Positions 1 to 64,000 of a stretch of 64,000 bases of DNA are shown in pieces. A model generated the notes under the pieces. It saw nothing but the letters and a program-made list of their open reading frames with translations. It was not told where the DNA came from and did no database searches. The number at the start of each line of letters is the position of its first letter. The first letter of the stretch is position 1. Location: the NCBI RefSeq assembly GCF_000381765.1, contig NZ_KB907074.1, positions 310,001 through 374,000 on the forward strand, read 5' to 3'. The stretch is from [Zimmermannella] faecalis ATCC 13722. GTDB taxonomy: Bacteria; Actinomycetota; Actinomycetes; Actinomycetales; Microbacteriaceae. Position numbers and translations under genes: made by a program.

Positions 1-96
1 GTCCGAACGGGTGTGCGCGAGCCCAGTGGGCCTTCTCGGCGCGCGGTAGATTCCGGGTAGACTTGGAGGGAGAGGCGAGTAAAGGGCAGGTATTCT

Positions 97-1065
97 GTGA
101 CGATCGATCGATTGGCCGGCGCGTCAAACGCCGTAACATCCGCGTCAACGCGCGTTGGCGCGTCTGAGTCGATCGGCGTCAAACGCAAGTTGAAGGCCTA
201 CGTCGCCCTCACGAAACCGCGCATCATTGAGCTCCTGCTCATCACGACCCTGCCGACGATGCTGCTCGCGGCTCGCGGGTTCCCGTCTGTCTGGCTCATG
301 CTCGGGGTGCTCGTTGGCGGCGCTCTCTCGGCGGGGAGCGCGAACGCGTTCAACTGCTACCTCGACCGCGACATTGATCGTGTGATGAAGCGCACCGAAA
401 AGCGCCCGCTCGTGACCGGCGAGCTCTCCGACCGCGAGGCGCTCGTGTTCGCGTGGGCGCTCGGCGTGATCTCGACGGCCGTGCTGTGGCTCGTCGCGAA
501 CCCGCTCACGGCCGGCTTGTCGGTCGGGGCGATTCTGCTCTACGTCGTGCTGTACACGATGCTGCTGAAGCGCCGCACCGATCAGAACATCGTGTGGGGC
601 GGTGTCGCCGGGTGTATGCCGGTGCTCATCGGCTGGGCGTCGGTGACCAACTCCCTGTCGTGGGAAGCGCTCGTACTCTTCCTCATCATCTTCCTCTGGA
701 CTCCCGCCCACTACTGGCCGCTGTCGGTGAAGTACCGCGACGACTACGACCGCGCCGACGTGCCCATGTTGTCGGTAACTGAGGGCGAGGGCTCCGTCGC
801 ACTGCAGTCGGTCATCTACGCGTGGGCGACCGTCATTGGCAGCTTGGTACTCATTCCCCTCGCGCCGATGGGTTGGGTCTACACCGTCGCTGCGCTCGGC
901 GCTGGCGCCTGGTTCGTCATCGAGGCGCACCTGCTCTACGCCAACGTCGTGCGGGCAACCGGCGCCTCGAACCCGATGCGGGTGTTCCACCTGTCGATTC
1001 TCTACCTCACGATCGTGTTCATCGCGGTCGGCGTTGACCCCCTCGTCTTCCTGCCGATCGGGTAA
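97..1065 (+). CDS. ctaB: protoheme IX farnesyltransferase (heme O synthase)
   Basis: Integral membrane UbiA-family prenyltransferase that adds a farnesyl chain to protoheme IX to make heme O, the precursor of the heme A used by aa3 oxidase. The 322-residue protein has the family's N-x3-D-x-D-x-D signature around residues 86-94 (NCYLDRDID), followed by MKRTEKRP, and many hydrophobic segments. The GTG start has a purine-rich GGGCAGG about 6 bases upstream. The first 35 residues are a polar leader, as is common in actinobacterial CtaB. It converges on ctaA (heme A synthase), the next enzyme of the pathway, across a shared hairpin. Length and motif leave little doubt. Confidence 0.96.
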
Positions 1066-1091
1066 CTTCTCGAGGCCTTGGCGCCAGAGAA

Positions 1092-1131
1092 AACGCGGCC
1101 GCCCTCCCAAGCACGGGAGGGCGGCCGCGTT
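1092..1131. terminator. bidirectional hairpin terminator between ctaB and ctaA
   Basis: A 17-base perfect stem (1092-1108 with 1115-1131) closed by a 6-base loop lies between the converging stops of ctaB and ctaA. It is GC-rich with short T/A-containing flanks, so it can serve both strands. Confidence 0.8.
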
Positions 1132-1144
1132 GTGTAAACCGGGG

Positions 1145-2044
1145 CTATCGGCCTCGGCGCGCGTTCACGATCACGAGCGTGAGCTGCGCGACCGCGACGA
1201 CCGCGAGAATCATGTGGGTGGCAACCGACCAAACCGGCAGCCCGGTGCGCGACTGGTAGACACCGAAGGCGATCTGCACGACGACGATGACGGTGAGCGC
1301 GATGACGCCGCGGCGCGTGTGTGTGGGACCGCTGCGTCCCACGATCACGAGCAGCACGACGAGAGCCGCCGCGAGCGCGTAGGCGGGCCACGAGTGCACG
1401 TGTTGCATCACCTCGGCGTTGAGCCCGTTCCGGGCCGCGATCGAGTCACCCGCGTGCGGACCGGCGCCGGTCGTGAGCACTCCGACGATCTCGGTGATCC
1501 AGGTGAGCACGGCGACGATCATGAGCGCGACCCACACGGCGCGCGGAGCCTTCGGTGTCGAGTCGATCGGGAGGGGCTCGGCAAGACGCACTCGCTGGAG
1601 GAGCATCGCCGCGACACCGACGAGGGCAACGGAGATGAGGAAGTGTACGCCGACGATGCGCGGGTCGAGGTGGAAGAGTACCGTGACGCCGCCAACCGCG
1701 GCCTGCACGATGATGAGGATGCCGACGAGGAACGCGGGCCGCCGCAGGCCGTACTCCTTCGGTGCGTTGAAGACCGCGAGGAACGTGAGCAGCGCGACGA
1801 CGACGAGCACGCCCGTGAGGGTGCGGTTCCCAAACTCAATGAGTCCGTGGATCCCCATCTCCTTCGTTGGGACGAGCGACTCGGTCGTGCACAAGGGCCA
1901 CGTCGGGCAACCGAGTCCGGAGCCCGTGAGACGTACGAGGCCGCCCGTGCCGACAATGAGAATGTTGACCACCAGGTTTGCCCACGCGAGCGCGCGGGTC
2001 CAGCCGGTGACCGATTGCGGCATCATGAATGCGAGCCGTTTCAA
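1145..2044 (-). CDS. ctaA: heme A synthase (COX15/CtaA family)
   Basis: Membrane enzyme that oxidises the C8 methyl of heme O to give heme A. The 299-residue product has about eight hydrophobic segments and histidines placed as in CtaA heme ligands (the H66-G-L-I-E-F-x-N-R region, then further His residues in later helices). An early GLGCPTWPLC loop supplies the pair of extracellular cysteines (C46, C52) typical of this family. It lies on the minus strand, converging with ctaB and divergent from the suf operon. The 177-base gap to sufB should hold promoters for both directions, but no site is convincing by eye. Confidence 0.95.
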   Translation of the reverse strand: MKRLAFMMPQSVTGWTRALAWANLVVNILIVGTGGLVRLTGSGLGCPTWPLCTTESLVPTKEMGIHGLIEFGNRTLTGVLVVVALLTFLAVFNAPKEYGLRRPAFLVGILIIVQAAVGGVTVLFHLDPRIVGVHFLISVALVGVAAMLLQRVRLAEPLPIDSTPKAPRAVWVALMIVAVLTWITEIVGVLTTGAGPHAGDSIAARNGLNAEVMQHVHSWPAYALAAALVVLLVIVGRSGPTHTRRGVIALTVIVVVQIAFGVYQSRTGLPVWSVATHMILAVVAVAQLTLVIVNARRGR

Positions 2045-2245
2045 CGACGTACCTCTCAGTCTGTGTGCTTTACCCCGAGTTGTCTGGACAGTGGCTTAGA
2101 CTTAGGGGTGGTGTTCGTTTCGCGCGAGCGCGCTTCCCAAGAGACTGACGGGGAAGGAATCAGCGCATGAACGCGTTTCATTCTATGCGGGTGTGCGCAT
2201 CCGCCGCGCGAGCTTCGAACCGTGGACGATATGAAAGAGGTAGGG

Positions 2246-3664
2246 ATGTCTGATCTGCTCATCGACCGCCCCGAGCTCAATGACCTGGGTCAGTATGAGT
2301 TCGGCTGGCATGACCCGGATGTTGCGGGATCGGCGGCCAAACGTGGCCTGAGCGAGGACGTTGTGCGTGACATCTCGCGCATCAAGAACGAGCCCAAATG
2401 GATGCTCGAGCGTCGCCTCAAGGGCCTGCAGATGTTTGGGCGCAAGCCGATGCCGACCTGGGGCGCCGACCTCAGCGACATTGATTTCGACAACATCAAG
2501 TACTTTGTTCGCGCATCCGAGGCGCAGGCCCAGTCGTGGGAGGACCTGCCGGAAGATATCCGCAACACCTACGAGCGACTCGGCATTCCCGAGGCTGAGC
2601 GCCAGCGTCTCGTCGCGGGCGTCGCCGCGCAGTACGAGTCCGAGGTCGTCTACCACCAGATCAACGAGGAGCTCGAGCGCCAGGGTGTCATCTTCATGGA
2701 CACCGACACCGCGCTGCGCGAGCACCCCGAGTTCTTCGAGGAGTACTACGGCACGGTGATTCCTGCGGGCGACAATAAGTTCGCCGCGCTGAACACCGCG
2801 GTGTGGTCGGGCGGCTCGTTCGTGTACGTGCCGAAGGGCGTGCACGTCGAGATTCCGCTGCAGGCCTACTTCCGCATCAACACCGAGAACATGGGCCAGT
2901 TCGAGCGCACGCTGATCATCGCCGATGAGGGCAGCTACGTGCACTACATCGAGGGCTGCACGGCGCCGATCTACAAGACCGACTCGCTGCACTCGGCCGT
3001 CGTCGAGATCATCGCGAAGAAGGATGCCCGTGTTCGATACACGACGATCCAGAACTGGTCGAACAACGTCTACAACCTCGTGACGAAGCGCGCCATCGCC
3101 GAAGAGGGCGCGACGATGGAGTGGATTGACGGCAACATCGGCTCGAAGGTGACGATGAAGTACCCGTCGATCTACCTCACTGGCGAACGTGCGAAGGGCG
3201 AAACGCTCTCGGTCGCGTTTGCGGGCCCCGGACAGCACCAGGACGCGGGCGCGAAGATGATCCACATGGCGCCGCACACCCAGTCGTCGATCGTCTCAAA
3301 GTCGATCGCCCGCGGTGGCGGTCGTGCGGGCTATCGCGGCGAGGTGCGCATCGCCGAGAACGCGCACAATTCGGCGAACTCGGTGGTGTGTGATGCCCTC
3401 CTCGTCGACGAGATCTCGCGGTCGGACACGTATCCGGCGATCGACATTCGCGTCGACGACGTGCAGCTCGGTCACGAAGCGACCGTCACGAAGGTGTCTG
3501 AGGAGCAGCTGTTTTACCTCATGAGCCGCGGCCTCGAGGAGACCGAGGCAATGGCCATGATCGTGCGCGGGTTCATCGAACCGATCGCGCGCGAGCTGCC
3601 GATGGAATACGCGCTCGAGCTGAACAAGCTCATCGAAATGAACATGGAAGGATCGGTCGGTTAG
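2246..3664 (+). CDS. sufB: Fe-S cluster assembly scaffold SufB
   Basis: Core scaffold of the SUF Fe-S assembly complex (SufBC2D, cytosolic). The 472-residue protein carries the conserved [19 protein letters not shown] and [20 protein letters not shown] blocks of the beta-helix core and the C-terminal helices that bind SufC. I chose the ATG at 2246 because AAAGAGG lies just upstream and the N-terminus [11 protein letters not shown] fits actinobacterial SufB. A GTG eight codons earlier is also open. It is the first gene of a five-gene forward operon (sufB, sufD, Rieske, sufC, sufT-like). No sufR-type regulator gene is adjacent, unlike in mycobacteria. Confidence 0.96.
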
Positions 3665-3668
3665 ACCT

Positions 3669-4856
3669 ATGACGATTACCGAAACTCCGCGCCTGCCCGA
3701 GAGCGCCGGAAAGTTCGTCCCCGTCCAGACCCGTTCGGAGCGCCCGACGTCGTTCGAACCGAGCGACTTCACGAAGCCGACTGGCCGCGAGGTCGACTGG
3801 AAGTTCACGCCGGTCGCAAAGCTTTCGCCGCTCTTCGTCGACGAGCCCGGTGACGAATCGGTCACCGTCGAGGTGACCGGGCCGGAGGGGTTCCGTGCTG
3901 GCACGCTCGCGCCGGGCGAGGCGCCGCGCGGCACCGGCTTCGTGCCCGAGGGGCTCGCCGAGGCGATCGCCTCGAAGCACGCCTCCGCGACCCACGTGGT
4001 GATCCCCGCCGGTACCGAGCTTGACGCTCCCGTGGTCGTTCGAGTGAGCGGGGGCACGGCCGAGGGCCGCGCACTCGTGCACCTCGTGCTGCAGGCCGAG
4101 GCCAACTCGACGGCGACGATCCTCGTGGAGCACACGGGGTCGGCGACGCTGAGCGAGAACGTCGAGATCCTCGTCGAAGACGGTGCGAACCTCGACGTCA
4201 TCGCGATTCACGAGTGGAACGACGACACGGTCCACACCGGCGCCCACCAGGCGAGCCTGGGCAAGGACGCGACGCTGAAGCACACGATCGTGACCTTCGG
4301 CGGCAAGGTCGTGCGGGTCAACCCGACGATTCACCTCAACGGCTCCGGTTCTGAGGGCATCGCGAAGGGGCTGTACTTCTCTGACGCGGGCCAGCACTTT
4401 GAGCACCAGGTCTACATCGACCACGCGGGCGAGCGCACGACGAGCGATGTGAACTACAAGGGTGCCCTGCAGGGCGAGGGCGCGCGTTCGGTCTGGATCG
4501 GCGACGTGCTGATTCGTCCGACTGCGGTCGGCACGAACAGCTACGAGCAGAACCGCAACCTCGTGCTCTCGAACGGTGCCCGCGCCGACTCGATCCCGAA
4601 CCTCGAGATTGAGACCGGCAATATCGAGGGTGCGGGTCACGCGTCGGCGACGGGCCGCTTCGAAGAGGAACAGCTGTTCTACCTCATGGCCCGGGGCATC
4701 GACGAACTCACGGCCCGGCGACTAGTCGTGCACGGATTCCTCAACGAGATCGTGCAGTCGATCAGCGTGCCCGAGGTGCAGGACCGCATGCGCGAAACCC
4801 TCGAGCGGGAACTGGAGGCGAGCACGGAAGCCATGATGGCGGCGAGCGCCGTATGA
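3669..4856 (+). CDS. sufD: Fe-S cluster assembly protein SufD
   Basis: Partner of SufB in the SufBC2D scaffold, needed for iron entry into the nascent cluster. The 395-residue protein shares the beta-helix core with SufB and ends in the SufBD helical domain ([29 protein letters not shown]), which includes the conserved His-Gly-Phe. It starts 4 bases after sufB and overlaps the next gene by 4 bases (ATGA), so translation is probably coupled. Confidence 0.95.
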   Translation: MTITETPRLPESAGKFVPVQTRSERPTSFEPSDFTKPTGREVDWKFTPVAKLSPLFVDEPGDESVTVEVTGPEGFRAGTLAPGEAPRGTGFVPEGLAEAIASKHASATHVVIPAGTELDAPVVVRVSGGTAEGRALVHLVLQAEANSTATILVEHTGSATLSENVEILVEDGANLDVIAIHEWNDDTVHTGAHQASLGKDATLKHTIVTFGGKVVRVNPTIHLNGSGSEGIAKGLYFSDAGQHFEHQVYIDHAGERTTSDVNYKGALQGEGARSVWIGDVLIRPTAVGTNSYEQNRNLVLSNGARADSIPNLEIETGNIEGAGHASATGRFEEEQLFYLMARGIDELTARRLVVHGFLNEIVQSISVPEVQDRMRETLERELEASTEAMMAASAV

Positions 4857-5185
4857 GTTTCGAGCGCGTCTGCGGGGTCGACGAAGTGCAGGTGGATTCC
4901 CCGATGCGCGTCGAACTCGGCGACCAGGCCATCGCGCTGGTGCGCGACTCGGCGGGCGAGCTCTTCGCAATCGGCGATCGCTGCACCCACGGCGACATCT
5001 CGCTTTCGGAGGGCTTCGTCGAAGACGGCACCCTCGAGTGCTGGGCCCACGGCTCGCAGTTTTCGCTCCGCACCGGGTGGCCGAAATCGCTTCCCGCCTT
5101 CGAACCCGTTCCGGTCTTCGCCATCAAGGTCGAAGACGACGAAATCTTCATTGACCCGACCCCGATCTATAGGGAGAACAACTAG
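4853..5185 (+). CDS. Rieske 2Fe-2S ferredoxin-like protein in the suf operon
   Basis: Small (110-residue) Rieske-type protein. The 2Fe-2S ligands are visible as C-T-H (CTHGDISL) and, 18 residues on, C-W-A-H (ECWAHGSQF), the C-x-H...C-x2-H pattern of soluble dioxygenase-type Rieske ferredoxins. It has no signal peptide or membrane segment. Its ATG overlaps the sufD stop, and sufC follows after 2 bases, so it is made with the SUF complex. In many actinobacteria a Rieske protein sits at this position. It may supply electrons to cluster assembly or receive a cluster, but its exact role is inferred from position. Confidence 0.88.
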   Translation: MSFERVCGVDEVQVDSPMRVELGDQAIALVRDSAGELFAIGDRCTHGDISLSEGFVEDGTLECWAHGSQFSLRTGWPKSLPAFEPVPVFAIKVEDDEIFIDPTPIYRENN

Positions 5186-5187
5186 TC

Positions 5188-5949
5188 ATGTCCGTTCTTG
5201 AAATCACGAACCTGCACGTGCAGGTCGAAACCGACCAGGGCCCCAAGGAAATCCTGAAGGGCGTCGACCTCACGCTGAACTCTGACGAGATTCACGCCAT
5301 CATGGGCCCGAACGGTTCGGGCAAGTCGACGCTCGCGTCGTCGATCGCTGGTCACCCGGCCTACGAGGTCACCGAGGGCTCCGTCAAGCTTGACGGCGAG
5401 GAAGTCCTCGAGATGTCGGTCGACGAGCGCGCGAAGGCCGGACTGTTCCTCGCGATGCAGTACCCGGTCGAGATTCCGGGTGTGACGCTCTCGAACTTCC
5501 TCCGCACCGCGAAGACTGCGATCGACGGCGAGGCGCCGGCACTCCGCGGCTGGCTCAAGGAGGTGCGTGGCTCGATGGAAAACCTCCGCATGGGCAACGA
5601 GTTCCTCGAGCGCAACGTGAACGAGGGCTTCTCGGGCGGTGAGAAGAAGCGCGCCGAGATCCTCCAGCTCGAGCTGCTCAAGCCGAAGTTCGCCGTGCTC
5701 GACGAGACCGACTCGGGCCTCGACGTCGACGCGCTGCGCATCGTGTCCGAGGGCGTCAACCGTGTGAAGGGCGAGACCGGCCTCGGCGTGCTCCTCATCA
5801 CGCACTACACCCGCATCCTCCGCTACATCAAGCCGGACTTCGTGCACGTCTTCGTCGACGGCCGTGTGGCCGACGAGGGCGGCGCCGAACTCGCCGAGAA
5901 GCTTGAGAACGAGGGCTACGACAGCTACCTTCAGGCTGCAAAGGCCTAA
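5188..5949 (+). CDS. sufC: Fe-S cluster assembly ATPase SufC
   Basis: ABC-type ATPase of the SufBC2D complex; ATP binding opens the SufB-SufD interface. The 253-residue protein has a Walker A at residues 40-48 (GPNGSGKST), the SufC-specific signature FSGGEKKRAEI, a Walker B FAVLDETDSGLD that keeps the family's ET pair, and the switch histidine in LLITHYTRIL. It is cytosolic with no permease partner. It lies 2 bases after the Rieske gene and 20 bases before the sufT-like gene, with a clear purine-rich site before the ATG. Confidence 0.97.
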   Translation: MSVLEITNLHVQVETDQGPKEILKGVDLTLNSDEIHAIMGPNGSGKSTLASSIAGHPAYEVTEGSVKLDGEEVLEMSVDERAKAGLFLAMQYPVEIPGVTLSNFLRTAKTAIDGEAPALRGWLKEVRGSMENLRMGNEFLERNVNEGFSGGEKKRAEILQLELLKPKFAVLDETDSGLDVDALRIVSEGVNRVKGETGLGVLLITHYTRILRYIKPDFVHVFVDGRVADEGGAELAEKLENEGYDSYLQAAKA

Positions 5950-5969
5950 GGCAAGCAAGGAAGGCCAAC

Positions 5970-6302
5970 ATGGCACTCGTTTCACTCGAACCGGTTCGCT
6001 ACGACGAACTCGAAGAGGCGCTGAAGTCGGTGGTTGACCCCGAGCTCGGCGTCAACATCGTCGACCTCGGCCTCATCTACGGACTCGACTGGGAGGACGA
6101 GCTCGACGCGCTCGTCATCTCGATGACCCTCACGTCGGCGGGCTGCCCGCTGACTGACGTGATTGAAGATGAGACGGCGAAGGCCCTCGACGGCCACGTC
6201 GAACGCTTCAAGATCAACTGGGTCTGGATGCCGCCGTGGGGCCCCGAGAAGATCACCGACGACGGTCGCGAGATGATGCGGGCCCTCGGGTTCAACATTT
6301 AG
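5970..6302 (+). CDS. metal-sulfur cluster assembly factor, MIP18/DUF59 family (SufT-like)
   Basis: 110-residue protein of the DUF59/MIP18 family (SufT, PaaD, Cia2 relatives), which helps deliver Fe-S clusters to target proteins. The sequence shows the family core VVDPELGVNIVDLGLIY near residues 20-36 and the TSAGCPLTDVIE block with the reactive cysteine. As the last gene of the suf operon it is followed at once by a strong hairpin. Cysteine desulfurase SufS and the sulfur carrier SufU are not in this operon and must be encoded elsewhere. I leave the symbol blank because sufT is used loosely. Confidence 0.9.
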   Translation: MALVSLEPVRYDELEEALKSVVDPELGVNIVDLGLIYGLDWEDELDALVISMTLTSAGCPLTDVIEDETAKALDGHVERFKINWVWMPPWGPEKITDDGREMMRALGFNI

Positions 6303-6320
6303 CACCGCGTCAGACGCACC

Positions 6321-6353
6321 GAAGCCCGGGCACAAATTGTGTGCCCGGGCTTC
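6321..6353. terminator. hairpin terminator after the suf operon
   Basis: A 14-base perfect inverted repeat (6321-6334 with 6340-6353) lies between the suf operon and the opposing bioN stop. It can end transcription from both sides. Confidence 0.8.
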
Positions 6354-6385
6354 GTCGTGCGTCCCAGCAGGGGTGGCGCGGTTGC

Positions 6386-6982
6386 TCAGTCGAGCCCGCG
6401 GGCCCGCATTGCATCGGCGAGTTGATCACCGTGCTGCAGCGTGAGTACCAGCAGGGGCATGAGGATGCGCGGTGATGCGCCGCGGCGGCCGCGCGCGATG
6501 AGTGCCTCGCGGAGGCTGCCAGCGAGCGCGGCGATGACCGGGACCGTCGCGATCGTGAGGGAGAGGACGAGCGCGACCCGGTCGGGACGCCCGCCGAGCG
6601 GGCGAAGCGGTGCGAGCATCCGCTCGAGCAGGTCCATGAGCCGCGACATCGGCGTCGTGAGCGTGAGCAGGGCCGCAAGGAGCACGACGATGAGTACGCG
6701 CCCGGTGTTGAGCACGGCAATCTGCCACGGCAGGAAGATGAGCTGCGGAACGAGCATGATCACAAGGAGCCACCGCAACTGCCAGAGCTGAGCCGCGACG
6801 TCGGCTGGGGAGAGCCCCGCGACAAACAGCAGCGCGAGTGTGACCGCGCCGGCGCCAACGAGGAGCTGCCACGTGTCGCCGACGAGCGACAGCACGAGGG
6901 TTGCCACTACGAGCGCGAGAAGCTTGCACCACGCGGGTGCGCGGTGGATCGGGCTCGAACCCGGTCGGTACAGGGAGATCAC
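6386..6982 (-). CDS. bioN: energy-coupling factor transmembrane protein (biotin ECF T component)
   Basis: 198-residue membrane protein of the EcfT/CbiQ family. It is the T component that couples ATP hydrolysis by BioM to movement of the BioY substrate-binding subunit. It has four to five hydrophobic segments and an ARG signature near the C-terminus (LIARGRRG, then AMRARGLD), the coupling helices that grip the ATPase. Its ATG overlaps the bioM stop (ATGA), and it ends the three-gene bioYMN operon on the minus strand. Confidence 0.93.
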   Translation of the reverse strand: MISLYRPGSSPIHRAPAWCKLLALVVATLVLSLVGDTWQLLVGAGAVTLALLFVAGLSPADVAAQLWQLRWLLVIMLVPQLIFLPWQIAVLNTGRVLIVVLLAALLTLTTPMSRLMDLLERMLAPLRPLGGRPDRVALVLSLTIATVPVIAALAGSLREALIARGRRGASPRILMPLLVLTLQHGDQLADAMRARGLD

Positions 6983-7671
6983 GCGACGCTCGCTCGGTAC
7001 CGGGCGACAACCTCCGCTGGGGCATCGACCGCTTCGATACCACCGTCGCGGACGAGCACCGCGACGTCACAGCGCTCGGCGAGCTCGAGGTCGTGGGTGA
7101 CGATCACGAGCTGATGCGCCGCGTCGGCGTCGAGCAGCGTTTGCGCGATCGTCTCACGGTTGCGCAGGTCGAGAAGTGCCGTGGGCTCGTCGGCAACCAC
7201 GAGCGCCGGTTCGGTCGAGAGCACCGCGGTCACCGCGAGCAGCTGCTGCTGACCACTCGAGAGCGAGTGGGCGGGCGCATCCGCGAGCTGTTGGAGCCCC
7301 GAGCGGGTGAGCGCAGCGTCGACCCGCATTCGCACCTCGTTTCGCGGCAAATCTCTCCCGCGAAACGAGAAGGCGAGGTCTTCGCGCACGGTCGGCATGA
7401 TGATCTGCGCTGCGGGGTTGGGAAACACGAAGCCGACCCTGCGGCGCACCTCGGGCCCCTGCATTGCCGGGTCGAGCCCGTGCACGCGGACCTCGCCGCG
7501 CGTCGCAGTGACGAGGCCGTTGAGCAGCCGCGCGAGGGTTGACTTGCCCGAGCCGTTCTCGCCAATGATCGCGATTCGTCGGGCGTCGAGGGCGAAGTGC
7601 ACGTTGCGGAGCGCGGGCCGGCCCTCGCGCGTCACCGAGACGCCGCGCAGCTCGATGTTCGCCGCGGTCAT
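6979..7671 (-). CDS. bioM: biotin ECF transporter ATPase (A component)
   Basis: ABC ATPase of the biotin ECF importer, 230 residues from an ATG that overlaps the bioY stop. Walker A is GENGSGKST near residue 38, the signature is SLSSGQQQLLA and Walker B is ALVVADEPTALLDLRN. An upstream extension of the frame to 8331 only shadows bioY and is not used. It sits between bioY and bioN with 4-base overlaps on both sides, the classic bioYMN order in actinobacteria. Confidence 0.94.
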   Translation of the reverse strand: MTAANIELRGVSVTREGRPALRNVHFALDARRIAIIGENGSGKSTLARLLNGLVTATRGEVRVHGLDPAMQGPEVRRRVGFVFPNPAAQIIMPTVREDLAFSFRGRDLPRNEVRMRVDAALTRSGLQQLADAPAHSLSSGQQQLLAVTAVLSTEPALVVADEPTALLDLRNRETIAQTLLDADAAHQLVIVTHDLELAERCDVAVLVRDGGIEAVDAPAEVVARYRASVA

Positions 7672-8255
7672 CGCTCCGCGCGCTCGGGCCAGGCGAATGC
7701 GCGAGGATACGCCCGCCAGAGCGCCATGGTCGCGGCGGTGGCGAGTGCGACCTTGATGAAATCGCCAGGCAGGAACGCGAGGCTCGTCAGGAGGGTCTCC
7801 CACAGCCCAAGCCCGGTGATGAGCGACTGCAGAGGAATCCCGACCGCGTAGATCGCGACGATGCCGCCGAGCGTTGCGCCGAGTGCGACCCGCCACCAGC
7901 GCGGGGTCGCGGCGCCGGCACGCACGATCAGGCCCACGAGGAATGCTCCGAACACCCAGCCGATGAGGTACCCGACCGAGGGGCCAGCGAAGACACCGAG
8001 GCCGCCGCGCCCGCCCGCGAGCAGGGGCAGGCCGAGGGCGACGAGTGCGAGCAGCGTCAGCACCGAGGCAGCACCACGCCAGGCACCGAGCACGGCGCCC
8101 GCGAGCATGACGCCGAGGGTCTGTGCCGTAATTGGGACGGCGCCGCCGATCATGATCGTGCCGGGGAGGCCGAGCACGGCAATGAGCGCGGCAAAGACCG
8201 CGATGCGGGCGAGGTCGGCGGTTGTGGCGCGGGGTGCGGCGACGGCCTGGGTCAT
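7668..8255 (-). CDS. bioY: biotin transporter substrate-binding protein BioY
   Basis: 195-residue S component of the biotin ECF transporter, with six hydrophobic segments. The BioY core is visible: a glycine-rich GGAVPITAQTLGVMLAG block and the G-R-G-G-L-G-V-F-A-G-P-S-V-G-Y-L-I-G-W segment that lines the biotin pocket. It is the first gene of bioYMN. Its start at 8255 is only 22 bases from a perfect palindrome (8277-8293) shared with the divergent TetR gene, so it is probably repressed by that protein when biotin is plentiful. Confidence 0.95.
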   Translation of the reverse strand: MTQAVAAPRATTADLARIAVFAALIAVLGLPGTIMIGGAVPITAQTLGVMLAGAVLGAWRGAASVLTLLALVALGLPLLAGGRGGLGVFAGPSVGYLIGWVFGAFLVGLIVRAGAATPRWWRVALGATLGGIVAIYAVGIPLQSLITGLGLWETLLTSLAFLPGDFIKVALATAATMALWRAYPRAFAWPERAER

Positions 8256-8276
8256 GGTTATCCTTCGATCGGTACT

Positions 8277-8293
8277 CCTGAACGGTGTTCAGG
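8277..8293. promoter_or_regulatory. perfect palindromic operator, BioQ-type
   Basis: CCTGAAC-GGT-GTTCAGG: two perfect 7-base arms with a 3-base centre, in the 45-base gap between the divergent bioY and TetR genes. It has the GAAC-N3-GTT core form known for BioQ operators in Corynebacterium and Mycobacterium. Its position lets one protein control both genes. Confidence 0.85.
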
Positions 8294-8300
8294 TTATACG

Positions 8301-8909
8301 ATGGGTGGGATGCCCGCAGCACCCAACGCACAATCTCGCAACACGACGTCGCCCGCGCATGCGGCGAAGGGCCGCTACGGAGGCGACGACGTCGTGCGTG
8401 CGGCGATGGGGATGCTCGCGCGCGGGGGACTGCCCGCGTTCAGCATGCGGGCGCTCGCCCGCGAGCTCGACGTGCAACCGAGCGCGCTCTACTGGCACTT
8501 CGCCGATAAGCAGACTCTGCTCGCCGCGATTGCCGACGAGATCATCGAGGCGGCCGAGCCCTCTGGCTCTGAGGCAACCCCGAGCGAGATCGCGACGGGG
8601 CTCCGCGAGGTGCTGCTCGCGCATCAGGATGGTGCGGAAATCGTCATGTCCTCGATTGCGCTCGGGCTCGGGGCAGCGGCGGCACACGAGCGCTTCGTCG
8701 TCGCGTTCGAGGATGCGGGGCTTGAGCGAGGGGTTGCCGCCGCGGCAGCGACGACCTCGCTTCACTACGTGCTCGGCGAGGTGATGCACGAGCAGCAGCG
8801 CGCGCAGGCGGTAGCATCTGGGGTGCCGGTTCACGCGCATCCAGTCGACGCGGGCGCGACGGCATTCGAGCGAGGGTATTCGGCGCTGTTGCGCGGTCTG
8901 GGGGAGTAG
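8301..8909 (+). CDS. bioQ: TetR-family repressor of biotin genes (BioQ-like)
   Basis: 202-residue TetR/AcrR protein. An N-terminal helix-turn-helix is visible around residues 28-68 (AAMGMLARGG, then ALARELDVQPSALYWHFADKQTLL), followed by an all-helical ligand/dimer domain. It diverges from bioYMN across a perfect palindrome of BioQ type, so it most likely represses both itself and the biotin transporter. In corynebacteria and mycobacteria BioQ does this, but it does not bind biotin directly in the way BirA does. Starts at 8301 or 8310 are both possible. The symbol rests on context and operator form rather than on a sequence match. Confidence 0.8.
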   Translation: MGGMPAAPNAQSRNTTSPAHAAKGRYGGDDVVRAAMGMLARGGLPAFSMRALARELDVQPSALYWHFADKQTLLAAIADEIIEAAEPSGSEATPSEIATGLREVLLAHQDGAEIVMSSIALGLGAAAAHERFVVAFEDAGLERGVAAAAATTSLHYVLGEVMHEQQRAQAVASGVPVHAHPVDAGATAFERGYSALLRGLGE

Positions 8910-8911
8910 TC

Positions 8912-9862
8912 GTGCGATTCGGTCTGGCGTTGCTGCTGATCTCGACCGTCTCGGTACAGTTCGGCAGCGCGTTCGCCGGGCTACTCATGACAGAGGTCGG
9001 CGCGCTCACGGTCAACCTGTGCCGTGCAGCACTCGCCGCGGTCGCGCTCGGACTCATCGTGCGCCCAAAGGCGTGGCGGTGGTCATGGTCACAGCTGCGG
9101 CCGGCGATCGCGCTCGGAGTCGTCGTGTTCGGCATGAACACCACGTTCTATCTCTCGATCGAGCGGCTCCCGATCGGTGTTGCCGTGTCTCTGGAGTTCT
9201 TCGGGCCCCTCGTACTCTCAGCGGTGTTGTCACGTCGCCCGCGAGACTTTCTCTTCATCGGGATCGCGGCGCTCGGCATCGGCGTGATGGGCGTCGAGGC
9301 GGCGCTCAAGGCCGACCACCTGGACCCGATCGGCATCGTCTACGCGCTCGTGGCGGGCGTGTTCTGGGCGCTCTACATCCTCGCGGCGGCGAAGGTGGGC
9401 GAAGTCATCGAGGGGCAGGGCGGCCTCACGATCGCGTTCTTCGTCGCGACGCTGCTCGCGTTCCCGCTCGGCGTCTCGGGGCTCGGCGCGGTCTTCGCCG
9501 ACTGGCGCCTCATCGGGCTCGCCCTGGTCGTGGGCGTGCTCGCCGCGATCATCCCGTACACCTTCGAGTTCCTCGCGCTCAAGCGCGTGCCGAAACGCGT
9601 GTTCGGGGTGCTGATGAGCGTCGAGCCCGCGATCGCGACGCTCTTGGGCTGGCTCGTGCTCGAGCAGGCTGGGAGCCCGTGGCGACTCGGCGCAATTGCG
9701 CTCGTGGTGATCGCGAGCGTCGGAATCACCCTCGGTGCGCGTAAAGTGGTCGAGGTCAATCTGCCGCTGGAGGACCTGCACACGGGAACAATCGAACTCC
9801 CAATTGCGCCCGCGCAGGTTTCCGAACAACCCCTTCCCGATCGAAATGAGGATCCCAAGTAG
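8912..9862 (+). CDS. EamA/DMT-family permease (RhtA-like)
   Basis: 316-residue membrane protein of the drug/metabolite transporter superfamily, with about ten hydrophobic helices arranged as two EamA repeats. Features such as ERLPIGVAVSLEFFGPL and LKRVPKRVFGVLMSVEPAIATLLGWLVLEQ are those of the RhtA/YddG branch, which exports amino acids or related metabolites. It starts at GTG 2 bases after bioQ and overlaps the next gene by one base, so it may be read from the bioQ promoter. The substrate cannot be told from the sequence. Confidence 0.88.
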   Translation: MRFGLALLLISTVSVQFGSAFAGLLMTEVGALTVNLCRAALAAVALGLIVRPKAWRWSWSQLRPAIALGVVVFGMNTTFYLSIERLPIGVAVSLEFFGPLVLSAVLSRRPRDFLFIGIAALGIGVMGVEAALKADHLDPIGIVYALVAGVFWALYILAAAKVGEVIEGQGGLTIAFFVATLLAFPLGVSGLGAVFADWRLIGLALVVGVLAAIIPYTFEFLALKRVPKRVFGVLMSVEPAIATLLGWLVLEQAGSPWRLGAIALVVIASVGITLGARKVVEVNLPLEDLHTGTIELPIAPAQVSEQPLPDRNEDPK

Positions 9863-11463
9863 TGCTTGCCGTTCAAGATCTCGAGATCACCGTCGGCTCG
9901 CGCACCCTCATGAGCGAGGTGAGCTTCCGGGTTCAGGCCGGCGACAAGATCGGGCTCGTCGGGCGCAACGGTGCGGGGAAGACGACGCTCACGAAGGTGC
10001 TTGCGGGTTGGACGCTCCCGAGCGGGGGCAAGGTCGAGAAGTCGGGTGAGATCGGCTACCTACCCCAGGACCCGCGGTCGGGCGACCCGACGCAGACCGC
10101 GCGGAATCGCATCCTCGACGCCCGTGGGCTCGGTTCCGTGCGCACGCGGCTCGCCGACGCGGCGACGGCGATGGCGGAGGCAGCGAATGACGCTGACCGC
10201 GACCGGGCGATGCGTCGCTACTCGCGGCTCGACGACGAGTTCGTCACCCTCGGTGGCTACGCGGCCGAGAGCGAGGCTGCGGCGATCGCGTCGAACCTCA
10301 ACCTGCCCGACCGCATCCTCGACCAGCAGCTCGACACGCTCTCTGGTGGGCAGCGCCGCCGCATCGAACTCGCGCGCATCCTGTTTTCGGATGCCGAGAC
10401 GATGATTCTCGACGAGCCGACGAACCACCTCGATATGGACTCGGTCGTGTGGCTGCGAGAGTTTCTCAAGACCTACCGCGGCGGGCTCATCGTCATCTCG
10501 CACGACGTCGAGCTCGTGGGCGAGACGGTCAATCGCGTGTTCTACCTCGACGCGAACCGTCAGGTGATCGACATCTACAACATGGGCTGGAAGCAGTACC
10601 TGCGCCAGCGTGAAGCCGACGAGGAGCGCCGCAAGAAGGAACGCGCGAACATCGAGAAGAAGGCGTCGGCGCTGCAGCAGCAGGCCGCACGCTTCGGTGC
10701 GAAGGCGACGAAGGCGGCGGCCGCGCACCAGATGCAGCGGCGTGCCGAGCGGATGCTTGGGTCACTCGACGAGGTGCGGCAGTCCGACCGGGTGGCGAAG
10801 CTGCGTTTCCCGACCCCGGCGCCGGTCGGCAAGACTCCGATCAAGGCCGAGCACCTGTCGAAGTCGTACGGCTCGCTTGAAATCTTCACGGGGGTCGACC
10901 TCGCGATCGACCGGGGCTCGCGCGTCGTCGTGCTCGGTCTCAATGGTGCGGGCAAGACGACGCTCTTGCGCATCCTCGCGGGCGTCGACCAGCCTGACAC
11001 GGGGGAGATCATCGCGGGCCACGGGCTCCGCGTCGGCTATTACGCACAGGAGCACGAGACCCTCGACGTCGACCGCTCGGTGCTGCAGAACATGGTGTCG
11101 GTCTCGCAGCACCTCACCGAGACCGAGGCGCGCAAGGTGCTCGGCTCGTTCCTATTCTCGGGTGACGACGTGCACAAGCCCGCCGGTGTGCTCTCGGGCG
11201 GCGAGAAGACCCGACTCGCCCTCGCCATGCTCGTCGTGTCATCGGCGAACGTGCTCTTGCTCGACGAACCGACGAACAACCTCGACCCGGCCTCGCGCGA
11301 GCAGATTCTCGACGCGCTCGCGCACTACGAGGGCTCGGTCGTGCTCATTTCGCACGACGAGGGTGCCGTCGGGGCGCTCAACCCGGAGCGGGTGCTGATC
11401 ATGCCCGAGGCCATTGAAGACCACTGGAACCCCGAGTACTTCGACCTCATCGAGATGGATTAG
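9862..11463 (+). CDS. ABC-F family ATPase (translation-associated)
   Basis: 533-residue protein with two ABC ATPase domains in tandem and no membrane segment, the ABC-F layout of ribosome-acting ATPases. The first domain has Walker A GRNGAGKTT near residue 34, signature LSGGQRRRIELAR and Walker B MILDEPTNHLD. The second has GLNGAGKTT, LSGGEKTRLALA and LLLDEPTNNLD. Between them, at about residues 240-310, is a basic, helical linker rich in R, K, Q and A (the P-site tRNA-interaction motif region). It is probably a ribosome rescue or elongation factor, not a transporter. Resistance function is possible but not shown. Confidence 0.93.
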   Translation: MLAVQDLEITVGSRTLMSEVSFRVQAGDKIGLVGRNGAGKTTLTKVLAGWTLPSGGKVEKSGEIGYLPQDPRSGDPTQTARNRILDARGLGSVRTRLADAATAMAEAANDADRDRAMRRYSRLDDEFVTLGGYAAESEAAAIASNLNLPDRILDQQLDTLSGGQRRRIELARILFSDAETMILDEPTNHLDMDSVVWLREFLKTYRGGLIVISHDVELVGETVNRVFYLDANRQVIDIYNMGWKQYLRQREADEERRKKERANIEKKASALQQQAARFGAKATKAAAAHQMQRRAERMLGSLDEVRQSDRVAKLRFPTPAPVGKTPIKAEHLSKSYGSLEIFTGVDLAIDRGSRVVVLGLNGAGKTTLLRILAGVDQPDTGEIIAGHGLRVGYYAQEHETLDVDRSVLQNMVSVSQHLTETEARKVLGSFLFSGDDVHKPAGVLSGGEKTRLALAMLVVSSANVLLLDEPTNNLDPASREQILDALAHYEGSVVLISHDEGAVGALNPERVLIMPEAIEDHWNPEYFDLIEMD

Positions 11464-11478
11464 CGCTCGGCCGCGCCG

Positions 11479-12363
11479 CTAGCTTCCGCTGTCGAGGAGG
11501 TCGTCTTCAATCTCCGCGTCGGTGCGACGCTTGCGGTTTCGGTTGCGCTCCTCGGCGCGGGCGGCCGCGCGGAGCACGCGAGGATCGTCTTCGTTGCGCT
11601 CCTTGAACTCCTCGCGCAGGCCGTAAACGAGCCCGACGGCGGCGATGATCGCGAAGACGATCCACTGCACGGCGTAGCTCAGGTGGTTGCCCTCGGTGAG
11701 CTCCGGTTTCGGCGTGAGCTCGCCTGTCTCGGCCGCGACCGATTCGGAGCGAAGCAGCCCGTAGGCGCCCGTGTACGTGCGGTCGGTGCCGAGCTCGGTC
11801 GCGAAGGTTGGCAGGTGAATCGTCGCGATCTGCCCGTCGGGTGCGGAGCGCCCCGGAATCTCGCGCTCGCCTGGCTTGAGACGCGCGGTTACCGTGATCT
11901 CGCCCGTGGGTGCGGCGGGCACGTGGTCGGGGGAGTCCTGCTCCGCACCGGTGGGAATCCAGCCGCGGTCGACGATGAACACCTCACCCGAGTCGGTCTC
12001 GAACGGCGTGAGAATCTCGAACCCTGGCTGCCCGTTGAACGGCCGGGCGCGCACGAGCAGCTGTTCCTCGACGAGGTAGTGGCCGGTCATCTCCACCGGA
12101 ACCCACTCTTGGTTGTGATCGTACGAGTCGAGTTCGGGGAGCACGTCAGCGAGCGGCTGCGGGGTCGCATCGAAGTGGGCGGCGACGAGCTCGTTCTCGT
12201 CGACTCGCTCGAGTCGACGCTCGAACTGCCAGTGCGAGAGGAACCCGCAGGCGATCGCGAAGACGATGAGCAGGGCGAAATAGCTCACCCAACGGCGGCT
12301 GAGGAGGAATCTCCAGCCCTGGCGCGTTGTGGGTGAGGATGCGCGAGTGTCCGTTTCGGTCAC
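11479..12363 (-). CDS. SURF1-family cytochrome oxidase biogenesis protein
   Basis: 294-residue SURF1-like protein. It has one membrane helix near residues 30-48, a large extracytoplasmic domain with the motifs FILSRRWVSYFALL, VFIVDRGWIP and G-LLRSE, and a second helix around residues 230-250 before a charged cytoplasmic tail (RNEDDPRVLRAAARAEERNRNRKRR). SURF1 proteins help insert heme A into cytochrome aa3, which fits the ctaA/ctaB genes at the start of the window. It begins at GTG, overlapping the stop of the small gene upstream. Confidence 0.9.
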   Translation of the reverse strand: MTETDTRASSPTTRQGWRFLLSRRWVSYFALLIVFAIACGFLSHWQFERRLERVDENELVAAHFDATPQPLADVLPELDSYDHNQEWVPVEMTGHYLVEEQLLVRARPFNGQPGFEILTPFETDSGEVFIVDRGWIPTGAEQDSPDHVPAAPTGEITVTARLKPGEREIPGRSAPDGQIATIHLPTFATELGTDRTYTGAYGLLRSESVAAETGELTPKPELTEGNHLSYAVQWIVFAIIAAVGLVYGLREEFKERNEDDPRVLRAAARAEERNRNRKRRTDAEIEDDLLDSGS

Positions 12364-12632
12364 TCGATCGGTTCCTCGTTCACCGGGTCGCCGATGCGCG
12401 CGATGCGCAAGGGGAACCGTCGCGATTCAAGAAAGCCGAGGAGGAACTCGTAGTGCTCGCCGCAGGCGAGCCAGATCTTCACGCGATCGGCGTCGTGGAT
12501 GCGCGGATTCCGCCACTCGATGCGGTGTTCGGCGGGGGAGCTGCACTGGGCACGCGAACACTGCGGGCTCGCGTCGTCGGTGACGAGGAAACCGCGCAAC
12601 CGACTGCGCAGGTCGAACTCGCCGCTGCTCAT
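12360..12632 (-). CDS. small cysteine-containing conserved protein upstream of SURF1
   Basis: 90-residue soluble protein starting at the ATG at 12632, which overlaps the stop of the DUF3099 gene. A CSRAQC pair at about residues 25-30 and a later ACGEHYEFL suggest a metal-binding knuckle (C-x4-C...C-x2-H). Relatives in Microbacteriaceae are often labelled acetone carboxylase; nothing here resembles that multi-subunit enzyme, so I do not adopt the name. Its overlaps on both sides with DUF3099 and SURF1 genes suggest a role linked to respiration or membrane protein assembly, but this is only context. Confidence 0.8.
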   Translation of the reverse strand: MSSGEFDLRSRLRGFLVTDDASPQCSRAQCSSPAEHRIEWRNPRIHDADRVKIWLACGEHYEFLLGFLESRRFPLRIARIGDPVNEEPIE

Positions 12633-12961
12633 TCCGCCCCCTTTGCCGTATCGTTTTCGGTCGCATCCCGCCACCTGTCTGCGGTGATCGGTTCGCGGTA
12701 CACGACAATCGCGCCCGCATCGGGCGATTCTACCCCTCGCTGGCGGCGGGAGCGAACGTGATTCGCGAGCATGACGGCGATCATCGGCAGGAAGATCGCA
12801 CCAAGGGCGAGCACCCAGAGGAACGGACCACGAACGACGATCATGAGCAGGAAACATGCGGTGCGAATCGCCATGGTGAGCATGTACTGCCGAAGGCGGG
12901 CCCGGCGCTCCTCCTCGGCGCTCTGCGTCATCGAAGTGACGTTGGTGACCTTGCCGTTCAT
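12629..12961 (-). CDS. DUF3099 membrane protein
   Basis: 110-residue protein with the DUF3099 pattern: a charged start (SAEEERRARLRQYMLTMAIRTACF), two adjacent hydrophobic helices (about residues 34-75) with a conserved RGPFLWV loop, and a basic tail. I chose the ATG at 12961, with GGAA a few bases upstream; a TTG at 12997 in the same frame is possible. Function is unknown. It heads a coupled three-gene set with the cysteine-containing protein and SURF1, and is divergent from fabG. Confidence 0.82.
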   Translation of the reverse strand: MNGKVTNVTSMTQSAEEERRARLRQYMLTMAIRTACFLLMIVVRGPFLWVLALGAIFLPMIAVMLANHVRSRRQRGVESPDAGAIVVYREPITADRWRDATENDTAKGAE

Positions 12962-13086
12962 GAGTTCCAGGATTCGTCTCGCGGTTGAATGCTTCAAGCG
13001 TACTCCCGGGCCCGCCTAGACTGGGCGAGATATTGCGCCTGCGTTTCGCGGGCCAAGCCGAGCAATCGACACCCTCGAGGAGCAGC

Positions 13087-13800
13087 ATGACCACCCAGCG
13101 CACCGTTCTCGTCACCGGCGGCAATCGCGGCATCGGCCGGGCCATCGCGGAGGAGTTCCTCGCGGCGGGGCACCGTGTTGCCGTGACGTCGCGCTCGGGT
13201 GAGGGCGGCCCCGAGGGGGCGCTCACGGTCGCCGCCGATGTCACCGATGCTGCGTCGGTTGACGCGGCGTTCACCCAGGTCGAGGCCGAGTACGGCCCAG
13301 TCGAGGTGCTGGTCGCAAACGCCGGCGTGACGAAGGACACCCTGCTGCTGCGCATGTCGGAGGACGACTTCGCCGACGTAATCGACACGAACCTGACCGG
13401 CGCGTTCCGCGTGATCAAGCGGGCGACGAAGGGGCTCTTGCGCGCCAAATGGGGCCGCGTCGTGCTCATCTCGTCGGTAGTGGGGCTCTACGGTTCGCCC
13501 GGGCAGCTCAACTATGCCGCTTCGAAGGCGGGCCTCGTTGGTATTGCTCGTTCGCTCACCCGCGAGCTCGGCAGCCGCGGGATCACCGCAAACGTCGTTG
13601 CCCCGGGCTTCATCGAAACCGAGATGACCGCGGTGCTTCCCGAGGCCACGCAGCAGCAGTACCTTGCGAGCATCCCCGCCGGCCGGTTCGGCGCGGTGCG
13701 CGAGGTTGCGCAGACAGTCCGGTGGCTCGCCGGTGACGAAGCCGGCTACATCTCGGGCGCGGTGATTCCCGTCGACGGCGGCCTCGGCATGGGGCACTAG
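13087..13800 (+). CDS. fabG: 3-oxoacyl-ACP reductase (FabG-type SDR)
   Basis: 237-residue classical short-chain dehydrogenase. The NADPH-binding TGGNRGIG lies at residues 10-17 and the catalytic Ser130, Tyr143 and Lys147 are in the expected spacing (LISSVVGLYGSPGQLNYAASK). NAG (78-80) and the C-terminal YISGAVIPVDGGLGMGH match FabG, which reduces beta-ketoacyl-ACP during fatty acid elongation. The ATG at 13087 has GAGGAG 6 bases upstream; the frame is open further 5' but that part is spurious. FabG1/MabA of mycobacteria is the closest named relative by eye. Confidence 0.92.
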   Translation: MTTQRTVLVTGGNRGIGRAIAEEFLAAGHRVAVTSRSGEGGPEGALTVAADVTDAASVDAAFTQVEAEYGPVEVLVANAGVTKDTLLLRMSEDDFADVIDTNLTGAFRVIKRATKGLLRAKWGRVVLISSVVGLYGSPGQLNYAASKAGLVGIARSLTRELGSRGITANVVAPGFIETEMTAVLPEATQQQYLASIPAGRFGAVREVAQTVRWLAGDEAGYISGAVIPVDGGLGMGH

Positions 13801-13822
13801 CCCACGGCGGTGCCGCGCTCGC

Positions 13823-14521
13823 TCAGCCGCGCAAGCCGAGCGCGGCGAGCAGCTGCGTCATGTCGCGGCTCGGCAGCGAGATTGCCGCCTCCTGGCGCAC
13901 GATCGGTTTCGCGTCGAAGGCCACCGAGAGGCCGGCGATCGACATCATCCCGAGGTCGTTCGCGCCGTCGCCAACGGTGATGACTCGCTCGGCCGGGACG
14001 TCGAGTGACTGTGCCCAGCTGCGTACCGTGTGGCGCTTCACGTCGCGCCCGATGATCGTGCCGGAAACGTCGCCCGTGAGCTCGCCGTCGGCAGTGACCT
14101 CGAAGCGGTTCGCGCGCCAGAGGTCGAGGCCGAGTGTTTCCGCGAGCGGGTCGAGCACCTCGTGGAAGCCGCCCGATACGGCGCCGACTCGTCCGCCCGC
14201 GGCGTGAATCGCAGCGATGGTCTCTGGCACGCCTCGGGTGACTCGAATACGCTCGCCGACGCGGGCGATCTGGTCGAGCGAGATGCCGCGCAGCAGCGCG
14301 ACGCGCTCGCGCAGGCTGCCATCGAAGTCGAGCTCGCCGCGCATCGCGCGTTCGGTGACCTCGGCCACCTCGTCGCGCACGTCGGCGAACTCGGCGATGA
14401 GCTCGATCACCTCGTCTTCGATGAGGGTCGAGTCGACATCGAACACCACGAGGAATCGGGCGCCCGCAGTGACTCGTCCGCTGCCGTGGACAGGGGTCAG
14501 TTCGAGGTCGGAAATGCTCAC
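13823..14521 (-). CDS. serB: phosphoserine phosphatase
   Basis: 232-residue HAD-superfamily phosphatase, final step of serine synthesis (O-phosphoserine to serine). The DxDST motif [11 protein letters not shown] is at residues 27-37 with nucleophile D28 and acid/base D30. Then come [14 protein letters not shown] (motif II serine), a conserved lysine and [10 protein letters not shown] (motif III/IV acidic pair). The N-terminal ACT regulatory part seen in mycobacterial SerB2 is absent, so this is the short form. The start overlaps the stop of glgC. Confidence 0.93.
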
Positions 14522-15765
14522 CGCTCGACGATACCGTTCTTCGGCACCACCGTGAGGCCCGACTCCGTGACCGTGAAGCCGCGGGCGAGGTCGGCCTCGC
14601 GGTCGATGCCGATCGTCGCGCCGGCGCGGACGATGACGTTCTTATCGAGGATGCAGGAGCGCACCTGCGCGCCCGGCTCGACCTCGACGCGCTCGAACGT
14701 CACCGAGTCGACGATGAGGGCGCCAGACTGCACCTTTGTCCACGGGCCGAGCACGGAACGCTCAACATGGGCGCCCGAGATGACCGACCCGAGCGAGATG
14801 ATCGAATCGATCATGGTGCCGGTCGACCCACGCGAGTCGCGCACGAACTTGGCCGGCGGCGAGTTCAGCGTCTGCGAAATGATCGGCCACTTCTCGTTGT
14901 AGAGATTGAAGATCGGCAGCGTCTGAATGAGGTCCATGTGTGCCTCGTAGAACGAATCGATCGTGCCGACATCGCGCCAGTAGTCACGGTCGCGGGGCGT
15001 CGACCCGGGCACATCGTTATCAATGAAGTCGTAGACGCCGCAGTCCTGCTGCGCGACGAAGGCGGGGATGATGTCGCCGCCCATGTCATGCTTCGAATCA
15101 TCGAGCTGCGCATCGGCAATGACGGCTTCGACGAGCTTGTCGGCATCGAAGACGTAGTTACCCATCGACGCGAGAATCTCGTGCGGGCTGTCGGGCAGGC
15201 CGTTCGTCGTCTCGGGCTTCTCGAGGAATTCCCGGATATGCGAAGGGTTGTCGGGTTCGACGTCGATGACGCCGAACGAGGTCGACATTTCGATGGGCTG
15301 GCGAATCGCGGCGACGGTTGCGCCGAGGCCCGACTCGATGTGCTGCTCGATCATCTGCGAGAAGTCCATGCGATACACGTGGTCGGCACCGACGACGACG
15401 ACGATATCGGGCTTCTCGTCTTGAATAAGGTTGAGCGACTGGTAAATGGCGTCCGCCGAGCCCGAGAACCAGTGCTTACCGCGACGCTGCTGCGCGGGCA
15501 CACTCGAGACGTAGGAACCGAGGATCGCGGGGAGTCGCCATGTCTGTGACATGTGCCGGTCGAGCGAGTGCGACTTGTACTGCGTGAGCACGACGATCTG
15601 GTTGAGCCCCGAGTTCACGAGATTCGAGATCGCGAAGTCGATCAATCGATACTGCCCCGCGAACGGCACAGCCGGCTTCGCTCGGTCGGCGGTAAGTGGC
15701 ATGAGCCGCTTACCCTCGCCGCCGGCAAGCACAATTCCGAATATTTTCTTCTGCCCCTTTGCCAT
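14518..15765 (-). CDS. glgC: glucose-1-phosphate adenylyltransferase
   Basis: Makes ADP-glucose from glucose-1-phosphate and ATP, the first committed step of glycogen and alpha-glucan synthesis. The roughly 415-residue protein shows the nucleotidyltransferase start [24 protein letters not shown], the sugar-binding [13 protein letters not shown] and FLEKPE motifs, and a C-terminal left-handed beta-helix domain. I placed the start at the ATG at 15765; a GTG 3 codons upstream is also open. It diverges from glgA over a short AT-rich gap that must hold both promoters. Confidence 0.95.
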
Positions 15766-15827
15766 GAGGTTCACTCTAGGACGAAGACATTAATGAAGTT
15801 GTGCCGTTTGCTATCTAATGTGTAACC

Positions 15828-17015
15828 ATGCGAGTCGACGTCATCACCCGGGAATACCCACCGCATGTCTATGGCGGAGCGGGGGTGCACGTAACTGAGC
15901 TCGTGCGCGCCATGCGCACGGAGGCAGACGTGCGGGTGCGCTGCTTCGGGCAGCCGATCGAAGAGCCCGGAACGACCGGCTACGAGGTGCCGACCGACCT
16001 CGCCGACGCGAACGCCGCGCTCGGGTTTCTCGCCGGCGATCTGCGCATCGCGAATGATGCCGAGGGTGCAGATATCGTGCACTCACACACCTGGTACGCG
16101 AACCAGGCGGGCAACATCGCGAAGCTCGTGCACGGGATGCCACACGTCATCTCGGCACACTCGCTCGAACCGCTTCGCCCGTGGAAGGCCGAACAACTCG
16201 GTGGCGGCTATCGGCTTTCGAGCTGGATGGAGCGCGACGCATACACCAACGCCGACCGAATCATCGCGGTATCGAACGGGATGCGTGCGGACATTCTCCG
16301 GAGCTACCCGCAGCTCGACCCCGAGAAGGTCGTGACGATCTACAACGGCATCGACACGAACGACTGGCAGCCACTTCACGACGCGGCGACGGTCCGGGAG
16401 CTCGGCGTTGATCCCGACCAGCCGACGCTCATCTTCGTGGGACGCATCACCCGACAAAAGGGCCTGCCGTATCTGCTGCGCGCCGTGCGCGAGCTGCCCG
16501 CCGACATTCAGGTGGTGCTCTGTGCGGGTGCCCCGGACACACCCGAGATCGAGCGCGAGGTGCGCGAGCTCGTCGAAGAACTCCAGACCCAACGCGAGGG
16601 CGTGCATTGGATCTCCGAGCACCTGCCGCGACCCAAGATACAGGCGCTGCTCACCGCCGCCGATGTGTTCGTGTGCCCCTCGATTTATGAGCCACTCGGC
16701 ATCGTCAACCTCGAGGCGATGGCCTGCGGCACCGCGGTGGTCGGTTCGGGCACGGGCGGGATTCCTGAGGTCGTACAAGATGGCGTGACGGGAACCATCG
16801 TGCCGATCGATCAGGCGCAGGACGGCACCGGCACGCCGACCGACCCCGAGCGCTACATCGCCGACCTCGCCGCAGCCCTACGAGAGCTGCTTTCGAACCC
16901 AGAACTTGCGGCGCAGTACGGCCGGGCCGGTCGCGAGCGGGTCGAGCGCGAGTTCACGTGGTCACAAATCGGTAGCCAGACACTCGCGCTGTACCGCAGC
17001 ATCCTCGATGCCTAA
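15828..17015 (+). CDS. glgA: glycogen synthase, actinobacterial GT4 type (GlgA/GlgM)
   Basis: 395-residue GT4 glycosyltransferase with the start MRVDVITREYPPHVYGGAGVHV, acceptor-side HSHTWYANQAG, and the donor-site E-x7-E motif near residue 288 (SIYEPLGIVNLEA). Proteins of this type beside glgC in actinobacteria are annotated as GlgA; the mycobacterial member (GlgM) makes maltose-1-phosphate from ADP-glucose and glucose-1-phosphate. Sequence alone cannot choose between chain elongation and maltose-1-phosphate synthesis. It is transcribed away from glgC. Confidence 0.9.
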   Translation: MRVDVITREYPPHVYGGAGVHVTELVRAMRTEADVRVRCFGQPIEEPGTTGYEVPTDLADANAALGFLAGDLRIANDAEGADIVHSHTWYANQAGNIAKLVHGMPHVISAHSLEPLRPWKAEQLGGGYRLSSWMERDAYTNADRIIAVSNGMRADILRSYPQLDPEKVVTIYNGIDTNDWQPLHDAATVRELGVDPDQPTLIFVGRITRQKGLPYLLRAVRELPADIQVVLCAGAPDTPEIEREVRELVEELQTQREGVHWISEHLPRPKIQALLTAADVFVCPSIYEPLGIVNLEAMACGTAVVGSGTGGIPEVVQDGVTGTIVPIDQAQDGTGTPTDPERYIADLAAALRELLSNPELAAQYGRAGRERVEREFTWSQIGSQTLALYRSILDA

Positions 17016-17033
17016 GCGGATACGCTGGATTTC

Positions 17034-17819
17034 ATGACCGACGTCGTGAAATTCGAGAACGTCCGCGTGCGCCGCGGAGGCCGCAACATCCTCGACATCG
17101 CCGAGTGGCGAGTCGCCGAAACCGATCGCTGGGTCATCCTCGGCCCGAACGGTGCCGGCAAGTCGACGCTCCTCGGACTCGCTTCGGCGCACCTGCACCC
17201 GTCGTCGGGCACCGTTGAGGTGTTGGGGGAGCAGCTCGGCCGCACGGACGTGTTCGAACTCCGCCCCCGCATCGGTATCGCTGGCAGCGACATGGCGAAG
17301 CGCATCCCCGACAACGAAACGGTGCGCAACGCGGTCATGACCGCCGTGTACGCAGTCACTGGGCGCTGGAACGAGCAGTACGACGACATCGACGTGTCGC
17401 AGGCCGACGAGGTGCTTGCCCAGTGGCAGCTCGAAGACTTTGGCGACCGCGAGTTCGGCACGCTTTCGGACGGCGAGCGCAAGCGCACGCTCATCGCCCG
17501 CGCCGTCATGAGCGACCCCGAGCTGCTGCTGCTCGATGAACCGAGCGCGGCACTCGACCTCGGCTCGCGCGAGCGGCTGCTCGCCTCGCTCTCGGAGTAC
17601 GCGCAGAGTGACTTCGCCCCGGCGATCATCATGGTGACGCACCACGTCGAAGAGATCCCCGCCGGGGTAACGCACGCGCTGCTCATGCGCGACGGCCGCA
17701 TTATCTCGGCCGGGCCAATCGGCGACACGCTCACCTCAGCCAATCTCGAGGTGACGTTCGGGCTGCCGCTCGAACTTCAGCACCAAAACGGGCGATACAC
17801 CGCGCGCGCCATCGCGTAA
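17034..17819 (+). CDS. orphan ABC transporter ATP-binding protein
   Basis: 261-residue single ABC ATPase domain: Walker [13 protein letters not shown] near residues 40-48, signature [14 protein letters not shown], Walker [13 protein letters not shown] and switch histidine VTHHVEEIP. There is no permease or binding protein gene next to it, and the domain resembles the YlmA/ModF-like ATPases of unknown partners. It lies 18 bases after glgA, perhaps co-transcribed, though no functional link to glycogen is visible. Type B L31 follows after about 100 bases. Confidence 0.88.
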
Positions 17820-17917
17820 TCAGCTCGCCGCGTGCTAAGCTTTCTGCTTGGCTTGCCCGCCCTATTTGGTGTGGGTACTTGATACTTGCAAATCCACTTG
17901 TCGAAGAAGGAAACGCG

Positions 17918-18175
17918 ATGAAGGCAGACATCCACCCGGACTACCACTACGTGGTGTTCAACGACCTCGCTTCGGGTGAGAAGTTCATCACCCGTTCGAC
18001 GGTGACCAGCGAAAAGACCATCGAGTGGGAAGACGGCAACACCTACCCGGTCGTCGACGTCGAAATCTCGAGCGCGTCGCACCCGTTCTACACCGGGAAG
18101 CAGCGCATCATGGACTCGGCCGGTCGCGTCGAGAAGTTCAAGAACCGCTACGCGAAGTTCGGCAAGAAGGCCTAA
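17918..18175 (+). CDS. rpmE2: 50S ribosomal protein L31 type B
   Basis: 85-residue L31 beginning [20 protein letters not shown], with the type-B insert ([29 protein letters not shown]) and the [10 protein letters not shown] end. It has no cysteine at all, so it is the zinc-independent C-minus form. AAGAAGGAAAC precedes the ATG at 17918. In many bacteria this form is controlled by Zur; I do not see an obvious Zur palindrome in the 98 bases upstream. A strong terminator follows directly. Confidence 0.97.
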
Positions 18176-18190
18176 GGCCCGCACGAACGA

Positions 18191-18232
18191 ACAAGGGCGG
18201 CCGCTCCACTGGAGCGGCCGCCCTTGTGTTTC
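18191..18232. terminator. strong hairpin terminator after rpmE2
   Basis: A 17-base perfect stem (18191-18207 with 18211-18227) with a 3-base loop, followed by TGTTTC on the plus strand. It lies between converging rpmE2 and the exonuclease gene and can serve both. Confidence 0.9.
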
Positions 18233-18248
18233 TCCCGCCCCGGTGGTG

Positions 18249-18941
18249 TTATGCCCCGGTTCGCAGCGGCCAGCCCCGGTCTGCCGTGAAGTTCGGGTCA
18301 CGCTGGCGGCGCATGTACTGCTCGAAGTCCTCGGCCTGCTCGGCGGCCCACGCGACCTGCGCGTCGAAGAGCTGGTCGAGCGGAACATCCACGACGTCGG
18401 GATACTTTCGGGCAATCGCGACTGCGACGCGGCCCGCGGCCACCGCATCCGCCGAGGCATCGTGGGCGTCGAACAGTTCGACCCCGTACGCCTCGGCAGT
18501 GGTGCCGAGCTTACGGCCGCCCTTGCGGTACCGGTCGACCTGCTTGTCGACGATGAGCGGATCGACCACGACCTTGCCGAGCTGCGGCATCGGCAGGTTG
18601 TGGCGGGCGCATTCCGCCTGGAGCAGCGTGAGGTCGTAGGGCGCGTTGTAGACGACGAGCGCGATGTTGTTTCGCACGATCCATTCGAGCGAGGCCGTAA
18701 TCTTCTGCAGCACGACCGGGGCCGGTTCGCCCTCCTCGCGCGCCATTTCGGTGGTGATGCCGTGTACCTCGACGGCGGGCTCGGGAATCTCGACGCCGGG
18801 GTCGGCGAGCCAGTCGGTGCCTCGTTCGAGTTCTCCCGCGCCGTCAATCATGCCGACGAAGGCGGTGACGATGCGGGCCTCCAGCGGGTTCGTTCCGGTG
18901 GTCTCGGTGTCGAATACGGCGACGCGGTTCGTCCAGCTCAC
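18249..18941 (-). CDS. DnaQ-like 3'-5' exonuclease
   Basis: 230-residue DEDDh-type exonuclease domain protein. Exo I is VFDTETTGTNP (residues 9-19) with the first acidic pair, Exo II is YNAPYDLTLL, and Exo III is the HDASADAVAAGRVA block carrying the histidine and last aspartate. It has no polymerase, BRCT or helicase part and is shorter than DnaQ-UvrC fusions. Such proteins are usually annotated as DNA polymerase III epsilon-like; a repair or RNA-trimming role is equally possible. The GTG start has GAGG 6 bases upstream. Confidence 0.88.
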   Translation of the reverse strand: MSWTNRVAVFDTETTGTNPLEARIVTAFVGMIDGAGELERGTDWLADPGVEIPEPAVEVHGITTEMAREEGEPAPVVLQKITASLEWIVRNNIALVVYNAPYDLTLLQAECARHNLPMPQLGKVVVDPLIVDKQVDRYRKGGRKLGTTAEAYGVELFDAHDASADAVAAGRVAVAIARKYPDVVDVPLDQLFDAQVAWAAEQAEDFEQYMRRQRDPNFTADRGWPLRTGA

Positions 18942-18995
18942 TTGTGCCTCGGCTTCTCGGTTACGGCGGATCAGAGTCGCCTACACTCTTGCACG

Positions 18996-19919
18996 ATGCG
19001 GCCGAATAACCCACTGGAACACGAGCTCGCGGCGATCCCGTCGCACCGGTTCGATCTCGACCTTGACGGAGCGCTCACGGCAGTGTGGACCTACGGTCCT
19101 GAGCGGGCCGCGACCACGATCGTGCTCGTCCACGGCTTTCGGGGGACCCACCACGGCCTGCTGAACCTGGTGGCGGCGCTGCCCGAGGTGCGGTTTATCG
19201 CTCCTGATCTCCCGGGCTTCGGGGAGTCGGCGCCATTTGCTGGCGAACACACGCTCGACGCCTATGCCGCCTGGCTCGGCCGCCTGCTCGACGCGGTCGA
19301 CCCCCACCGCGAGGCAATCGTGCTCGGGCACTCGTTCGGTTCGCTCGTCGTCGCGCGGAGCGTGCGGGCGCTTGCGCCGCGACAAATTGTGCTCGTGAAC
19401 CCGATTGCCGAGAATGCGCTTTCGGGGCCGGAACGTGTGCCAACCATGTTTGCGGTGGGCTACTACCGCCTCGGCGCCGCGCTGCCCGAGCCGCTCGGGA
19501 ACGCGCTCCTCCGCGCGCCCGTCATCACTCGCGTCATGAGCGAGGTGATGGCCGAGACGAAGCATCGGGCGTTGCGTAGCTGGATCCACGACGAGCACGA
19601 TGCGCACTTCTCGGACTTCGTGAGCCGACGCGCGCTGCTCGAGGCATTTCGCGCCTCGGTGAGCGACGACGTCTCGAGCCATGCCGCCGAGTTTCCTCGC
19701 GGGGTGCACCTTGTGGTGGGGGAGCGTGACCGAATCGCGCCCCTCCCGACGAGCAAACGACTCCACGCGGCAATGCCCGGTTCGACACTGCACATCATCG
19801 AGGGCGTTGGCCACCTCGTGCACTATGAGACCCCGCTCGCGCTCGCGCGCATCCTCTCTCAGATGCTTGCCGATGCAGCCGCTGCCGAACCCGAATCAGA
19901 AGAAAGGTCACGAACATGA
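18996..19919 (+). CDS. alpha/beta hydrolase
   Basis: 307-residue alpha/beta-hydrolase fold protein. The oxyanion strand is VLVHGFRGTHHG near residues 43-54 and the nucleophile elbow is GHSFGSL (Ser about residue 112). The acidic residue lies in LVVGERDRIAP and the catalytic His in GVGHLVHYE near the C-terminus. No signal peptide is seen. It overlaps the next gene by 4 bases. The substrate cannot be inferred. The start is the ATG at 18996; the longer open frame upstream only shadows the exonuclease gene. Confidence 0.86.
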   Translation: MRPNNPLEHELAAIPSHRFDLDLDGALTAVWTYGPERAATTIVLVHGFRGTHHGLLNLVAALPEVRFIAPDLPGFGESAPFAGEHTLDAYAAWLGRLLDAVDPHREAIVLGHSFGSLVVARSVRALAPRQIVLVNPIAENALSGPERVPTMFAVGYYRLGAALPEPLGNALLRAPVITRVMSEVMAETKHRALRSWIHDEHDAHFSDFVSRRALLEAFRASVSDDVSSHAAEFPRGVHLVVGERDRIAPLPTSKRLHAAMPGSTLHIIEGVGHLVHYETPLALARILSQMLADAAAAEPESEERSRT

Positions 19920-20635
19920 CGCAACCGAATCTCGCCCTCGCGGGCGCGCTGCCCGCCACCGTCGCCATCGTCGGCGGCAACGGGCAGATTGCCCGACAGC
20001 TCGCGACCCGACTCGTTGCCGACGGTGTGACGGTCCGTTCGCTCATCCGCAACGCCGATCAGACGCCCTCGGTGTCCGAGCTCGGCGCCGAGCCCGTCGT
20101 GTGCGACGTCGAGTCGGCGACTCCCGCCGAGATTGCCGACGCGTTCGGCGGCGCCGAGGCCGTCGTGTTCGCGGCGGGCGCCGGCACGGGATCGGGCTCG
20201 GCTCGAAAGTGGACCGTCGATCGCGACGGCGCCGTGAAGTCGGCGGATGCGGCGATTCTGTCGGGCGCAATGCGGTTTGTGCAGATCAGTTTCATCGGAG
20301 CGGAGGCTCCGACCGCGAGCGATGACGAGGTGTTTGCGGCCTACTGGGATGCAAAGCGCGAGGCCGACGAGGCCCTCAAACGAGTCGCGCTCGACTGGAC
20401 GATCGTGAAACCCGGCGGGCTCACCGACGACCCGGTCACGGGCACCGGCGTCGTGAGCTTTGCGCCGATGTCGCGCGGCGTGAAGACTCGCAGGGCCGAC
20501 GTTGCCGAGCTCATTCGACTCGTGCTCGCCGACGCGCGCACGGTTTGGAAAGAGGTCGCGGTGGCCGAGGGCCAGGCTCCGCTCGACGACGCGATCACGT
20601 CGGCGTTCGAAGCCGACGCGTCGGCAACCGCGTAG
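19916..20635 (+). CDS. NAD(P)-binding protein, atypical SDR (NAD(P)H-binding family)
   Basis: 239-residue Rossmann protein with VAIVGGNGQIARQLATRL near residues 17-34 as the dinucleotide loop (G-G-x-G-x-I). It lacks the Tyr-x3-Lys pair of classical SDRs, and the middle YWDAKREADEALKRVALDWTIVKPGGLTDD fits the NmrA/BVR-B-like atypical branch. Such proteins act as NAD(P)H-dependent reductases or redox sensors. The ATGA overlap with the hydrolase upstream suggests the two are made together. Confidence 0.82.
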   Translation: MTQPNLALAGALPATVAIVGGNGQIARQLATRLVADGVTVRSLIRNADQTPSVSELGAEPVVCDVESATPAEIADAFGGAEAVVFAAGAGTGSGSARKWTVDRDGAVKSADAAILSGAMRFVQISFIGAEAPTASDDEVFAAYWDAKREADEALKRVALDWTIVKPGGLTDDPVTGTGVVSFAPMSRGVKTRRADVAELIRLVLADARTVWKEVAVAEGQAPLDDAITSAFEADASATA

Positions 20636-20636
20636 G

Positions 20637-21491
20637 TCACCCGTCGTCGCGGGGCTGGTGGACCCCGAGTAGTTCGGCGACGCGCTCGAGCACCGTCGAC
20701 GTGCTGCCATCGACGCGGAACTGGGCGAGCGCATCCACAGGGGTCGCCCCGCGATTGACGAGCATGACGGGCTTTCCCTGGCGGCGGGCTCGGTGCACCA
20801 TCTTCACGCCCGTGTTCACGACGAGTGAGGTACCGACGACGAGCAGCGAGTCGGCCTCGTTCATCAGGCGCGTGGCGGCCCGGTTGTTCTCGGGCGCGAC
20901 GACGTTGCCGAACATGATGACGTCTGGCGCCAGCACGCCGCCGCACTCGAGGCACCGCGGGAGCACGAACGTGTCGACGAGGTCGTCGGCAATCGCGGCG
21001 TCACCGTCGGGATTGTCGTACGCCGCCTCGTCACTCACCCACGGGTTTTCGGCACGGATGCGCGACAGCAGCGAATCGGCGGTTTCGACGTGTCCGTGCG
21101 GCAGGCAGTGCACCGTGCGCAGGTGCCCGTGGAGTTCGACAACACGGCGGGATCCCGCCCGCAGGTGCAGGCTGTCGACGTTCTGGGTCGCGACGCCGCG
21201 GACGTAGCCGGCGCGCTCGAGGGCTGCGAGCGCGAGATGTCCCGCGTTCGAGCTGAAGCGCTGCATGCGTTCCCAGCCGTTGGCGGCGCCCGACCAGTAC
21301 CGCCGCTGCGCCGCCTCCGAGCCCAGGAAGGTCTGCCAGGTCATCGGCCGGCGCGGGGGCGCGCCCGGCGAGCGATAGTCGGGAATGCCCGAGTCGGTTG
21401 AGATGCCGGCACCCGTGAGCACCGCCGCCGGCTGTGTCGCGAGCACCTCGGCGACCTCCTCGGCGCCGGCCGCCTCGTACGCATCGATCAT
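20637..21491 (-). CDS. Sir2-family NAD-dependent protein deacetylase
   Basis: 284-residue sirtuin. GAGIS at residues 27-31 and PDYRSPGA bind NAD; TQNVD at 102-106 and the catalytic His121 (VVELHGHL) follow. The zinc site is unusual: the second pair is C180-x2-C183 (CLECGG), but the first is C129-x2-H132 (CLPH), with histidine where a cysteine is usual. The ATG at 21491 has GAGGAG 5 bases upstream. It lies back to back with the interrupted methyltransferase gene. Protein deacylase activity on lysines is expected but targets are unknown. Confidence 0.9.
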   Translation of the reverse strand: MIDAYEAAGAEEVAEVLATQPAAVLTGAGISTDSGIPDYRSPGAPPRRPMTWQTFLGSEAAQRRYWSGAANGWERMQRFSSNAGHLALAALERAGYVRGVATQNVDSLHLRAGSRRVVELHGHLRTVHCLPHGHVETADSLLSRIRAENPWVSDEAAYDNPDGDAAIADDLVDTFVLPRCLECGGVLAPDVIMFGNVVAPENNRAATRLMNEADSLLVVGTSLVVNTGVKMVHRARRQGKPVMLVNRGATPVDALAQFRVDGSTSTVLERVAELLGVHQPRDDG

Positions 21492-21579
21492 GTTGACTCC
21501 TCGTTCACCAGCACCTTGTGTTGCCGGGCTCACGGCAGACCGGGTGGGCTCGAGGCGCGCTCCGTGGCAAGATTGCTCG

Positions 21580-22629
21580 GTGCGCATCGTCCCCATCACC
21601 TCACTCGAAATTCCCGAACTCCAAGATTATGCGCAGCTCACCGATGTTGCCCTGCGGCGCAAGCTTGAGCCCGCGGGCGGCCTGTATATGGCCGAGTCAG
21701 AGAAGGTCGTCGGCCGCGCGATTGCGGCGGGGCACGTACCCCGCTCGATGCTGCTGCAGGAGAAGTTCCTGCCGCAGGCCGAGCGGCTGTTGCGCGCGCA
21801 TCCCGACACTCCCGTCTATGTCGCCAGCGAATCGCTGCTCGAGGAACTCACGGGCTACCGGATGCACCGGGGCGTGCTCGCGGCGATGCACCGACCGGAA
21901 CTGCCGCAGGTCGCGGAGGTGCTCCGCGATGCGAAGACCGTGCTCGTGCTCGAGGACATCGTTGACCACACAAACGTGGGCGGATCCAAACCACCGCAGA
22001 CCGGGAATCTCTCCTCGGATACGAGCCGACCTTGGCAGCCCAAGGTAGCGAAAAGCGAGGTCGACGATACGTTCGAACTGAGCTCTGGCGTGTCCAGCGG
22101 TAAGGAGCGGCGCAGGACGCCAGCTCCTGGCGAGAGTTCAGCGGGGCGAGATAATCGTTCTGCCTCGAATACGAAGCGCCGCTCGCGGATCGCGATCTTC
22201 GAGAACATCGTCGATCATACGAATCTTGGAGCCGCGTTTAGGTCAGCAGCGGCGATCGGCGTGGACGCCGTCCTCGTCACCCCCAGTTGCGCGGACCCGC
22301 TGTACCGTCGGTCGATCCGGGTCTCGATGGGAACGGTGTTCCAGGTCCCCTGGGCGCGCATCGACTCATGGCCTGCGGACATCGACATGATTAGAAAGCA
22401 TGGGTACGTAGTGGCCGGCATGACGCTGGGGGAGGGTGCGATCACGCTCGACGAGCTGGTCGCGGAGGATCACCCGCATCTCGCGCTGGTGTTCGGGACA
22501 GAAGGCCACGGCTTGACGCGCCAGGCTGATCGTCGGCTCGACCGACGCGTGACGATCCCGATGATGCACGGCGTGGACTCGTTGAACGTGGCGGCGTCGG
22601 CGGCTGTGGCGTTCTACGCGACGCGGTAG
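21580..22629 (+). CDS. chimeric SpoU/TrmH-family RNA 2'-O-methyltransferase, rebuilt by the island
   Basis: 349-residue SAM-dependent RNA ribose methyltransferase of the SpoU (SPOUT) family, usually about 270 residues. Residues 1-134 are the host N-terminal substrate-binding part and the first motif EDIVDHTNVG. Residues 135-203 are a polar, low-complexity linker with no family resemblance. At residues 204-217 the motif is repeated (ENIVDHTNLG) and a complete catalytic part follows: AAFRSA, FGTEGHG at 305-311, IPMMHGVDSLNVA at 326-338. The repeat offset is exactly 83 codons. The original 3' part of the gene is displaced to 31775-32212. The GTG at 21580 starts the family-like N-terminus MRIVPITSLE. 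Whether the long form folds and works is unknown; the open frame suggests selection for it. Confidence 0.85.
   Translation: MRIVPITSLEIPELQDYAQLTDVALRRKLEPAGGLYMAESEKVVGRAIAAGHVPRSMLLQEKFLPQAERLLRAHPDTPVYVASESLLEELTGYRMHRGVLAAMHRPELPQVAEVLRDAKTVLVLEDIVDHTNVGGSKPPQTGNLSSDTSRPWQPKVAKSEVDDTFELSSGVSSGKERRRTPAPGESSAGRDNRSASNTKRRSRIAIFENIVDHTNLGAAFRSAAAIGVDAVLVTPSCADPLYRRSIRVSMGTVFQVPWARIDSWPADIDMIRKHGYVVAGMTLGEGAITLDELVAEDHPHLALVFGTEGHGLTRQADRRLDRRVTIPMMHGVDSLNVAASAAVAFYATR
22029..22046. repeat. 7-base inverted repeat near the left island end
   Basis: ACCTTGG-CAGC-CCAAGGT, perfect arms around 4 bases, within the linker region of the chimeric gene. It could be a protein-binding site of the island end or chance. 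Confidence 0.4.
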
Positions 22630-22641
22630 ACCTGGTCGGAA

Positions 22642-23586
22642 ATGTCAAAGCTAGCGAGAGGAACCAAACGAGTGCGAGGGGCAGACTTCTTCGGCCCGTG
22701 GGAGGGCGATCCGGTCACGTCTTGGGAGAGCGCCCTGAGTGAGATCGAGTCAGTTCTAAAGCGAACTGGGCAGCGGCGCGCCGTCGGTTGGCGAGGACAG
22801 GTCGATGCTCGTTGGAGCCTCCACAGCGGGCTGTACAGGAGATTGCTCGACGCGCGATCGGCAGTCCAACCGGCACCAGAGGAAGACGATCTGCTTCGAG
22901 CGGAAGAGAAGATCGCTCACTTCGTGCGAGGAGAGTGGCGTTTCGACCAGATGCCCTATCTGGAGTTGCTGGCGAACCTACAACACTTTAGAGGGCCGAC
23001 ACGGATGCTTGATGTCTCGCTCAGTCCGCTGGTCGCTCTCTGGTTCGCCGTCGAGGAGCAGCATGGCGAGTTGGACAGCGCGGACGGGCGAATCTTCGCA
23101 TTCGACGTCACGAATCGCCGTGTACAACTGGACGAGAAGTGGAATACGTACGACATTCCTTGGCGTGAGTCAGGCAGAAACACACGTTGGTGCAGAGATC
23201 TGCCATTGCTGTGGAGGCCACCCTCCTACAATGAACGCATCCCTGCGCAGCAGTCTGGCTTCCTGCTCGCGGGAGTGCCGAAGGTCTACGCCGGTGGGAA
23301 CGCCCAGTACCGGAAGGCCCCCGGTACGTCAGGAGAGTTCTGGCGCATCGATGAGGTGCGACGAGCCACCTCTCTCCCCACCAAGATGGTCGATCGCTCC
23401 GGGAAGGCTCTACAACAAGGTACCGAGCCCACTCTCACGATTCGGATCGCCGCAGAAGCAAAGGCCGGGATTCGTCGCCGACTCGAACGGGACTACGGCT
23501 ACAACCCCGCAACTATGTACCCCGACCTGTTCGGCATGGCGGCCGAAGTGCGTCGGGCCGTCGACAGTGCCGCGCTCTTGAAGTAA
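22642..23586 (+). CDS. FRG-domain protein
   Basis: 314-residue protein with the FRG domain (named for a conserved F-R-G). WRGQ is at residues 50-53, LHSGLYRR follows, then QHFRGPTRMLD at 114-124 and SPLVALWFA. A late QQSGFLL block also matches. FRG proteins are of unknown activity and often occur near restriction or abortive-infection genes. The ATG lies 12 bases after the stop of the chimeric methyltransferase, so the gene is probably read from the host methyltransferase promoter; a GTG at about 22672 is an alternative start. It converges on hsdR. No membrane segment or signal peptide is seen. Confidence 0.85.
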   Translation: MSKLARGTKRVRGADFFGPWEGDPVTSWESALSEIESVLKRTGQRRAVGWRGQVDARWSLHSGLYRRLLDARSAVQPAPEEDDLLRAEEKIAHFVRGEWRFDQMPYLELLANLQHFRGPTRMLDVSLSPLVALWFAVEEQHGELDSADGRIFAFDVTNRRVQLDEKWNTYDIPWRESGRNTRWCRDLPLLWRPPSYNERIPAQQSGFLLAGVPKVYAGGNAQYRKAPGTSGEFWRIDEVRRATSLPTKMVDRSGKALQQGTEPTLTIRIAAEAKAGIRRRLERDYGYNPATMYPDLFGMAAEVRRAVDSAALLK

Positions 23587-23755
23587 GCCTCGGGTCGGGC
23601 CGGTCGCTCCGCTGTGGCCGCGCAACTGCATGCCCCTTTTCGACGACCTCGATGGCGGGCGCGCCGCCGACCGCCCGATGACGGGCAAGTGATACGACGC
23701 CGATCTCGGCCGAATGCCGAGCCGAAGACACCAAGCTCAGTCGGCCTCTCACCAG

Positions 23756-26692
23756 CTAGTAGTACTCTCGGACGTAACCGAGGGCCTTCTCGAAGACATC
23801 GTTGTCGCGGATCTTGAACTGGACGTAGAGGGTCTTCCGCAGAGCTTGGCGGACCTCCTGGTCGCCGCGGATCGTGGACTGCCACCCCTCGAAGCGGACC
23901 CCACGGACGACCTCGTCGATCCGGTTGACGACGTTCTCGACGATGATCGGGGTCTGATCGCCCTTAAGAGCGTCGAACAGCTCCGTCAGGGCCGCTTTGC
24001 CCTGTTCTTCGCGGGGTACCTCGTCTACTGCCTTCTCGGCCGCGACGGTGTCTCGGGCGAGCTCGAGGAGCTCGCGCAGGAAGTCGAGGCTGGACTGCTG
24101 GATGTCGGCGTAGCGCTCGCGCAGGTCGTTGAGTCGCTGACCGAGCTCAATGAAGACCGGGTTGTGCAGGTGCCTGGCGATGCGTGCGGTGATCTGCTTC
24201 TCGATCTCTTCGGCCGGGATGTCGGTGCGCCGACCGGTCATGAGGTCTTCGATCGTCTGCGCGTCGAGCACGATCGTCTCGGCGTTCTGCGGGATCTCAA
24301 CGGCGACGTGCTCGTTGATCAGGTCGATCGTCTTGGCTCCGAGCGCGTGCCACACGAGTCGCCCCGTGATGTCCGAAGGGCGCACCGACTCGTAGACATC
24401 CGAGAGCCAACGGTAGTCATCGCGATGTTCGCCCAGCATGGGGTCTGGACTGAGTGCCTCCCACAGCTGTGACACCACGCTGTAGGCGGCTCCGAAGGCG
24501 TCCTTCGTGACGTCGTCGGCGATCGCGGATTGCGCCTGGACCAGGCCTTCGTACCCGCCGACCGTGCGGTCAACACCGGGGAAGAACGCGAGTGCGGCAG
24601 CCATCGCCGGCGCGAGCTGAGCCTTGAGCTCCTCGATGTTGGAGACGACCTCCCGTACAGCCTGCTCATCGAAGGAGAGGGATCGGGCGACGTCGTCGAA
24701 GATGCCGAGGTAGTCGACGATCAGTCCGTGGGTCTTGTCCGGGGGGTATACCCGGTTGGTGCGAGTGATCGCCTGGAGCAGAGTGTGTTCCTTCAGTGGC
24801 TTGTCGAGGTACTGGCAGTAGAGGATCGGAGCGTCGAACCCGGTCAGCAGCTTCGCCGTCACGATGATGATTTTGAGCGGATCGGTCGGGTCGTTGAACC
24901 GCGCGACCACCTGCTCCAGCTCCTCGGCACCTGGGGTCCACTTTGCCCAGTCGGGCGAGTCGCCTCGGGTCTTCGACATGACGATGGTCGATGCCTCGGG
25001 CCCGAGGTGCTTGTCGAGCTCGTTCTTGTACGCGACGCAGGAGGCCTTGTCGTACGCGACGACCTGCGCCTTGAAACCCTGTGGCTCCACTTTGGTTTGG
25101 AAGTGGGCGGCGATGTCGGCAGCGATCTTCGCGATGCGCGAGGGCGTCTTGATCAGCACCTCGATCGAGGCTGCCTTCTTCGAGAGGGTGATCTTGTCGC
25201 TCTCGGACAGATCGCGATCCGTGGCGAGTTCCTCGAACGCCGCGTCGATCGCCTCCTGGTCGATGTGGATTTCTGAGAGCCGTGGTTCGAAGTGCAACGG
25301 AAGGGTCGCACCGTCGCGGATGGAGTCCTGGAATGAGTACCGCGACAGGTAGCCGCCCTCGTCCTCGGGTGCACCGAACCACTTGAACGTGTTGCGGTCG
25401 CGCCGGTTGATCGGCGTGCCCGTCAGACCGAAGAGGTACGCGTTGGGCAGAGCCTCACGCATCTTCTGCCCGTAGTCGCCCTCTTGCGAGCGGTGGGCCT
25501 CGTCGACCATCGCGATGATGTTCTGCCGGGCGTCGAGGACGCCAGGTGCCTCGCCGAACTTGTGGATCGTGGTGATGATGATCTTCCGCGCGCCCTGGCT
25601 GAGCAGCGTCTGGAGTTGCGCTCTCGAGTCCGTCGACACCAAGCCCGGGACGTCCGAGGCGTTGAAGGTGCCCGTGATCTGGGTGTCCAGGTCGATGCGG
25701 TCGACCACGATCAGGATCGTTGGGTTCGTGAGCTCGGCCATCGCGCGCAGTTTGAGCGCGGTGAAGACCATGAGCAGTGACTTGCCCGAGCCCTGGAAGT
25801 GCCAGATCAGGCCCTGCTTGACCTTGCCGAGCAGGACTCGGTCAACGATCAGATTGGTCGCCTGGAACTGCTGGAACCGCGCGATGATCTTGATCTTGCG
25901 GTGCTTCTTGTCAGTCGCGTAAAGGGTGAAGAACCGCAGAAAATCCAGGACCGCACGGGGAGTGAGTACTCCTTCAACGGCTTCTTGGACCGCTACGAGA
26001 CCGATCTTCGCCGGCGCATCCTCATCGGTGGGGTCCTCGCGCCAAGGTCCCCAGAGCTCGACCGGCATGCCGATGGTGCCGTAGCGGAAGTCCTTGCCCT
26101 CCGTCGCGAAAGAGAACACGTTGGGCACGAAGAACTGCGGGACGCTCTGCTCGTAGTCATCGTGGATCTGTGCAGCGCCGTCAATCCAGGTGTACGCCGG
26201 CCGGATCGGCGTCTTCGCCTCGCCCACCACGAGAGGCAGACCGTTGCACCACAGCACGAGATCGAACCGCTTCTCGAGCCGGCCCTGCTTGAAGGTCACT
26301 TCGGTCGAGACGATCCACTGGTTCGACGAGTCATCGTCGAGGTGATCGAAGTCAATCAGCCGGACCGTGGTGTGTTCGCCGTTCGGCCCGAACGGCATCG
26401 ACTTCTGCCCGGTCAGCCACGCCATGAACTCCTCGTTGGCCACCACCGGATGCGGGCTGTTGCGGGCGGCGATCAGGATCGCGCGGAGGTTGTAGATAAC
26501 CTCATCTGCCTTCGCAGGGTCCGCCTCGATCTCCGGGTTGAAGCGGATGAGCGCGCCCTTGAGCACACCTTCCATCAGCACCTCGTTGGTACGACGCGGC
26601 AGCTCGTTGCCCGGCACGAACTGGACATCTATCGACTGGATCAGGTCTCGGATGAAGTCTCGCACCGAGTTCGCTTCGTTGAACTGCGCCAT
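23756..26692 (-). CDS. hsdR: type I restriction enzyme, R subunit
   Basis: 978-residue restriction and translocation subunit. The N-terminal PD-(D/E)xK nuclease shows D144 and E158-x-K160 (FDLVLWCNG...GEAK). The SF2 motor has Walker A at about 298-305 (HFQGSGKS), DEAH at 397-400, TGTP at 424-427 and the late motif ITRTNRVYP. The C-terminal helical part would bind the M/S core. It lies last in the island operon and overlaps the hsdS stop by one base; GGAGG precedes its ATG. All catalytic motifs are intact, so cleavage activity is expected. Confidence 0.95.
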   Translation of the reverse strand: MAQFNEANSVRDFIRDLIQSIDVQFVPGNELPRRTNEVLMEGVLKGALIRFNPEIEADPAKADEVIYNLRAILIAARNSPHPVVANEEFMAWLTGQKSMPFGPNGEHTTVRLIDFDHLDDDSSNQWIVSTEVTFKQGRLEKRFDLVLWCNGLPLVVGEAKTPIRPAYTWIDGAAQIHDDYEQSVPQFFVPNVFSFATEGKDFRYGTIGMPVELWGPWREDPTDEDAPAKIGLVAVQEAVEGVLTPRAVLDFLRFFTLYATDKKHRKIKIIARFQQFQATNLIVDRVLLGKVKQGLIWHFQGSGKSLLMVFTALKLRAMAELTNPTILIVVDRIDLDTQITGTFNASDVPGLVSTDSRAQLQTLLSQGARKIIITTIHKFGEAPGVLDARQNIIAMVDEAHRSQEGDYGQKMREALPNAYLFGLTGTPINRRDRNTFKWFGAPEDEGGYLSRYSFQDSIRDGATLPLHFEPRLSEIHIDQEAIDAAFEELATDRDLSESDKITLSKKAASIEVLIKTPSRIAKIAADIAAHFQTKVEPQGFKAQVVAYDKASCVAYKNELDKHLGPEASTIVMSKTRGDSPDWAKWTPGAEELEQVVARFNDPTDPLKIIIVTAKLLTGFDAPILYCQYLDKPLKEHTLLQAITRTNRVYPPDKTHGLIVDYLGIFDDVARSLSFDEQAVREVVSNIEELKAQLAPAMAAALAFFPGVDRTVGGYEGLVQAQSAIADDVTKDAFGAAYSVVSQLWEALSPDPMLGEHRDDYRWLSDVYESVRPSDITGRLVWHALGAKTIDLINEHVAVEIPQNAETIVLDAQTIEDLMTGRRTDIPAEEIEKQITARIARHLHNPVFIELGQRLNDLRERYADIQQSSLDFLRELLELARDTVAAEKAVDEVPREEQGKAALTELFDALKGDQTPIIVENVVNRIDEVVRGVRFEGWQSTIRGDQEVRQALRKTLYVQFKIRDNDVFEKALGYVREYY

Positions 26693-27873
26693 CAGTTGCC
26701 TCCAAACACATCCGCCAGGAAAGAGCCGTGGAGTGCGGCAAGGGCTTCTACCTCGTCGACGGCCTGGTCCACCGCGCCATTCAGCTGACCGACTCGCTCG
26801 ATAAGAGCCAACTGGTCGTGCTTCGGCGGGACGACGAGAGTCCGAGCCAAGTAGTCGGGTACGGCGAGGTTGGAGATATTCGTCGTTCGGCGTGCGTAGT
26901 CCCGCGTCACGCCGGTGAGCCAGTCGAGACGCAGCTTCCAGAAGAGGTAAGCAGGCTCGACCTGATCTCTATCCGGACGGAGTAGTCGTTGAAAGTCAGT
27001 CGGAATGGTATCCGGGAGATCCGGCCCGGCGATCATGACCCGACCGACAGCTTGCTCAAACGATCCTCCCGAACGCTCAAGCACGATGTCCCCTTCGCGG
27101 AGGATCCGGCCTGCAGCCTGCTTCCTCGTAATGGAACGCGTCGGCGAGCCGTTGGGGTCAACAAACACCACGTCGCCCGAGTAGGACTTCGGGCCGAGTG
27201 CCAGGACATCAACTTCACCTTCTCCGGCAGGGGCGCCCCACACTCCACCGATGACGAACTCACAGAGATCGACGATCCGGCGTTCGGAGCCGACAGCCGC
27301 ATCGAACTGCTGCAGCGCCCACCTCGCGAGAGTCGCTCGAAGCTCCAAAGCCTGCTTCTCAAGCGCCAGGCGGTGGCGCTCAACAGACCAGAGTAGGTCG
27401 GCGATGAGCTTCTGCTCGTCGAGGGGTGGGAGATCGAACTCGAAATCCTTCAGGTCACGCCAGTTCGTGCGCGGTGACAGCGAGCCGGCTGATGTGCCGA
27501 GTGCATGCTCGAAGAAGCCGTCCGACTGGACTAGGAACGGAAGCAGGTCTCCGCGAAGCTGCGTCTCATCCGCCTCGAAGGTGTAGATGTCACCAGAGCA
27601 GATGGCGTCGAACTCGGCGTAGGCGACCTTGCGCTGGTATGCGCGGCGCTTGCCGAAGAGCGTTTGGCCGGGCTTCACGCGTCGTGTGAAGGTGGTGCCG
27701 TCCTCTGTTGAACCCCACCGGCTGATTTTCAGCTCGCCGGGGTCCATGTGCTCCATCGCGATGACGCGGTCGATGCCGGCCGCTTCGAGATCACGGACGG
27801 TCTCATTGACGTTGCGAACAACGTCGCCGAAGGCGACCCGCTTCCAGTGCGACTTCTCGAGGTTGAGGCTCAT
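26692..27873 (-). CDS. hsdS: type I restriction enzyme, specificity (S) subunit
   Basis: 393-residue S subunit with two target-recognition domains (about residues 1-150 and 200-355), each followed by a helical conserved region: DEQKLIADLLWSVERHRLALEKQALELR after the first, and HDQLALIERVGQLNGAVDQAVDEVEALAALHGSF at the end. The two halves recognise the two parts of a bipartite DNA site. It is full length by family standards. Its ATG overlaps the stop of the second hsdM gene, with GGAGG upstream. The recognition sequence cannot be read from the protein. Confidence 0.92.
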   Translation of the reverse strand: MSLNLEKSHWKRVAFGDVVRNVNETVRDLEAAGIDRVIAMEHMDPGELKISRWGSTEDGTTFTRRVKPGQTLFGKRRAYQRKVAYAEFDAICSGDIYTFEADETQLRGDLLPFLVQSDGFFEHALGTSAGSLSPRTNWRDLKDFEFDLPPLDEQKLIADLLWSVERHRLALEKQALELRATLARWALQQFDAAVGSERRIVDLCEFVIGGVWGAPAGEGEVDVLALGPKSYSGDVVFVDPNGSPTRSITRKQAAGRILREGDIVLERSGGSFEQAVGRVMIAGPDLPDTIPTDFQRLLRPDRDQVEPAYLFWKLRLDWLTGVTRDYARRTTNISNLAVPDYLARTLVVPPKHDQLALIERVGQLNGAVDQAVDEVEALAALHGSFLADVFGGN

Positions 27874-29363
27874 GCCGTCACCTCCGCTCTCAGCAGCGCG
27901 AGAACGTCAGTGATCGCCTGATCCGAAACGTGCGCGGCAACTCGCCACTGGGCCACGGCATCGCTGACATCGACGTGCTCACCGGCTTCCTTGGCGGATT
28001 CTCCGGCAACGTATAGCGGAATCGCGAGACTGTGGCCCTTGTGAGCGATCTGGTCGAGGGTGGCAACTGCAGCGAACCCGTCCTGTGGCTCGAAGGCGCG
28101 ATAGGCGTCTAGGATCTTCTGTTGGTGCGCCTCGCGGAGGAAGGACTGTGCCTGTTCGCGGGCGACTTCGTTCACGGCATTGATGAACAGCACCTCGCCC
28201 TGGTGCTCGGCGGGCTTGTTGGCGCGGAGCGTGACGACCACGGCCTCCATGGGGCTGTTATAGAAGAGCCCTGCGCCGAGCCCGAGAACGCATTCGATCA
28301 GGTCGGACTTCACCAGAGCTTCACGCAGGGCCGCCTCTTCACGCCGGAAGAGCACCCCGTGGGGGAAGAGGATCGCAGCGCGGCCCGTATCGGGGTCGAG
28401 GCTCTTGGCGATGTGCTGGAAGAACGCGTAGTCCGCACGTCCTTGTGGGGGCACGCCCCACACGTTGCGACCGTACGGGTCCTTGGCGAACGCAGCGCGG
28501 TTCCACGCCTTGATGGAGTAGGGCGGGTTTGCCAGCACGACGTCGAACGTCTGCAGATGACCCTTGCCGTCGAGGAACGCCGGTCGGCTCAAGGTGTCGC
28601 CGTGGGCAATGTGGCCGTCGGTGATGCCGTGTAGGAACAGGTTCATCCGCGCGATGGCGGATGTCCCGTAATTGAGCTCCTGACCGTAGAGGCGCAGATT
28701 CCGCCACTCCTTGCCCTGCCGCTTCAGTTCGGCGGCGGTGGAGATGAGCATGCCGCCCGTGCCGCAAGTGGGGTCGTATACCGACTCACCCGGCTGGGGC
28801 TCGAGCATCATCGTCATCAGGTGCACCAGCGTGCGATTGGTGTAGAACTCCTGCGCGGTGTGACCGGAGTCGTCCGCGAATTTCTTGATCAGGTACTCGT
28901 ACCCGTTGCCGAGCTCGTCCTCAGGCAGGTTGGCGATCGAGAGCGTCTTGGTGGAGAAGTGCTCGATCAGGTCCGCCAGGGTCGAGTCCGGGAGCAGGTC
29001 CTTGTTGCCCCAGTCGCCGTCGCCGAATACGCCGGGGAGTGTGTCAGGGTTGGCCTTCTCGATGGAGCGCATGGCGTGCAGGAGTGCCGCGCCGATGTTC
29101 TGCGTGACGCCGCGGATGTCTTCCCAGTGGCAGCCGTGGGGGATGGCGAAGCGGTGGTTCTCTGGGAGGTCGGCGAGCTCCTCGTCTTCGTATACATCCA
29201 TCGCGGCGGCGTGCTCCTCGTCGTAGACGTCGGAGATCCGCTTCAGGAAGACGAGCGGGAAGATGTACTGCTTGTAGTCGCCCGCGTCGATCAGCCCACG
29301 GAGCACGATCGCCGCGCCCCACAGGTAGTTCTCCAGCTCTCGCTGCGTGATTCTGGTGCTCAT
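27870..29363 (-). CDS. hsdM: type I restriction enzyme, methyltransferase (M) subunit, second copy
   Basis: 497-residue N6-adenine methyltransferase. The N-terminal HsdM helical domain (ENYLWGAAIVLRGLIDAGDYKQYIFPLVFLKRISD) is followed by the SAM motif DPTCGTGG at about 197-204 and catalytic NPPY at 279-282. Motif X reads QEFYTNR where GEFYTPR is usual, a mild departure. It starts at the ATG at 29363, overlapping the stop of the first hsdM gene, and overlaps hsdS by 4 bases. It is clearly homologous to its upstream neighbour but far from identical, so it is not a recent duplicate. Confidence 0.93.
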   Translation of the reverse strand: MSTRITQRELENYLWGAAIVLRGLIDAGDYKQYIFPLVFLKRISDVYDEEHAAAMDVYEDEELADLPENHRFAIPHGCHWEDIRGVTQNIGAALLHAMRSIEKANPDTLPGVFGDGDWGNKDLLPDSTLADLIEHFSTKTLSIANLPEDELGNGYEYLIKKFADDSGHTAQEFYTNRTLVHLMTMMLEPQPGESVYDPTCGTGGMLISTAAELKRQGKEWRNLRLYGQELNYGTSAIARMNLFLHGITDGHIAHGDTLSRPAFLDGKGHLQTFDVVLANPPYSIKAWNRAAFAKDPYGRNVWGVPPQGRADYAFFQHIAKSLDPDTGRAAILFPHGVLFRREEAALREALVKSDLIECVLGLGAGLFYNSPMEAVVVTLRANKPAEHQGEVLFINAVNEVAREQAQSFLREAHQQKILDAYRAFEPQDGFAAVATLDQIAHKGHSLAIPLYVAGESAKEAGEHVDVSDAVAQWRVAAHVSDQAITDVLALLRAEVTA

Positions 29364-30910
29364 ACGGACAGCCCCCACTTCGCCAGCTCGGCCTCCAGCG
29401 CAGCACGCGTCGTGGTCGCCTCGGCGTGCGCCGTTTCGAGATTCGCGAGCGCGTCCGCGAGCGTGAGCTTCTCGCCGCTGTCAGGAGGCGCGACGTACAG
29501 CGGGATGTTGAGGTTGTAGTCGTTGCTCTCGATCTCGGCCAGGCCGACGACACGGGAGCGGCCCTCGATGTCAGCGTAGAGCTCATAGGCGTCGAGGATC
29601 TGCTGGGCATGCTCGGGTTCGAGGGTGTTCTGGTTGCGTCCGCGCTTGAACAGGTCTTCACCGTTGATGAAGAGCACCTTGCCCTTCTTGTCTGGTTGCT
29701 TCTCCTGTCGAAGGATCAGCACGCAGGCGGCGAGGCCAGTGCCGTAGAAGAGGTTGGGGGCCAACCCGATGACCGCGTCGACGAGGTCTGACTTGAGCAC
29801 GTGGGTGCGGATCCGCGCCTCAGCTCCCTGCCGGAAGAGTGCCCCTTGGGGCAGGACGACGGCGACTCGGCCAGTCCTTGGTTTCGCGGAGGTGATCATG
29901 TGCTGGACCCAGGCCCAGTCGGCGTATCCCTTCGGCGGGACTCCACCAAGTGCGTTCCGGCCCCACTTGTCGGACGCCCACTCGGGCTCGCCCCAGTTCT
30001 TGAGCGAGAACGGCGGGTTGGCGACGACGCAGTCGAACTGCGCAAGATTATTGCCCGTGTAGAAGGCGGGATTGCGCAACGTGTCCTCGCGGACGATCTT
30101 GAAGTCCTCGACGCCGTGGAGCAGCAGGTTCATCCGTGCGATCGCAGAGGTGGCGAGCACTTTCTCCTGGCCGTAGAGCTTGCCCCACAGGGTCTTGGGG
30201 CTGCCGCCGGCATCTTTCACGTGCTCGATGACCTCGATCAGCATGCCGCCGGTGCCGCAGGCCGGGTCGTAGACCGTCTCGCCCTCGGTGGGATTGAGGA
30301 TGTTGACGAGTAGGCCGACCACCGAGCGCGGCGTGTAGTACTCACCGGCCTTCTTGTTCGACTGGTCGGCGAACCTCTTGATGAGGTACTCGTACGCGTT
30401 GCCGAACACGTCGGGCGGCACAGCGGCGTTGGTCAGCGCCTTACTCGAGAAGTGCTCGATGAGATCGGCGAGCTTCCGATCGGGCAGCTTGTCCTTGTTG
30501 GTCCAGCTGGCGTTGCCGAAGATGCCGTATAGCGTCTCGGGGTTGGCCTTCTCGATCTCCCGGAACGCGGTCTGAAGCGCGGTGCCGATGTTCTCGGTGC
30601 GATTGCGGACGTCGTCCCACAGGCTGCCCTCGGGGATGGCGAAGCGGTGGTTCTCCGCGAACAGGGCGAACTCGTGGTCGCCCCCGGACTCGTCCAGCGC
30701 TTGGGCGTACTCCTCGAGATAGACGTCGCTGATCCGCTTGAAGAACATCAGCGGGAAGATGTACGCCTTGAAATCGGCCTGGTCGATGCTGCCGCGCAGC
30801 AGGTCAGCCGCCGCGGCGAGGTACTGCTCGAGCTCCGCCAGCGTCAGCGGATCGCTCCCGCCGTTGGGGCGCAATGCCCGCGCTGCCGCGCGTGCCTCAT
30901 CCTCGGTCAT
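29360..30910 (-). CDS. hsdM: type I restriction enzyme, methyltransferase (M) subunit, first copy
   Basis: 516-residue N6-adenine methyltransferase with the HsdM N-terminal domain (LAELEQYLAAAADLLRG, FKAYIFPLMFFKRISDVY), motif X GEYYTPRSVVG, SAM motif DPACGTGG at 215-222 and catalytic NPPF at 298-301. A helical C-terminal end (LADALANLETAHAEATTTRAALEAELAKWG) would contact HsdS. The ATG at 30910 has AGGAG 4 bases upstream, so I prefer it to the longer frame from 30943. It is a second, independent M gene directly before the other, giving an operon of M, M, S, R. Confidence 0.93.
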   Translation of the reverse strand: MTEDEARAAARALRPNGGSDPLTLAELEQYLAAAADLLRGSIDQADFKAYIFPLMFFKRISDVYLEEYAQALDESGGDHEFALFAENHRFAIPEGSLWDDVRNRTENIGTALQTAFREIEKANPETLYGIFGNASWTNKDKLPDRKLADLIEHFSSKALTNAAVPPDVFGNAYEYLIKRFADQSNKKAGEYYTPRSVVGLLVNILNPTEGETVYDPACGTGGMLIEVIEHVKDAGGSPKTLWGKLYGQEKVLATSAIARMNLLLHGVEDFKIVREDTLRNPAFYTGNNLAQFDCVVANPPFSLKNWGEPEWASDKWGRNALGGVPPKGYADWAWVQHMITSAKPRTGRVAVVLPQGALFRQGAEARIRTHVLKSDLVDAVIGLAPNLFYGTGLAACVLILRQEKQPDKKGKVLFINGEDLFKRGRNQNTLEPEHAQQILDAYELYADIEGRSRVVGLAEIESNDYNLNIPLYVAPPDSGEKLTLADALANLETAHAEATTTRAALEAELAKWGLSV

Positions 30911-30961
30911 CCGTCTCCTATTTTTTGCTCCACCACGCGACAAAGCAGCTACCGACTCAGC

Positions 30962-31549
30962 TCACGGCCGAGGGGACAACGTCCCCTGACTAGGCCCTCG
31001 TTGCGTCAGCGCGCGGTGGACGGTTCCGATCGACACGCCAGCGCTTGCGGCGATGCTGCGCAACGACTCGCCTCGATCTCTCCACATCCTAATCTCGCGC
31101 TGCGTCTCGTCGCTAATGGTGCGTGGTCGGCCGTGGCTGCCTCCGTGTTCCCGCGCCGTCTGGATGCCGGCCCGGATGCGGGAGCTTTGAAGCTCTCGAC
31201 GTAGTTGTCTGAGCTCGCGGATGTCAGCGAGGAGCTCCGAGTCTCCGGTGTGCTCGCCCGCGGCCAGCCCCACGAGGACCTTCACTGTTACTCCTCGGTC
31301 AACGAGGTCCAGCAGTGTCTCGAGTCCGTCGACCATGCTCGTGCTCAGGCTCCGTGCGCGGGTCACGGTGAGTGCATCGCCGTCGCCCACCTCCGTCACA
31401 GCAGCGAGGAGCCCGGGGCGGTTCTTGATCAGGCGTCGACGCGATGCTGTCTCCTCGAAGAGACGCGAGCAGATCGGCTCGAGCACTTGCCGTTGCAATC
31501 TCGCGTCCTGGGGGTCTGCCCCGACCTGGACGAGTCCTATGAGCGCCAT
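30962..31549 (-). CDS. resolvase/invertase-fold protein lacking all catalytic residues
   Basis: 195-residue protein that aligns along its whole length with small serine recombinases of the Hin/resolvase type: MALIGLVQVG at the start, LQR and RLFEETAS next, NRPGLLAA, then LETLLDLVDRGVTVKVL, and a C-terminal helix-turn-helix (ESLRSIAASAGVSIGTVHRAL) after a GRPR hinge. Yet the active site is gone: Arg8 is Gln, Ser10 is Gly, and the D-R-L-G-R-S segment reads R-S-L-S-T-S. It cannot recombine DNA by the known chemistry. It is first in the island's minus-strand operon, 51 bases before hsdM, so I infer a DNA-binding regulator. The ATG at 31549 gives the family N-terminus. Confidence 0.75.
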   Translation of the reverse strand: MALIGLVQVGADPQDARLQRQVLEPICSRLFEETASRRRLIKNRPGLLAAVTEVGDGDALTVTRARSLSTSMVDGLETLLDLVDRGVTVKVLVGLAAGEHTGDSELLADIRELRQLRRELQSSRIRAGIQTAREHGGSHGRPRTISDETQREIRMWRDRGESLRSIAASAGVSIGTVHRALTQRGPSQGTLSPRP

Positions 31550-31774
31550 CAGCCCAAGCTCAGGTCGCTGCTGCGCAGTCGCAGCATGGCAGTGGGTGGG
31601 GGAGCGAAGTGCATAGGGTTTATTGAACACTCCAAGCCGGCCGACAATGACGACCGAGCGGCCGTATTTGCCTTCTGACCTGCGGAGACGTAATGCTCAG
31701 TTCATCGGCGTGTTGACCGGAAGGAACTGAGCGAACGGGTCCGAAACGCTCCAGAACACTCTGTGACCGCATCC
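31550..31774. other. right-end non-coding segment of the island
   Basis: About 225 bases with no convincing gene. It must hold the promoter of the resolvase-like/hsd operon (minus strand) and any promoter now serving the helicase at 32223 (plus strand). It contains a 9-base inverted repeat at 31695-31732 and ends at the insertion junction. Confidence 0.6.
31695..31732. repeat. 9-base inverted repeat near the right island end
   Basis: GCTCAGTTC (31695-31703) and GAACTGAGC (31724-31732) are perfect arms 20 bases apart, about 40 bases inside the right junction. The same GAACTGAGC also occurs near the left end at 22075-22083. They may be binding sites for the resolvase-like protein or for a recombinase acting from elsewhere. 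Confidence 0.55.
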
Positions 31775-32212
31775 AACGTCGGCGCCGCGTTCCGCAATGC
31801 GGCCGGCCTCGGAGCCGACGCCGTGCTCGTCACGGAGCGCTGCGCCGATCCGCTCTACCGACGCAGCGTGCGCGTCTCGATGGGCACCGTGCTGCAGGTG
31901 CCCTGGACCCGACTGCCCGTGTGGCACGAAGCGGCCCGCCTGCTGCACGATCACGGCTTCGAGATCGCCGCGCTCGCGCTCGACGATGCCGCCGTGCCGC
32001 TGCCCGACTACGCCCGGACGCGGCCGGAACGGGTCGCGCTCGTGCTGGGCACCGAGGGCGACGGGCTCGGCCGCCAGGCGCTCTCCGCCGCCGACCGCAC
32101 GGTCGTGATTCCGATGCTCCACGGCGTCGACTCGCTCAATGTCGCGGCGACGAGCGCCGTCGCCCTCTACGCGCTGCAGAACACCGCCGGCGATGTCGCA
32201 GGGGAGTCGTAA
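31775..32212 (+). pseudogene. displaced original 3' part of the SpoU/TrmH methyltransferase gene
   Basis: The frame NVGAAFRNAAGLGADAVLV and onward holds the catalytic part of a SpoU methyltransferase: LGTEGDG, IPMLHGVDSLNVA and the C-terminal end. The N-terminal 130 residues are missing and are found at 21580-21981, across the island. An upstream GTG at 31763 in frame has no ribosome-binding site I can see, so the piece is probably not translated. It ends 10 bases before the helicase gene, the spacing expected of an original two-gene unit. The island's substitute 3' end encodes a clearly related but divergent version of this part. Confidence 0.85.
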
Positions 32213-32222
32213 CCTGGAAACG

Positions 32223-34025
32223 ATGTCTGAAGCACAGCGCGCCGGAACCCAGGTTGGCCTCTACGCAGCCGAACACCTGTCGCCGACGTATCCGCAGCGC
32301 GCCCCCTGGGGCACCGCGGGAAGCCTTCGCGCGTGGCAGGAGGAGGCGCTCGAGCGGTACTTCGCGACCCAGCCGCGCGACTTCCTCGCCTCGGCAACCC
32401 CGGGCGCAGGCAAGACGACGTTCGCGCTCCGCCTCGCGGCCGAACTCCTGCACGCCGGCACCGTGAACCGCGTCATTGTCGTGGCGCCGACCGACCACCT
32501 GAAGACCCAGTGGGCCAACTCGGCGGCACGGGTGGGTATTCGGCTCGACCCGAAGTTCTCGAACGGGCAGGGCACCTTCTCACGCGAGTTTCACGGCATC
32601 GCGGTGACGTACGCCCAGGTCGCGATGAAGCCGTACGTGCACGAGCACCTCTGTGCGTCGGCTCGCACGCTCGTGATTCTCGACGAGGTGCACCACGGCG
32701 GCGACAACCTCTCATGGGGCGACGGACTGCGTGACGCGTACCAACACGCCGAGCGGCGGCTCTCGCTCACGGGAACACCGTTCCGTTCCGACACCGCGCC
32801 GATTCCGTTCGTGCGCTACGTGCGCGACGACGACGGCATTCGCGTATCGCGGGCCGACTACACGTACGGGTACGGCCGGGCGCTCACCGACGGCGTCGTG
32901 CGTCCCGTGCTGTTCATGACCTATGCGGGCAGCATGCGCTGGCGCGACACGCAGGGCGAAGAGATGTCGGCCGGCCTCGGCGACGACAACACGAAAGACA
33001 TCGTTTCGCAGGCGTGGCGCACGGCGCTCGACCCCCGCGGAGACTGGATGCAGCAGGTACTGCGGGCTGCCGACCGTCGCCTCGACGAGGTGCGCGCGGA
33101 GGTGCCCGACGCGGGCGGCCTCGTGATTGCGACCGACCACGAGTCGGCGCGCGGCTACGCCGCCCTGCTCGAGCACATCACCGGCACGAAACCCGCGGTG
33201 ATCCTCAGCGACGACCCGGGCGCGTCGGCCCGGATCGAGTCGTTCTCGGCGTCTGACGAGCGATGGATGGTCGCCGTGCGCATGGTGTCGGAGGGCGTCG
33301 ACGTGCCGCGCCTCGCGGTCGGGGTGTACGCCACAAGCTCGTCAACGCCGCTGTTCTTCGCGCAGGCGATCGGCCGCTTCGTGCGCGCGCGGCGTCGCGG
33401 TGAGACCGCGACCGTGTTCATCCCGTCTGTGCCGAAGCTCGCCGCGCTCGCCGAGGCGCTCGAACTCGAACGTGACCACGCGCTCGACCGACGCGACGGC
33501 AACGGCGACTCCGAGGTCGACGGCATGACCGAGGAAGAGCGGGAACTCGCCGAGGCCGAGCGTGAGGAGCAGGCGAGCGACGAGCTCACGAAGTACAAGT
33601 TCGAGGCGATCTCATCGAACGCCGAGTTTCAACGCGTCGTCTACGACGGCGGTGACTACGGCTTCAGCGCCGAGGTCGGCTCGCTCGAAGAACTCGAATA
33701 TCTCGGCCTGCCCGGGATCCTCAACCACGACGAGGTCGCGCAGGTGCTCGAGGCTCGAGCGCAGAAGCAGACGCGAATTCAGGATGCGCGCGCCCGCAAC
33801 GAGGTGAACGACGGGCACCAGACGGTACAACCGCTGCACCGCAGCCTCAAGGAACAGCGCACGCTGCTCAACTCGCTCGTCGGGCTCTACGCGCGCCAGT
33901 CACACATGCCGCACGGCAAGGTGCACTCGGAGCTCCGCCGCATCTGCGGCGGGCCCGCGGTTGGGCAGGCGACCTCGCACCAGATTCAGCAGCGCATCAA
34001 CGAGCTGCGCCGCCGCCTGCACTAG
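32223..34025 (+). CDS. DEAD/DEAH-box superfamily 2 helicase
   Basis: 600-residue SF2 helicase-like protein: motif Q-like LRAWQEEALERYF, Walker A ATPGAGKTT at about 58-66, DEVH in the Walker B, SLTGTPFRSD (motif III) and a C-terminal half with SEGVDVPRLAVGVYAT and QAIGRFVRARR (motifs V and VI). A charged stretch around residues 410-450 precedes a C-terminal part with no known domain. Such proteins are common in actinobacteria and of unknown role. It was originally directly behind the methyltransferase gene; the island now separates it from that promoter. Its stop overlaps the converging DedA gene. Confidence 0.88.
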   Translation: MSEAQRAGTQVGLYAAEHLSPTYPQRAPWGTAGSLRAWQEEALERYFATQPRDFLASATPGAGKTTFALRLAAELLHAGTVNRVIVVAPTDHLKTQWANSAARVGIRLDPKFSNGQGTFSREFHGIAVTYAQVAMKPYVHEHLCASARTLVILDEVHHGGDNLSWGDGLRDAYQHAERRLSLTGTPFRSDTAPIPFVRYVRDDDGIRVSRADYTYGYGRALTDGVVRPVLFMTYAGSMRWRDTQGEEMSAGLGDDNTKDIVSQAWRTALDPRGDWMQQVLRAADRRLDEVRAEVPDAGGLVIATDHESARGYAALLEHITGTKPAVILSDDPGASARIESFSASDERWMVAVRMVSEGVDVPRLAVGVYATSSSTPLFFAQAIGRFVRARRRGETATVFIPSVPKLAALAEALELERDHALDRRDGNGDSEVDGMTEEERELAEAEREEQASDELTKYKFEAISSNAEFQRVVYDGGDYGFSAEVGSLEELEYLGLPGILNHDEVAQVLEARAQKQTRIQDARARNEVNDGHQTVQPLHRSLKEQRTLLNSLVGLYARQSHMPHGKVHSELRRICGGPAVGQATSHQIQQRINELRRRLH

Positions 34026-34735
34026 CTCGGATCGCCGTCGACCGCGTCGGTGTCGGCCGCGCCACGCTGGCGACGAATCTTGCGCACCTTGTAGATGACG
34101 AAAACGAGCACGGCGAGGAGCACGAGCGCGATCACCGCGTACTGCAGCCAGCCCGCCGCATCCTCGAGGATGTGCCAGTTGTCGCCGAGCAGGTACCCGC
34201 CGTAGACGAAGATCGTGTTCCAGATGAGGGAGCCGGCCAGTGTAAACAGGCCGAAGCGCCACCACGACATGCGTTCGACACCCGCCGGCAGCGAAATGAG
34301 GGAACGGAAAATCGGGATCATGCGGCCGAAGAAGACGGTCCAGTAGCCGTGCCGGTTGAACCAGCGGATCGTTGCGTCGATCTCATCAAGGTCGACGAGT
34401 GGCAGATACGACAGCAGCTTCACGGTGCGCGCGTGGCCGAGCCAGGCGCCGAGCCCGTAGAGGCAGTACGCGCCGACGACCGAGCCGGCGGTCGCCCAGA
34501 TGAGGGCCTCGACCCACGTGAATGTGCCGTCGGACGACGCCGCCGAGAAGCCCGCGAGCGGCAGAATCACCTCGGAGGGAATCGGCGGGAAGAGGTTCTC
34601 GAGCAGCACGAGCAGGCCGACGCCCGCGGCGCCGAGGAAGTTCATGACGCTCACCGCCCAGTCACCGATCGTGCCGAAGGCACTTCCGGAGTCGGTTGCG
34701 GCCTGCTGGAGCGGGAAAAGAAGTTCGGGTCGCAC
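34022..34735 (-). CDS. DedA-family membrane protein
   Basis: 237-residue membrane protein of the DedA/VTT superfamily. The LLENLFPPIPSEVILPLAGF motif is in the first third, and the G-x-x-x-G...FGRMIPIFRSLISLPAG block carries the conserved arginines. DedA proteins act in lipid scrambling, undecaprenyl phosphate recycling and envelope homeostasis. A polar, acidic tail (GAADTDAVDGDPS) ends the protein. The GTG start lies within the ribosome-binding run GGGAGGTG, so the true start may be slightly further in. Confidence 0.9.
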   Translation of the reverse strand: MRPELLFPLQQAATDSGSAFGTIGDWAVSVMNFLGAAGVGLLVLLENLFPPIPSEVILPLAGFSAASSDGTFTWVEALIWATAGSVVGAYCLYGLGAWLGHARTVKLLSYLPLVDLDEIDATIRWFNRHGYWTVFFGRMIPIFRSLISLPAGVERMSWWRFGLFTLAGSLIWNTIFVYGGYLLGDNWHILEDAAGWLQYAVIALVLLAVLVFVIYKVRKIRRQRGAADTDAVDGDPS

Positions 34736-34809
34736 CTCCCTAGCGTACGTTGACGCGGGCCGTGCGACCCGAAGAACTCCTGGGCTCGCGGTTCAGCGGG
34801 TGAAGACGG

Positions 34810-36519
34810 TCACGCCCAGTTCTTGTGCGGTGAGGTGTTGCCGACCCCGGCGTTGAAGACGTTGCACGGGTCGAGCTCCTTGTAGTGCTCCTCGAGCTCG
34901 GCCGGAACGTCGTACAGGCGGCCGAAGTTGTGCTCGGCGGGAATCGCCGCGCCGCGTTCGGTGAGTAGCTCCGTCATCCGCCGCTTCAGCTCGACCGTGT
35001 CGACGCCCTTCTTCGCGACGTGGTTCTGGTGGAGTACGTGGCAGAAGAAGTGGCCGTAGTACGCGCTCACCTCGAGCTGGTCGGCGATCTCTTGCGGGAG
35101 CACCTCGAGCCAGTCCTCATCGTCGCGGCGCAGGGCGACGTCGAAAGTGACCATGCCGCTGACCTTCTCGCGGTTGAGGTTGAAGTAGCGGGCGATTGCG
35201 CTCGCCGCGCCGAATCGCTGCAGCATCGCGCTCTGCGCCTCGTCATCGGTGCAGGTGAGGAACGCGCCGCCGCGCTCTGGCTCGGCGAAGAACTCGGTGA
35301 GCAGCGCCTCGAACTCGTTGCGCTGGAAGTCGCTGACCTCCATGATCAGGTGGTGTTCGAACCGGTCGCGGTACTCGAGCAGACGCTTCGGCAGCTGCTG
35401 GGGGAGCATGCCGAAGGCGGCCTGCGAGATCGTGTCGGCAAAGGTCTGCCCAAAGAACGGGAGCTTCGCGAACACGCCGTTCGCCCAGGTCTTCAGCGCG
35501 AACATGCGTCGCAGCTGGCGGCTGCCCGCGTACTTCAGGGAAACGAACGTGTCCTTTCCGTACTTCGCCGCGAGATCGAACGTGGCCCGGTCGAGATACT
35601 CGCCCGAGATCGGCAGCTGCCCGTCGGCGCTGAGCACGCGACGGCGCAGGTCTTCGAGTTCGCGGGGATCGTTCGTACCGATGTAGAAGGTCGTCGTGTG
35701 CGCATCCTTCGGGAACGTCGGGGTGCGCACCGCGAACACCATGATCTTGCCCGCGCAGCCAGATGCCTCAAACAGGAACTTCGGGTCGGCGTTATAGCGG
35801 GCGGGGGTTGGCGCGATCTCGCGGACGTGATCGCCGTACTCGGTTTCCCGCGAATCGGCCGGGGGAGGCGTGACGCTCGCGGCGTCCCAGTCGCCGCGCT
35901 GCAGCCGGTCGAGTATCTGCGCGGGGTCGTCGCCGAGCTCGATGCCGAGGTGGTTGACGAGCTCGACCTGGTTCTCGCTGTTCACGCGAGCGTAGATCGC
36001 GTGCTGAGTGAAGGCCGGGCCCTTGCGAACCTGGCTGCCGCCGGAGTTGTTCGCGATGCCACCGATGACGGACGCCCCGATCGAGGTCGAACCGATCACG
36101 GAGTGCGGTTCGCGGCCGTGGGGCGCGAGCGCGTCCTCGAGTTCGTGGAGTCGTGATCCGGCCAGGCAGACCGCTTCGTGGGCGTCGTTGATGAGATGGA
36201 TTTGGTCGATGCGCGTCGTCGAGATGATCACGACTTCGCGGTCGTAATCCTGGTCGCCGGGGCCCGAACCGCCGGTGAGGCCCGTGTTCGCGGCCTGCGT
36301 GATGACGATGAGGTCGTGATCCACCGCGACCTGCAATGACCGCCACATGTCGATAAGACTGCCGGGGCGGAGCACCGCGAGCACGCGCCCTGACCCAAAC
36401 CGGTTGCCGCGTGCGTACGGGCCCGTCGCGCGAGCGGAGGTGAGCACATGCGGCTTCCCCAAGATCTCGATGAACGCCTTGAGGGCGTCCTCCGAACCGC
36501 GGAACCGATCATCGTGCAT
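34810..36519 (-). CDS. dld: respiratory (quinone-linked) D-lactate dehydrogenase
   Basis: 569-residue FAD-dependent D-lactate dehydrogenase of the membrane-bound E. coli Dld type (about 571 residues). The FAD-binding domain shows QAANTGLTGGS, REVVIISTTRIDQIHLI and GREPHSVIGSTSIGASVIGGIANNSGGS. The C-terminal membrane-binding and cap parts follow, with RMFALKTW, HHLIMEVSD and EHNFGR. It oxidises D-lactate to pyruvate and passes electrons to menaquinone. No permease or regulator gene is adjacent. GGAAGG precedes the ATG at 36519. Confidence 0.93.
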   Translation of the reverse strand: MHDDRFRGSEDALKAFIEILGKPHVLTSARATGPYARGNRFGSGRVLAVLRPGSLIDMWRSLQVAVDHDLIVITQAANTGLTGGSGPGDQDYDREVVIISTTRIDQIHLINDAHEAVCLAGSRLHELEDALAPHGREPHSVIGSTSIGASVIGGIANNSGGSQVRKGPAFTQHAIYARVNSENQVELVNHLGIELGDDPAQILDRLQRGDWDAASVTPPPADSRETEYGDHVREIAPTPARYNADPKFLFEASGCAGKIMVFAVRTPTFPKDAHTTTFYIGTNDPRELEDLRRRVLSADGQLPISGEYLDRATFDLAAKYGKDTFVSLKYAGSRQLRRMFALKTWANGVFAKLPFFGQTFADTISQAAFGMLPQQLPKRLLEYRDRFEHHLIMEVSDFQRNEFEALLTEFFAEPERGGAFLTCTDDEAQSAMLQRFGAASAIARYFNLNREKVSGMVTFDVALRRDDEDWLEVLPQEIADQLEVSAYYGHFFCHVLHQNHVAKKGVDTVELKRRMTELLTERGAAIPAEHNFGRLYDVPAELEEHYKELDPCNVFNAGVGNTSPHKNWA

Positions 36520-36732
36520 AGTTGATCACTGCCTTCCATCAGGGGTCGACGAGCGGCTCGGTGCGTGTGTCAGTGGGAGGCACCGTGCGCCTGCTTCGTC
36601 GGTGACCTGCCAATCGTAGTTCGTTCGAAGCAGGGCGCGACCTGTTGTTCGGCAGTTCGGGACGCGAACGGTCTGCAATGGCACCGCTCCGCACCCGATG
36701 CAGACCTGATGAATTCGGGCGCTCCGAAACCT

Positions 36733-36797
36733 TCGCGAACTGACGGAAATTCGCGGCGTTTCCAATGAAAATGCCGCGAATTGCCGTCAGTTCGCGA
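36733..36797. repeat. long imperfect palindrome (65 bases)
   Basis: Two 25-base arms (36733-36757 and 36773-36797) pair with a single mismatch around a 15-base AT-rich centre that can itself pair partly (TTTC with GAAA). It is far from any stop codon of a gene read towards it and has no T-run, so it is a poor fit to a terminator. It may be a copy of a dispersed palindromic repeat or a non-autonomous element. Confidence 0.75.
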
Positions 36798-36830
36798 GGG
36801 TCGGGCTTGTCATGACCTTCGAAATGAAGG

Positions 36831-36873
36831 AGCCCCTCATCTGGGATTGAATCCCAGATGAGGGGCTGTTTTC
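36831..36873. terminator. hairpin terminator beside tRNA-Leu
   Basis: A 17-base perfect stem (36831-36847 with 36851-36867), 3-base loop, then GTTTTC on the plus strand. It lies just downstream of the minus-strand tRNA gene and could end its transcript, though the T-run is on the other side. Confidence 0.7.
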
Positions 36874-36880
36874 ATTCTGT

Positions 36881-36965
36881 GCGCGAGGGGGGACTTGAAC
36901 CCCCACGACCTAATACGGTCACTAGCACCTCAAGCTAGCGCGTCTACCTATTCCGCCACCCGCGC
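36881..36965 (-). tRNA. tRNA-Leu (anticodon GAG)
   Basis: 85-nucleotide class II tRNA read on the minus strand. A 7-base acceptor stem (GCGCGGG with CTCGCGC), D-arm GGCGGAATAGGTAGACGC and anticodon arm CTAGC-TTGAGGT-GCTAG with GAG in the loop are present. A long variable arm follows, then a T-arm with GTTCAAGTC. CCA is not encoded. No integrated element is seen at its 3' end. Confidence 0.95.
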
Positions 36966-37057
36966 AGGGTGTTTCGTGCTCGTGGGCACGAAGGACAACT
37001 TTAACGGGTGTTTCGGGTCGGCGCAAATCGAGGTACGCCGAGCCTAGGGTGGTGGGT

Positions 37058-38374
37058 ATGACTGCTCCGCATCCGCTTGAATCCGACCCCACCGTCGCCA
37101 TGACGCGCGACCTCATTCGCATTGACACGCAGAACTGGGGCAACGGCAAGAGCTCGGGGGAGCGGGAGGCGACGGAGTACCTCGCTGCCAAGCTTCGAGA
37201 CCTCGGCAGTGAGCCAGTGATCTTCGAGTCCGAGCCCAACCGTGCGAGCGTCGTCGCACGCATCCCCGGCCGGAACCCAAACAAGCCCGCGCTCGTCGTG
37301 CACGGGCACACCGATGTCGTCCCCGCTGACGCGACCCACTGGAGCGTCGACCCGTTCGCCGCCGAGGTGCGCGACGGCATGATCTGGGGTCGCGGCGCCG
37401 TCGACATGAAGAACATGGACGCGATGATCGTGACGGCGCTCGAACGCATCATCGCCTCGGGGGACCTGCCCGAGCGCGAGCTGATCGTCGCGTTCTTCGC
37501 CGACGAAGAAGACGGTGGCAAGCTCGGTGCGCACTGGGCCGTCGACCACCGTCCCGAACTGTTCGCGGGAGCGACCGAGGCGATCAGTGAGGTGGGCGGA
37601 TACTCGGTGCACGTCGACGGGCACCGCGCGTACCTGTTGCAGACGGGGGAAAAGGCAATGATCTGGCTGCGCCTGCGGGCGCGACGCCCCTCGGGGCACG
37701 GATCGAAGGTGGTGCCGGCTGAAGACAACGCCGTCACCGAGCTTGCGCGCGCGATCGTGCGGCTCACGAACCACGACTGGCCGGTGCAACTCAATGAGAC
37801 GTCGACCGAAATGATTCATGCGCTGAGCGCGCTCACGGGCGCCGACTTCGAGTCGGTCGCTCCCGACGAACTCGCGCTCCGCGGCGGTGACGCGGCCGCC
37901 TGGCTGCGAGCGTCACTTCGCACAACCGCGAATCCGACGATGCTCGACGGCGGGTACAAGCACAACGTCATTCCCGAGACCGCATCGGTCGCGATCGACG
38001 TGCGCCCGCTCCCGGGCCAGGAAGCTGACGTGCTCGACGAGATTCAGCGCCTCGTCGGCGACGGCATTGAGGTCGAGGTCGACTGGCAGGCGATCGGGGC
38101 GCAGGCGCCCTCGACGGGCGCGCTTGTCGACGCGAGCCTCGCATCGCTCCGCGCATTCGACCCCGACGCACGGATCATTCCGTACCTCCTTCCGGCCGGC
38201 ACCGACAATAAGTCGCTCGCGCGCCTCGGCATCGACGGCTACGGATTCGCGCCCCTGCAACTGCCCGCGGAGCTGAACTTCCCCGCGATGTTCCACGGCG
38301 TGGACGAGCGCGTGCCGCTGGAGTCACTCGTGTTCGGGCGGAACGTGCTCGAACACTTCCTGCGCAACTACTAG
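37058..38374 (+). CDS. M20/M28-family metallopeptidase (dipeptidase or deacylase)
   Basis: 438-residue zinc-dependent exopeptidase or amidohydrolase of the M20 (ArgE/DapE/CPG2) family. HGHTDVVPA carries the first metal histidine and aspartate, and the catalytic Glu pair is in FFADEEDGG. GRGAVDMKNMD supplies the bridging aspartate, and the C-terminal FHGVDERVPLE the last histidine. The dimerisation insert is present in the middle. Actinobacterial members are usually annotated as dipeptidases; substrate is not evident. I use the ATG at 37058; a GTG three codons before is open. Confidence 0.88.
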   Translation: MTAPHPLESDPTVAMTRDLIRIDTQNWGNGKSSGEREATEYLAAKLRDLGSEPVIFESEPNRASVVARIPGRNPNKPALVVHGHTDVVPADATHWSVDPFAAEVRDGMIWGRGAVDMKNMDAMIVTALERIIASGDLPERELIVAFFADEEDGGKLGAHWAVDHRPELFAGATEAISEVGGYSVHVDGHRAYLLQTGEKAMIWLRLRARRPSGHGSKVVPAEDNAVTELARAIVRLTNHDWPVQLNETSTEMIHALSALTGADFESVAPDELALRGGDAAAWLRASLRTTANPTMLDGGYKHNVIPETASVAIDVRPLPGQEADVLDEIQRLVGDGIEVEVDWQAIGAQAPSTGALVDASLASLRAFDPDARIIPYLLPAGTDNKSLARLGIDGYGFAPLQLPAELNFPAMFHGVDERVPLESLVFGRNVLEHFLRNY

Positions 38375-38485
38375 CGCACGGTGCAGCGCCGCCAATTTCG
38401 ACTTGGCGGCGCGTAGTATCGGCGCCTGGGCCGAACGGTGCATGACCGGGCCCCAGTGATTTTCGACCCCGAAGGAGAAGTGCCG

Positions 38486-39334
38486 ATGGGCTGGTTTGAG
38501 GCGATCGTGCTCGCGATCGTGCAGGGCCTGACCGAGTTCCTGCCGATCTCGTCGAGCGCGCACATTCGGGTGGCCGGGCTCGCGATGGGCATGGACGACC
38601 CGGGCGCGACCTTCACCGCGATCATCCAGGTCGGCACCGAGCTCGCGGTGGTCGTCTGCTTCTGGAAAGACATCGTTCGCATCATCACGCGATGGTTCCA
38701 GTCGCTCACCGGCAAGGTCGCGCGCAACGATCCCGACGCTCGCATGGGGTGGCTCATCATCATCGGCTCAGTGCCGATCGTCCTCCTCGGTGTGCTGCTG
38801 CAAGACCTCATTCGCACCCAGTTCCGATCGCTGTGGATTATTGCGATCTCGCTCATCGTGTTCGGCATCATTCTCGGCCTCGCCGACGTGCTCGCGCGCC
38901 GCGTCAAAACGCTCGAGCACCTCGGCTGGAAAGACGGCTTAATCTACGGCTTCGCGCAGGCGCTCGCGCTCATCCCCGGCGTCTCGCGGTCGGGCGGCAC
39001 GATCACGGCGGGGCGCCTCATGGGCTATGACCGGCCGTCGGCGGCGCGCTACGCGTTCCTGCTTGCGATTCCGGCCGTGCTTGGTTCGGGCGGGTACGAA
39101 CTCGTCGGTGCGCTCACCGAGGACAACCCCACGGGTGCACCGCTCAACTGGGGCGCGACGCTGCTCGCCACCGTGATTGCGTTCGCCGTCGGCTGGGCGG
39201 TCATCAAGTTCCTCATGAAGTGGGTCGAGACGCGCAGCTTTATGCCGTTCGTGCTGTACCGCATTGCCCTCGGAACCGTGCTCATCATTCTGCTGATCAC
39301 CGGTGTTGTCAGCCCGCTCGCGGGCAGTGCCTAG
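38486..39334 (+). CDS. uppP: undecaprenyl-diphosphatase
   Basis: 282-residue membrane phosphatase (BacA/UppP) that recycles undecaprenyl diphosphate to the monophosphate lipid carrier for cell wall synthesis; high levels give bacitracin resistance. The start [27 protein letters not shown] contains the conserved E-x3-P-x-S-S-S-A-H motif, and the second motif [20 protein letters not shown] is present. About eight hydrophobic segments. GAAGGAG precedes the ATG at 38486; the longer frame upstream is not used. mshC follows after 27 bases. Confidence 0.95.
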
Positions 39335-39361
39335 CGAGTGGCGCGAGGCTAGACTGTCGGG

Positions 39362-40612
39362 GTGAAGCGTATCGACTCCTGGCCCCGCCCCGAAGTTCCC
39401 GAGCTTGAGGGCCGAGCGGTTCCGGTTCGACTTTTCGACTCCGCGGCCGACGATGTTCGTCCCCTCGAGGCGGATGCGGACGGTCGCGTCCGGCTGTACG
39501 TGTGTGGCATCACGCCGTACGACGCCACGCACCTCGGGCATGCCGCGACCTATGTCGCGTTCGACTCGCTCATCCGTGCTCTTCGACAGTCTGGCGTCGA
39601 GGTTGAGTATGCCCAGAACGTGACCGACGTCGACGACCCGCTGCTCGAGCGCGCCGAGAAGACCGGCGTTGCTTGGGAAGAGCTCGCGGAGTCGCAGACT
39701 GACCTTTTCCGTGGCGATATGGCCGCGCTGCGCGTGATTCCGCCGCAGTCGTACGTGCGCGTCAAGGACGTCGTCACCGAGATCGCGGAGTTCGTCGACC
39801 AGCTCGTGGCCGACGGGTTCGGCTATACCGTGCCGACCCTTGGGGCCGCAGGCGACGACGTCTACTTTGACGTCACTGCGGCACAGAACACGGGGCTGTA
39901 TCAGCTCGGTGCCTCGAGCCACTACTCGCCGGCACGGCTCGCGGAAGCCTTCGAGGAGTTTGGCGGCGACCCAGAGCGGCCCGGTAAGCGCTCGCCGTTC
40001 GACCCGCTGCTGTGGCGCGCGGAGCGTCCGGGGGAGCCGAGCTGGGATGCGAGCGTCGGCCGGGGCCGTCCCGGCTGGCACGTCGAATGCGCCGTCATCG
40101 CGACGAGCGAGCTCGGGCCGCAGGTGACGGTGCAGGCGGGCGGCCGCGACCTTCGGTTCCCGCATCACGAGATGACCGCAGCGCACGCGAGCGCAATCAC
40201 CGGCAAGCCCTTCGCGCGGCACTTCTCCCACGCTGGTCTCGTGGCCTACGAGGGCACGAAAATGTCGAAATCCCTCGGCAACCTCGTGCTTGTGTCGAAC
40301 CTCACGGCTGCTGGCCACGACGCGCGGGCGGTTCGCCTCGCGGTGCTCTGCCACCACTACCGCAGCGACTGGGAATGGACCGACGCCGACCTCGCCAACA
40401 ACGAGGCCCGGCTCGAGTCGTGGCTCGCCGCCGCGGCGCGCGCAACCGGGGCGGGCAACGTCGTGTCCGACCGCATGCGCGAGCGCATCGCGAACGATCT
40501 CGACACGACCGGCGTCATCGCAATCGTTGACGAATGGGCGGCAGCCGAGGAGCCCGAGGCAGCGGTGGTCGACGCGGTCGACGCCCTGCTCGGAATCGAC
40601 CTGCGCGGCTAG
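39362..40612 (+). CDS. mshC: cysteine-mycothiol precursor ligase MshC
   Basis: 416-residue ATP-dependent ligase joining cysteine to GlcN-Ins in mycothiol synthesis, homologous to cysteinyl-tRNA synthetase but without its C-terminal tRNA-binding part. The start MKRIDSWPRPEVPEL and YVCGITPYDATHLGHAATY (HIGH-like site with zinc Cys) are typical of MshC. The GWHVECA zinc site, HHEMTAAHA and KMSKSLGN follow. Its presence marks the organism as a mycothiol-making actinobacterium. It ends overlapping the converging PAC2 gene by 4 bases. Confidence 0.95.
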   Translation: MKRIDSWPRPEVPELEGRAVPVRLFDSAADDVRPLEADADGRVRLYVCGITPYDATHLGHAATYVAFDSLIRALRQSGVEVEYAQNVTDVDDPLLERAEKTGVAWEELAESQTDLFRGDMAALRVIPPQSYVRVKDVVTEIAEFVDQLVADGFGYTVPTLGAAGDDVYFDVTAAQNTGLYQLGASSHYSPARLAEAFEEFGGDPERPGKRSPFDPLLWRAERPGEPSWDASVGRGRPGWHVECAVIATSELGPQVTVQAGGRDLRFPHHEMTAAHASAITGKPFARHFSHAGLVAYEGTKMSKSLGNLVLVSNLTAAGHDARAVRLAVLCHHYRSDWEWTDADLANNEARLESWLAAAARATGAGNVVSDRMRERIANDLDTTGVIAIVDEWAAAEEPEAAVVDAVDALLGIDLRG

Positions 40613-41634
40613 CGATCCTCGGATGAGTCGGGCTCGCCGTTCGAGTCCGGCTCGTCATCGGAGTTCGGGCCGTCGTCGGCGGCGTCGTCGCGCGAATCGT
40701 CGCGACCGGGCGCATCCTTCGCCGACGACGAGAGGTCGCCGAGCTGTGCCTTGCCGCCGCCACGGGCGGTCGGCTCGTTTCCGTCGGCAAGGAACCGTTC
40801 AAACTCGGCGGCGATTGCCTCGCCCGTCGCGGCCTCGGAGTCGACGACATCGCGGGTCTGTTCGAGGTACTCGACGTAGCCGCGCAACTCGTCGTCAGAC
40901 TCGACCGCCTCGGTGACACGTTCCTCCCAGGCTGACGCGTCGTCGCGGAGGTGATCAGAGCTGATGTCGACCTTGAGGAGTTTCGCGAGTTCGTTGACGA
41001 GCGAGAGGGAGGCCTTCGGGTTCGGCAGTTCGGGCGACTGCGCGTAGTGGGGCACCGACGCCCACATCGACACGACCTCAATGCCGGCGCGGTGCGCCTC
41101 TTCGGCAATCGCCGACAGCACGCCAGTCGGGCCCTCGTACGTCGACCCCTCGATATCGAGTTCGCGCTGCGGCCCCTCATCATCACTGCTGAGGTACACG
41201 AGGATGTCTCGGGTGTGGGGCGCGTCGGCGAGCAGCGCTCCGACGAGCACAATGCTGGAAATATCGACGCGCTCGCAGGCCGCGATGACCTCGCTCGCGT
41301 ATCGGCGCCAGCGGAAGTTCGGCTCAACGCCGGTCAGCGTGTAGATGCGGCCACCGCGGACCGGGCCGGCAATTGTCGCGCCCGGCCAGCGGATGACGCG
41401 CTGCCCGTCGCCGCCGAGCTCCACGCGCGGGCGGGCGACCGTGTAGTCGAAGTAGTCCTCGTCTTCGAGACGCTCGACAAGCAGGTCGACGTCGAGCTGA
41501 TCCTGGAGTTCGCTCACCGCGGCGCTCGCCGATTCCCCGGCGTCGTTCCACCCTTGCAATGCGACGACGAGCGTGTTCCCCGAAGCAAACGCATTCGGTC
41601 GATCGAAGTTCGGCAGGGGAAGCTGTGACGTCAC
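40609..41634 (-). CDS. PAC2-family protein
   Basis: 341-residue PAC2 (proteasome assembly chaperone-like) protein with the opening VVALQGWNDAGESASAAVSEL, EDYFDYTVARPRVEL, and ASVPHYAQSPELPNPKASLSLVNEL motif. A long acidic, low-complexity tail rich in D, S and G follows from about residue 300. Bacterial PAC2 proteins are of unknown role; the name comes from the archaeal and eukaryotic chaperone. Interestingly the window has no proteasome genes. The gene lies opposite mshC and divergent from the HAD phosphatase. Confidence 0.88.
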   Translation of the reverse strand: MTSQLPLPNFDRPNAFASGNTLVVALQGWNDAGESASAAVSELQDQLDVDLLVERLEDEDYFDYTVARPRVELGGDGQRVIRWPGATIAGPVRGGRIYTLTGVEPNFRWRRYASEVIAACERVDISSIVLVGALLADAPHTRDILVYLSSDDEGPQRELDIEGSTYEGPTGVLSAIAEEAHRAGIEVVSMWASVPHYAQSPELPNPKASLSLVNELAKLLKVDISSDHLRDDASAWEERVTEAVESDDELRGYVEYLEQTRDVVDSEAATGEAIAAEFERFLADGNEPTARGGGKAQLGDLSSSAKDAPGRDDSRDDAADDGPNSDDEPDSNGEPDSSEDR

Positions 41635-41710
41635 TCGGGTTCTCCATCGGAATCGGGGGTTCCCACCACCCTACGACCTTCGACCCCCGCGATCGGTAGG
41701 ATTGATGCCT

Positions 41711-42427
41711 ATGACCGCCCGCGCACCCGTCGCCGTTCTCTGGGATATGGACGGCACCCTCGCCGACACCGAGCCGCACTGGCTTCGGGCGCAGTCGGCG
41801 CTCCTCGCGCGCCACGGACTGCCCGCCCTCACCCGCGAACAAGAGCTCAAACTCGTCGGCGCGTCTCCCGAGATCTCCGTGGGGATGTTCCAGCGTCTCG
41901 GCATGACGATTGACCCCGAAGTGATGCTCGATGAGGTCTACGACGACGTTTGTGAGAGCGTGGCCGACGGTGTGGCCTGGCGACCGGGCGCGGTCGAGCT
42001 CCTCGCCGACCTCAACGCGCACCGAGTGCCCACTGCGCTCGTCACGAATTCGAGTCGGCCCCTCGCCGACGTCGTGCTCGATCACCTCCATGGCGGCGAG
42101 TTCACGATCACCGTGACGAGCAGCGACGTGCGCCCCGGGAAGCCGGATCCCGCACCCTTCCTGTTCGCGGCCGCGCGACTCGGCGTCGACCCGGCCGACT
42201 GCCTCGTGATCGAAGACTCGATGAACGGGATTCGCGGCGCACTGGCCGCAGGCTGCGTGACCCTCGCGGTGCCGCACGGCATGCGCATCCCGCCGAGCCC
42301 CGACTATGTGCTGCGCGAGTCGCTGCGGGGCCTCGACTGGGCACATCTGCGCGACCTGTACGCCGCGTTCCGCGCACAACCGACCAACCCGACCGACGTA
42401 TCCGATGCAGGAGCCCCCACCGAATGA
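41711..42427 (+). CDS. HAD-superfamily phosphatase
   Basis: 238-residue HAD hydrolase of subfamily IA: motif I VLWDMDGTLADTEP (residues 9-22, Asp nucleophile and the second Asp), motif II ALVTNSS, the conserved lysine in RPGKPDPAPF and motif III VIEDSMNGI. The alpha-helical cap between motifs I and II places it with the phosphoglycolate or beta-phosphoglucomutase-like branch. Substrate unknown. It overlaps trmI by 4 bases. ATGs at 41705 and 41711 are both open; the second has better spacing to AGGA. Confidence 0.87.
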   Translation: MTARAPVAVLWDMDGTLADTEPHWLRAQSALLARHGLPALTREQELKLVGASPEISVGMFQRLGMTIDPEVMLDEVYDDVCESVADGVAWRPGAVELLADLNAHRVPTALVTNSSRPLADVVLDHLHGGEFTITVTSSDVRPGKPDPAPFLFAAARLGVDPADCLVIEDSMNGIRGALAAGCVTLAVPHGMRIPPSPDYVLRESLRGLDWAHLRDLYAAFRAQPTNPTDVSDAGAPTE

Positions 42428-43470
42428 TTCAGTCGCCGCCGTCAGGCCCGTTTCGCGCCGGTGAGCGCGTGCAACTCACCGACCCGAAGGGGCGCCTCAC
42501 GACCACCTGGCTCACCGACGGCGGGCGCGTGCACTCGCAGTACGGCACGATCGAGCACGCCGAAATCATCGGGCTGCCCGACGGCTCGGTCGTTACGTCG
42601 ACCGGCGGGATGGAGTACCTCGCGCTGCGACCCCTGCTCACCGACGTCATCATGTCGATGCCGCGCGGCGCCGCGATCATCTATCCGAAGGACTCGGCGA
42701 TGATTCTTGCGAAGGCCGACATTCGACCCGGCACGCGCGTTGTCGAGGCTGGTGTTGGGTCGGGCGCCCTCTCGCTCTGGCTCCTGCGCATGCTCGCAGG
42801 CGAAGGGGAACTGATCAGCTTCGAGCGCCGCGAGGAGTTTGCCGAAGTGGCGCGCGGGAACGTCGAGAGCGTCTTCGGTGGCCCGCCGAAAAACTGGCGC
42901 ATCGCTATTGGCGACTTGCAAGAGGCCCTGCCACGGGAGTGCGAACCCGGTTCGGTTGACCGAGTCGTGCTCGACATGCTCGCGCCGTGGGAGTGCCTGC
43001 CAACCGTTGCCGAGGCACTCGTGCCCGGCGGCGTGCTGGTTTGCTACGTCGCGACGGTGACCCAGCTCTCGCGCGTCGCCGAAGCAATTCGCGAACATGG
43101 TGGCTTCACCGAGCCCGACGCCGACGAGACGATGGTGCGGGGATGGCACGTCGAGGGGCTCGCGGTGAGGCCAGACCACCGCATGGTGGCGCACACCGGA
43201 TTCCTGCTCACCGCGCGCCGACTCGCGCCGGGCACGACCCTGCCGCTGAAGCGGCAGACCTCGAAGACGGCAGGCACTGACGCCGACCGCGAAGCCTGGA
43301 CGCCGAGCGACGCCGATGCCTGGACGCCCGACGCGGTGGGGGAACGGCACGTCAGCGACAAGGTGCTCCGAAAGCGCGGGCGTGAGGCGCGGCGAGGCGC
43401 ACAGCACGCGAGCCGGTCAGAAGGGGAGATACTGGATGCGACCGAAACAGAAGGACTTGATCACGCGTGA
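42424..43470 (+). CDS. trmI: tRNA (adenine-N1)-methyltransferase TrmI
   Basis: 348-residue SAM-dependent enzyme making m1A58 in the T-loop of tRNAs. The N-terminal small domain (FRAGERVQLTDPKGR) is followed by a Rossmann fold: VVEAGVGSGALSLWLLR as motif I, LISFERREEFAEVAR and VVLDMLAPWECL. The C-terminal tail beyond residue 290 is charged and low in complexity (AWTPSDADAWTPDAVGE). In mycobacteria this gene leads the proteasome cluster; here two FKBP lipoprotein genes come next instead. Confidence 0.93.
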   Translation: MIQSPPSGPFRAGERVQLTDPKGRLTTTWLTDGGRVHSQYGTIEHAEIIGLPDGSVVTSTGGMEYLALRPLLTDVIMSMPRGAAIIYPKDSAMILAKADIRPGTRVVEAGVGSGALSLWLLRMLAGEGELISFERREEFAEVARGNVESVFGGPPKNWRIAIGDLQEALPRECEPGSVDRVVLDMLAPWECLPTVAEALVPGGVLVCYVATVTQLSRVAEAIREHGGFTEPDADETMVRGWHVEGLAVRPDHRMVAHTGFLLTARRLAPGTTLPLKRQTSKTAGTDADREAWTPSDADAWTPDAVGERHVSDKVLRKRGREARRGAQHASRSEGEILDATETEGLDHA

Positions 43471-44390
43471 TTGCACCACGACGCCTCGCCCGTATCGGCC
43501 TCGCCGGTAGCCTCATCATTCCCGCCGTCGCGCTGGCAGCCTGCGCGCAGGTGCCCTCGAGCGAGCTCGTGAGCTCGTGCACGCCAGCCGAGTCGGTTCA
43601 GGTGGAGCACACTGGCGGGAGCGGCACCGGCCCAGTCATCAACGACGGCGGTATCGCCGAGTTCACGTTCAGCGTCACCCTCGCGAACGGCACCGAGGTG
43701 TTCCCCGAGACGTCGATCAACCCCGATGCGAACGGCAACCCGCTGCCGGTGAATACCGCCGCGCTCGGCGACGCCGGCATGGTGGGCGTTGAAGAGGCGA
43801 TGCAGTGCGCAACGAGCGGCGAACACATCACCGCGACGATGGAGCTGCAGCAGATCTTCTCGGGCGACATGTTCCAGTTCACCGAGGAGCAGCTCACGGC
43901 AACCGCGACGGTTGAGATCAATGTTGAACGGGTCTATCACTCGGCGGCCACCGGGAGCATCGCCCCGCAGCACAACGGTATTCCCGCGGTCGTGACGGCC
44001 CCCGACGGCACTCCCGGGGTGACGATGCCGAACGAGGCTGCGCCAACCGAGGTGCGGAGCGCGACGACGATCGCGGGGAACGGCCCGGCGCTCAAGGCCG
44101 GCGACACGATCACGGCCCAGTTCTCGGCGTTCGAATGGACGTCATCGACGCAGATCGCTACTTCGTGGGGCGGTAAGGCACCGATCCAGACTGAGATCGG
44201 TGCCGACAACGACGGGCTCTTCGGCGCGACAGCCGAACTCCAGGGCGTGCAGGTTGGCTCGCAGCGCGTCATTGTCGTGCCCGCCGCGACGGTGGCGGCG
44301 AACACCGCGGCTGGCACGATGCCGGTCGGGAACGGCGACGCGATCGTGCTCGTCATCGACATCCTCGGCTCGACCCCGGCCGAACAATGA
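43467..44390 (+). CDS. lipoprotein, degenerate FKBP-like peptidyl-prolyl isomerase
   Basis: 307-residue exported lipoprotein: a signal peptide with the lipobox LAAC at the processing site (cysteine about residue 26), then a soluble part that resembles two weak FKBP-like folds. The second (AGDTITAQFSAFEWTSSTQIATSWGG...VIVVPAATVA) keeps FKBP shape but lacks most active-site aromatic residues. It overlaps both neighbours by 4 bases and the next gene is another lipoprotein FKBP, so the pair works together outside the membrane, perhaps in protein folding. Isomerase activity is uncertain. Confidence 0.8.
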   Translation: MIAPRRLARIGLAGSLIIPAVALAACAQVPSSELVSSCTPAESVQVEHTGGSGTGPVINDGGIAEFTFSVTLANGTEVFPETSINPDANGNPLPVNTAALGDAGMVGVEEAMQCATSGEHITATMELQQIFSGDMFQFTEEQLTATATVEINVERVYHSAATGSIAPQHNGIPAVVTAPDGTPGVTMPNEAAPTEVRSATTIAGNGPALKAGDTITAQFSAFEWTSSTQIATSWGGKAPIQTEIGADNDGLFGATAELQGVQVGSQRVIVVPAATVAANTAAGTMPVGNGDAIVLVIDILGSTPAEQ

Positions 44391-45346
44391 GCGTCCGGCC
44401 CGGACACCGCACCCTCCGCGCCCTCGCGTGCGGCACGCTCGCGCTGCTCGCGCTCGTCGGGTGCGCATCCACCTCCACCACCACGACCGATTCGACGGCC
44501 GGGCCCGCCGAAGTCGTCTACGGCGGTGACCGGTTAACCGGCGTTGAAGTTGCGGGCGACCCCGGCCGTGAGCCGGAGGTGACCATCGCCGAACCGGCCG
44601 AGTTGACCGGCGACGAGACTGACATCCAGCGCGAGGTGGTCGTCGAGGGCGCAGGCGCGCCGCTCACCGAAGACGACACGGTTGTGGTCATCGTCGGCAG
44701 CTATTACGCCGAAGACGGCGACGCGCTCAGTGCGTACTCCTCGCTCGGGCCGGCAACGCAGCTTTCGAATCCCGAGCTGCCCGCATTCGTGAAACCCCTG
44801 TTCGTCGGCATCGCTGACGGCTCGCGCGTCGTCGCGTCGGTGCCGTTCGAGCTCGTCGCGGGGGAGGGGACGCAGGGCGACCCCGTGCTGATGGTCGCCG
44901 ACGTCGTAAAGGTCGAACCCGGCGTCTCGGCCGACGGCCAACCAACCGGGGAGACCTTCGACTATGCAACCGTCTCGGCGACCGCCGGTGAACCGGAGGT
45001 GACGATCAACACCGATGCGGCCGACCCGACGGAGCAGCAGACCATCACCGTCCTGCAGGGCGATGGCGAGACGGTTGCCGACGGTGATACCGCGATCGTC
45101 CAATACTCGGGCTACCTGCTCGCCGATGGCTCGCGCTTCGACACGAGCTGGGATGCGGGCCTGCCGCCGGCATTCCCGACCTCGATGGTCGTCACGGGGT
45201 TCCGAGACGCGCTCGTCGGATCACAGGTCGGTTCCCGCATCGTCACCGTGTTTCCCTCCGACCTCGGATACGGAGACGAGGACTACGGCCCGATTCCGGG
45301 CGGGAGCACCCTCGTGTTCGTCGCCGATATCGTCGCGCTCGTGTAA
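44387..45346 (+). CDS. FKBP-type peptidyl-prolyl cis-trans isomerase, lipoprotein
   Basis: 319-residue lipoprotein with a signal peptide and lipobox ALVGC. The C-terminal 90 residues form a clear FKBP domain: ADGDTAIVQYSGYLLADGSRFDTSW, VVTGFRDALVGSQVGSRIVTVFPSDLGYGD and GSTLVFVADIVAL. The middle part is related to the FKBP fold but weaker. It would act outside the membrane, perhaps on secreted or Tat-exported proteins. It sits 2 bases before pafB. Confidence 0.88.
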   Translation: MSVRPGHRTLRALACGTLALLALVGCASTSTTTTDSTAGPAEVVYGGDRLTGVEVAGDPGREPEVTIAEPAELTGDETDIQREVVVEGAGAPLTEDDTVVVIVGSYYAEDGDALSAYSSLGPATQLSNPELPAFVKPLFVGIADGSRVVASVPFELVAGEGTQGDPVLMVADVVKVEPGVSADGQPTGETFDYATVSATAGEPEVTINTDAADPTEQQTITVLQGDGETVADGDTAIVQYSGYLLADGSRFDTSWDAGLPPAFPTSMVVTGFRDALVGSQVGSRIVTVFPSDLGYGDEDYGPIPGGSTLVFVADIVALV

Positions 45347-45348
45347 CC

Positions 45349-46350
45349 ATGGCTGACGTGCTTAAGCCCCAACACGCCCGGCAAAACCAGCTGCTGCTGG
45401 CACTCATGCGGACAACGCGGCCGCTGTCGAGCAACGACCTGTTCGAGATTGTGCCGGGGTACCGCGATGACTATCTGCGCGATGGGCGAACTTCCGCACT
45501 CGAGAAGCGGCTCGAACGCGACCGCGCTGAGCTCGTTGCGAGCGGCTTCAACATCGCGACGGTGCCCGACCCCGAGGCGCCGGAGGATCGGGCGCGGTGG
45601 CGATTCCGGCTCGAGAACAGCGGACAAACGGTCGGTGTCGCCGAACTCGACGCGGCAGAGACGCTCCTCGCCGACCTCGCGTCTCGCGTGTGGCTCGACG
45701 CAGACCTCGCGGAAAACGCACGTCGCGGCTACCTGAAGCTGTTGCCCTCGGGGGAGGCGGGGGCGGCGGCGTTGCCGTCGCTGCCGACCGCGAGCGTCTC
45801 GACGCATCCCGCCTTTGCGCACTTGCGTGCGGCGCTCTCGCACGGCCGACGCGTCGAGTTCGACTACGTGAACCCGGGCAAGCGCGCCCCACTCACGCGA
45901 CGAGTCGACCCGCTGCGGCTCGTGCTGCGCTCGGGGCGGTGGCTCCTGCACGCGTGGGATCTCGAGCGTGACGACTACCGCACGTATCTGCTCAATCGAA
46001 TCTCGTCGCCCGTGTGCGAGATCGGCGACGTCGATGCGGCCCATACTCCCGACCCGAACTTCGAAGCGAATCTCGACGAGCTCGCCGCCAAGACGAGCGT
46101 GACGGTGCGCGTGCGGCCCGGCAGCGAGGCAGAGGCGAGGATGCGCGCCCGCGGCGGTGAGCCGGCCGACGAGAACGAGTTCGTTGTGCACGACTGGGAC
46201 AGCGGGTTGCTCGCAGACGAGCTCGCGGGGCTCGCCCATGAGGCGACCGTCACCACCCCGGCCGAGACGCGTCGTGCGGTCATCGACCGGCTCGAGCTGG
46301 CGCTCGAATCGCATCGCGGCATCGGCGCGACAGGAGGAGACGAGGCATGA
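45349..46350 (+). CDS. pafB: WYL-domain transcriptional regulator PafB-like
   Basis: 333-residue DeoR-type winged-helix plus WYL-domain protein. The N-terminal helix-turn-helix covers residues 10-70 (RQNQLLLALMRTTRPLSSNDLFEIVPGYRD) and the WYL domain covers 140-230 (RRVEFDYVNPGKRAPLTRRVDPLRLVLRSGRWLLHAWDLERDDYRTYLLNRIS), with the WYL C-terminal extension after it. In mycobacteria PafB and PafC form a heterodimer that activates the RecA-independent DNA damage response. Its stop overlaps the start of pafC. Confidence 0.9.
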   Translation: MADVLKPQHARQNQLLLALMRTTRPLSSNDLFEIVPGYRDDYLRDGRTSALEKRLERDRAELVASGFNIATVPDPEAPEDRARWRFRLENSGQTVGVAELDAAETLLADLASRVWLDADLAENARRGYLKLLPSGEAGAAALPSLPTASVSTHPAFAHLRAALSHGRRVEFDYVNPGKRAPLTRRVDPLRLVLRSGRWLLHAWDLERDDYRTYLLNRISSPVCEIGDVDAAHTPDPNFEANLDELAAKTSVTVRVRPGSEAEARMRARGGEPADENEFVVHDWDSGLLADELAGLAHEATVTTPAETRRAVIDRLELALESHRGIGATGGDEA

Positions 46351-47315
46351 CCGACCGGCCAGCGGACGCGCTCATGGTGTCGAGCCTGCTCGACGTCCTC
46401 CGCGCAAACCCGCACGGACTCGACCTCGGGGAGCTCGCTTCGAGCTTCTCCGAGTCGCCCGAGCGGATGCGTGGACTCATCGACTACGTGTGGTCGCTCG
46501 AGATTACGGATGCGTCGGGCCAGGTCGACCCGTCGCAGATGTTCGACTTCGACGCCGACGGCCTCGACGAAGACGAACCGTGGGTGAAGCTCACGCACGA
46601 CCCGGTGCGTCCGGTCGCACGTAACTTCGATGCGAACGAACTCGCGCTCGTCTTGACGGGGCTCGAGGTGCTCCGCGAGGCTGCGGGGGTAGCGGATGCG
46701 GCACGCATCGACGCGCTGCACGCCAAGCTTCGCGGTGCGACTGGCCCCGAGGCCGCGAACCGTGGCGACGCGCGCGTCGACGCGCTCGGGGCGGCGATCA
46801 CTGCCCGCCAGCGGGTGCGCATCACGTACAGCGCCGAGCAGTCGGAGGCACCGGTCGAGCGCGAGGTCGACCCGCTGCGGCTCGAGGCGCGCAATGGCTT
46901 CGTGTATCTCAACGCGTACTGTCACCTGCGGCACGACCTGCGCTGGTTCCGTGCCGACCGCATCCTCGAGCTTGAGCGGCTCGAGACGCCCGCCGAACCG
47001 CACAGCGCCGCGGACCGCGATCGCGGACTCGTGGTGACGGGGCGCGGACTCATCCCAGTCGACGTCGCTGTCGGGCCGGGCGCCGTTGCAGCCGTACGCC
47101 CGTATCTCGCGGGACGTTCGCTGCCGGCCGCCGACGCCGACGGCAAGATTCGACTACGGCTGAAGCTGCGGTCGGCCGGCGTGGCCGCGCGTCTCGCCGC
47201 CGAGCACGCCGGTGAGTTCGTTGTGGAGGGGCCGACCGCCGTGCGCGAACACGTCATGACTTGGCTCGAAGGGGCGCTCGCTCGTCAGCGCGACGGGGCC
47301 GACCGACTAGACTGA
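46347..47315 (+). CDS. pafC: WYL-domain transcriptional regulator PafC-like
   Basis: 322-residue partner of PafB: N-terminal winged helix (MVSSLLDVLRANPHGLDLGELASSFSESPERMRGLIDYVWSL, seen in part), WYL domain at about 145-215 (RQRVRITYSAEQSEAPVEREVDPLRLEARNGFVYLNAYCHLRHDLRWFRADRI) and a C-terminal WCX part. Co-translation with pafB fits a fixed heterodimer, expected to bind promoters of DNA-repair genes. No proteasome accessory gene pafA is in the window. Confidence 0.9.
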   Translation: MTDRPADALMVSSLLDVLRANPHGLDLGELASSFSESPERMRGLIDYVWSLEITDASGQVDPSQMFDFDADGLDEDEPWVKLTHDPVRPVARNFDANELALVLTGLEVLREAAGVADAARIDALHAKLRGATGPEAANRGDARVDALGAAITARQRVRITYSAEQSEAPVEREVDPLRLEARNGFVYLNAYCHLRHDLRWFRADRILELERLETPAEPHSAADRDRGLVVTGRGLIPVDVAVGPGAVAAVRPYLAGRSLPAADADGKIRLRLKLRSAGVAARLAAEHAGEFVVEGPTAVREHVMTWLEGALARQRDGADRLD

Positions 47316-47321
47316 GGAACT

Positions 47322-47705
47322 ATGCCGTGGTGGTCGTGGGTACTGATCTGGGCGGGGCTCGTCGCCCTGCTGCTTGTCGTGCTCGGCGTCGGCGCCGTAT
47401 GGCTGTACCGCAAGGCGAAGGCCATGTTCGCGGAGCTCGATCGCCTCGACGAGGTCTCGGCGCAGGCCGCGCAACTCGCGGAGCAGGTTGACGCGGCACG
47501 TGAAGCGGCGTCAGCCGAACGAACACTGCCGCATATCCTCGGACCACACCGCGAAACTGCGCTCGCGTACCACCGCGCCGAGCGGGAGGCGCGCGCCGAA
47601 CGCGTTGCCGAACGTCGTGAACGTCGAGTGGCGCGCGGACGCGCCCTCACGCACGCCGACCCGCTGCAGTACGCACACCTCCTCAACACGCCCACGAAGG
47701 GATAG
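47322..47705 (+). CDS. small single-span membrane protein
   Basis: 127-residue protein with one hydrophobic helix at about residues 5-28, then a basic and acidic helical region (ELDRLDEVSAQAAQLAEQVDAAREAA, REARAERVAERRERR) that looks like a coiled coil. It lies between pafC and tatA with gaps of 3-6 bases, so it is part of the same operon. No known domain is recognised. A role at the membrane with TatA/TatC is possible but not shown. Confidence 0.8.
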   Translation: MPWWSWVLIWAGLVALLLVVLGVGAVWLYRKAKAMFAELDRLDEVSAQAAQLAEQVDAAREAASAERTLPHILGPHRETALAYHRAEREARAERVAERRERRVARGRALTHADPLQYAHLLNTPTKG

Positions 47706-47708
47706 CTC

Positions 47709-48008
47709 ATGCCGAACCTGTCCGGATGGCACTTCGTCATCCTCCTGCTCATCATCCTGCTGCTGTTCGGCGCGCCGCGCCTGCCGAAGCTTGCCCGAAG
47801 CCTCGGGGAGTCGATGCGCATCTTCCGTGGCGAAGTGCGCAACATGAACGACGACGACAAGGCGGCGAAGGAGGGCTACGTCGCCGACGACGCGAGCACC
47901 AACTCGCAGTCGTCGACACAGGCGCCGACTACCCCGCCGGCCGACACGAGCAACGGCCCCGCGACACGGCCCGGCGACACCGACTCCACGACGCCGAACA
48001 CCCGCTAA
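47709..48008 (+). CDS. tatA: twin-arginine translocase subunit TatA
   Basis: 99-residue TatA: a short N-terminal membrane helix (HFVILLLIILLLFGAPRLPKLARSLGESMRIFRGEVRNM) with the FGxxRLP hinge and amphipathic helix of TatA, then a low-complexity polar tail rich in T, S, P and N. It forms the pore of the Tat system, moving folded proteins across the membrane. It lies 3 bases after the small membrane protein and 3 bases before tatC. No tatB gene is nearby; it may be elsewhere. Confidence 0.92.
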   Translation: MPNLSGWHFVILLLIILLLFGAPRLPKLARSLGESMRIFRGEVRNMNDDDKAAKEGYVADDASTNSQSSTQAPTTPPADTSNGPATRPGDTDSTTPNTR

Positions 48009-48011
48009 GCC

Positions 48012-48836
48012 GTGACCGCTCCGCAAAAGCAGCGGCGGAAGCGGCAGAAATACTCGTCGAAGTCAAATCCGCAGGGCAAGATGCGCCTTGCCGATCACCT
48101 GATCGAGTTCCGAAACCGCTTCATCATTTGCGCGCTCGCCATCATCGTGGCGATGATCGGCGGTTTCCTGCTCACCGACTTCGCCTTTGACGTTCTTCGT
48201 CGGCCCATCGACGTGCTCAACGAACAGCGTGACGGCGGGGTCTCGATCAACTTCGGCAATGTCACGACGGCGTTTGACCTTCGGCTGCAGGTGGCGCTGA
48301 CCCTCGGCGTCGTGATCGCGTCGCCCGTTTGGCTGTATCAGGCGTGGATGTTCATGATGCCTGGGCTCCGTAAGGGCGAGCGGCGCTACGTGCTCGGCTT
48401 TCTGGGGGCTGCGATCCCGCTCTTTCTCGGTGGTAACGTGCTCGGCATCTTCATCATGCCGCGAATCATCGAGATGATGGCGACGTTCGTGCCGATCGAA
48501 GACACGATCTGGTACGACGCGAAGACGTACTACTCGTTCGTGCTCACGCTGTGCCTCGCCGTCGGCATTGCGTTCGTTGTGCCGGTGCTGCTCGTGATGT
48601 TGAACTTCGCCGGCATCCTCGAGGGCATGTCGATTCTCAAGGCATGGCGCTACGCCGTGCTCATCTGCGCTCTCTTCGGCGCTATCGCCACGCCCGCGGC
48701 CGACGTGCTCTCCATGTTCCTGCTCATGGTGCCCATGATCGTGCTCTACTTCCTCGCCGTCGGTATCGCGGTCTTGAACGACCGTCGGCGTCGCAAGCGT
48801 GACGAGAAGGAAGCGGCCGCTACGCTGAACGCATGA
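48012..48836 (+). CDS. tatC: twin-arginine translocase subunit TatC
   Basis: 274-residue TatC with six membrane helices. The conserved start MRLADHLIEFRNRFIICALA contains the HLxExRxR receptor motif that binds the twin-arginine signal. The later FVxPVLLVML segment and the PAADVLSMFLLMVPMIVLY helix are typical. The end is basic (NDRRRRKRDEKE). Starts at GTG 3 bases after tatA and overlaps helY by 4 bases. Confidence 0.95.
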   Translation: MTAPQKQRRKRQKYSSKSNPQGKMRLADHLIEFRNRFIICALAIIVAMIGGFLLTDFAFDVLRRPIDVLNEQRDGGVSINFGNVTTAFDLRLQVALTLGVVIASPVWLYQAWMFMMPGLRKGERRYVLGFLGAAIPLFLGGNVLGIFIMPRIIEMMATFVPIEDTIWYDAKTYYSFVLTLCLAVGIAFVVPVLLVMLNFAGILEGMSILKAWRYAVLICALFGAIATPAADVLSMFLLMVPMIVLYFLAVGIAVLNDRRRRKRDEKEAAATLNA

Positions 48837-51244
48837 CCTCCTCGAGCCCCGCCGAGCGGTATGCCCGCGCAGTCGCGCGAGCCGCGCATCCGAACGTCGA
48901 GCTCTTCCGAAGCCTGCAGCGCTTTGACCTCGACGCGTTCCAGCTCTCGGCGTGTGAGGCACTCGACCGGGGCAATTCGGTACTTGTCGCCGCGCCCACG
49001 GGCGCGGGCAAGACCGTCGTGGCGGAGTTCGCGGTGTTTCTTGCGATGCGCGACCCGAACGCGAAGATCTTCTACACGACGCCGATCAAGGCCCTCTCGA
49101 ACCAGAAGTTCCAGGAGCTGGTCGCCGACTACGGTGCGAGCGAGGTCGGCCTACTCACGGGCGACGTCAACATCAACTCTCGCGCCCGCATCGTCGTCAT
49201 GACGACCGAGGTGCTCCGGAACATGATCTACGCGGGCAGCGACCTGCTCGACGATCTCGCGTATGTCGTCATGGATGAGGTGCACTACCTCGCCGACCGG
49301 TTCCGTGGCGCCGTGTGGGAAGAGGTGATTATTCACCTGCCCAGCGAGGTACGGCTGATCTCGCTGTCGGCGACCGTCTCGAATGCCGAGGAGTTCGGTG
49401 ACTGGCTGCAGGCCGTGCGCGGCGACACGGAGGTCATCGTCTCGGAGATTCGACCGACGCCGCTCTATCAGCACGTGCTCGTCGGGTCGCGCGTGTTCGA
49501 CCTGTTCCGCACGAAGAACGATCGCATCACCGACCAGGTCAACCCCGAGCTCGTGAGCATCGCACAGGGGGAGCGGGGCGGTCGCGGGGCGAAGGGGCGC
49601 GGGCGGGGCCCGCGGGTGCAGCGCATCGATCGCGGCGCCATCATCGACTTGCTCGACGACGCCGAGCTGCTCCCCGCGATCTTCTTCATCTTCTCGCGCG
49701 CTGGCTGCGACGACGCGGTGCGGCAGGTTTCCGGATGGGGCATCAACCTCAATACGCGGGCCGAACGCGACGAGATTCGCGAGATTGTCGAGGAGCGCAC
49801 CCGCACGATGCTCGACGAGGACCTCGCGGTGCTCGGGTTCTGGAAGTGGCGCGACGCGCTCGAGCGGGGAATCGCGGCCCACCACGCCGGCCTCTTGCCA
49901 GCGTGGAAGGAGATCGTCGAAGAGCTGTTCCAGCGGCGCCTCCTCAAGGTCGTGTTCGCGACCGAGACGCTCGCACTCGGCATCAATATGCCCGCCCGCA
50001 CCGTCGTGCTCGACCGCCTCGAGAAGTTCAACGGCGTCTCTCGGGTGCCGATCACGCCGGGGGAGTACACCCAGCTCACGGGCCGCGCGGGGCGTCGTGG
50101 TATCGACCACGAGGGCCATGCCGTCGTGCTTTGGCGTGACGGGATGCAGCCGGAGGCGATCGCGGCGCTCGCCTCGCGCCGTTCGTATCCGCTCAACTCG
50201 TCGTTCCGCCCGACGTACAACATGACGGTCAACCTGCTCGACCGTTTTGGGCGGGACCGCACGCGACAGCTGCTCGAGTCGTCGTTTGCGCAGTTCCAGG
50301 CCGACCGCTCGGTGATTGACATCGCGCGTATGGTGCGTCAGCAGCGTGAGGCGCTCACGGGATACCTCGAGGCGATGCACTGCGAACGTGGCGACTTTCT
50401 CGAGTATTCGGGCCTGCGGCGGCAGCTCAGCGACGTCGAGAAGCAGAAGATCCACCCGGGCGATGCCGGGAGTCACGCCGCGCGCGAGGAGCGCAAGCAG
50501 CGGCTCGAGGCCCTCCGCCGAAAGCTGCAGCAGCACCCGTGCCACGAATGCCGGGAGCGCGAGGATCACGCCCGCTGGGCCGAGCGATACTGGCGGCTCG
50601 AGCGCGACACCGACCGGCTCGTGCGCGACATCGAGCGCCGTACGGGCGCCGTTGCGCGCACCTTCGACCGCCTGACCGAACTGCTACTCGACCGCGACTA
50701 CCTGCGGCGAGGAGCTGACGGCGACCAGCTCGAGGTGACCGTGCACGGTAGCACACTCCAGCGCATCTATGGCGAGCGAGATCTGCTGACCGCCGAATGC
50801 CTGCGGCGCGAAGTTTGGCGGGAGCTCGACCCCGCCCAGCTCGCTGCGATCGCGAGCTGCCTTACGTTCGAGCCGCGTCGAGAGGAAGAGAATCCCCTCA
50901 TGGGGCACATGCCCAAGGGCAACTTTCGGCCCGCGCTTGAACGGATGCAGGAACTCTGGCTCGAGCTTGACGAGCTCGAGGAGCGGCACGGCGTGCCACG
51001 CACGACCGAGCTGTCGACCGGGCTTGCGCCAGCCATGTACCGGTGGGCAAGCGGCGTGCCGCTCGATCGTGTGCTCGAGCGCACCGACCTCGCGGCCGGT
51101 GACTTTGTGCGGCAGGTTCGACAGGTGCTCGACGTGCTCGACCAGATCGGCAAGGCCGCGGGCGGCCGGATGGCGACCACGGCTGAGCAGGCACGTCAAC
51201 TGATCCACCGGGGCATCGTCGCGTACTCGGGCACCCAGTCGTGA
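48833..51244 (+). CDS. helY: Ski2-like DEAD/DEAH RNA helicase (HelY family)
   Basis: 803-residue SF2 helicase of the Ski2-like group. The Q-motif region FQLSACEALDRG is followed by Walker A APTGAGKTVVAEF at about residues 54-62, DEVH (YVVMDEVHYL), SLSATVSN, and C-terminal motifs TETLALGINMPA and QLTGRAGRRGIDHEGH. A long helical C-terminal domain has basic, charged stretches. Mycobacterial HelY is about 900 residues, so this is shorter. It lies between tatC and lnt with 4-base overlaps on both sides. Confidence 0.9.
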   Translation: MTSSSPAERYARAVARAAHPNVELFRSLQRFDLDAFQLSACEALDRGNSVLVAAPTGAGKTVVAEFAVFLAMRDPNAKIFYTTPIKALSNQKFQELVADYGASEVGLLTGDVNINSRARIVVMTTEVLRNMIYAGSDLLDDLAYVVMDEVHYLADRFRGAVWEEVIIHLPSEVRLISLSATVSNAEEFGDWLQAVRGDTEVIVSEIRPTPLYQHVLVGSRVFDLFRTKNDRITDQVNPELVSIAQGERGGRGAKGRGRGPRVQRIDRGAIIDLLDDAELLPAIFFIFSRAGCDDAVRQVSGWGINLNTRAERDEIREIVEERTRTMLDEDLAVLGFWKWRDALERGIAAHHAGLLPAWKEIVEELFQRRLLKVVFATETLALGINMPARTVVLDRLEKFNGVSRVPITPGEYTQLTGRAGRRGIDHEGHAVVLWRDGMQPEAIAALASRRSYPLNSSFRPTYNMTVNLLDRFGRDRTRQLLESSFAQFQADRSVIDIARMVRQQREALTGYLEAMHCERGDFLEYSGLRRQLSDVEKQKIHPGDAGSHAAREERKQRLEALRRKLQQHPCHECREREDHARWAERYWRLERDTDRLVRDIERRTGAVARTFDRLTELLLDRDYLRRGADGDQLEVTVHGSTLQRIYGERDLLTAECLRREVWRELDPAQLAAIASCLTFEPRREEENPLMGHMPKGNFRPALERMQELWLELDELEERHGVPRTTELSTGLAPAMYRWASGVPLDRVLERTDLAAGDFVRQVRQVLDVLDQIGKAAGGRMATTAEQARQLIHRGIVAYSGTQS

Positions 51245-52872
51245 GGCGCGCACCCCTGGCCGAGGCGTCGACGCGGGCGCTCGACCTCCCCGCAGCCATG
51301 GCCGCGACACTCGCCGGATCGGGCGTGCTCGCCCTTGCCTTTCCCGACCGAGCCTGGTGGTGGTGCGCGCCCATCGGGATCGCCCTGCACCTGATCGCCC
51401 TTCGCGGGCAGCGACTGGGGAGGGCTGCCGGCCTCGGTTTCGCTGGCGGCCTGGTCTTCTACCTCTTGCACGTGCAGTGGACGTCGCTATTCCTCGGCCC
51501 CGTGCCCTGGGTTGCGCTGTCGGCGCTCATGGGGCTGTGGTGGCTCGTCGGCGGGATGCTGATCGCGGCCGCGTATCGGCGCCTTGGCCGCCTACCAGGG
51601 CGACTGGGTCGGTACGGGATGCTTCCGCTCGCGATCGCGGGGCTGTGGACGCTCCGTGAGACCCTCTCATCGGTGCTCCCGTACGGGGGATTCGCGTGGG
51701 GGCGAATTGCCCAATCGCAGTCGAACTCGCCACTCATCGAGCTCGTCTCGCTCGTGGGGTTCTCGGGGCTCACGTTCGCGATCGTGCTCTGGGTTGCCCT
51801 CGCGATTGAGGTGGTGGCACGTCGCCGCCGGTGGGGCGAGAATTCTGATGGGTGGCGGATCGGGGCGAGAATCACGGGGCTGGCGGCCGCGGCGGGCCTG
51901 CTCGCCGTCGTGCCGCAGTGGCCGACGGCGCACGGCGAGCCCGTGCGCATCCTCGCGGTGCAGGGGGATACGCCGGGCGCGAGCTATTTCATCCCGGCGG
52001 AGCGCGGGGAAATACTGCTCGCACACGCGCAGACGACGCTCGATGCGCTGGAGGATGCCGGTGACCTCGACCTCGTGCTCTGGCCGGAGGGATCGGTCGA
52101 CGTCAGCCCGCTCGACAACTACGACGCCGAGGAGTTGCTGAACCTCATCGAAGAGCAGGCGGGCGCCCCGATCCTCATGAACACCGTCACGCGCACGGGT
52201 GACTATGACGACCCCGCGACGGAGTTCTTCAACTCGCAGCTGCTCTGGGACGCCGGCGGGGTGACCGAGCAATATGACAAGGCGCACCCGATCCCGTTCG
52301 GCGAGTACGTGCCCGACCGCGACTTCTTCATGGCGCTCGCCCCCGACCTCATTGGGCTCATTCAGCGCGGCTATTCGCCGGGAACGCTCCCAAACGTGCT
52401 CGAGGTGAACGGCACGGGCTACGGCGTGTTCATCTGCTACGACATCGTCGACGACTCGCTTGCCCGGGATGCGGCGCGCGGCGACGCGGGCGTGCTGCTC
52501 GCTCCGACGAACAATGCCGACTTCGGGCGAAGCGACGAATCAGCGCAACAGCTCGCGACCGCGCGGCTGCGCGCCGTCGAGGCCGGGAAGCCGCTCGTGC
52601 AGGCATCCACCGTCGGATGGAGCGCCGCCTATGCGGCCGACGGCACCGAACTCGCCGCACTCGACTGGTACGAGCCCGGGGCGTTCGTCGTCGAAGTACA
52701 GCCCGCCTCGGGGCTCACCCCCGCGACCGCGTTCGGCGAGGGAATCGACGTGCTGCTCGGGGGACTCGGGCTCGCGCTGCTGCTCGGCGCGCCCCGCGCG
52801 CTGCTGCCCGGCACGTCCCGCGCGCTGCAGTTCGGCGGGTCCCGCGGAAACGCAACGCGGGCGAACGGCTAA
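51241..52872 (+). CDS. lnt: apolipoprotein N-acyltransferase
   Basis: 543-residue membrane enzyme that adds the third acyl chain to the N-terminal cysteine of lipoproteins. An N-terminal half of hydrophobic helices (LVFYLLHVQWTSLFLGP, then PYGGFAWGRIAQSQ) precedes the nitrilase-like extracytoplasmic domain with the Glu-Lys-Cys triad: E in LWPEGSVD, K in YDKAHPIPFGEYVP and C in GVFICYDIVDD. A last helix closes the protein. The two lipoprotein FKBPs upstream are possible substrates. It ends inside a hairpin. Confidence 0.93.
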   Translation: MRRAPLAEASTRALDLPAAMAATLAGSGVLALAFPDRAWWWCAPIGIALHLIALRGQRLGRAAGLGFAGGLVFYLLHVQWTSLFLGPVPWVALSALMGLWWLVGGMLIAAAYRRLGRLPGRLGRYGMLPLAIAGLWTLRETLSSVLPYGGFAWGRIAQSQSNSPLIELVSLVGFSGLTFAIVLWVALAIEVVARRRRWGENSDGWRIGARITGLAAAAGLLAVVPQWPTAHGEPVRILAVQGDTPGASYFIPAERGEILLAHAQTTLDALEDAGDLDLVLWPEGSVDVSPLDNYDAEELLNLIEEQAGAPILMNTVTRTGDYDDPATEFFNSQLLWDAGGVTEQYDKAHPIPFGEYVPDRDFFMALAPDLIGLIQRGYSPGTLPNVLEVNGTGYGVFICYDIVDDSLARDAARGDAGVLLAPTNNADFGRSDESAQQLATARLRAVEAGKPLVQASTVGWSAAYAADGTELAALDWYEPGAFVVEVQPASGLTPATAFGEGIDVLLGGLGLALLLGAPRALLPGTSRALQFGGSRGNATRANG

Positions 52873-52887
52873 ACCGTCCGCCCGCGT
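52855..52887. terminator. hairpin terminator overlapping the lnt stop codon
   Basis: Arms 52855-52868 and 52874-52887 pair over 14 bases with one mismatch; the loop (52869-52873) contains the lnt stop codon. The converging rbpA gene ends 27 bases away, so it can serve both. Confidence 0.7.
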
Positions 52888-52913
52888 GTTCGCGAAGCGT
52901 GTGAAGGCGCGAG

Positions 52914-53417
52914 CTACTTCTTCTTCTTGCTCGCGGCCGGCTTCTTCTTGGCTTCCTTCGCCGCGGCTGCCTTCTCGGCGGCGGTCTGCGCCTTCGCGCG
53001 ACCCTCGATCTCGATCACCGGCGCCGGGCTCTGCGACTTGCCCGCAGTGGGCTCGCGGCGCTGCGCGGTCGTGCCGCGGCGCTCGCGCAGGTAATCGAGA
53101 CGGATCTGGAGTACCTCTTCGAGGTCCTCGACCGTGCGACGCTCGAGCAGCATGTCCCAGTGCGTGCGCTGCGGCTTCTGTTCGGGAGCCTCGTAGGGCA
53201 CGATGTCACCCTCGGTGTCGAGGAGCCGGCCCTCGACACCCGTCTTCGGCGACGGCCACACCTCGGGCGCCTCGGCGTCGGCGGCGAAGGTCACGACGAA
53301 GCGTTCGCCGTCTTCGGTCTGGTACGTACGAAGCTGGTGGTCGACGAGCACCACGCCCTCGTCACTCTGCAGGCTCTGTGCGCCGAGGCGCATTCCGCGC
53401 AGGCTGCGATCTGCCAT
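52914..53417 (-). CDS. rbpA: RNA polymerase-binding protein RbpA, zinc-less with basic tail
   Basis: 167-residue RbpA. It begins ADRSLRGMRLGAQSLQSDEGV, has a core beta-barrel domain (RTYQTEDGERFVVTFAADAEAPEVW) and the sigma-interacting THWDMLLERRTVEDLEEVL. RbpA binds RNA polymerase and the principal sigma factor and stabilises the open complex. As in M. tuberculosis RbpA, the zinc-binding cysteines are absent. Unlike typical RbpA of about 110 residues, the protein has an added tail of some 50 residues ending in a Lys- and Ala-rich stretch. The ATG at 53417 has AAAGGAA upstream. Confidence 0.93.
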   Translation of the reverse strand: MADRSLRGMRLGAQSLQSDEGVVLVDHQLRTYQTEDGERFVVTFAADAEAPEVWPSPKTGVEGRLLDTEGDIVPYEAPEQKPQRTHWDMLLERRTVEDLEEVLQIRLDYLRERRGTTAQRREPTAGKSQSPAPVIEIEGRAKAQTAAEKAAAAKEAKKKPAASKKKK

Positions 53418-53481
53418 TGCATGGTTCCTTTCGTGGTCGTCGTGGGGTGCCGGCGCCCGCGGGCGCGCACACACCAACGTT

Positions 53482-54234
53482 CTATTGTGCCAGGAATTCC
53501 TGGGTGACGCCCGTCGCGAGGTCGCATCGGTCGGTCACGACCCCGTCGACCCCGAGCTCGAGCAGTTCGCGCTGTTCCTCGGGGTCATTGATGGTCCACA
53601 CGTGCACCTCGCGCACGTACCGATGCCACCACTCGAGCCGCTCGGGCGTGACGAGGTCGAGTCCGGCCGCTCGCCGGGGAATCTGCACGGCGTCGCTGCG
53701 TCCGAGCGCTCTTGAGATTAACGCCGGCGAGCGAAGCTGCATTCCCGCGACAGCGGCGGAGATGCGTCGGCTGCTCGCGCCCTGCGCCGCGGCCGGTACG
53801 AGCATCCGCAGCTGCCGCGTCGTGGACTCCTGAAACGAGGTGAGGAGCACCCGGTCTTCTGCGCCGAGTTCCCGGACGGCGCGGGCGACCGACCCGGCCG
53901 CAGCGGGCGACTTCACGTCGATATTGAAGCGAGCGTGGGGGAGTGTTGCGAGGGTCTCCTCGACCGAACGGATCGTATGCCCGTCGACCCGCAGCGCTTG
54001 CAGGTCGGTGTAGCGCAACTGATCGATACGAGCAGGCTGTCCGTTCCATCTGGTGAGGTCGGCATCGTGCCAGAGCACGGCCGTGCCGTCGCTCGTGGCG
54101 TGCGCGTCGGTCTCAAGGTGCGTGACGCCGGTTGCGAGGGCGGCCTCGAACGCGGCGATCGTGTTTTCGGGCACGCCGAGTGCGAGTCCGCGATGGGCGA
54201 GGATGCGAGGGGCGGGCGGAGCGAAGTACGTCAC
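53482..54234 (-). CDS. glycerophosphodiester phosphodiesterase
   Basis: 250-residue GDPD-family TIM barrel that cleaves glycerophosphodiesters to glycerol-3-phosphate and an alcohol. The metal- and substrate-binding HRG (LAHRG), the E-x-D-x-H block (LETDAHATSDGTAVLWHD) and the later FNIDVKSP are visible near the start. There is no signal peptide, so it is cytosolic. It converges with rbpA on one side in order and is divergent from the SDR gene. Confidence 0.92.
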   Translation of the reverse strand: MTYFAPPAPRILAHRGLALGVPENTIAAFEAALATGVTHLETDAHATSDGTAVLWHDADLTRWNGQPARIDQLRYTDLQALRVDGHTIRSVEETLATLPHARFNIDVKSPAAAGSVARAVRELGAEDRVLLTSFQESTTRQLRMLVPAAAQGASSRRISAAVAGMQLRSPALISRALGRSDAVQIPRRAAGLDLVTPERLEWWHRYVREVHVWTINDPEEQRELLELGVDGVVTDRCDLATGVTQEFLAQ

Positions 54235-54252
54235 CCGACTAGAATCGCCTGC

Positions 54253-55029
54253 ATGGTTGACTCAACGCTGAATCCGCTCGCGCCCGGATCCCTCACTGAC
54301 AAGCGCGTGCTCGTCACCGGCTCCTCGCGCGGAGTCGGAGCCGACACGATCCGCTACTTTGCCGATGCCGGCGCGAAGGTGGTCGTGAATTACCGCAATA
54401 AGGCCGCTCGTGCCGACAAGCTCGTCGACGAGATCGTCGCTGCGGGTGGTACGGCGATCGCGGTGGGGGCTGACCTCACCGACGACGCGAGCGTCGCCGA
54501 CCTCATGTCGACGGTCGAGGAGGCCTACGGCGGGCTCGACATCCTCGTGCTCAACGCCTCGGGCGGCATGGAAGCGAACATGGGGGAGGACTACGCGCTC
54601 CGCCTGAACCGCGACGCGCAGGTCTCGGTGCTGACGGCCGCGCGCCGCCTCATGGCGCCCGGCGCCCGCGTCGTTTTCGTCACGAGCCATCAGGCCCACT
54701 TCATCCGCACGACCCCGACGATGCCCGAGTACGAGCCGGTGGCACTGTCGAAGCGGGCCGGCGAGGATGCGCTGCTCGAGCTCGTGCCGAGCCTCAGTGA
54801 GGACGGAATCGACTTCGTCGTCGTGTCGGGCGACATGATTGAGGGTACGATCACGGCGACGCTGCTGAACCGCCTTAACCCCGGGGCCATCGCGGCCCGG
54901 CGCGAAGAGGCTGGCAAGCTGTACAATGTCGCGGAGTTCGCTGCCGAGGTTGCCGCCGCCGCGGTCGAGCCGGTGCCGAGCGACAACCTGCGCCTGGTCG
55001 GCGACGTGTCGAGCTTCGGCGTCGAGTAG
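54253..55029 (+). CDS. short-chain dehydrogenase/reductase
   Basis: 258-residue SDR: TGSSRGVGADTIRYF is the NAD(P)-binding loop near residues 21-35 and NYRNKAARAD the cofactor-specificity region. LVLNASGG replaces the usual NNAG motif. VFVTSHQAHFI and the later YEPVALSKRAGEDAL region supply a catalytic Ser and Tyr-x6-Lys-like spacing rather than the canonical Tyr-x3-Lys, so the active site is not fully standard. Substrate is unknown. Start at the ATG at 54253; the longer open frame upstream overlaps the GDPD gene on the other strand. Confidence 0.82.
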   Translation: MVDSTLNPLAPGSLTDKRVLVTGSSRGVGADTIRYFADAGAKVVVNYRNKAARADKLVDEIVAAGGTAIAVGADLTDDASVADLMSTVEEAYGGLDILVLNASGGMEANMGEDYALRLNRDAQVSVLTAARRLMAPGARVVFVTSHQAHFIRTTPTMPEYEPVALSKRAGEDALLELVPSLSEDGIDFVVVSGDMIEGTITATLLNRLNPGAIAARREEAGKLYNVAEFAAEVAAAAVEPVPSDNLRLVGDVSSFGVE

Positions 55030-55047
55030 GTCGCCTCGAGAGTTGGC

Positions 55048-55080
55048 AGAGCGGGCCGGGGGAGCACCTCGGCCCGCTCT
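55048..55080. terminator. hairpin between the converging SDR and SRPBCC genes
   Basis: Perfect 11-base arms (55048-55058 and 55070-55080) around an 11-base loop, between two converging stops. Confidence 0.75.
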
Positions 55081-55082
55081 CG

Positions 55083-55505
55083 CTATTTCGCCAGGTGTGT
55101 ATCGAGTGCGGCGAGCACCTCGCGCCAGCCGTCGCGAATCTCAGTGACCATCACTGCCGAGAGCGCGTCATCGGTTGCCTCCTCGACGAGGCGGAGCCGC
55201 GACTTGTGCTTGAGCTGGCTAAACAGCAGCGTCACGCGGGTGTCGACGTCTCGAGGCTCGGCGTGGGCAGCGATCACCAGCCGTTCGTGCTCGTCGCACT
55301 TGAGGACTTTGCCGGTGAGGGTTCGATCACGCTTCTTTTTTGGACGGGGTGTGCTAAGGTGAATCGAACCGCCTTTGTGCGCGTCGATGTGGCCGCCGTA
55401 GGGCCACCAGCTCGCAAACTCATCGGCATCAACGATTGCTTGCCACACCCGCTCGACGGGCACCGTGAATCGCAGTGAGATATCGACGGCGGATGAGTAC
55501 GACAC
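55083..55505 (-). CDS. SRPBCC-domain protein (AHSA1/START-like)
   Basis: 140-residue protein with the AHSA1-like SRPBCC fold: the opening VDISLRFTVPVERVWQAIVDADEFASWWPYGGHI (shown in part), a GGSIHLSTPRPKKKRDRTLTGKVLKCDEHERLVI core and the closing IRDGWREVLAALDTHL. This fold binds lipids or hydrophobic ligands, and in many small bacterial members the ligand is unknown. No signal peptide. It is followed on the same strand by nothing; a hairpin separates it from the SDR gene. Confidence 0.85.
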   Translation of the reverse strand: MSYSSAVDISLRFTVPVERVWQAIVDADEFASWWPYGGHIDAHKGGSIHLSTPRPKKKRDRTLTGKVLKCDEHERLVIAAHAEPRDVDTRVTLLFSQLKHKSRLRLVEEATDDALSAVMVTEIRDGWREVLAALDTHLAK

Positions 55506-55542
55506 GCGAACTCCTTCGAGACGCTATTGCGGTGAACTGGCA

Positions 55543-55574
55543 CGCGCCCCTGATTCTGTGGAATCAAGGGCGCG
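55543..55574 (-). terminator. hairpin after the small membrane protein gene
   Basis: 14-base arms with one mismatch (55543-55556 and 55561-55574) and a 4-base loop, 21 bases downstream of the stop of the minus-strand gene at 55595. Confidence 0.65.
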
Positions 55575-55594
55575 ATGAGCGAGGACTGTGGTGG

Positions 55595-55837
55595 CTACTT
55601 GCGGCTGTGGCCGACGATCTGCCACGGAATGAAGAACGCGAGGGCGTTGAGCAGCACACCGCCGATAAAGACGAGCATCGAGAGCGTGTCGTTCGGCATC
55701 TGGAACGCGAGTCCGTAGCACCAGAGTCCAGCAATGAATACGAGAATGCTGAAGAAGGCGATGACGTAGTTCACTGCGGTGCTCCCTGGGTCGACGAAAG
55801 CTCGGATTGCGGTAAAAATCGTCGGCATGGCCGACAC
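55595..55837 (-). CDS. small two-span membrane protein
   Basis: 80-residue protein with two hydrophobic helices (about residues 20-42 and 51-70) and short polar ends (MSAMPTIFTAIRAFVDPGS and VGHSRK). No known family is recognised. It stands alone between the SRPBCC and hydrolase genes. Hydrophobicity and a following hairpin support a real gene, but its function is unknown. Confidence 0.65.
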   Translation of the reverse strand: MSAMPTIFTAIRAFVDPGSTAVNYVIAFFSILVFIAGLWCYGLAFQMPNDTLSMLVFIGGVLLNALAFFIPWQIVGHSRK

Positions 55838-56014
55838 GTCAATACTACGCGATCCCGCGAGGCTGCTGTGACGGCGCGCCCCGCTGCTGATATCCGATAA
55901 TGCACATTATGTCATTTACGACCTGACTTGGCAGGGCGGATTCGACGTCGTTGGCGATCCCTCGGCCCACTCCGGCTCCCCTGGCGTCACAATGGCAGGT
56001 ATGACATCCGCAGC

Positions 56015-56977
56015 ATGCCAAAGGTCGCGCCCTTGAACCGCGTCTCGCGAGCAATCCTTGGGCTCTTCGCGGCGCCGCGGGTCAATATGCGCGAGGACTA
56101 TGGCAAGGTGCGACGCCTGCAGCGCCGAATCGCGTCGGTGTGGCGTCCGCGGCTGCGCAATTCGTATCGGCAGACCGCGACGCGTGTCGACGGTCGCCAG
56201 GTGTCGGTGCGAATCTTCCAGCCCGCCGAACGCAACGGCGACGACGTGCTGCTGTTCTTTCACGGCGGCGGCTGGGTTACCGGCGACATCGAGACCTATA
56301 CGCCAACGTGTGCCGCCATGGCTGACCTCACGGGCTGTGTTGTCGCATCGGTGAACTACCGACTCGCGCCCGAGTATCCCTACCCCGCCGGCTTTGACGA
56401 CTGCTATCAAGTTACGCGACAGCTGTTGGATTCACCCGGTCGCGCCGGCATCGACGACGTGCGCAACATCGTGCTCATCGGCGACTCGGCCGGTGCGAAC
56501 CTCGCCGCCGCCGTCTCACTCCGGCTGCGCGACGAGGGCCATCGGGGCGTCGGCCGCCAAATTCTGCTCTACCCCGTGACGCACTGGGATCACGACCCCG
56601 CAACGTCGCCCTTCGACTCGGTGCGCGAGCACGGGACTGGCTATCGCCTCACGAACGCCGAGGTCGACGACTACTTCGATCTCTACGTTCCCGACCCGAA
56701 GCTGCGCCGCTCCCCCTATGTCGCGCCACTCGAAGCCCCCGACCTCTCGCACCAGCCGAAGACCCTCGTGATCACCGCCGAGCGCGACCTACTTTGCGAC
56801 GAGGGCGAGGCGTACGCGCAGGCGCTCGAACAAGCCGGAAACGAAGCACTCGTGCACCGGGTACCCGAGGCGCTCCACGGGTTCATTCAGCTCCCCCGGT
56901 TCGCCCGGCCAATGCGTGACGCGTACGAGGTGATCAACGCGTTTCTCGATGAAGATCGTGGGCAGGCTCAGCCATGA
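56015..56977 (+). CDS. alpha/beta hydrolase of the hormone-sensitive lipase family
   Basis: 320-residue esterase or lipase: HGGGWVTGD (oxyanion hole) at about residue 84, nucleophile GDSAGANLAAA (Ser about 154), and the C-terminal acidic residue and histidine in ITAERDLLCDEGE and ALHGFIQ. No signal peptide is obvious. It overlaps the next gene by 4 bases and forms a three-gene unit with an acyltransferase-like protein and a DUF6320 membrane protein. I use the ATG at 56015. Confidence 0.86.
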   Translation: MPKVAPLNRVSRAILGLFAAPRVNMREDYGKVRRLQRRIASVWRPRLRNSYRQTATRVDGRQVSVRIFQPAERNGDDVLLFFHGGGWVTGDIETYTPTCAAMADLTGCVVASVNYRLAPEYPYPAGFDDCYQVTRQLLDSPGRAGIDDVRNIVLIGDSAGANLAAAVSLRLRDEGHRGVGRQILLYPVTHWDHDPATSPFDSVREHGTGYRLTNAEVDDYFDLYVPDPKLRRSPYVAPLEAPDLSHQPKTLVITAERDLLCDEGEAYAQALEQAGNEALVHRVPEALHGFIQLPRFARPMRDAYEVINAFLDEDRGQAQP

Positions 56978-58416
56978 CGAAACCGCAGCGACCGCCGCGC
57001 GACTGGGTGCGCCTCGACAATGCGTCAAACATCTTCCTCGCCGCGCGCACCGAGGTCGACCCGAAGGTGTTTCGCATGAGCGTCGAGATCGACCACGAGG
57101 TCGATCCGCAGCTCCTCCAGTCGGCCCTCGACGACACGTTCGAACGGTTCCCGCTCTACCACGCGGTTATGCGACGCGGCGTGTTCTGGTACTACCTCGA
57201 AGACAGCGATCTGCGCCCCGTCGTCGAACCGGACACCGAGGTGACCTGCTCCCCCATCTACCGATCGGATCGCCGAAACCTGCTGTTTCGTGTGCGCTAT
57301 CACGGCCGGCGCATCTCGCTCGAGCTGTTTCATGCGCTCTCTGATGGCACCGGCGCCCTGTGGTTCCTCTCCGACCTCGTGACGAACTACCTGCGTGCAC
57401 GTCCGGATGCGCGGCCCGAGACCGCGGGTTTCGACGCGGTTGATGCCGCCTGGCCCGACGACCGAGCCGAGCAGGTGCACGGGCTCATCCCCGACAGCTT
57501 TGGTCACCACTTTGCCCGTCGGCGGCGGGAGTCGCGGGAGGCACCCGGTGACACCGACTTCGATCGTGCCGCGGCGGGCGCCACGGTGGACACTGCGACG
57601 GCGCCCACTTCCGTTCCGCCGCGTGCACGGCATCCCCTGCGCGAAGCGGTCAGGGGTGGCGCCCGCAGCGTGCTGCGCGTGCGCGGCACCCGCACGCCAG
57701 ACAACCGCACGCGCCTCGTCGAACTCACGCTGCCCGCCGCGCAGGCACTTGCGCTCGCGCGCCGCGAACGCGTGTCACTCACGATGTATCTCACGGCCCT
57801 GTTCTTCGAGTCGGTGCGAGCGACGGCGGAGGCAGCGGATACCGCCGACACGCTCGCCGCATCGGTGCCGGTGAATCTGCGGCAGTTCTTCGAGTCGACG
57901 TCGGCGCGCAACTTCTTTGCGACGGTGCGGATCGAGCACACCTATGGCGACGGCGATGACAGTGTTGGCGGCGTCGCCCGCGCGCTCGAGGCGCAGTTTC
58001 GTCCGAAGGCGAGTCGCGAGGCCCTTGAAAGAAAACTGCAGAAGCTCATTCGCGCGGAACGCGCGCCGCTCCTGCGGGTTGTGCCGCGACCGCTAAAGGA
58101 TGCGCTGCTGCGGCTCATCAACCTTGGGAACAACCGCGGCCTCACGGTTGCGGTGTCGAACCTCGGCCGCGTAACGCTGCCCTCCCCCGGAGACGCGCGC
58201 ATCCGGCGCATGTTCTTTCACGTGTCCGCGGTACGCCCGCAGTTCTGCGCGATTAGCCACGGCGAGACACTCACCGTCTCGTTCACGTCACCGTTCGTTG
58301 AGACCGATCACGTGCGCGAATTTGCCCGACACCTCACGCGGGAGGGCGTCTACGTCACCGTCGCGGCGGTGCCCGTCACCGAGCTCGAGGTTGCGGAACT
58401 CGAGGCAGACGTATGA
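56974..58416 (+). CDS. alcohol acetyltransferase-like protein (condensation-domain fold)
   Basis: 480-residue protein related to the alcohol acetyltransferase/condensation superfamily (BAHD, WS/DGAT, PapA). The catalytic H-x3-D motif is HALSDGTG at about residues 113-120, and a second part with SVPVNLRQFF (about 305) and VSNLGRV (near 390) completes the two-lobed fold. It would transfer an acyl group from CoA or a carrier to an alcohol or amine; substrate unknown. It overlaps the hydrolase upstream and the DUF6320 gene downstream by 4 bases each. Confidence 0.82.
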   Translation: MTKPQRPPRDWVRLDNASNIFLAARTEVDPKVFRMSVEIDHEVDPQLLQSALDDTFERFPLYHAVMRRGVFWYYLEDSDLRPVVEPDTEVTCSPIYRSDRRNLLFRVRYHGRRISLELFHALSDGTGALWFLSDLVTNYLRARPDARPETAGFDAVDAAWPDDRAEQVHGLIPDSFGHHFARRRRESREAPGDTDFDRAAAGATVDTATAPTSVPPRARHPLREAVRGGARSVLRVRGTRTPDNRTRLVELTLPAAQALALARRERVSLTMYLTALFFESVRATAEAADTADTLAASVPVNLRQFFESTSARNFFATVRIEHTYGDGDDSVGGVARALEAQFRPKASREALERKLQKLIRAERAPLLRVVPRPLKDALLRLINLGNNRGLTVAVSNLGRVTLPSPGDARIRRMFFHVSAVRPQFCAISHGETLTVSFTSPFVETDHVREFARHLTREGVYVTVAAVPVTELEVAELEADV

Positions 58417-59078
58417 GGCGCTGCGAAGACTGCGGAGTCGACGTCGAGGGGACGTGGCCCGGCTGCCCCCTGTGCGGAGCGCCCATCGCCGGCCCGGCGA
58501 GTGCGAACCCGCTCGCCGTCGTGCCGCTGGAGTTCTCTCGACGGCGCCTGTTCCAGGGCCTGCTACTCGGCTCTCTCGCGGTCATCTTGCTCTCGTTCGC
58601 GGCGCAGCTGCTTTTCCCACACGAGCTCGCGAGCCTCGGCACTACCCGGTCGATCTGGCTCGGGGTCTGCGCGGTCTGGCTCATCGTGCTCACCGCGGTG
58701 CGCAAGCGACGAAACGTCGCAAAGACAACCGTCTACCTCGTCATCATTTCGAGCCTCGTGTGCGTCTACTGGGACTATCTCACCGACTGGCACGCGTGGT
58801 CGCTCACATACACCGTGCCGATCCTCTGCGGTGCCGCCGCCCTGGGCCTACTCAGCACGGTTCGGCTCGCGCGCATCGAGGTCGGCGAACACCTCGTCTA
58901 CAGCGCGATTACGGTGTTGCTCGGGCTCGCGCCGATCCTCTTCGCGGCGCTCGGGTGGACGACGAATCCCGTGCCGTCGGTGATTTGCGGTGCGATCAGC
59001 TGCGCGGTGATTGCACCGATTCAACTGCTGCGTGGCCGGGCGATGCGCCACGAACTCGGCAAGCGCCTCCACCTCTGA
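58413..59078 (+). CDS. DUF6320 zinc-ribbon membrane protein
   Basis: 221-residue protein with an N-terminal zinc ribbon (C4-x2-C7...C18-x2-C21: CEDCGV and CPLCGAP) followed by about six hydrophobic helices, the form seen in DUF6320. Its role is unknown. Genes of this kind are commonly found behind an alcohol acetyltransferase-like gene and an alpha/beta hydrolase, as here, which suggests a membrane-linked lipid or polyketide modification. It ends 12 bases before the converging M50 gene. Confidence 0.82.
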   Translation: MRRCEDCGVDVEGTWPGCPLCGAPIAGPASANPLAVVPLEFSRRRLFQGLLLGSLAVILLSFAAQLLFPHELASLGTTRSIWLGVCAVWLIVLTAVRKRRNVAKTTVYLVIISSLVCVYWDYLTDWHAWSLTYTVPILCGAAALGLLSTVRLARIEVGEHLVYSAITVLLGLAPILFAALGWTTNPVPSVICGAISCAVIAPIQLLRGRAMRHELGKRLHL

Positions 59079-59090
59079 GCCGCGTCGGCG

Positions 59091-59816
59091 CTACGGGCGC
59101 ACGAGCGGCCACACCTCGAGCACGCACAGTGCGGTCGCGGCGAGGCAGACGAGGGCGAATGACGCGTTCCACACGAGCGCCGGTACGCGCGTGAGCTGCG
59201 CGAGCACCGCGGGGTCACTCGTCGAGTTCCGGCTCCCCCACACCGCGCCAAGGTGGCGCCACGCGCCAACCACGAGCACGAGGCCGACCGCGAGGAGGGT
59301 CGCGGCCTGCACGTCGTCGTCGCCCCACCACCACAGGGCTCCGACGGCGCAGATGCTCGCGAGCATGACGAGCAGCGTGAGCCAGGAACGCACACGGACG
59401 AGCGACACGAGCAGCACGCCGAGCATCACCGTGAGCGCCGGTGCCGACCAACCCACTCCGCCGAGCCACACGAGCGCCGCACCGACGATCGCCGGGGCGG
59501 GATACCCGGCCCAGGTCGTGAGCGCACGCTCGGCTCCGCGTGCCGGACCGCTCGTGACCGCGTGCCCCGACATGTCGCCGTTCAGTACGAAGCCCGTGAA
59601 CTTGCGGCCGACGAGCATCCCGACCATGGCATGCCCAAGCTCGTGCACGAGCGTGACCGCGATGCGCAGGATGCGCCACAGCGCCGGTACGCCGACCGCG
59701 GCGGCCGCGGCAACCAGCGCAACGAGGAGCACCGTGCCGTGCAGTTGCGGCGGGGCCTCGGCGGCCACGATGCGGCTCCAGACCTCGGCCAGCCACGAAC
59801 GCATCGAATCATTCAC
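59091..59816 (-). CDS. M50-family membrane metalloprotease
   Basis: 241-residue membrane protein with HELGHAMVGMLVGRKF, the zinc-binding H-E-x2-H, within a hydrophobic helix near residue 57, and several further helices. It looks like a short M50B-type intramembrane protease without a PDZ domain. The GTG at 59816 gives a plausible N-terminus (NDSMRSWLAEV); a longer frame to 59939 overlaps the next gene on the other strand. Substrate is unknown. Confidence 0.85.
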   Translation of the reverse strand: MNDSMRSWLAEVWSRIVAAEAPPQLHGTVLLVALVAAAAAVGVPALWRILRIAVTLVHELGHAMVGMLVGRKFTGFVLNGDMSGHAVTSGPARGAERALTTWAGYPAPAIVGAALVWLGGVGWSAPALTVMLGVLLVSLVRVRSWLTLLVMLASICAVGALWWWGDDDVQAATLLAVGLVLVVGAWRHLGAVWGSRNSTSDPAVLAQLTRVPALVWNASFALVCLAATALCVLEVWPLVRP

Positions 59817-59868
59817 GACGCCCGACGGTAGCGAACGATCCTGCGCACGGCCCGCTATCGTCGGTGAA

Positions 59869-60828
59869 ATGACGGTGCTCATCGATCCGGCCCGCTGGCC
59901 CGCCCACGGCACGACCTGGGCACACCTCGTGTCCGACACCTCTCTTACCGAGCTTCACGCGTTTGCCCGTTCGCAGGGCCTCGCGCGCCGACGCTTTGAC
60001 CTCGACCACTATGATGTGCGCGTCGATGAGGTTTCGCGGCTCGTCGCGGCGGGCGCCGAGCCGGTGACCGGACACGAACTCGCGCGACGACTCGAACAAT
60101 CGGGACTACGAATCCCACAGGCGAAGCGCACGGCGGCGCGGCCCGAGGCGCGCCTCGCCGAATTGCGCGTCTGGTGGGACGAGCTTCGTGAGGCTGGCCG
60201 CCCAGCGGTGGATACGCGTGCGTGGGACGACGCGGGCGAACGGCTCCTCGCGCGGTGGGCGGAACCGCACCGGGGCTACCACAGCGTCGAGCACCTGCAC
60301 GAGGTGCTCCTGCACCTCGACCTCCTGGCGACGTGCGGCGAGCCGCTCCCCCGCGAGGCGCTGCTCGCAGCCTGGTTCCACGACGCGGTGTACGACGGTC
60401 GACCCGGTGAGGACGAGCGGCGCTCGGCCGATCTCGCCCGCGACGAACTCTCGGCGCTCGGGGAACTTCCTGCCGTGACCGATGCCGTGCATCGGCTCAT
60501 CCTGAGCACCGACCCCGGTGTGCCGCCCGACACCGTCCTCGAACCCGGCGACGCCCACGCCGCAGCGATGCTCGGCGACGCGGATCTCGCGATACTGGCG
60601 GCCCCGACGGAGCGGTACGACGAGTACGTTCGAGGCGTGCGACGCGAGTACGCGCACGTCGCCGACGATGCATTCGTCGAGGCCCGACTCGCCGTGTTGC
60701 AAGAACTTCTCGACCGGCGGGAACTTTTCGGTACCTCCGCCGCATCCAAGCTCTGGGATCAGCGTGCTCGCACGAATCTCGCAACAGAAATTCGCCTTCT
60801 TACCGAAAAACGCCCAGCCGGGCGGTGA
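59869..60828 (+). CDS. DUF4031 and HD-domain fusion protein
   Basis: 319-residue protein. The first 90 residues are DUF4031 (TVLIDPARWPAHGTTWAHLVSD, LHAFARSQGLARRRFDLDHYDV). The remainder is an HD-type hydrolase: RGYHSVEHLHEVLLHL, then AWFHDAVYDG with the H-D pair. HD domains are metal-dependent phosphohydrolases, often acting on nucleotides. Both halves in one chain suggest a joint function not evident from either. It starts with an ATG at 59869; the longer open frame upstream is a shadow of the M50 gene. Confidence 0.85.
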   Translation: MTVLIDPARWPAHGTTWAHLVSDTSLTELHAFARSQGLARRRFDLDHYDVRVDEVSRLVAAGAEPVTGHELARRLEQSGLRIPQAKRTAARPEARLAELRVWWDELREAGRPAVDTRAWDDAGERLLARWAEPHRGYHSVEHLHEVLLHLDLLATCGEPLPREALLAAWFHDAVYDGRPGEDERRSADLARDELSALGELPAVTDAVHRLILSTDPGVPPDTVLEPGDAHAAAMLGDADLAILAAPTERYDEYVRGVRREYAHVADDAFVEARLAVLQELLDRRELFGTSAASKLWDQRARTNLATEIRLLTEKRPAGR

Positions 60829-60841
60829 TTGGATTCACTCC

Positions 60842-62296
60842 ATGTCCGAAGAACACACCGGAGCCAACAAATTCGGCGATATGCCGGCCCTCCCACCGAT
60901 CGGCTCCTCGACACCCCCTGCTGCGACACCCCCTGCTGCGACACCCGAGGACCCCCAACCGGAGCACGAATCCTCCGACCGTGAAGGCGCGAACCCGTAC
61001 GAGCGGAACTCCTACGGGCCCGGCTCGTATCAACAGCCCGCGACCGGCTGGTACGGAGTTCCGCCGGCAGGGCAGGCGGCGACGCAGCGCCTCGACGTGA
61101 CCGAGGAGGCAGGGCACGGGCAGCAGTCCGGCCCCGAGCCCGCGGTGCAGTTCCCGGCTCCAGAGACGAGCCACACCGGAACAGTGGCGGCTCGGAAGCC
61201 CAAGAAGCCCCTCGGCACCGGCGCCGTGATCGGGATCGCGGCGGCAACCGCGTTGATCGTCGGCGTCGGCAGCGCGGTCGGCACCTGGGCACTCCTGCCG
61301 AGCGGCGGAGTCTCGGGCGGGTCGACGAACACGGTCATGCAGGCCGATGCGAACGACACGAACTGGACGGCGGTCGCGAGCGAGATCGAGAACTCGGTGG
61401 TCTCCATTCAGGTCGAGACCTCGCAGGGCACGAGCCAGGGCTCCGGCGTGGTCTGGGACAACGAGGGCCACATCGTTACGAACAACCACGTCGTCGAGGG
61501 CGCGGGCGACGGCGGCAGCGTCACGATTACGGTCGGCAACCGGGGCTACGAGGCGACGGTGCTTGGCACCGACCCCGCCACCGATCTCGCCGTCATCAAG
61601 GTCGAAGACGCGACCGATGCGCTCGTGCCGATCACGCTCGGCGACTCCGATGCCCTCGAGGTCGGCGACGGCGTCATGGCAATCGGCTCGCCGCTCGGGC
61701 TCTCGGGCTCCTACACGACGGGCATCGTTTCGGCGCTGAACCGGCCCGTGACCACCGGCGAGGTGAGCGGCAACTCGGTCGTCACGAACGCGATTCAGAC
61801 GTCGGCAGCGCTCAACCCCGGCAACTCGGGCGGCGCGCTCGTCGACGCGACCGGGCAGCTCGTCGGCATCAACTCCTCGATCGCGACGCTCGGGAGCACG
61901 GATGCGTCGGGCGCCTCGGGCAGCATCGGCATCGGCTTCGCGATCCCGGTCGCGCTCGTGCAGAACGTCGCGTCGCAGCTCATTGAATCGGGCACGGTCG
62001 AGCACGCGTGGCTCGGCACAGCGAATGTCGACGGACAGGCGAGCTTCGAGGGCAGCGTGATTCTCGGTGCCGAGGTCAAGGAGATCACGGCCGACGGCCC
62101 GGCCGACGAGGCGGGCATCGAAGAGGGCGACCTCATCGTCGGGGTGAACGGCCAGGACGTCTCGAGCTCGTCGAGCCTCGTCGGCGCGGTGCGGACACTC
62201 ACGGCGGGCGACACCGCGACGCTCACGATCATCCGCGACGGCAAGCAGACTGAGATCGACGTGAAGCTCGGGGTGTCGCCAACGCTGAACGGCTAG
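60842..62296 (+). CDS. HtrA/DegP-like serine protease with PDZ domain
   Basis: 484-residue membrane-anchored protease. A proline-rich cytoplasmic part with a doubled TPPAA (residues 25-34) is followed by one membrane helix at about 125-150. The trypsin-like domain has a His216, Asp248, Ser329 triad (TNNHVV, TDLAV, GNSGG) and a C-terminal PDZ domain from about 380 (EITADGPADEAGIEEGDLIVGVNG). This is the PepD/HtrA form of actinobacterial envelope stress proteases. GATTGG before the ATG is weak as a ribosome site. It is followed by the converging parE. Confidence 0.93.
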   Translation: MSEEHTGANKFGDMPALPPIGSSTPPAATPPAATPEDPQPEHESSDREGANPYERNSYGPGSYQQPATGWYGVPPAGQAATQRLDVTEEAGHGQQSGPEPAVQFPAPETSHTGTVAARKPKKPLGTGAVIGIAAATALIVGVGSAVGTWALLPSGGVSGGSTNTVMQADANDTNWTAVASEIENSVVSIQVETSQGTSQGSGVVWDNEGHIVTNNHVVEGAGDGGSVTITVGNRGYEATVLGTDPATDLAVIKVEDATDALVPITLGDSDALEVGDGVMAIGSPLGLSGSYTTGIVSALNRPVTTGEVSGNSVVTNAIQTSAALNPGNSGGALVDATGQLVGINSSIATLGSTDASGASGSIGIGFAIPVALVQNVASQLIESGTVEHAWLGTANVDGQASFEGSVILGAEVKEITADGPADEAGIEEGDLIVGVNGQDVSSSSSLVGAVRTLTAGDTATLTIIRDGKQTEIDVKLGVSPTLNG

Positions 62297-62328
62297 GCGC
62301 CCGCGGCGAGGCAAGCACCGCGAGGCGC

Positions 62329-64000
62329 CTACGCGTCGATGAGTTCGGGCACGACCTGCTCGGCGCCGTCAACGATGAACTCTCGACGCGGGGCGACCTC
62401 GTTGCCCATGAGCACCTCGAAAATGCGCTCGGCATCGGCCGCGTCGCGAAGGTTCATGCGGCGCAGCAGCCGGTGCTCGGGGTTCATGGTCGTGTCCCAG
62501 AGCTGGTCTTCGTCCATCTCACCGAGGCCCTTGTACCGCTGAATCGGGTCTTGGTATCGCTTCCCCGCGCGATCGAGCTTCTTCAGGAGTGCCTGGAGCT
62601 CGGCCTCGCTGTACGTGTAAATCGTCTCGTTTGGCTTCTTCCCGTGGTGCATCACCACGACCCGGTGCAGCGGCGGCACGGCCGCGTAGACGCGCCCGGC
62701 CTCGAGCATGGGGCGCATGTAGCGGAAGAACAGCGTCAACAGCAGCGTGCGAATGTGCGCGCCGTCGACGTCGGCGTCGGACATGATGATCACCTTGCCG
62801 TACCGCGCCTGCGAAATATCGAAGGAGCGACCTGAACCTGCACCGAGCACCTGAATGATGTTCGCGCACTCGGCGTTCTTCAGCATGTCGGCGAGCGACG
62901 CCTTCTGCACGTTGAGAATCTTGCCGCGAATCGGGAACAGCGCCTGGTACTCGGAGTCTCGGGCCGGCTTCGCGGTGCCGAGCGCCGAATCACCCTCGAC
63001 GATGAACAGCTCGGAGCGGTCGACCTCGTTCGTGCGGCAGTCGACGAGCTTCGCCGGCAGCGACGAGTTCTCGAGGGCCGTCTTGCGGCGCTGCGTCTCC
63101 TTGTGGGCGCGCGCCGCGATGCGGCTCTTCATCTCGGTGACGATCTTCTCGAGCAGCATCGTCGTCTCGGTCTTGTCTTGCCGCTTCGTCGACGCGAAGC
63201 GCTCCTTCATGCCGTCGACGATGGTCTTCTGCACGATGAGCCGAGCCTGCGGGGTGCCGAGCACCTCCTTCGTCTGGCCCTCGAACTGCGGCTCGGGGAT
63301 GCGCACCGACACGACCGCAGTGAGGCCGGCGAGGATGTCGTCCTTATCGAGCTTGTCGTTGCCGACCTTGAGCTTGCGCGCGTTCTTCGTCACCTCATCG
63401 CGCACGATCTTCAGGAGGCCAGCCTCGAAGCCGGTCACGTGCGAGCCGCCCTTCGGGGTCGCAATGATGTTCACAAAGCTGCGCTCGACGGTGTCGTAGC
63501 CGCCGCCCCACCGGAGCGCGAGGTCGACCTCCATCCGACGCTGCACCTCGCGCGACACCATATGCCCGGTTGACTCGTCGAGCACCGGAACGGTCTCGGA
63601 GTACTCCCCCTCACCCTGCATCCGCCACACGTCGGTGAGCGCCGCGTCGGGCGCGAGGTACTCCACGAACTCTGAGATGCCGCCGTCGTACTTGAACGAC
63701 TCGTGCTCGATGTCGTCGGGGTCGCGCTCGTCGCGCAGGTTGATCTCGAGCCCCGGCACGAGGAATGCCGTCTGGCGGGCCCGGTCGCGCAGCTGCTCGA
63801 GTTGGAACTCCGCATCGCGCACAAACACCTGCGGGTCGGCCCAGTACCGCACGGTCGTACCGGTGACGCCCTTTGGCGCCTTGCCGAGCTCGCGCAGCTC
63901 GGCCTTGCCCGGCTGCTCAGTAAAGGCGGCGTCGGGCCGTGGCTCCCCCGAGTCGGCGAACACACCCGCGTGGCCGCGCTGGAAGCTCATGGCGTAGCGC
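62329..64000 (-). CDS. parE: DNA topoisomerase IV subunit B, partial (5' end outside window)
   Basis: 557 C-terminal residues of a type IIA topoisomerase B subunit; the frame is open to the window edge, so the N-terminal GHKL ATPase start is missing. Visible are GGSHVTGFEAGL, the QTKEVLG region, the TOPRIM motifs VEGDSALGTAKPARD and MSDADVDGAHIRTLLL, and the C-terminal QRYKGLGEMDEDQLWDTTM shared by GyrB and ParE. In actinobacteria a second B subunit beside non-gyrase genes is normally ParE; GyrB cannot be excluded without the rest of the locus. Confidence 0.85.
   Translation of the reverse strand, partial: RYAMSFQRGHAGVFADSGEPRPDAAFTEQPGKAELRELGKAPKGVTGTTVRYWADPQVFVRDAEFQLEQLRDRARQTAFLVPGLEINLRDERDPDDIEHESFKYDGGISEFVEYLAPDAALTDVWRMQGEGEYSETVPVLDESTGHMVSREVQRRMEVDLALRWGGGYDTVERSFVNIIATPKGGSHVTGFEAGLLKIVRDEVTKNARKLKVGNDKLDKDDILAGLTAVVSVRIPEPQFEGQTKEVLGTPQARLIVQKTIVDGMKERFASTKRQDKTETTMLLEKIVTEMKSRIAARAHKETQRRKTALENSSLPAKLVDCRTNEVDRSELFIVEGDSALGTAKPARDSEYQALFPIRGKILNVQKASLADMLKNAECANIIQVLGAGSGRSFDISQARYGKVIIMSDADVDGAHIRTLLLTLFFRYMRPMLEAGRVYAAVPPLHRVVVMHHGKKPNETIYTYSEAELQALLKKLDRAGKRYQDPIQRYKGLGEMDEDQLWDTTMNPEHRLLRRMNLRDAADAERIFEVLMGNEVAPRREFIVDGAEQVVPELIDA

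Follow-up and report, generated by a model that had tools for sequence, protein, structure and literature searches.

A defence island without a recognisable working serine recombinase at the N-V-G motif of a SpoU/TrmH-type methyltransferase gene in actinobacteria

The kind of element described here is already known, from gene-restoring islands and from CIMEs. SCC elements are site-specific islands found at the 3' end of rlmH, with ccr recombinases and restriction cargo, and some forms lack ccr. The dusA islands and icd prophages also integrate in a protein-coding gene, using tyrosine integrases carried by the element itself, and icd prophages restore the end of the gene. Excerpts from PMC5704250 describe CIMEs of ICE families, which keep attL and attR, have lost their integration genes and lie in tandem at one gene; in the same excerpts, IMEs that use serine integrases and insert at a site inside rumA are grouped with insertions disrupting dispensable genes.

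The window (the whole stretch analysed, 64,000 nucleotides from [Zimmermannella] faecalis ATCC 13722) carries an island with a different set of these properties. Its features are as follows.

21580-21975, plus strand: host 5' part of a SpoU/TrmH-type gene, 86-88% amino acid identity to the intact genes of the congeners G009 and G007, frame open into the island
21973-21974, plus strand: AA core of the left junction (attL), common to attL and attR of nine islands
21975-22176, plus strand: left arm of the element (starts CGTGGGCGGATCCAAAC) and in-frame linker, 98% identical at the amino acid level in G235
22177-22629, plus strand: complete SPOUT methyltransferase domain borne by the element (PF00588, 4.9e-33)
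22642-23586, plus strand: FRG-domain protein, slot gene (PF08867, 6.3e-16; PADLOC candidate group PDC-S15, 3.9e-27)
23756-26692, minus strand: HsdR, type I restriction subunit (PF18766, PF04313; REase_I)
26692-27873, minus strand: HsdS specificity subunit (PF01420)
27870-29378, minus strand: HsdM, first copy (PF02384, PF12161)
29360-30943, minus strand: HsdM, second copy, TTG start (PF02384, PF12161)
30962-31549, minus strand: relative of small serine recombinases, first gene of the hsd row (PF00239, 7.3e-10), start MALIGLV inferred from alignments
31741-31774, plus strand: right arm of the element, 34 bp identical in G122 and with one difference in G235
31775-31776, plus strand: AA core of the right junction (attR), from the comparison of nine islands
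31775-32212, plus strand: displaced native 3' part of the host SpoU gene (PF00588, 7.7e-31), 85% to the intact congener gene

Like SCC, the island is site-specific at an RNA methyltransferase gene and carries restriction genes as cargo; unlike SCC, it occupies a mid-gene site (codon 132 of a SpoU/TrmH-type gene, not the 3' end of rlmH), supplies a whole domain and holds neither a ccr large serine recombinase nor any other intact serine recombinase. It shares with icd prophages the restoration of the end of the target gene, whereas icd and dusA elements carry their own tyrosine integrase. The islands resemble CIMEs in keeping attL and attR without a working integration gene of the serine types but differ from them in being small, in carrying defence genes and a replacement protein domain, and in occurring in several families; no parent ICE was found for them. 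As far as the excerpts of PMC5704250 describe them, the rumA IMEs are alike in using an internal site of an RNA methyltransferase gene (of the rRNA type in rumA) and a serine enzyme, but they encode their serine integrases and disrupt the target.

A sequence-only reading had placed the end of host coding at AAC GTG GGC (21973-21981) and its resumption at AAC GTC GGC (31775-31783), and direct reading confirmed both positions. The interruption itself stood, but the element measures 9,802 bp rather than the 9793 first given. The host gene is broken at codon 132 (AA of AAC, 21973), so placed that the host 5' part holds the substrate-binding domain, the first strand and everything up to N132 of N-V-G, and joining the flanks in a script gave a single open protein of 276 residues. 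Compared with the intact G009 gene, the right fragment is an 85% match and the SpoU part of the island a 59% match; the former is therefore taken as native and the latter as foreign. Uninterrupted versions of the gene, which the same reading had proposed to look for in relatives, are present in all 10 congeners searched (open frames of 277-317 residues), and the DHTNVGA motif is intact in each of these, as it is in 29 of the 29 loci read, which were drawn from the 52 other genomes, of 59 searched, in which a match was found. The flanks fetched for G007 and G009 show one and the same helicase-like gene 3' of the intact SpoU gene. The locus thus has the exact junctions, and its relatives the empty site, of a gene-restoring site-specific island, and the recurrence of the identical junction in eight further genomes argues against an error of assembly. 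The displaced native part (31775-32212) is still open over 145 codons; its dN/dS is higher, a value given no weight here for want of a same-half control from two intact genes.

The SpoU catalytic part at the left end had been described as complete and in the host frame, and it is both. It was also described as repairing the gene with a foreign 3' half; that repair is a fusion rather than a seamless one, because a linker of 65 codons (21982-22176) follows N-V-G and lies between the host part and the SpoU domain of the island. Each of the nine islands brings a complete SPOUT domain; the distance from AAC to the domain is 204, 54, 51 or 45 nt, every length being in frame, and at the sequence level the target reading frame is restored in 9/9. 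The dN/dS of the island SpoU domain is 0.04-0.19 in five pairs (the window against five other islands), which indicates purifying selection on the SPOUT domain. In a structure model of the fusion, of modest quality (mean pLDDT 66.5), residues 120-198, which comprise the displaced host strand and the linker, have pLDDT <50, as do residues 340-349, and the SPOUT domain begins with a strand of the element's own (202-207). Frame, selection and model together suggest that the target enzyme has probably been rebuilt as a chimera, with predicted activity, rather than lost.

The reading had further proposed a separate family of islands at the SpoU N-x-G motif, with different cargo at the same codons in other strains. 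Nine islands with both junctions resolved, together with the uninterrupted genes of congeners, support this: all nine interrupt the gene at the same codon, across five families and two orders, and the cargo there differs in other genera, other families and one further order. The only sequence common to every attL and attR of the nine is the dinucleotide AA, which points to a serine recombinase. On the element side, CGTG follows in 9/9 attL, the bases after AA in attR being variable; among 29 intact host genes, only five have AACGTG. The islands at L097, L098 and L099 are 90-94% identical to one another, with 400-bp flanks that are 55-66% identical; these three and L174, in four genera and three families, each have their own sharp junctions and no serine recombinase. 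Their wider occurrence was surveyed in two ways. Two or more SpoU-C matches were present in 12 of 396 genomes of the order; among the nine examined (all but G012, G161 and G263), seven have islands with a linker and two (G150 and G287) look like linker-less islands, while G012, which has two N-half matches, perhaps holds paralogues. The linker-less cases G150, G287, G098, G318 and G247, partly worked out, are outside the count of nine. An attP-arm pattern built from five known left ends gave five matches in 394 genomes of the class (three known islands and two outside SpoU; one match for the reversed control) and five in 398 genomes of the family (three islands, of which G1046 is new, and two outside SpoU). 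No description of islands at the SpoU N-x-G site was recognised among the open-access papers searched.

The islands fall into two cargo groups, one with type I restriction-modification plus an exchangeable slot gene and one with a type IV enzyme. The window island has HsdR, HsdM and HsdS, as a type I system requires. Compared with four related islands, HsdR and HsdM are 91-98% identical and HsdS 31-55%; against G235, residues 1-170 of HsdS are identical at 157/170 positions and the remainder at 63/201. The dN/dS of HsdR is 0.04-0.06 (four pairs). In place of the FRG-domain protein, an AAA protein occupies the slot in three related islands, and the slot gene copy of G086 has an in-frame stop at residue 58. 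Near-identity searches of plasmids found no whole island. One Streptomyces plasmid carries a related hsd gene row (78% at the DNA level), and the 17 kb fetched from it contain neither a SpoU part nor a resolvase relative; for the other cargo group, four plasmids gave partial matches (74-78%).

No working serine recombinase is recognisable in any of the nine islands, so that none encodes an integrase of its own of the serine types: five carry a dead relative and four carry none. A scan of 23 loci, including all nine islands and leaving out the G098 stretch L179, found only these five. The window's copy (30962-31549) lacks the catalytic serine and the D-R..R set in alignments, and the S and D-R..R set of an active small serine recombinase is absent from all five island proteins, the first R being kept in three. 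The nearest free relatives (L035-L042) retain all catalytic residues (8/8), and the more distant L048 and L055 also deviate at catalytic positions. For the dead gene, dN/dS is 0.29-0.44, a weaker constraint than on other island genes. We infer that it is most likely kept as a DNA-binding regulator. A dyad upstream of its start (31695-31732) was considered as its binding site and rejected, since neither L091 nor L125 conserves it. The free relatives have no SpoU within the stretch fetched at ten loci, and two that are plasmid-borne lie among unrelated genes. Every main ORF of the islands in the window and at L097 has a Pfam match, none of them to an integrase of another type; the G235 island holds a transposase-like ORF. 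In the window's genome, the single PF00239 match is the dead gene and the single PF07508 match is an ORF without a catalytic domain; PF00239 matches number three to nine per genome in seven of the 10 island genomes.

A similar arrangement, with an integrase, is found in the Streptomyces phages Kamino and Sitrop (Camvirus). In both, a SpoU catalytic part (66-67% identical) follows in frame after a short linker and adjoins a serine integrase gene; like the islands, they use the same V-G codons and have the SPOUT domain beside the likely attP. Unlike the islands, they carry a large serine integrase, and their 50-bp dyads, read by eye, have the apparent centre GG of GTGGGC, not AA, about 5 bp from the islands' core. 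The portions of the Kamino paper available (PMC11536984) mention neither the SpoU part nor attB. Searches for a helper gave little: the L097 attP had no match among phage records; the G122 attP gave 19 matches to phage records (E 0.1 to 2) in exonuclease, nucleotidyltransferase and tail genes; and viral contigs contained no relative of the island SpoU part and zero and two matches to the attP-arm patterns, the two not at SpoU. The Kamino integrase has matches in 68 of 297 genomes of the order and none in the window's genome at 1e-20. In nine of these 68 genomes (G043, G044, G058, G074, G099, G103, G113, G122 and G192) the position of the match was compared by eye with that of SpoU, and in none are the two adjacent.

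We consider it probable that the window block is a non-autonomous, site-specific integrative defence island, integrated in trans by a serine recombinase from outside; the islands without a working serine recombinase suggest integration in trans. An outside enzyme would join attP of a circular element to an attB located in the host's SpoU gene at its N-V-G codons, the 2-bp overlap being AA, as read directly from the junctions; the circular form and the enzyme are postulated. The host 5' part would thereby be fused in frame, through the linker encoded by the element, to a complete foreign SPOUT domain, and the displaced native 3' part is left at the far end of the island. The cargo is a type I restriction-modification row with an exchangeable specificity subunit, plus the exchangeable slot gene.

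The islands might instead be immobile, CIME-like remnants whose own integrase was lost or killed after insertion, as the dead recombinase relative in five islands and the older-looking islands with truncated SpoU fragments (G098, G318 and G247) would allow; this is rather unlikely, because the loss must predate the four insertions at L097, L098, L099 and L174, and in 8/9 islands the displaced native part retains an open frame, so that the insertions look recent. Mobilisation by phages that target SpoU, through serine integrases like those of Kamino and Sitrop, draws on the design that these two share with the islands, but the offset between the phage dyad centre and the AA core, the lack of a Kamino integrase match in the window's genome and the failure to find the island attP in phages make it improbable.

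That the host enzyme was destroyed, the island SpoU part being unrelated cargo in frame by coincidence, gains some plausibility from the SpoU-like attB gene of Mycobacterium abscessus, reported in the part of PMC10654092 available as non-essential for growth. A frame kept across four linker lengths, all multiples of three, purifying selection on the SPOUT domain and two phages of the same design leave this explanation very improbable. Hardly probable at all is a spread as linear DNA through homologous recombination between spoU copies, in which no recombinase would be needed: spoU sequence does lie on both flanks, but identity changes exactly at the AA core, from 55-66% in the flanks to 90-94% in the islands, and such exchange would carry flank sequence along.

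Beyond integration in trans of the window island, it is possible, though short of probable, that the islands form an actinobacterial family of defence islands without recombinases, which would share one site at the SpoU catalytic motif, a replacement domain and swapped cargo modules and would cross families and orders only by way of borrowed serine integrases, the dead resolvase of one branch regulating either the borrowing or the restriction genes. The window island shows how the middle of a conserved enzyme gene can serve as a landing site when an element brings a whole catalytic domain and a linker; such an insertion would yield a chimeric enzyme, not a broken gene. The sites are small and defined (an AA core with arms of ∼30 bp), so that candidate integrases can be tested on them directly. 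The islands suggest that defence genes can cross bacterial families without an integration enzyme of their own, and the source of that enzyme is testable.

The host coding sequence of a SpoU/TrmH-type methyltransferase gene in [Zimmermannella] faecalis halts at 21973-21981 and resumes at 31775, as the sequence-only reading had claimed; direct reading confirmed this, and the joined flanks encode a single 276-residue protein. Relatives with one gene spanning an empty site do exist: an open frame of 277-317 residues runs through the insertion point in all 10 congeners, and the DHTNVGA motif is intact at all 29 loci read (the congeners and 19 further relatives). The right fragment matches the intact gene of a congener (G009) at 85%, versus 59% for the SpoU part inside the island, which identifies the former as native and the latter as foreign at the sequence level and bears out the earlier claim that the island brings its own 3' half. 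A long helicase-like ORF (32139-34025) lies directly downstream of the SpoU gene and is likewise its neighbor in two congeners with an intact gene (G007 and G009) and at the G074 locus.

Features of the interrupted gene and the island (window positions)
21580 to AAC GTG GGC at 21973-21981, plus strand: host SpoU/TrmH-type gene, 5' part (read directly)
in-frame stretch of 65 codons, plus strand: linker between the host N-V-G codons and the SPOUT domain (ORF reading)
22177-22629, plus strand: complete SPOUT domain (profile match)
22642-23586, plus strand: FRG protein gene, the exchangeable slot gene (PADLOC candidate group PDC-S15)
minus-strand row: small serine recombinase relative, two HsdM, HsdS, and HsdR (profile matches)
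from 31775, plus strand: host SpoU/TrmH-type gene, native rest (read directly)

With the resolvase relative and the SpoU part as queries, 396 genomes of the order were searched, and loci were fetched and compared. Both junctions were resolved in nine islands, those of the window, G235 (contig matching Brachybacterium timonense), G122, G086, Aeromicrobium sp. PE09-221 (another order in the NCBI taxonomy), G074, G192, G082, and G1046, representing numbered families f1, f7, f12, and f18 and the Nocardioidaceae. The observation is real and the site recurrent, and the expectation of different cargo at the same codons in other strains held, with two cargo groups. Group 1 (window, G235, G122, G086, and Aeromicrobium) carries type I genes with two HsdM; identity to the window is 96-98% for HsdR and drops to 31-55% for full-length HsdS. 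Between the window and G235, the first 170 HsdS residues are 157/170 identical and the remainder 63/201, which reads as a swap of one recognition half. The window and G086 share FRG as slot gene; in G235, G122, and Aeromicrobium this position encodes an AAA protein, that of Aeromicrobium having OLD and AriA models as best matches. A stop codon at residue 58 interrupts the reading frame of the G086 FRG copy (L093 locus, oriented 2017-2961), which may be out of use. The G235 hsdM pair is split by ∼8 kb of inserted genes (L091 locus, oriented 8777-16618), among which are pieces of a second restriction gene and a transposase-like ORF. In group 2, the G074 island encodes HsdM, an Mrr-type enzyme, HsdS, and an EcoR124-like HsdR; G192 and G082 share 90-94% island-wide identity with it, and G1046, which has HsdM and HsdR matches and is 99% identical in the final 200 bp, is 1.2 kb longer. 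A Streptomyces hirsutus plasmid likewise carries two HsdM genes within one type I row (82% and 75% protein identity to those at window 27870-30943); the SpoU part and the resolvase relative are absent in the stretch fetched.

At the left junction, sequence upstream of AA varies with the host and CGTG follows in all nine islands; at the right, the element arm ends in C directly before AA in all nine (G235 and Aeromicrobium placed by hand from arm and ORF). Beyond AA the sequence is host-dependent, Aeromicrobium having T instead of C. AA is the sole sequence common to every attL and attR. Were CGTG host-derived, many intact genes should contain AACGTG; only 5 of 29 do. A 2-bp overlap is a mark of serine recombinases. 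Exchange through flank homology would predict similar flanks, and the comparison of G074, G192, and G082 (islands 90-94% identical, 400-bp flanks 55-66%) speaks strongly against it.

The islands' own serine recombinase relative is dead or absent. In alignments against a yardstick resolvase, the catalytic serine is replaced in all five group 1 proteins (four have G, one T), and all lack the D-R..R set, three retaining the first arginine. All these residues are present in the eight nearest free relatives (L035-L042) and in most of the more distant ones; exceptions among the latter are L043 and L044, with a truncated or shifted start, L048, without the serine, and L055, without the last arginine. 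Six-frame segments of ≥50 residues from 23 loci (the nine islands, G150, and G287 included) yielded no other relative of four serine recombinase queries at 1e-3; among the main ORFs of the window island and of one group 2 island (L097), Pfam matches showed no integrase of another type. The single PF00239 match in the window's genome is the dead gene, and its one PF07508 match is an ORF without the catalytic domain. PF00239 matches number none in G150, one (weak) in G082, and three to nine in 7 of 10 island genomes, so possible helpers are present in some hosts. As the islands hold no working serine recombinase, we infer that integration would be performed by a helper recombinase supplied in trans, although no such helper was found. 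With a dN/dS of 0.29-0.44, the dead gene may be decaying or weakly constrained; a regulatory role, suggested by its position and helix-turn-helix matches, is a guess.

The host reading frame is consistently kept: from AAC to the conserved SPOUT start, all nine islands have an open stretch of 204, 54, 51, or 45 nt, and the junction GTG is the sole in-frame start codon within the linker in seven. The displaced native part is open for ≥135 codons in eight islands and frameshifted in G235. dN/dS is 0.04 to 0.19 for the SpoU part (five pairs with the window) and 0.04 to 0.06 for HsdR (four pairs); against two congeners, ratios from computed dN and dS are ∼0.22-0.27 for the displaced native part and ∼0.10-0.16 for the N half, with no same-half control. 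In an AlphaFold model of the fusion (18 sequences; mean pLDDT only 66.5, with 99-104, 329-331, and 340-349 also <50), residues 120-198, comprising the host first strand and the linker, are unordered, and the SPOUT domain begins at the element's own strand, 202-207. The island thus appears to supply the entire catalytic domain, the host retaining only the substrate-binding part.

Linker islands occur in 7 of the 396 order genomes and two more resemble linker-less ones by extra SpoU-C copies, a count that covers nine of the twelve genomes with two or more SpoU-C matches. The left-arm pattern, which misses linker-less variants, identified three islands in 394 class genomes and three in 398 family genomes, in overlapping sets. 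At one locus (L094, G287:C4:89000-104500), three consecutive SpoU catalytic parts occur, with left-arm-like sequence ahead of the second and one stop codon in the last; these are probably two islands in tandem. In G150 (L095/L096, C1:2193500-2219800), ∼22 kb separates two similar catalytic parts, the left without a linker, and the ORFs look like genes for transporters, regulators, and an IS-like transposase, not for defense. In G098 (L102/L179), restriction-like genes follow an intact linker-less SpoU gene, and a SpoU fragment ∼13 kb farther along is truncated and shares 83% identity with the island part, an arrangement that we read as older use of the same site.

The island SpoU part had 20 matches among 50,697 phage records, the three best in Streptomyces phages Kamino and Sitrop (Sitrop twice). 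In these Camvirus phages (around 4940-5450), as in the islands, a SpoU catalytic part stands in frame behind N-V-G or H-V-G and a short linker; unlike in the islands, it adjoins a serine integrase gene, whose annotated start it overlaps in Sitrop. The attP-like dyads, read by eye, center on GG of GTGGGC, offset from AA by ∼5 bp, which makes a different enzyme probable. Passages of the Kamino paper mention the integrase and not the in-frame SpoU part (PMC11536984). In Mycobacterium abscessus, a prophage is reported to use codon 6 of a SpoU-like gene as its site (PMC10654092), a different place in such a gene.

Among integrative islands that restore their target gene, these are a new form, nearest to CIMEs in concept and to SCC in style. 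They are distinguished by the lack of a working serine recombinase in any of the nine and by apparent repair at the level of a domain, in the middle of what we take to be a catalytic motif (N-V-G).
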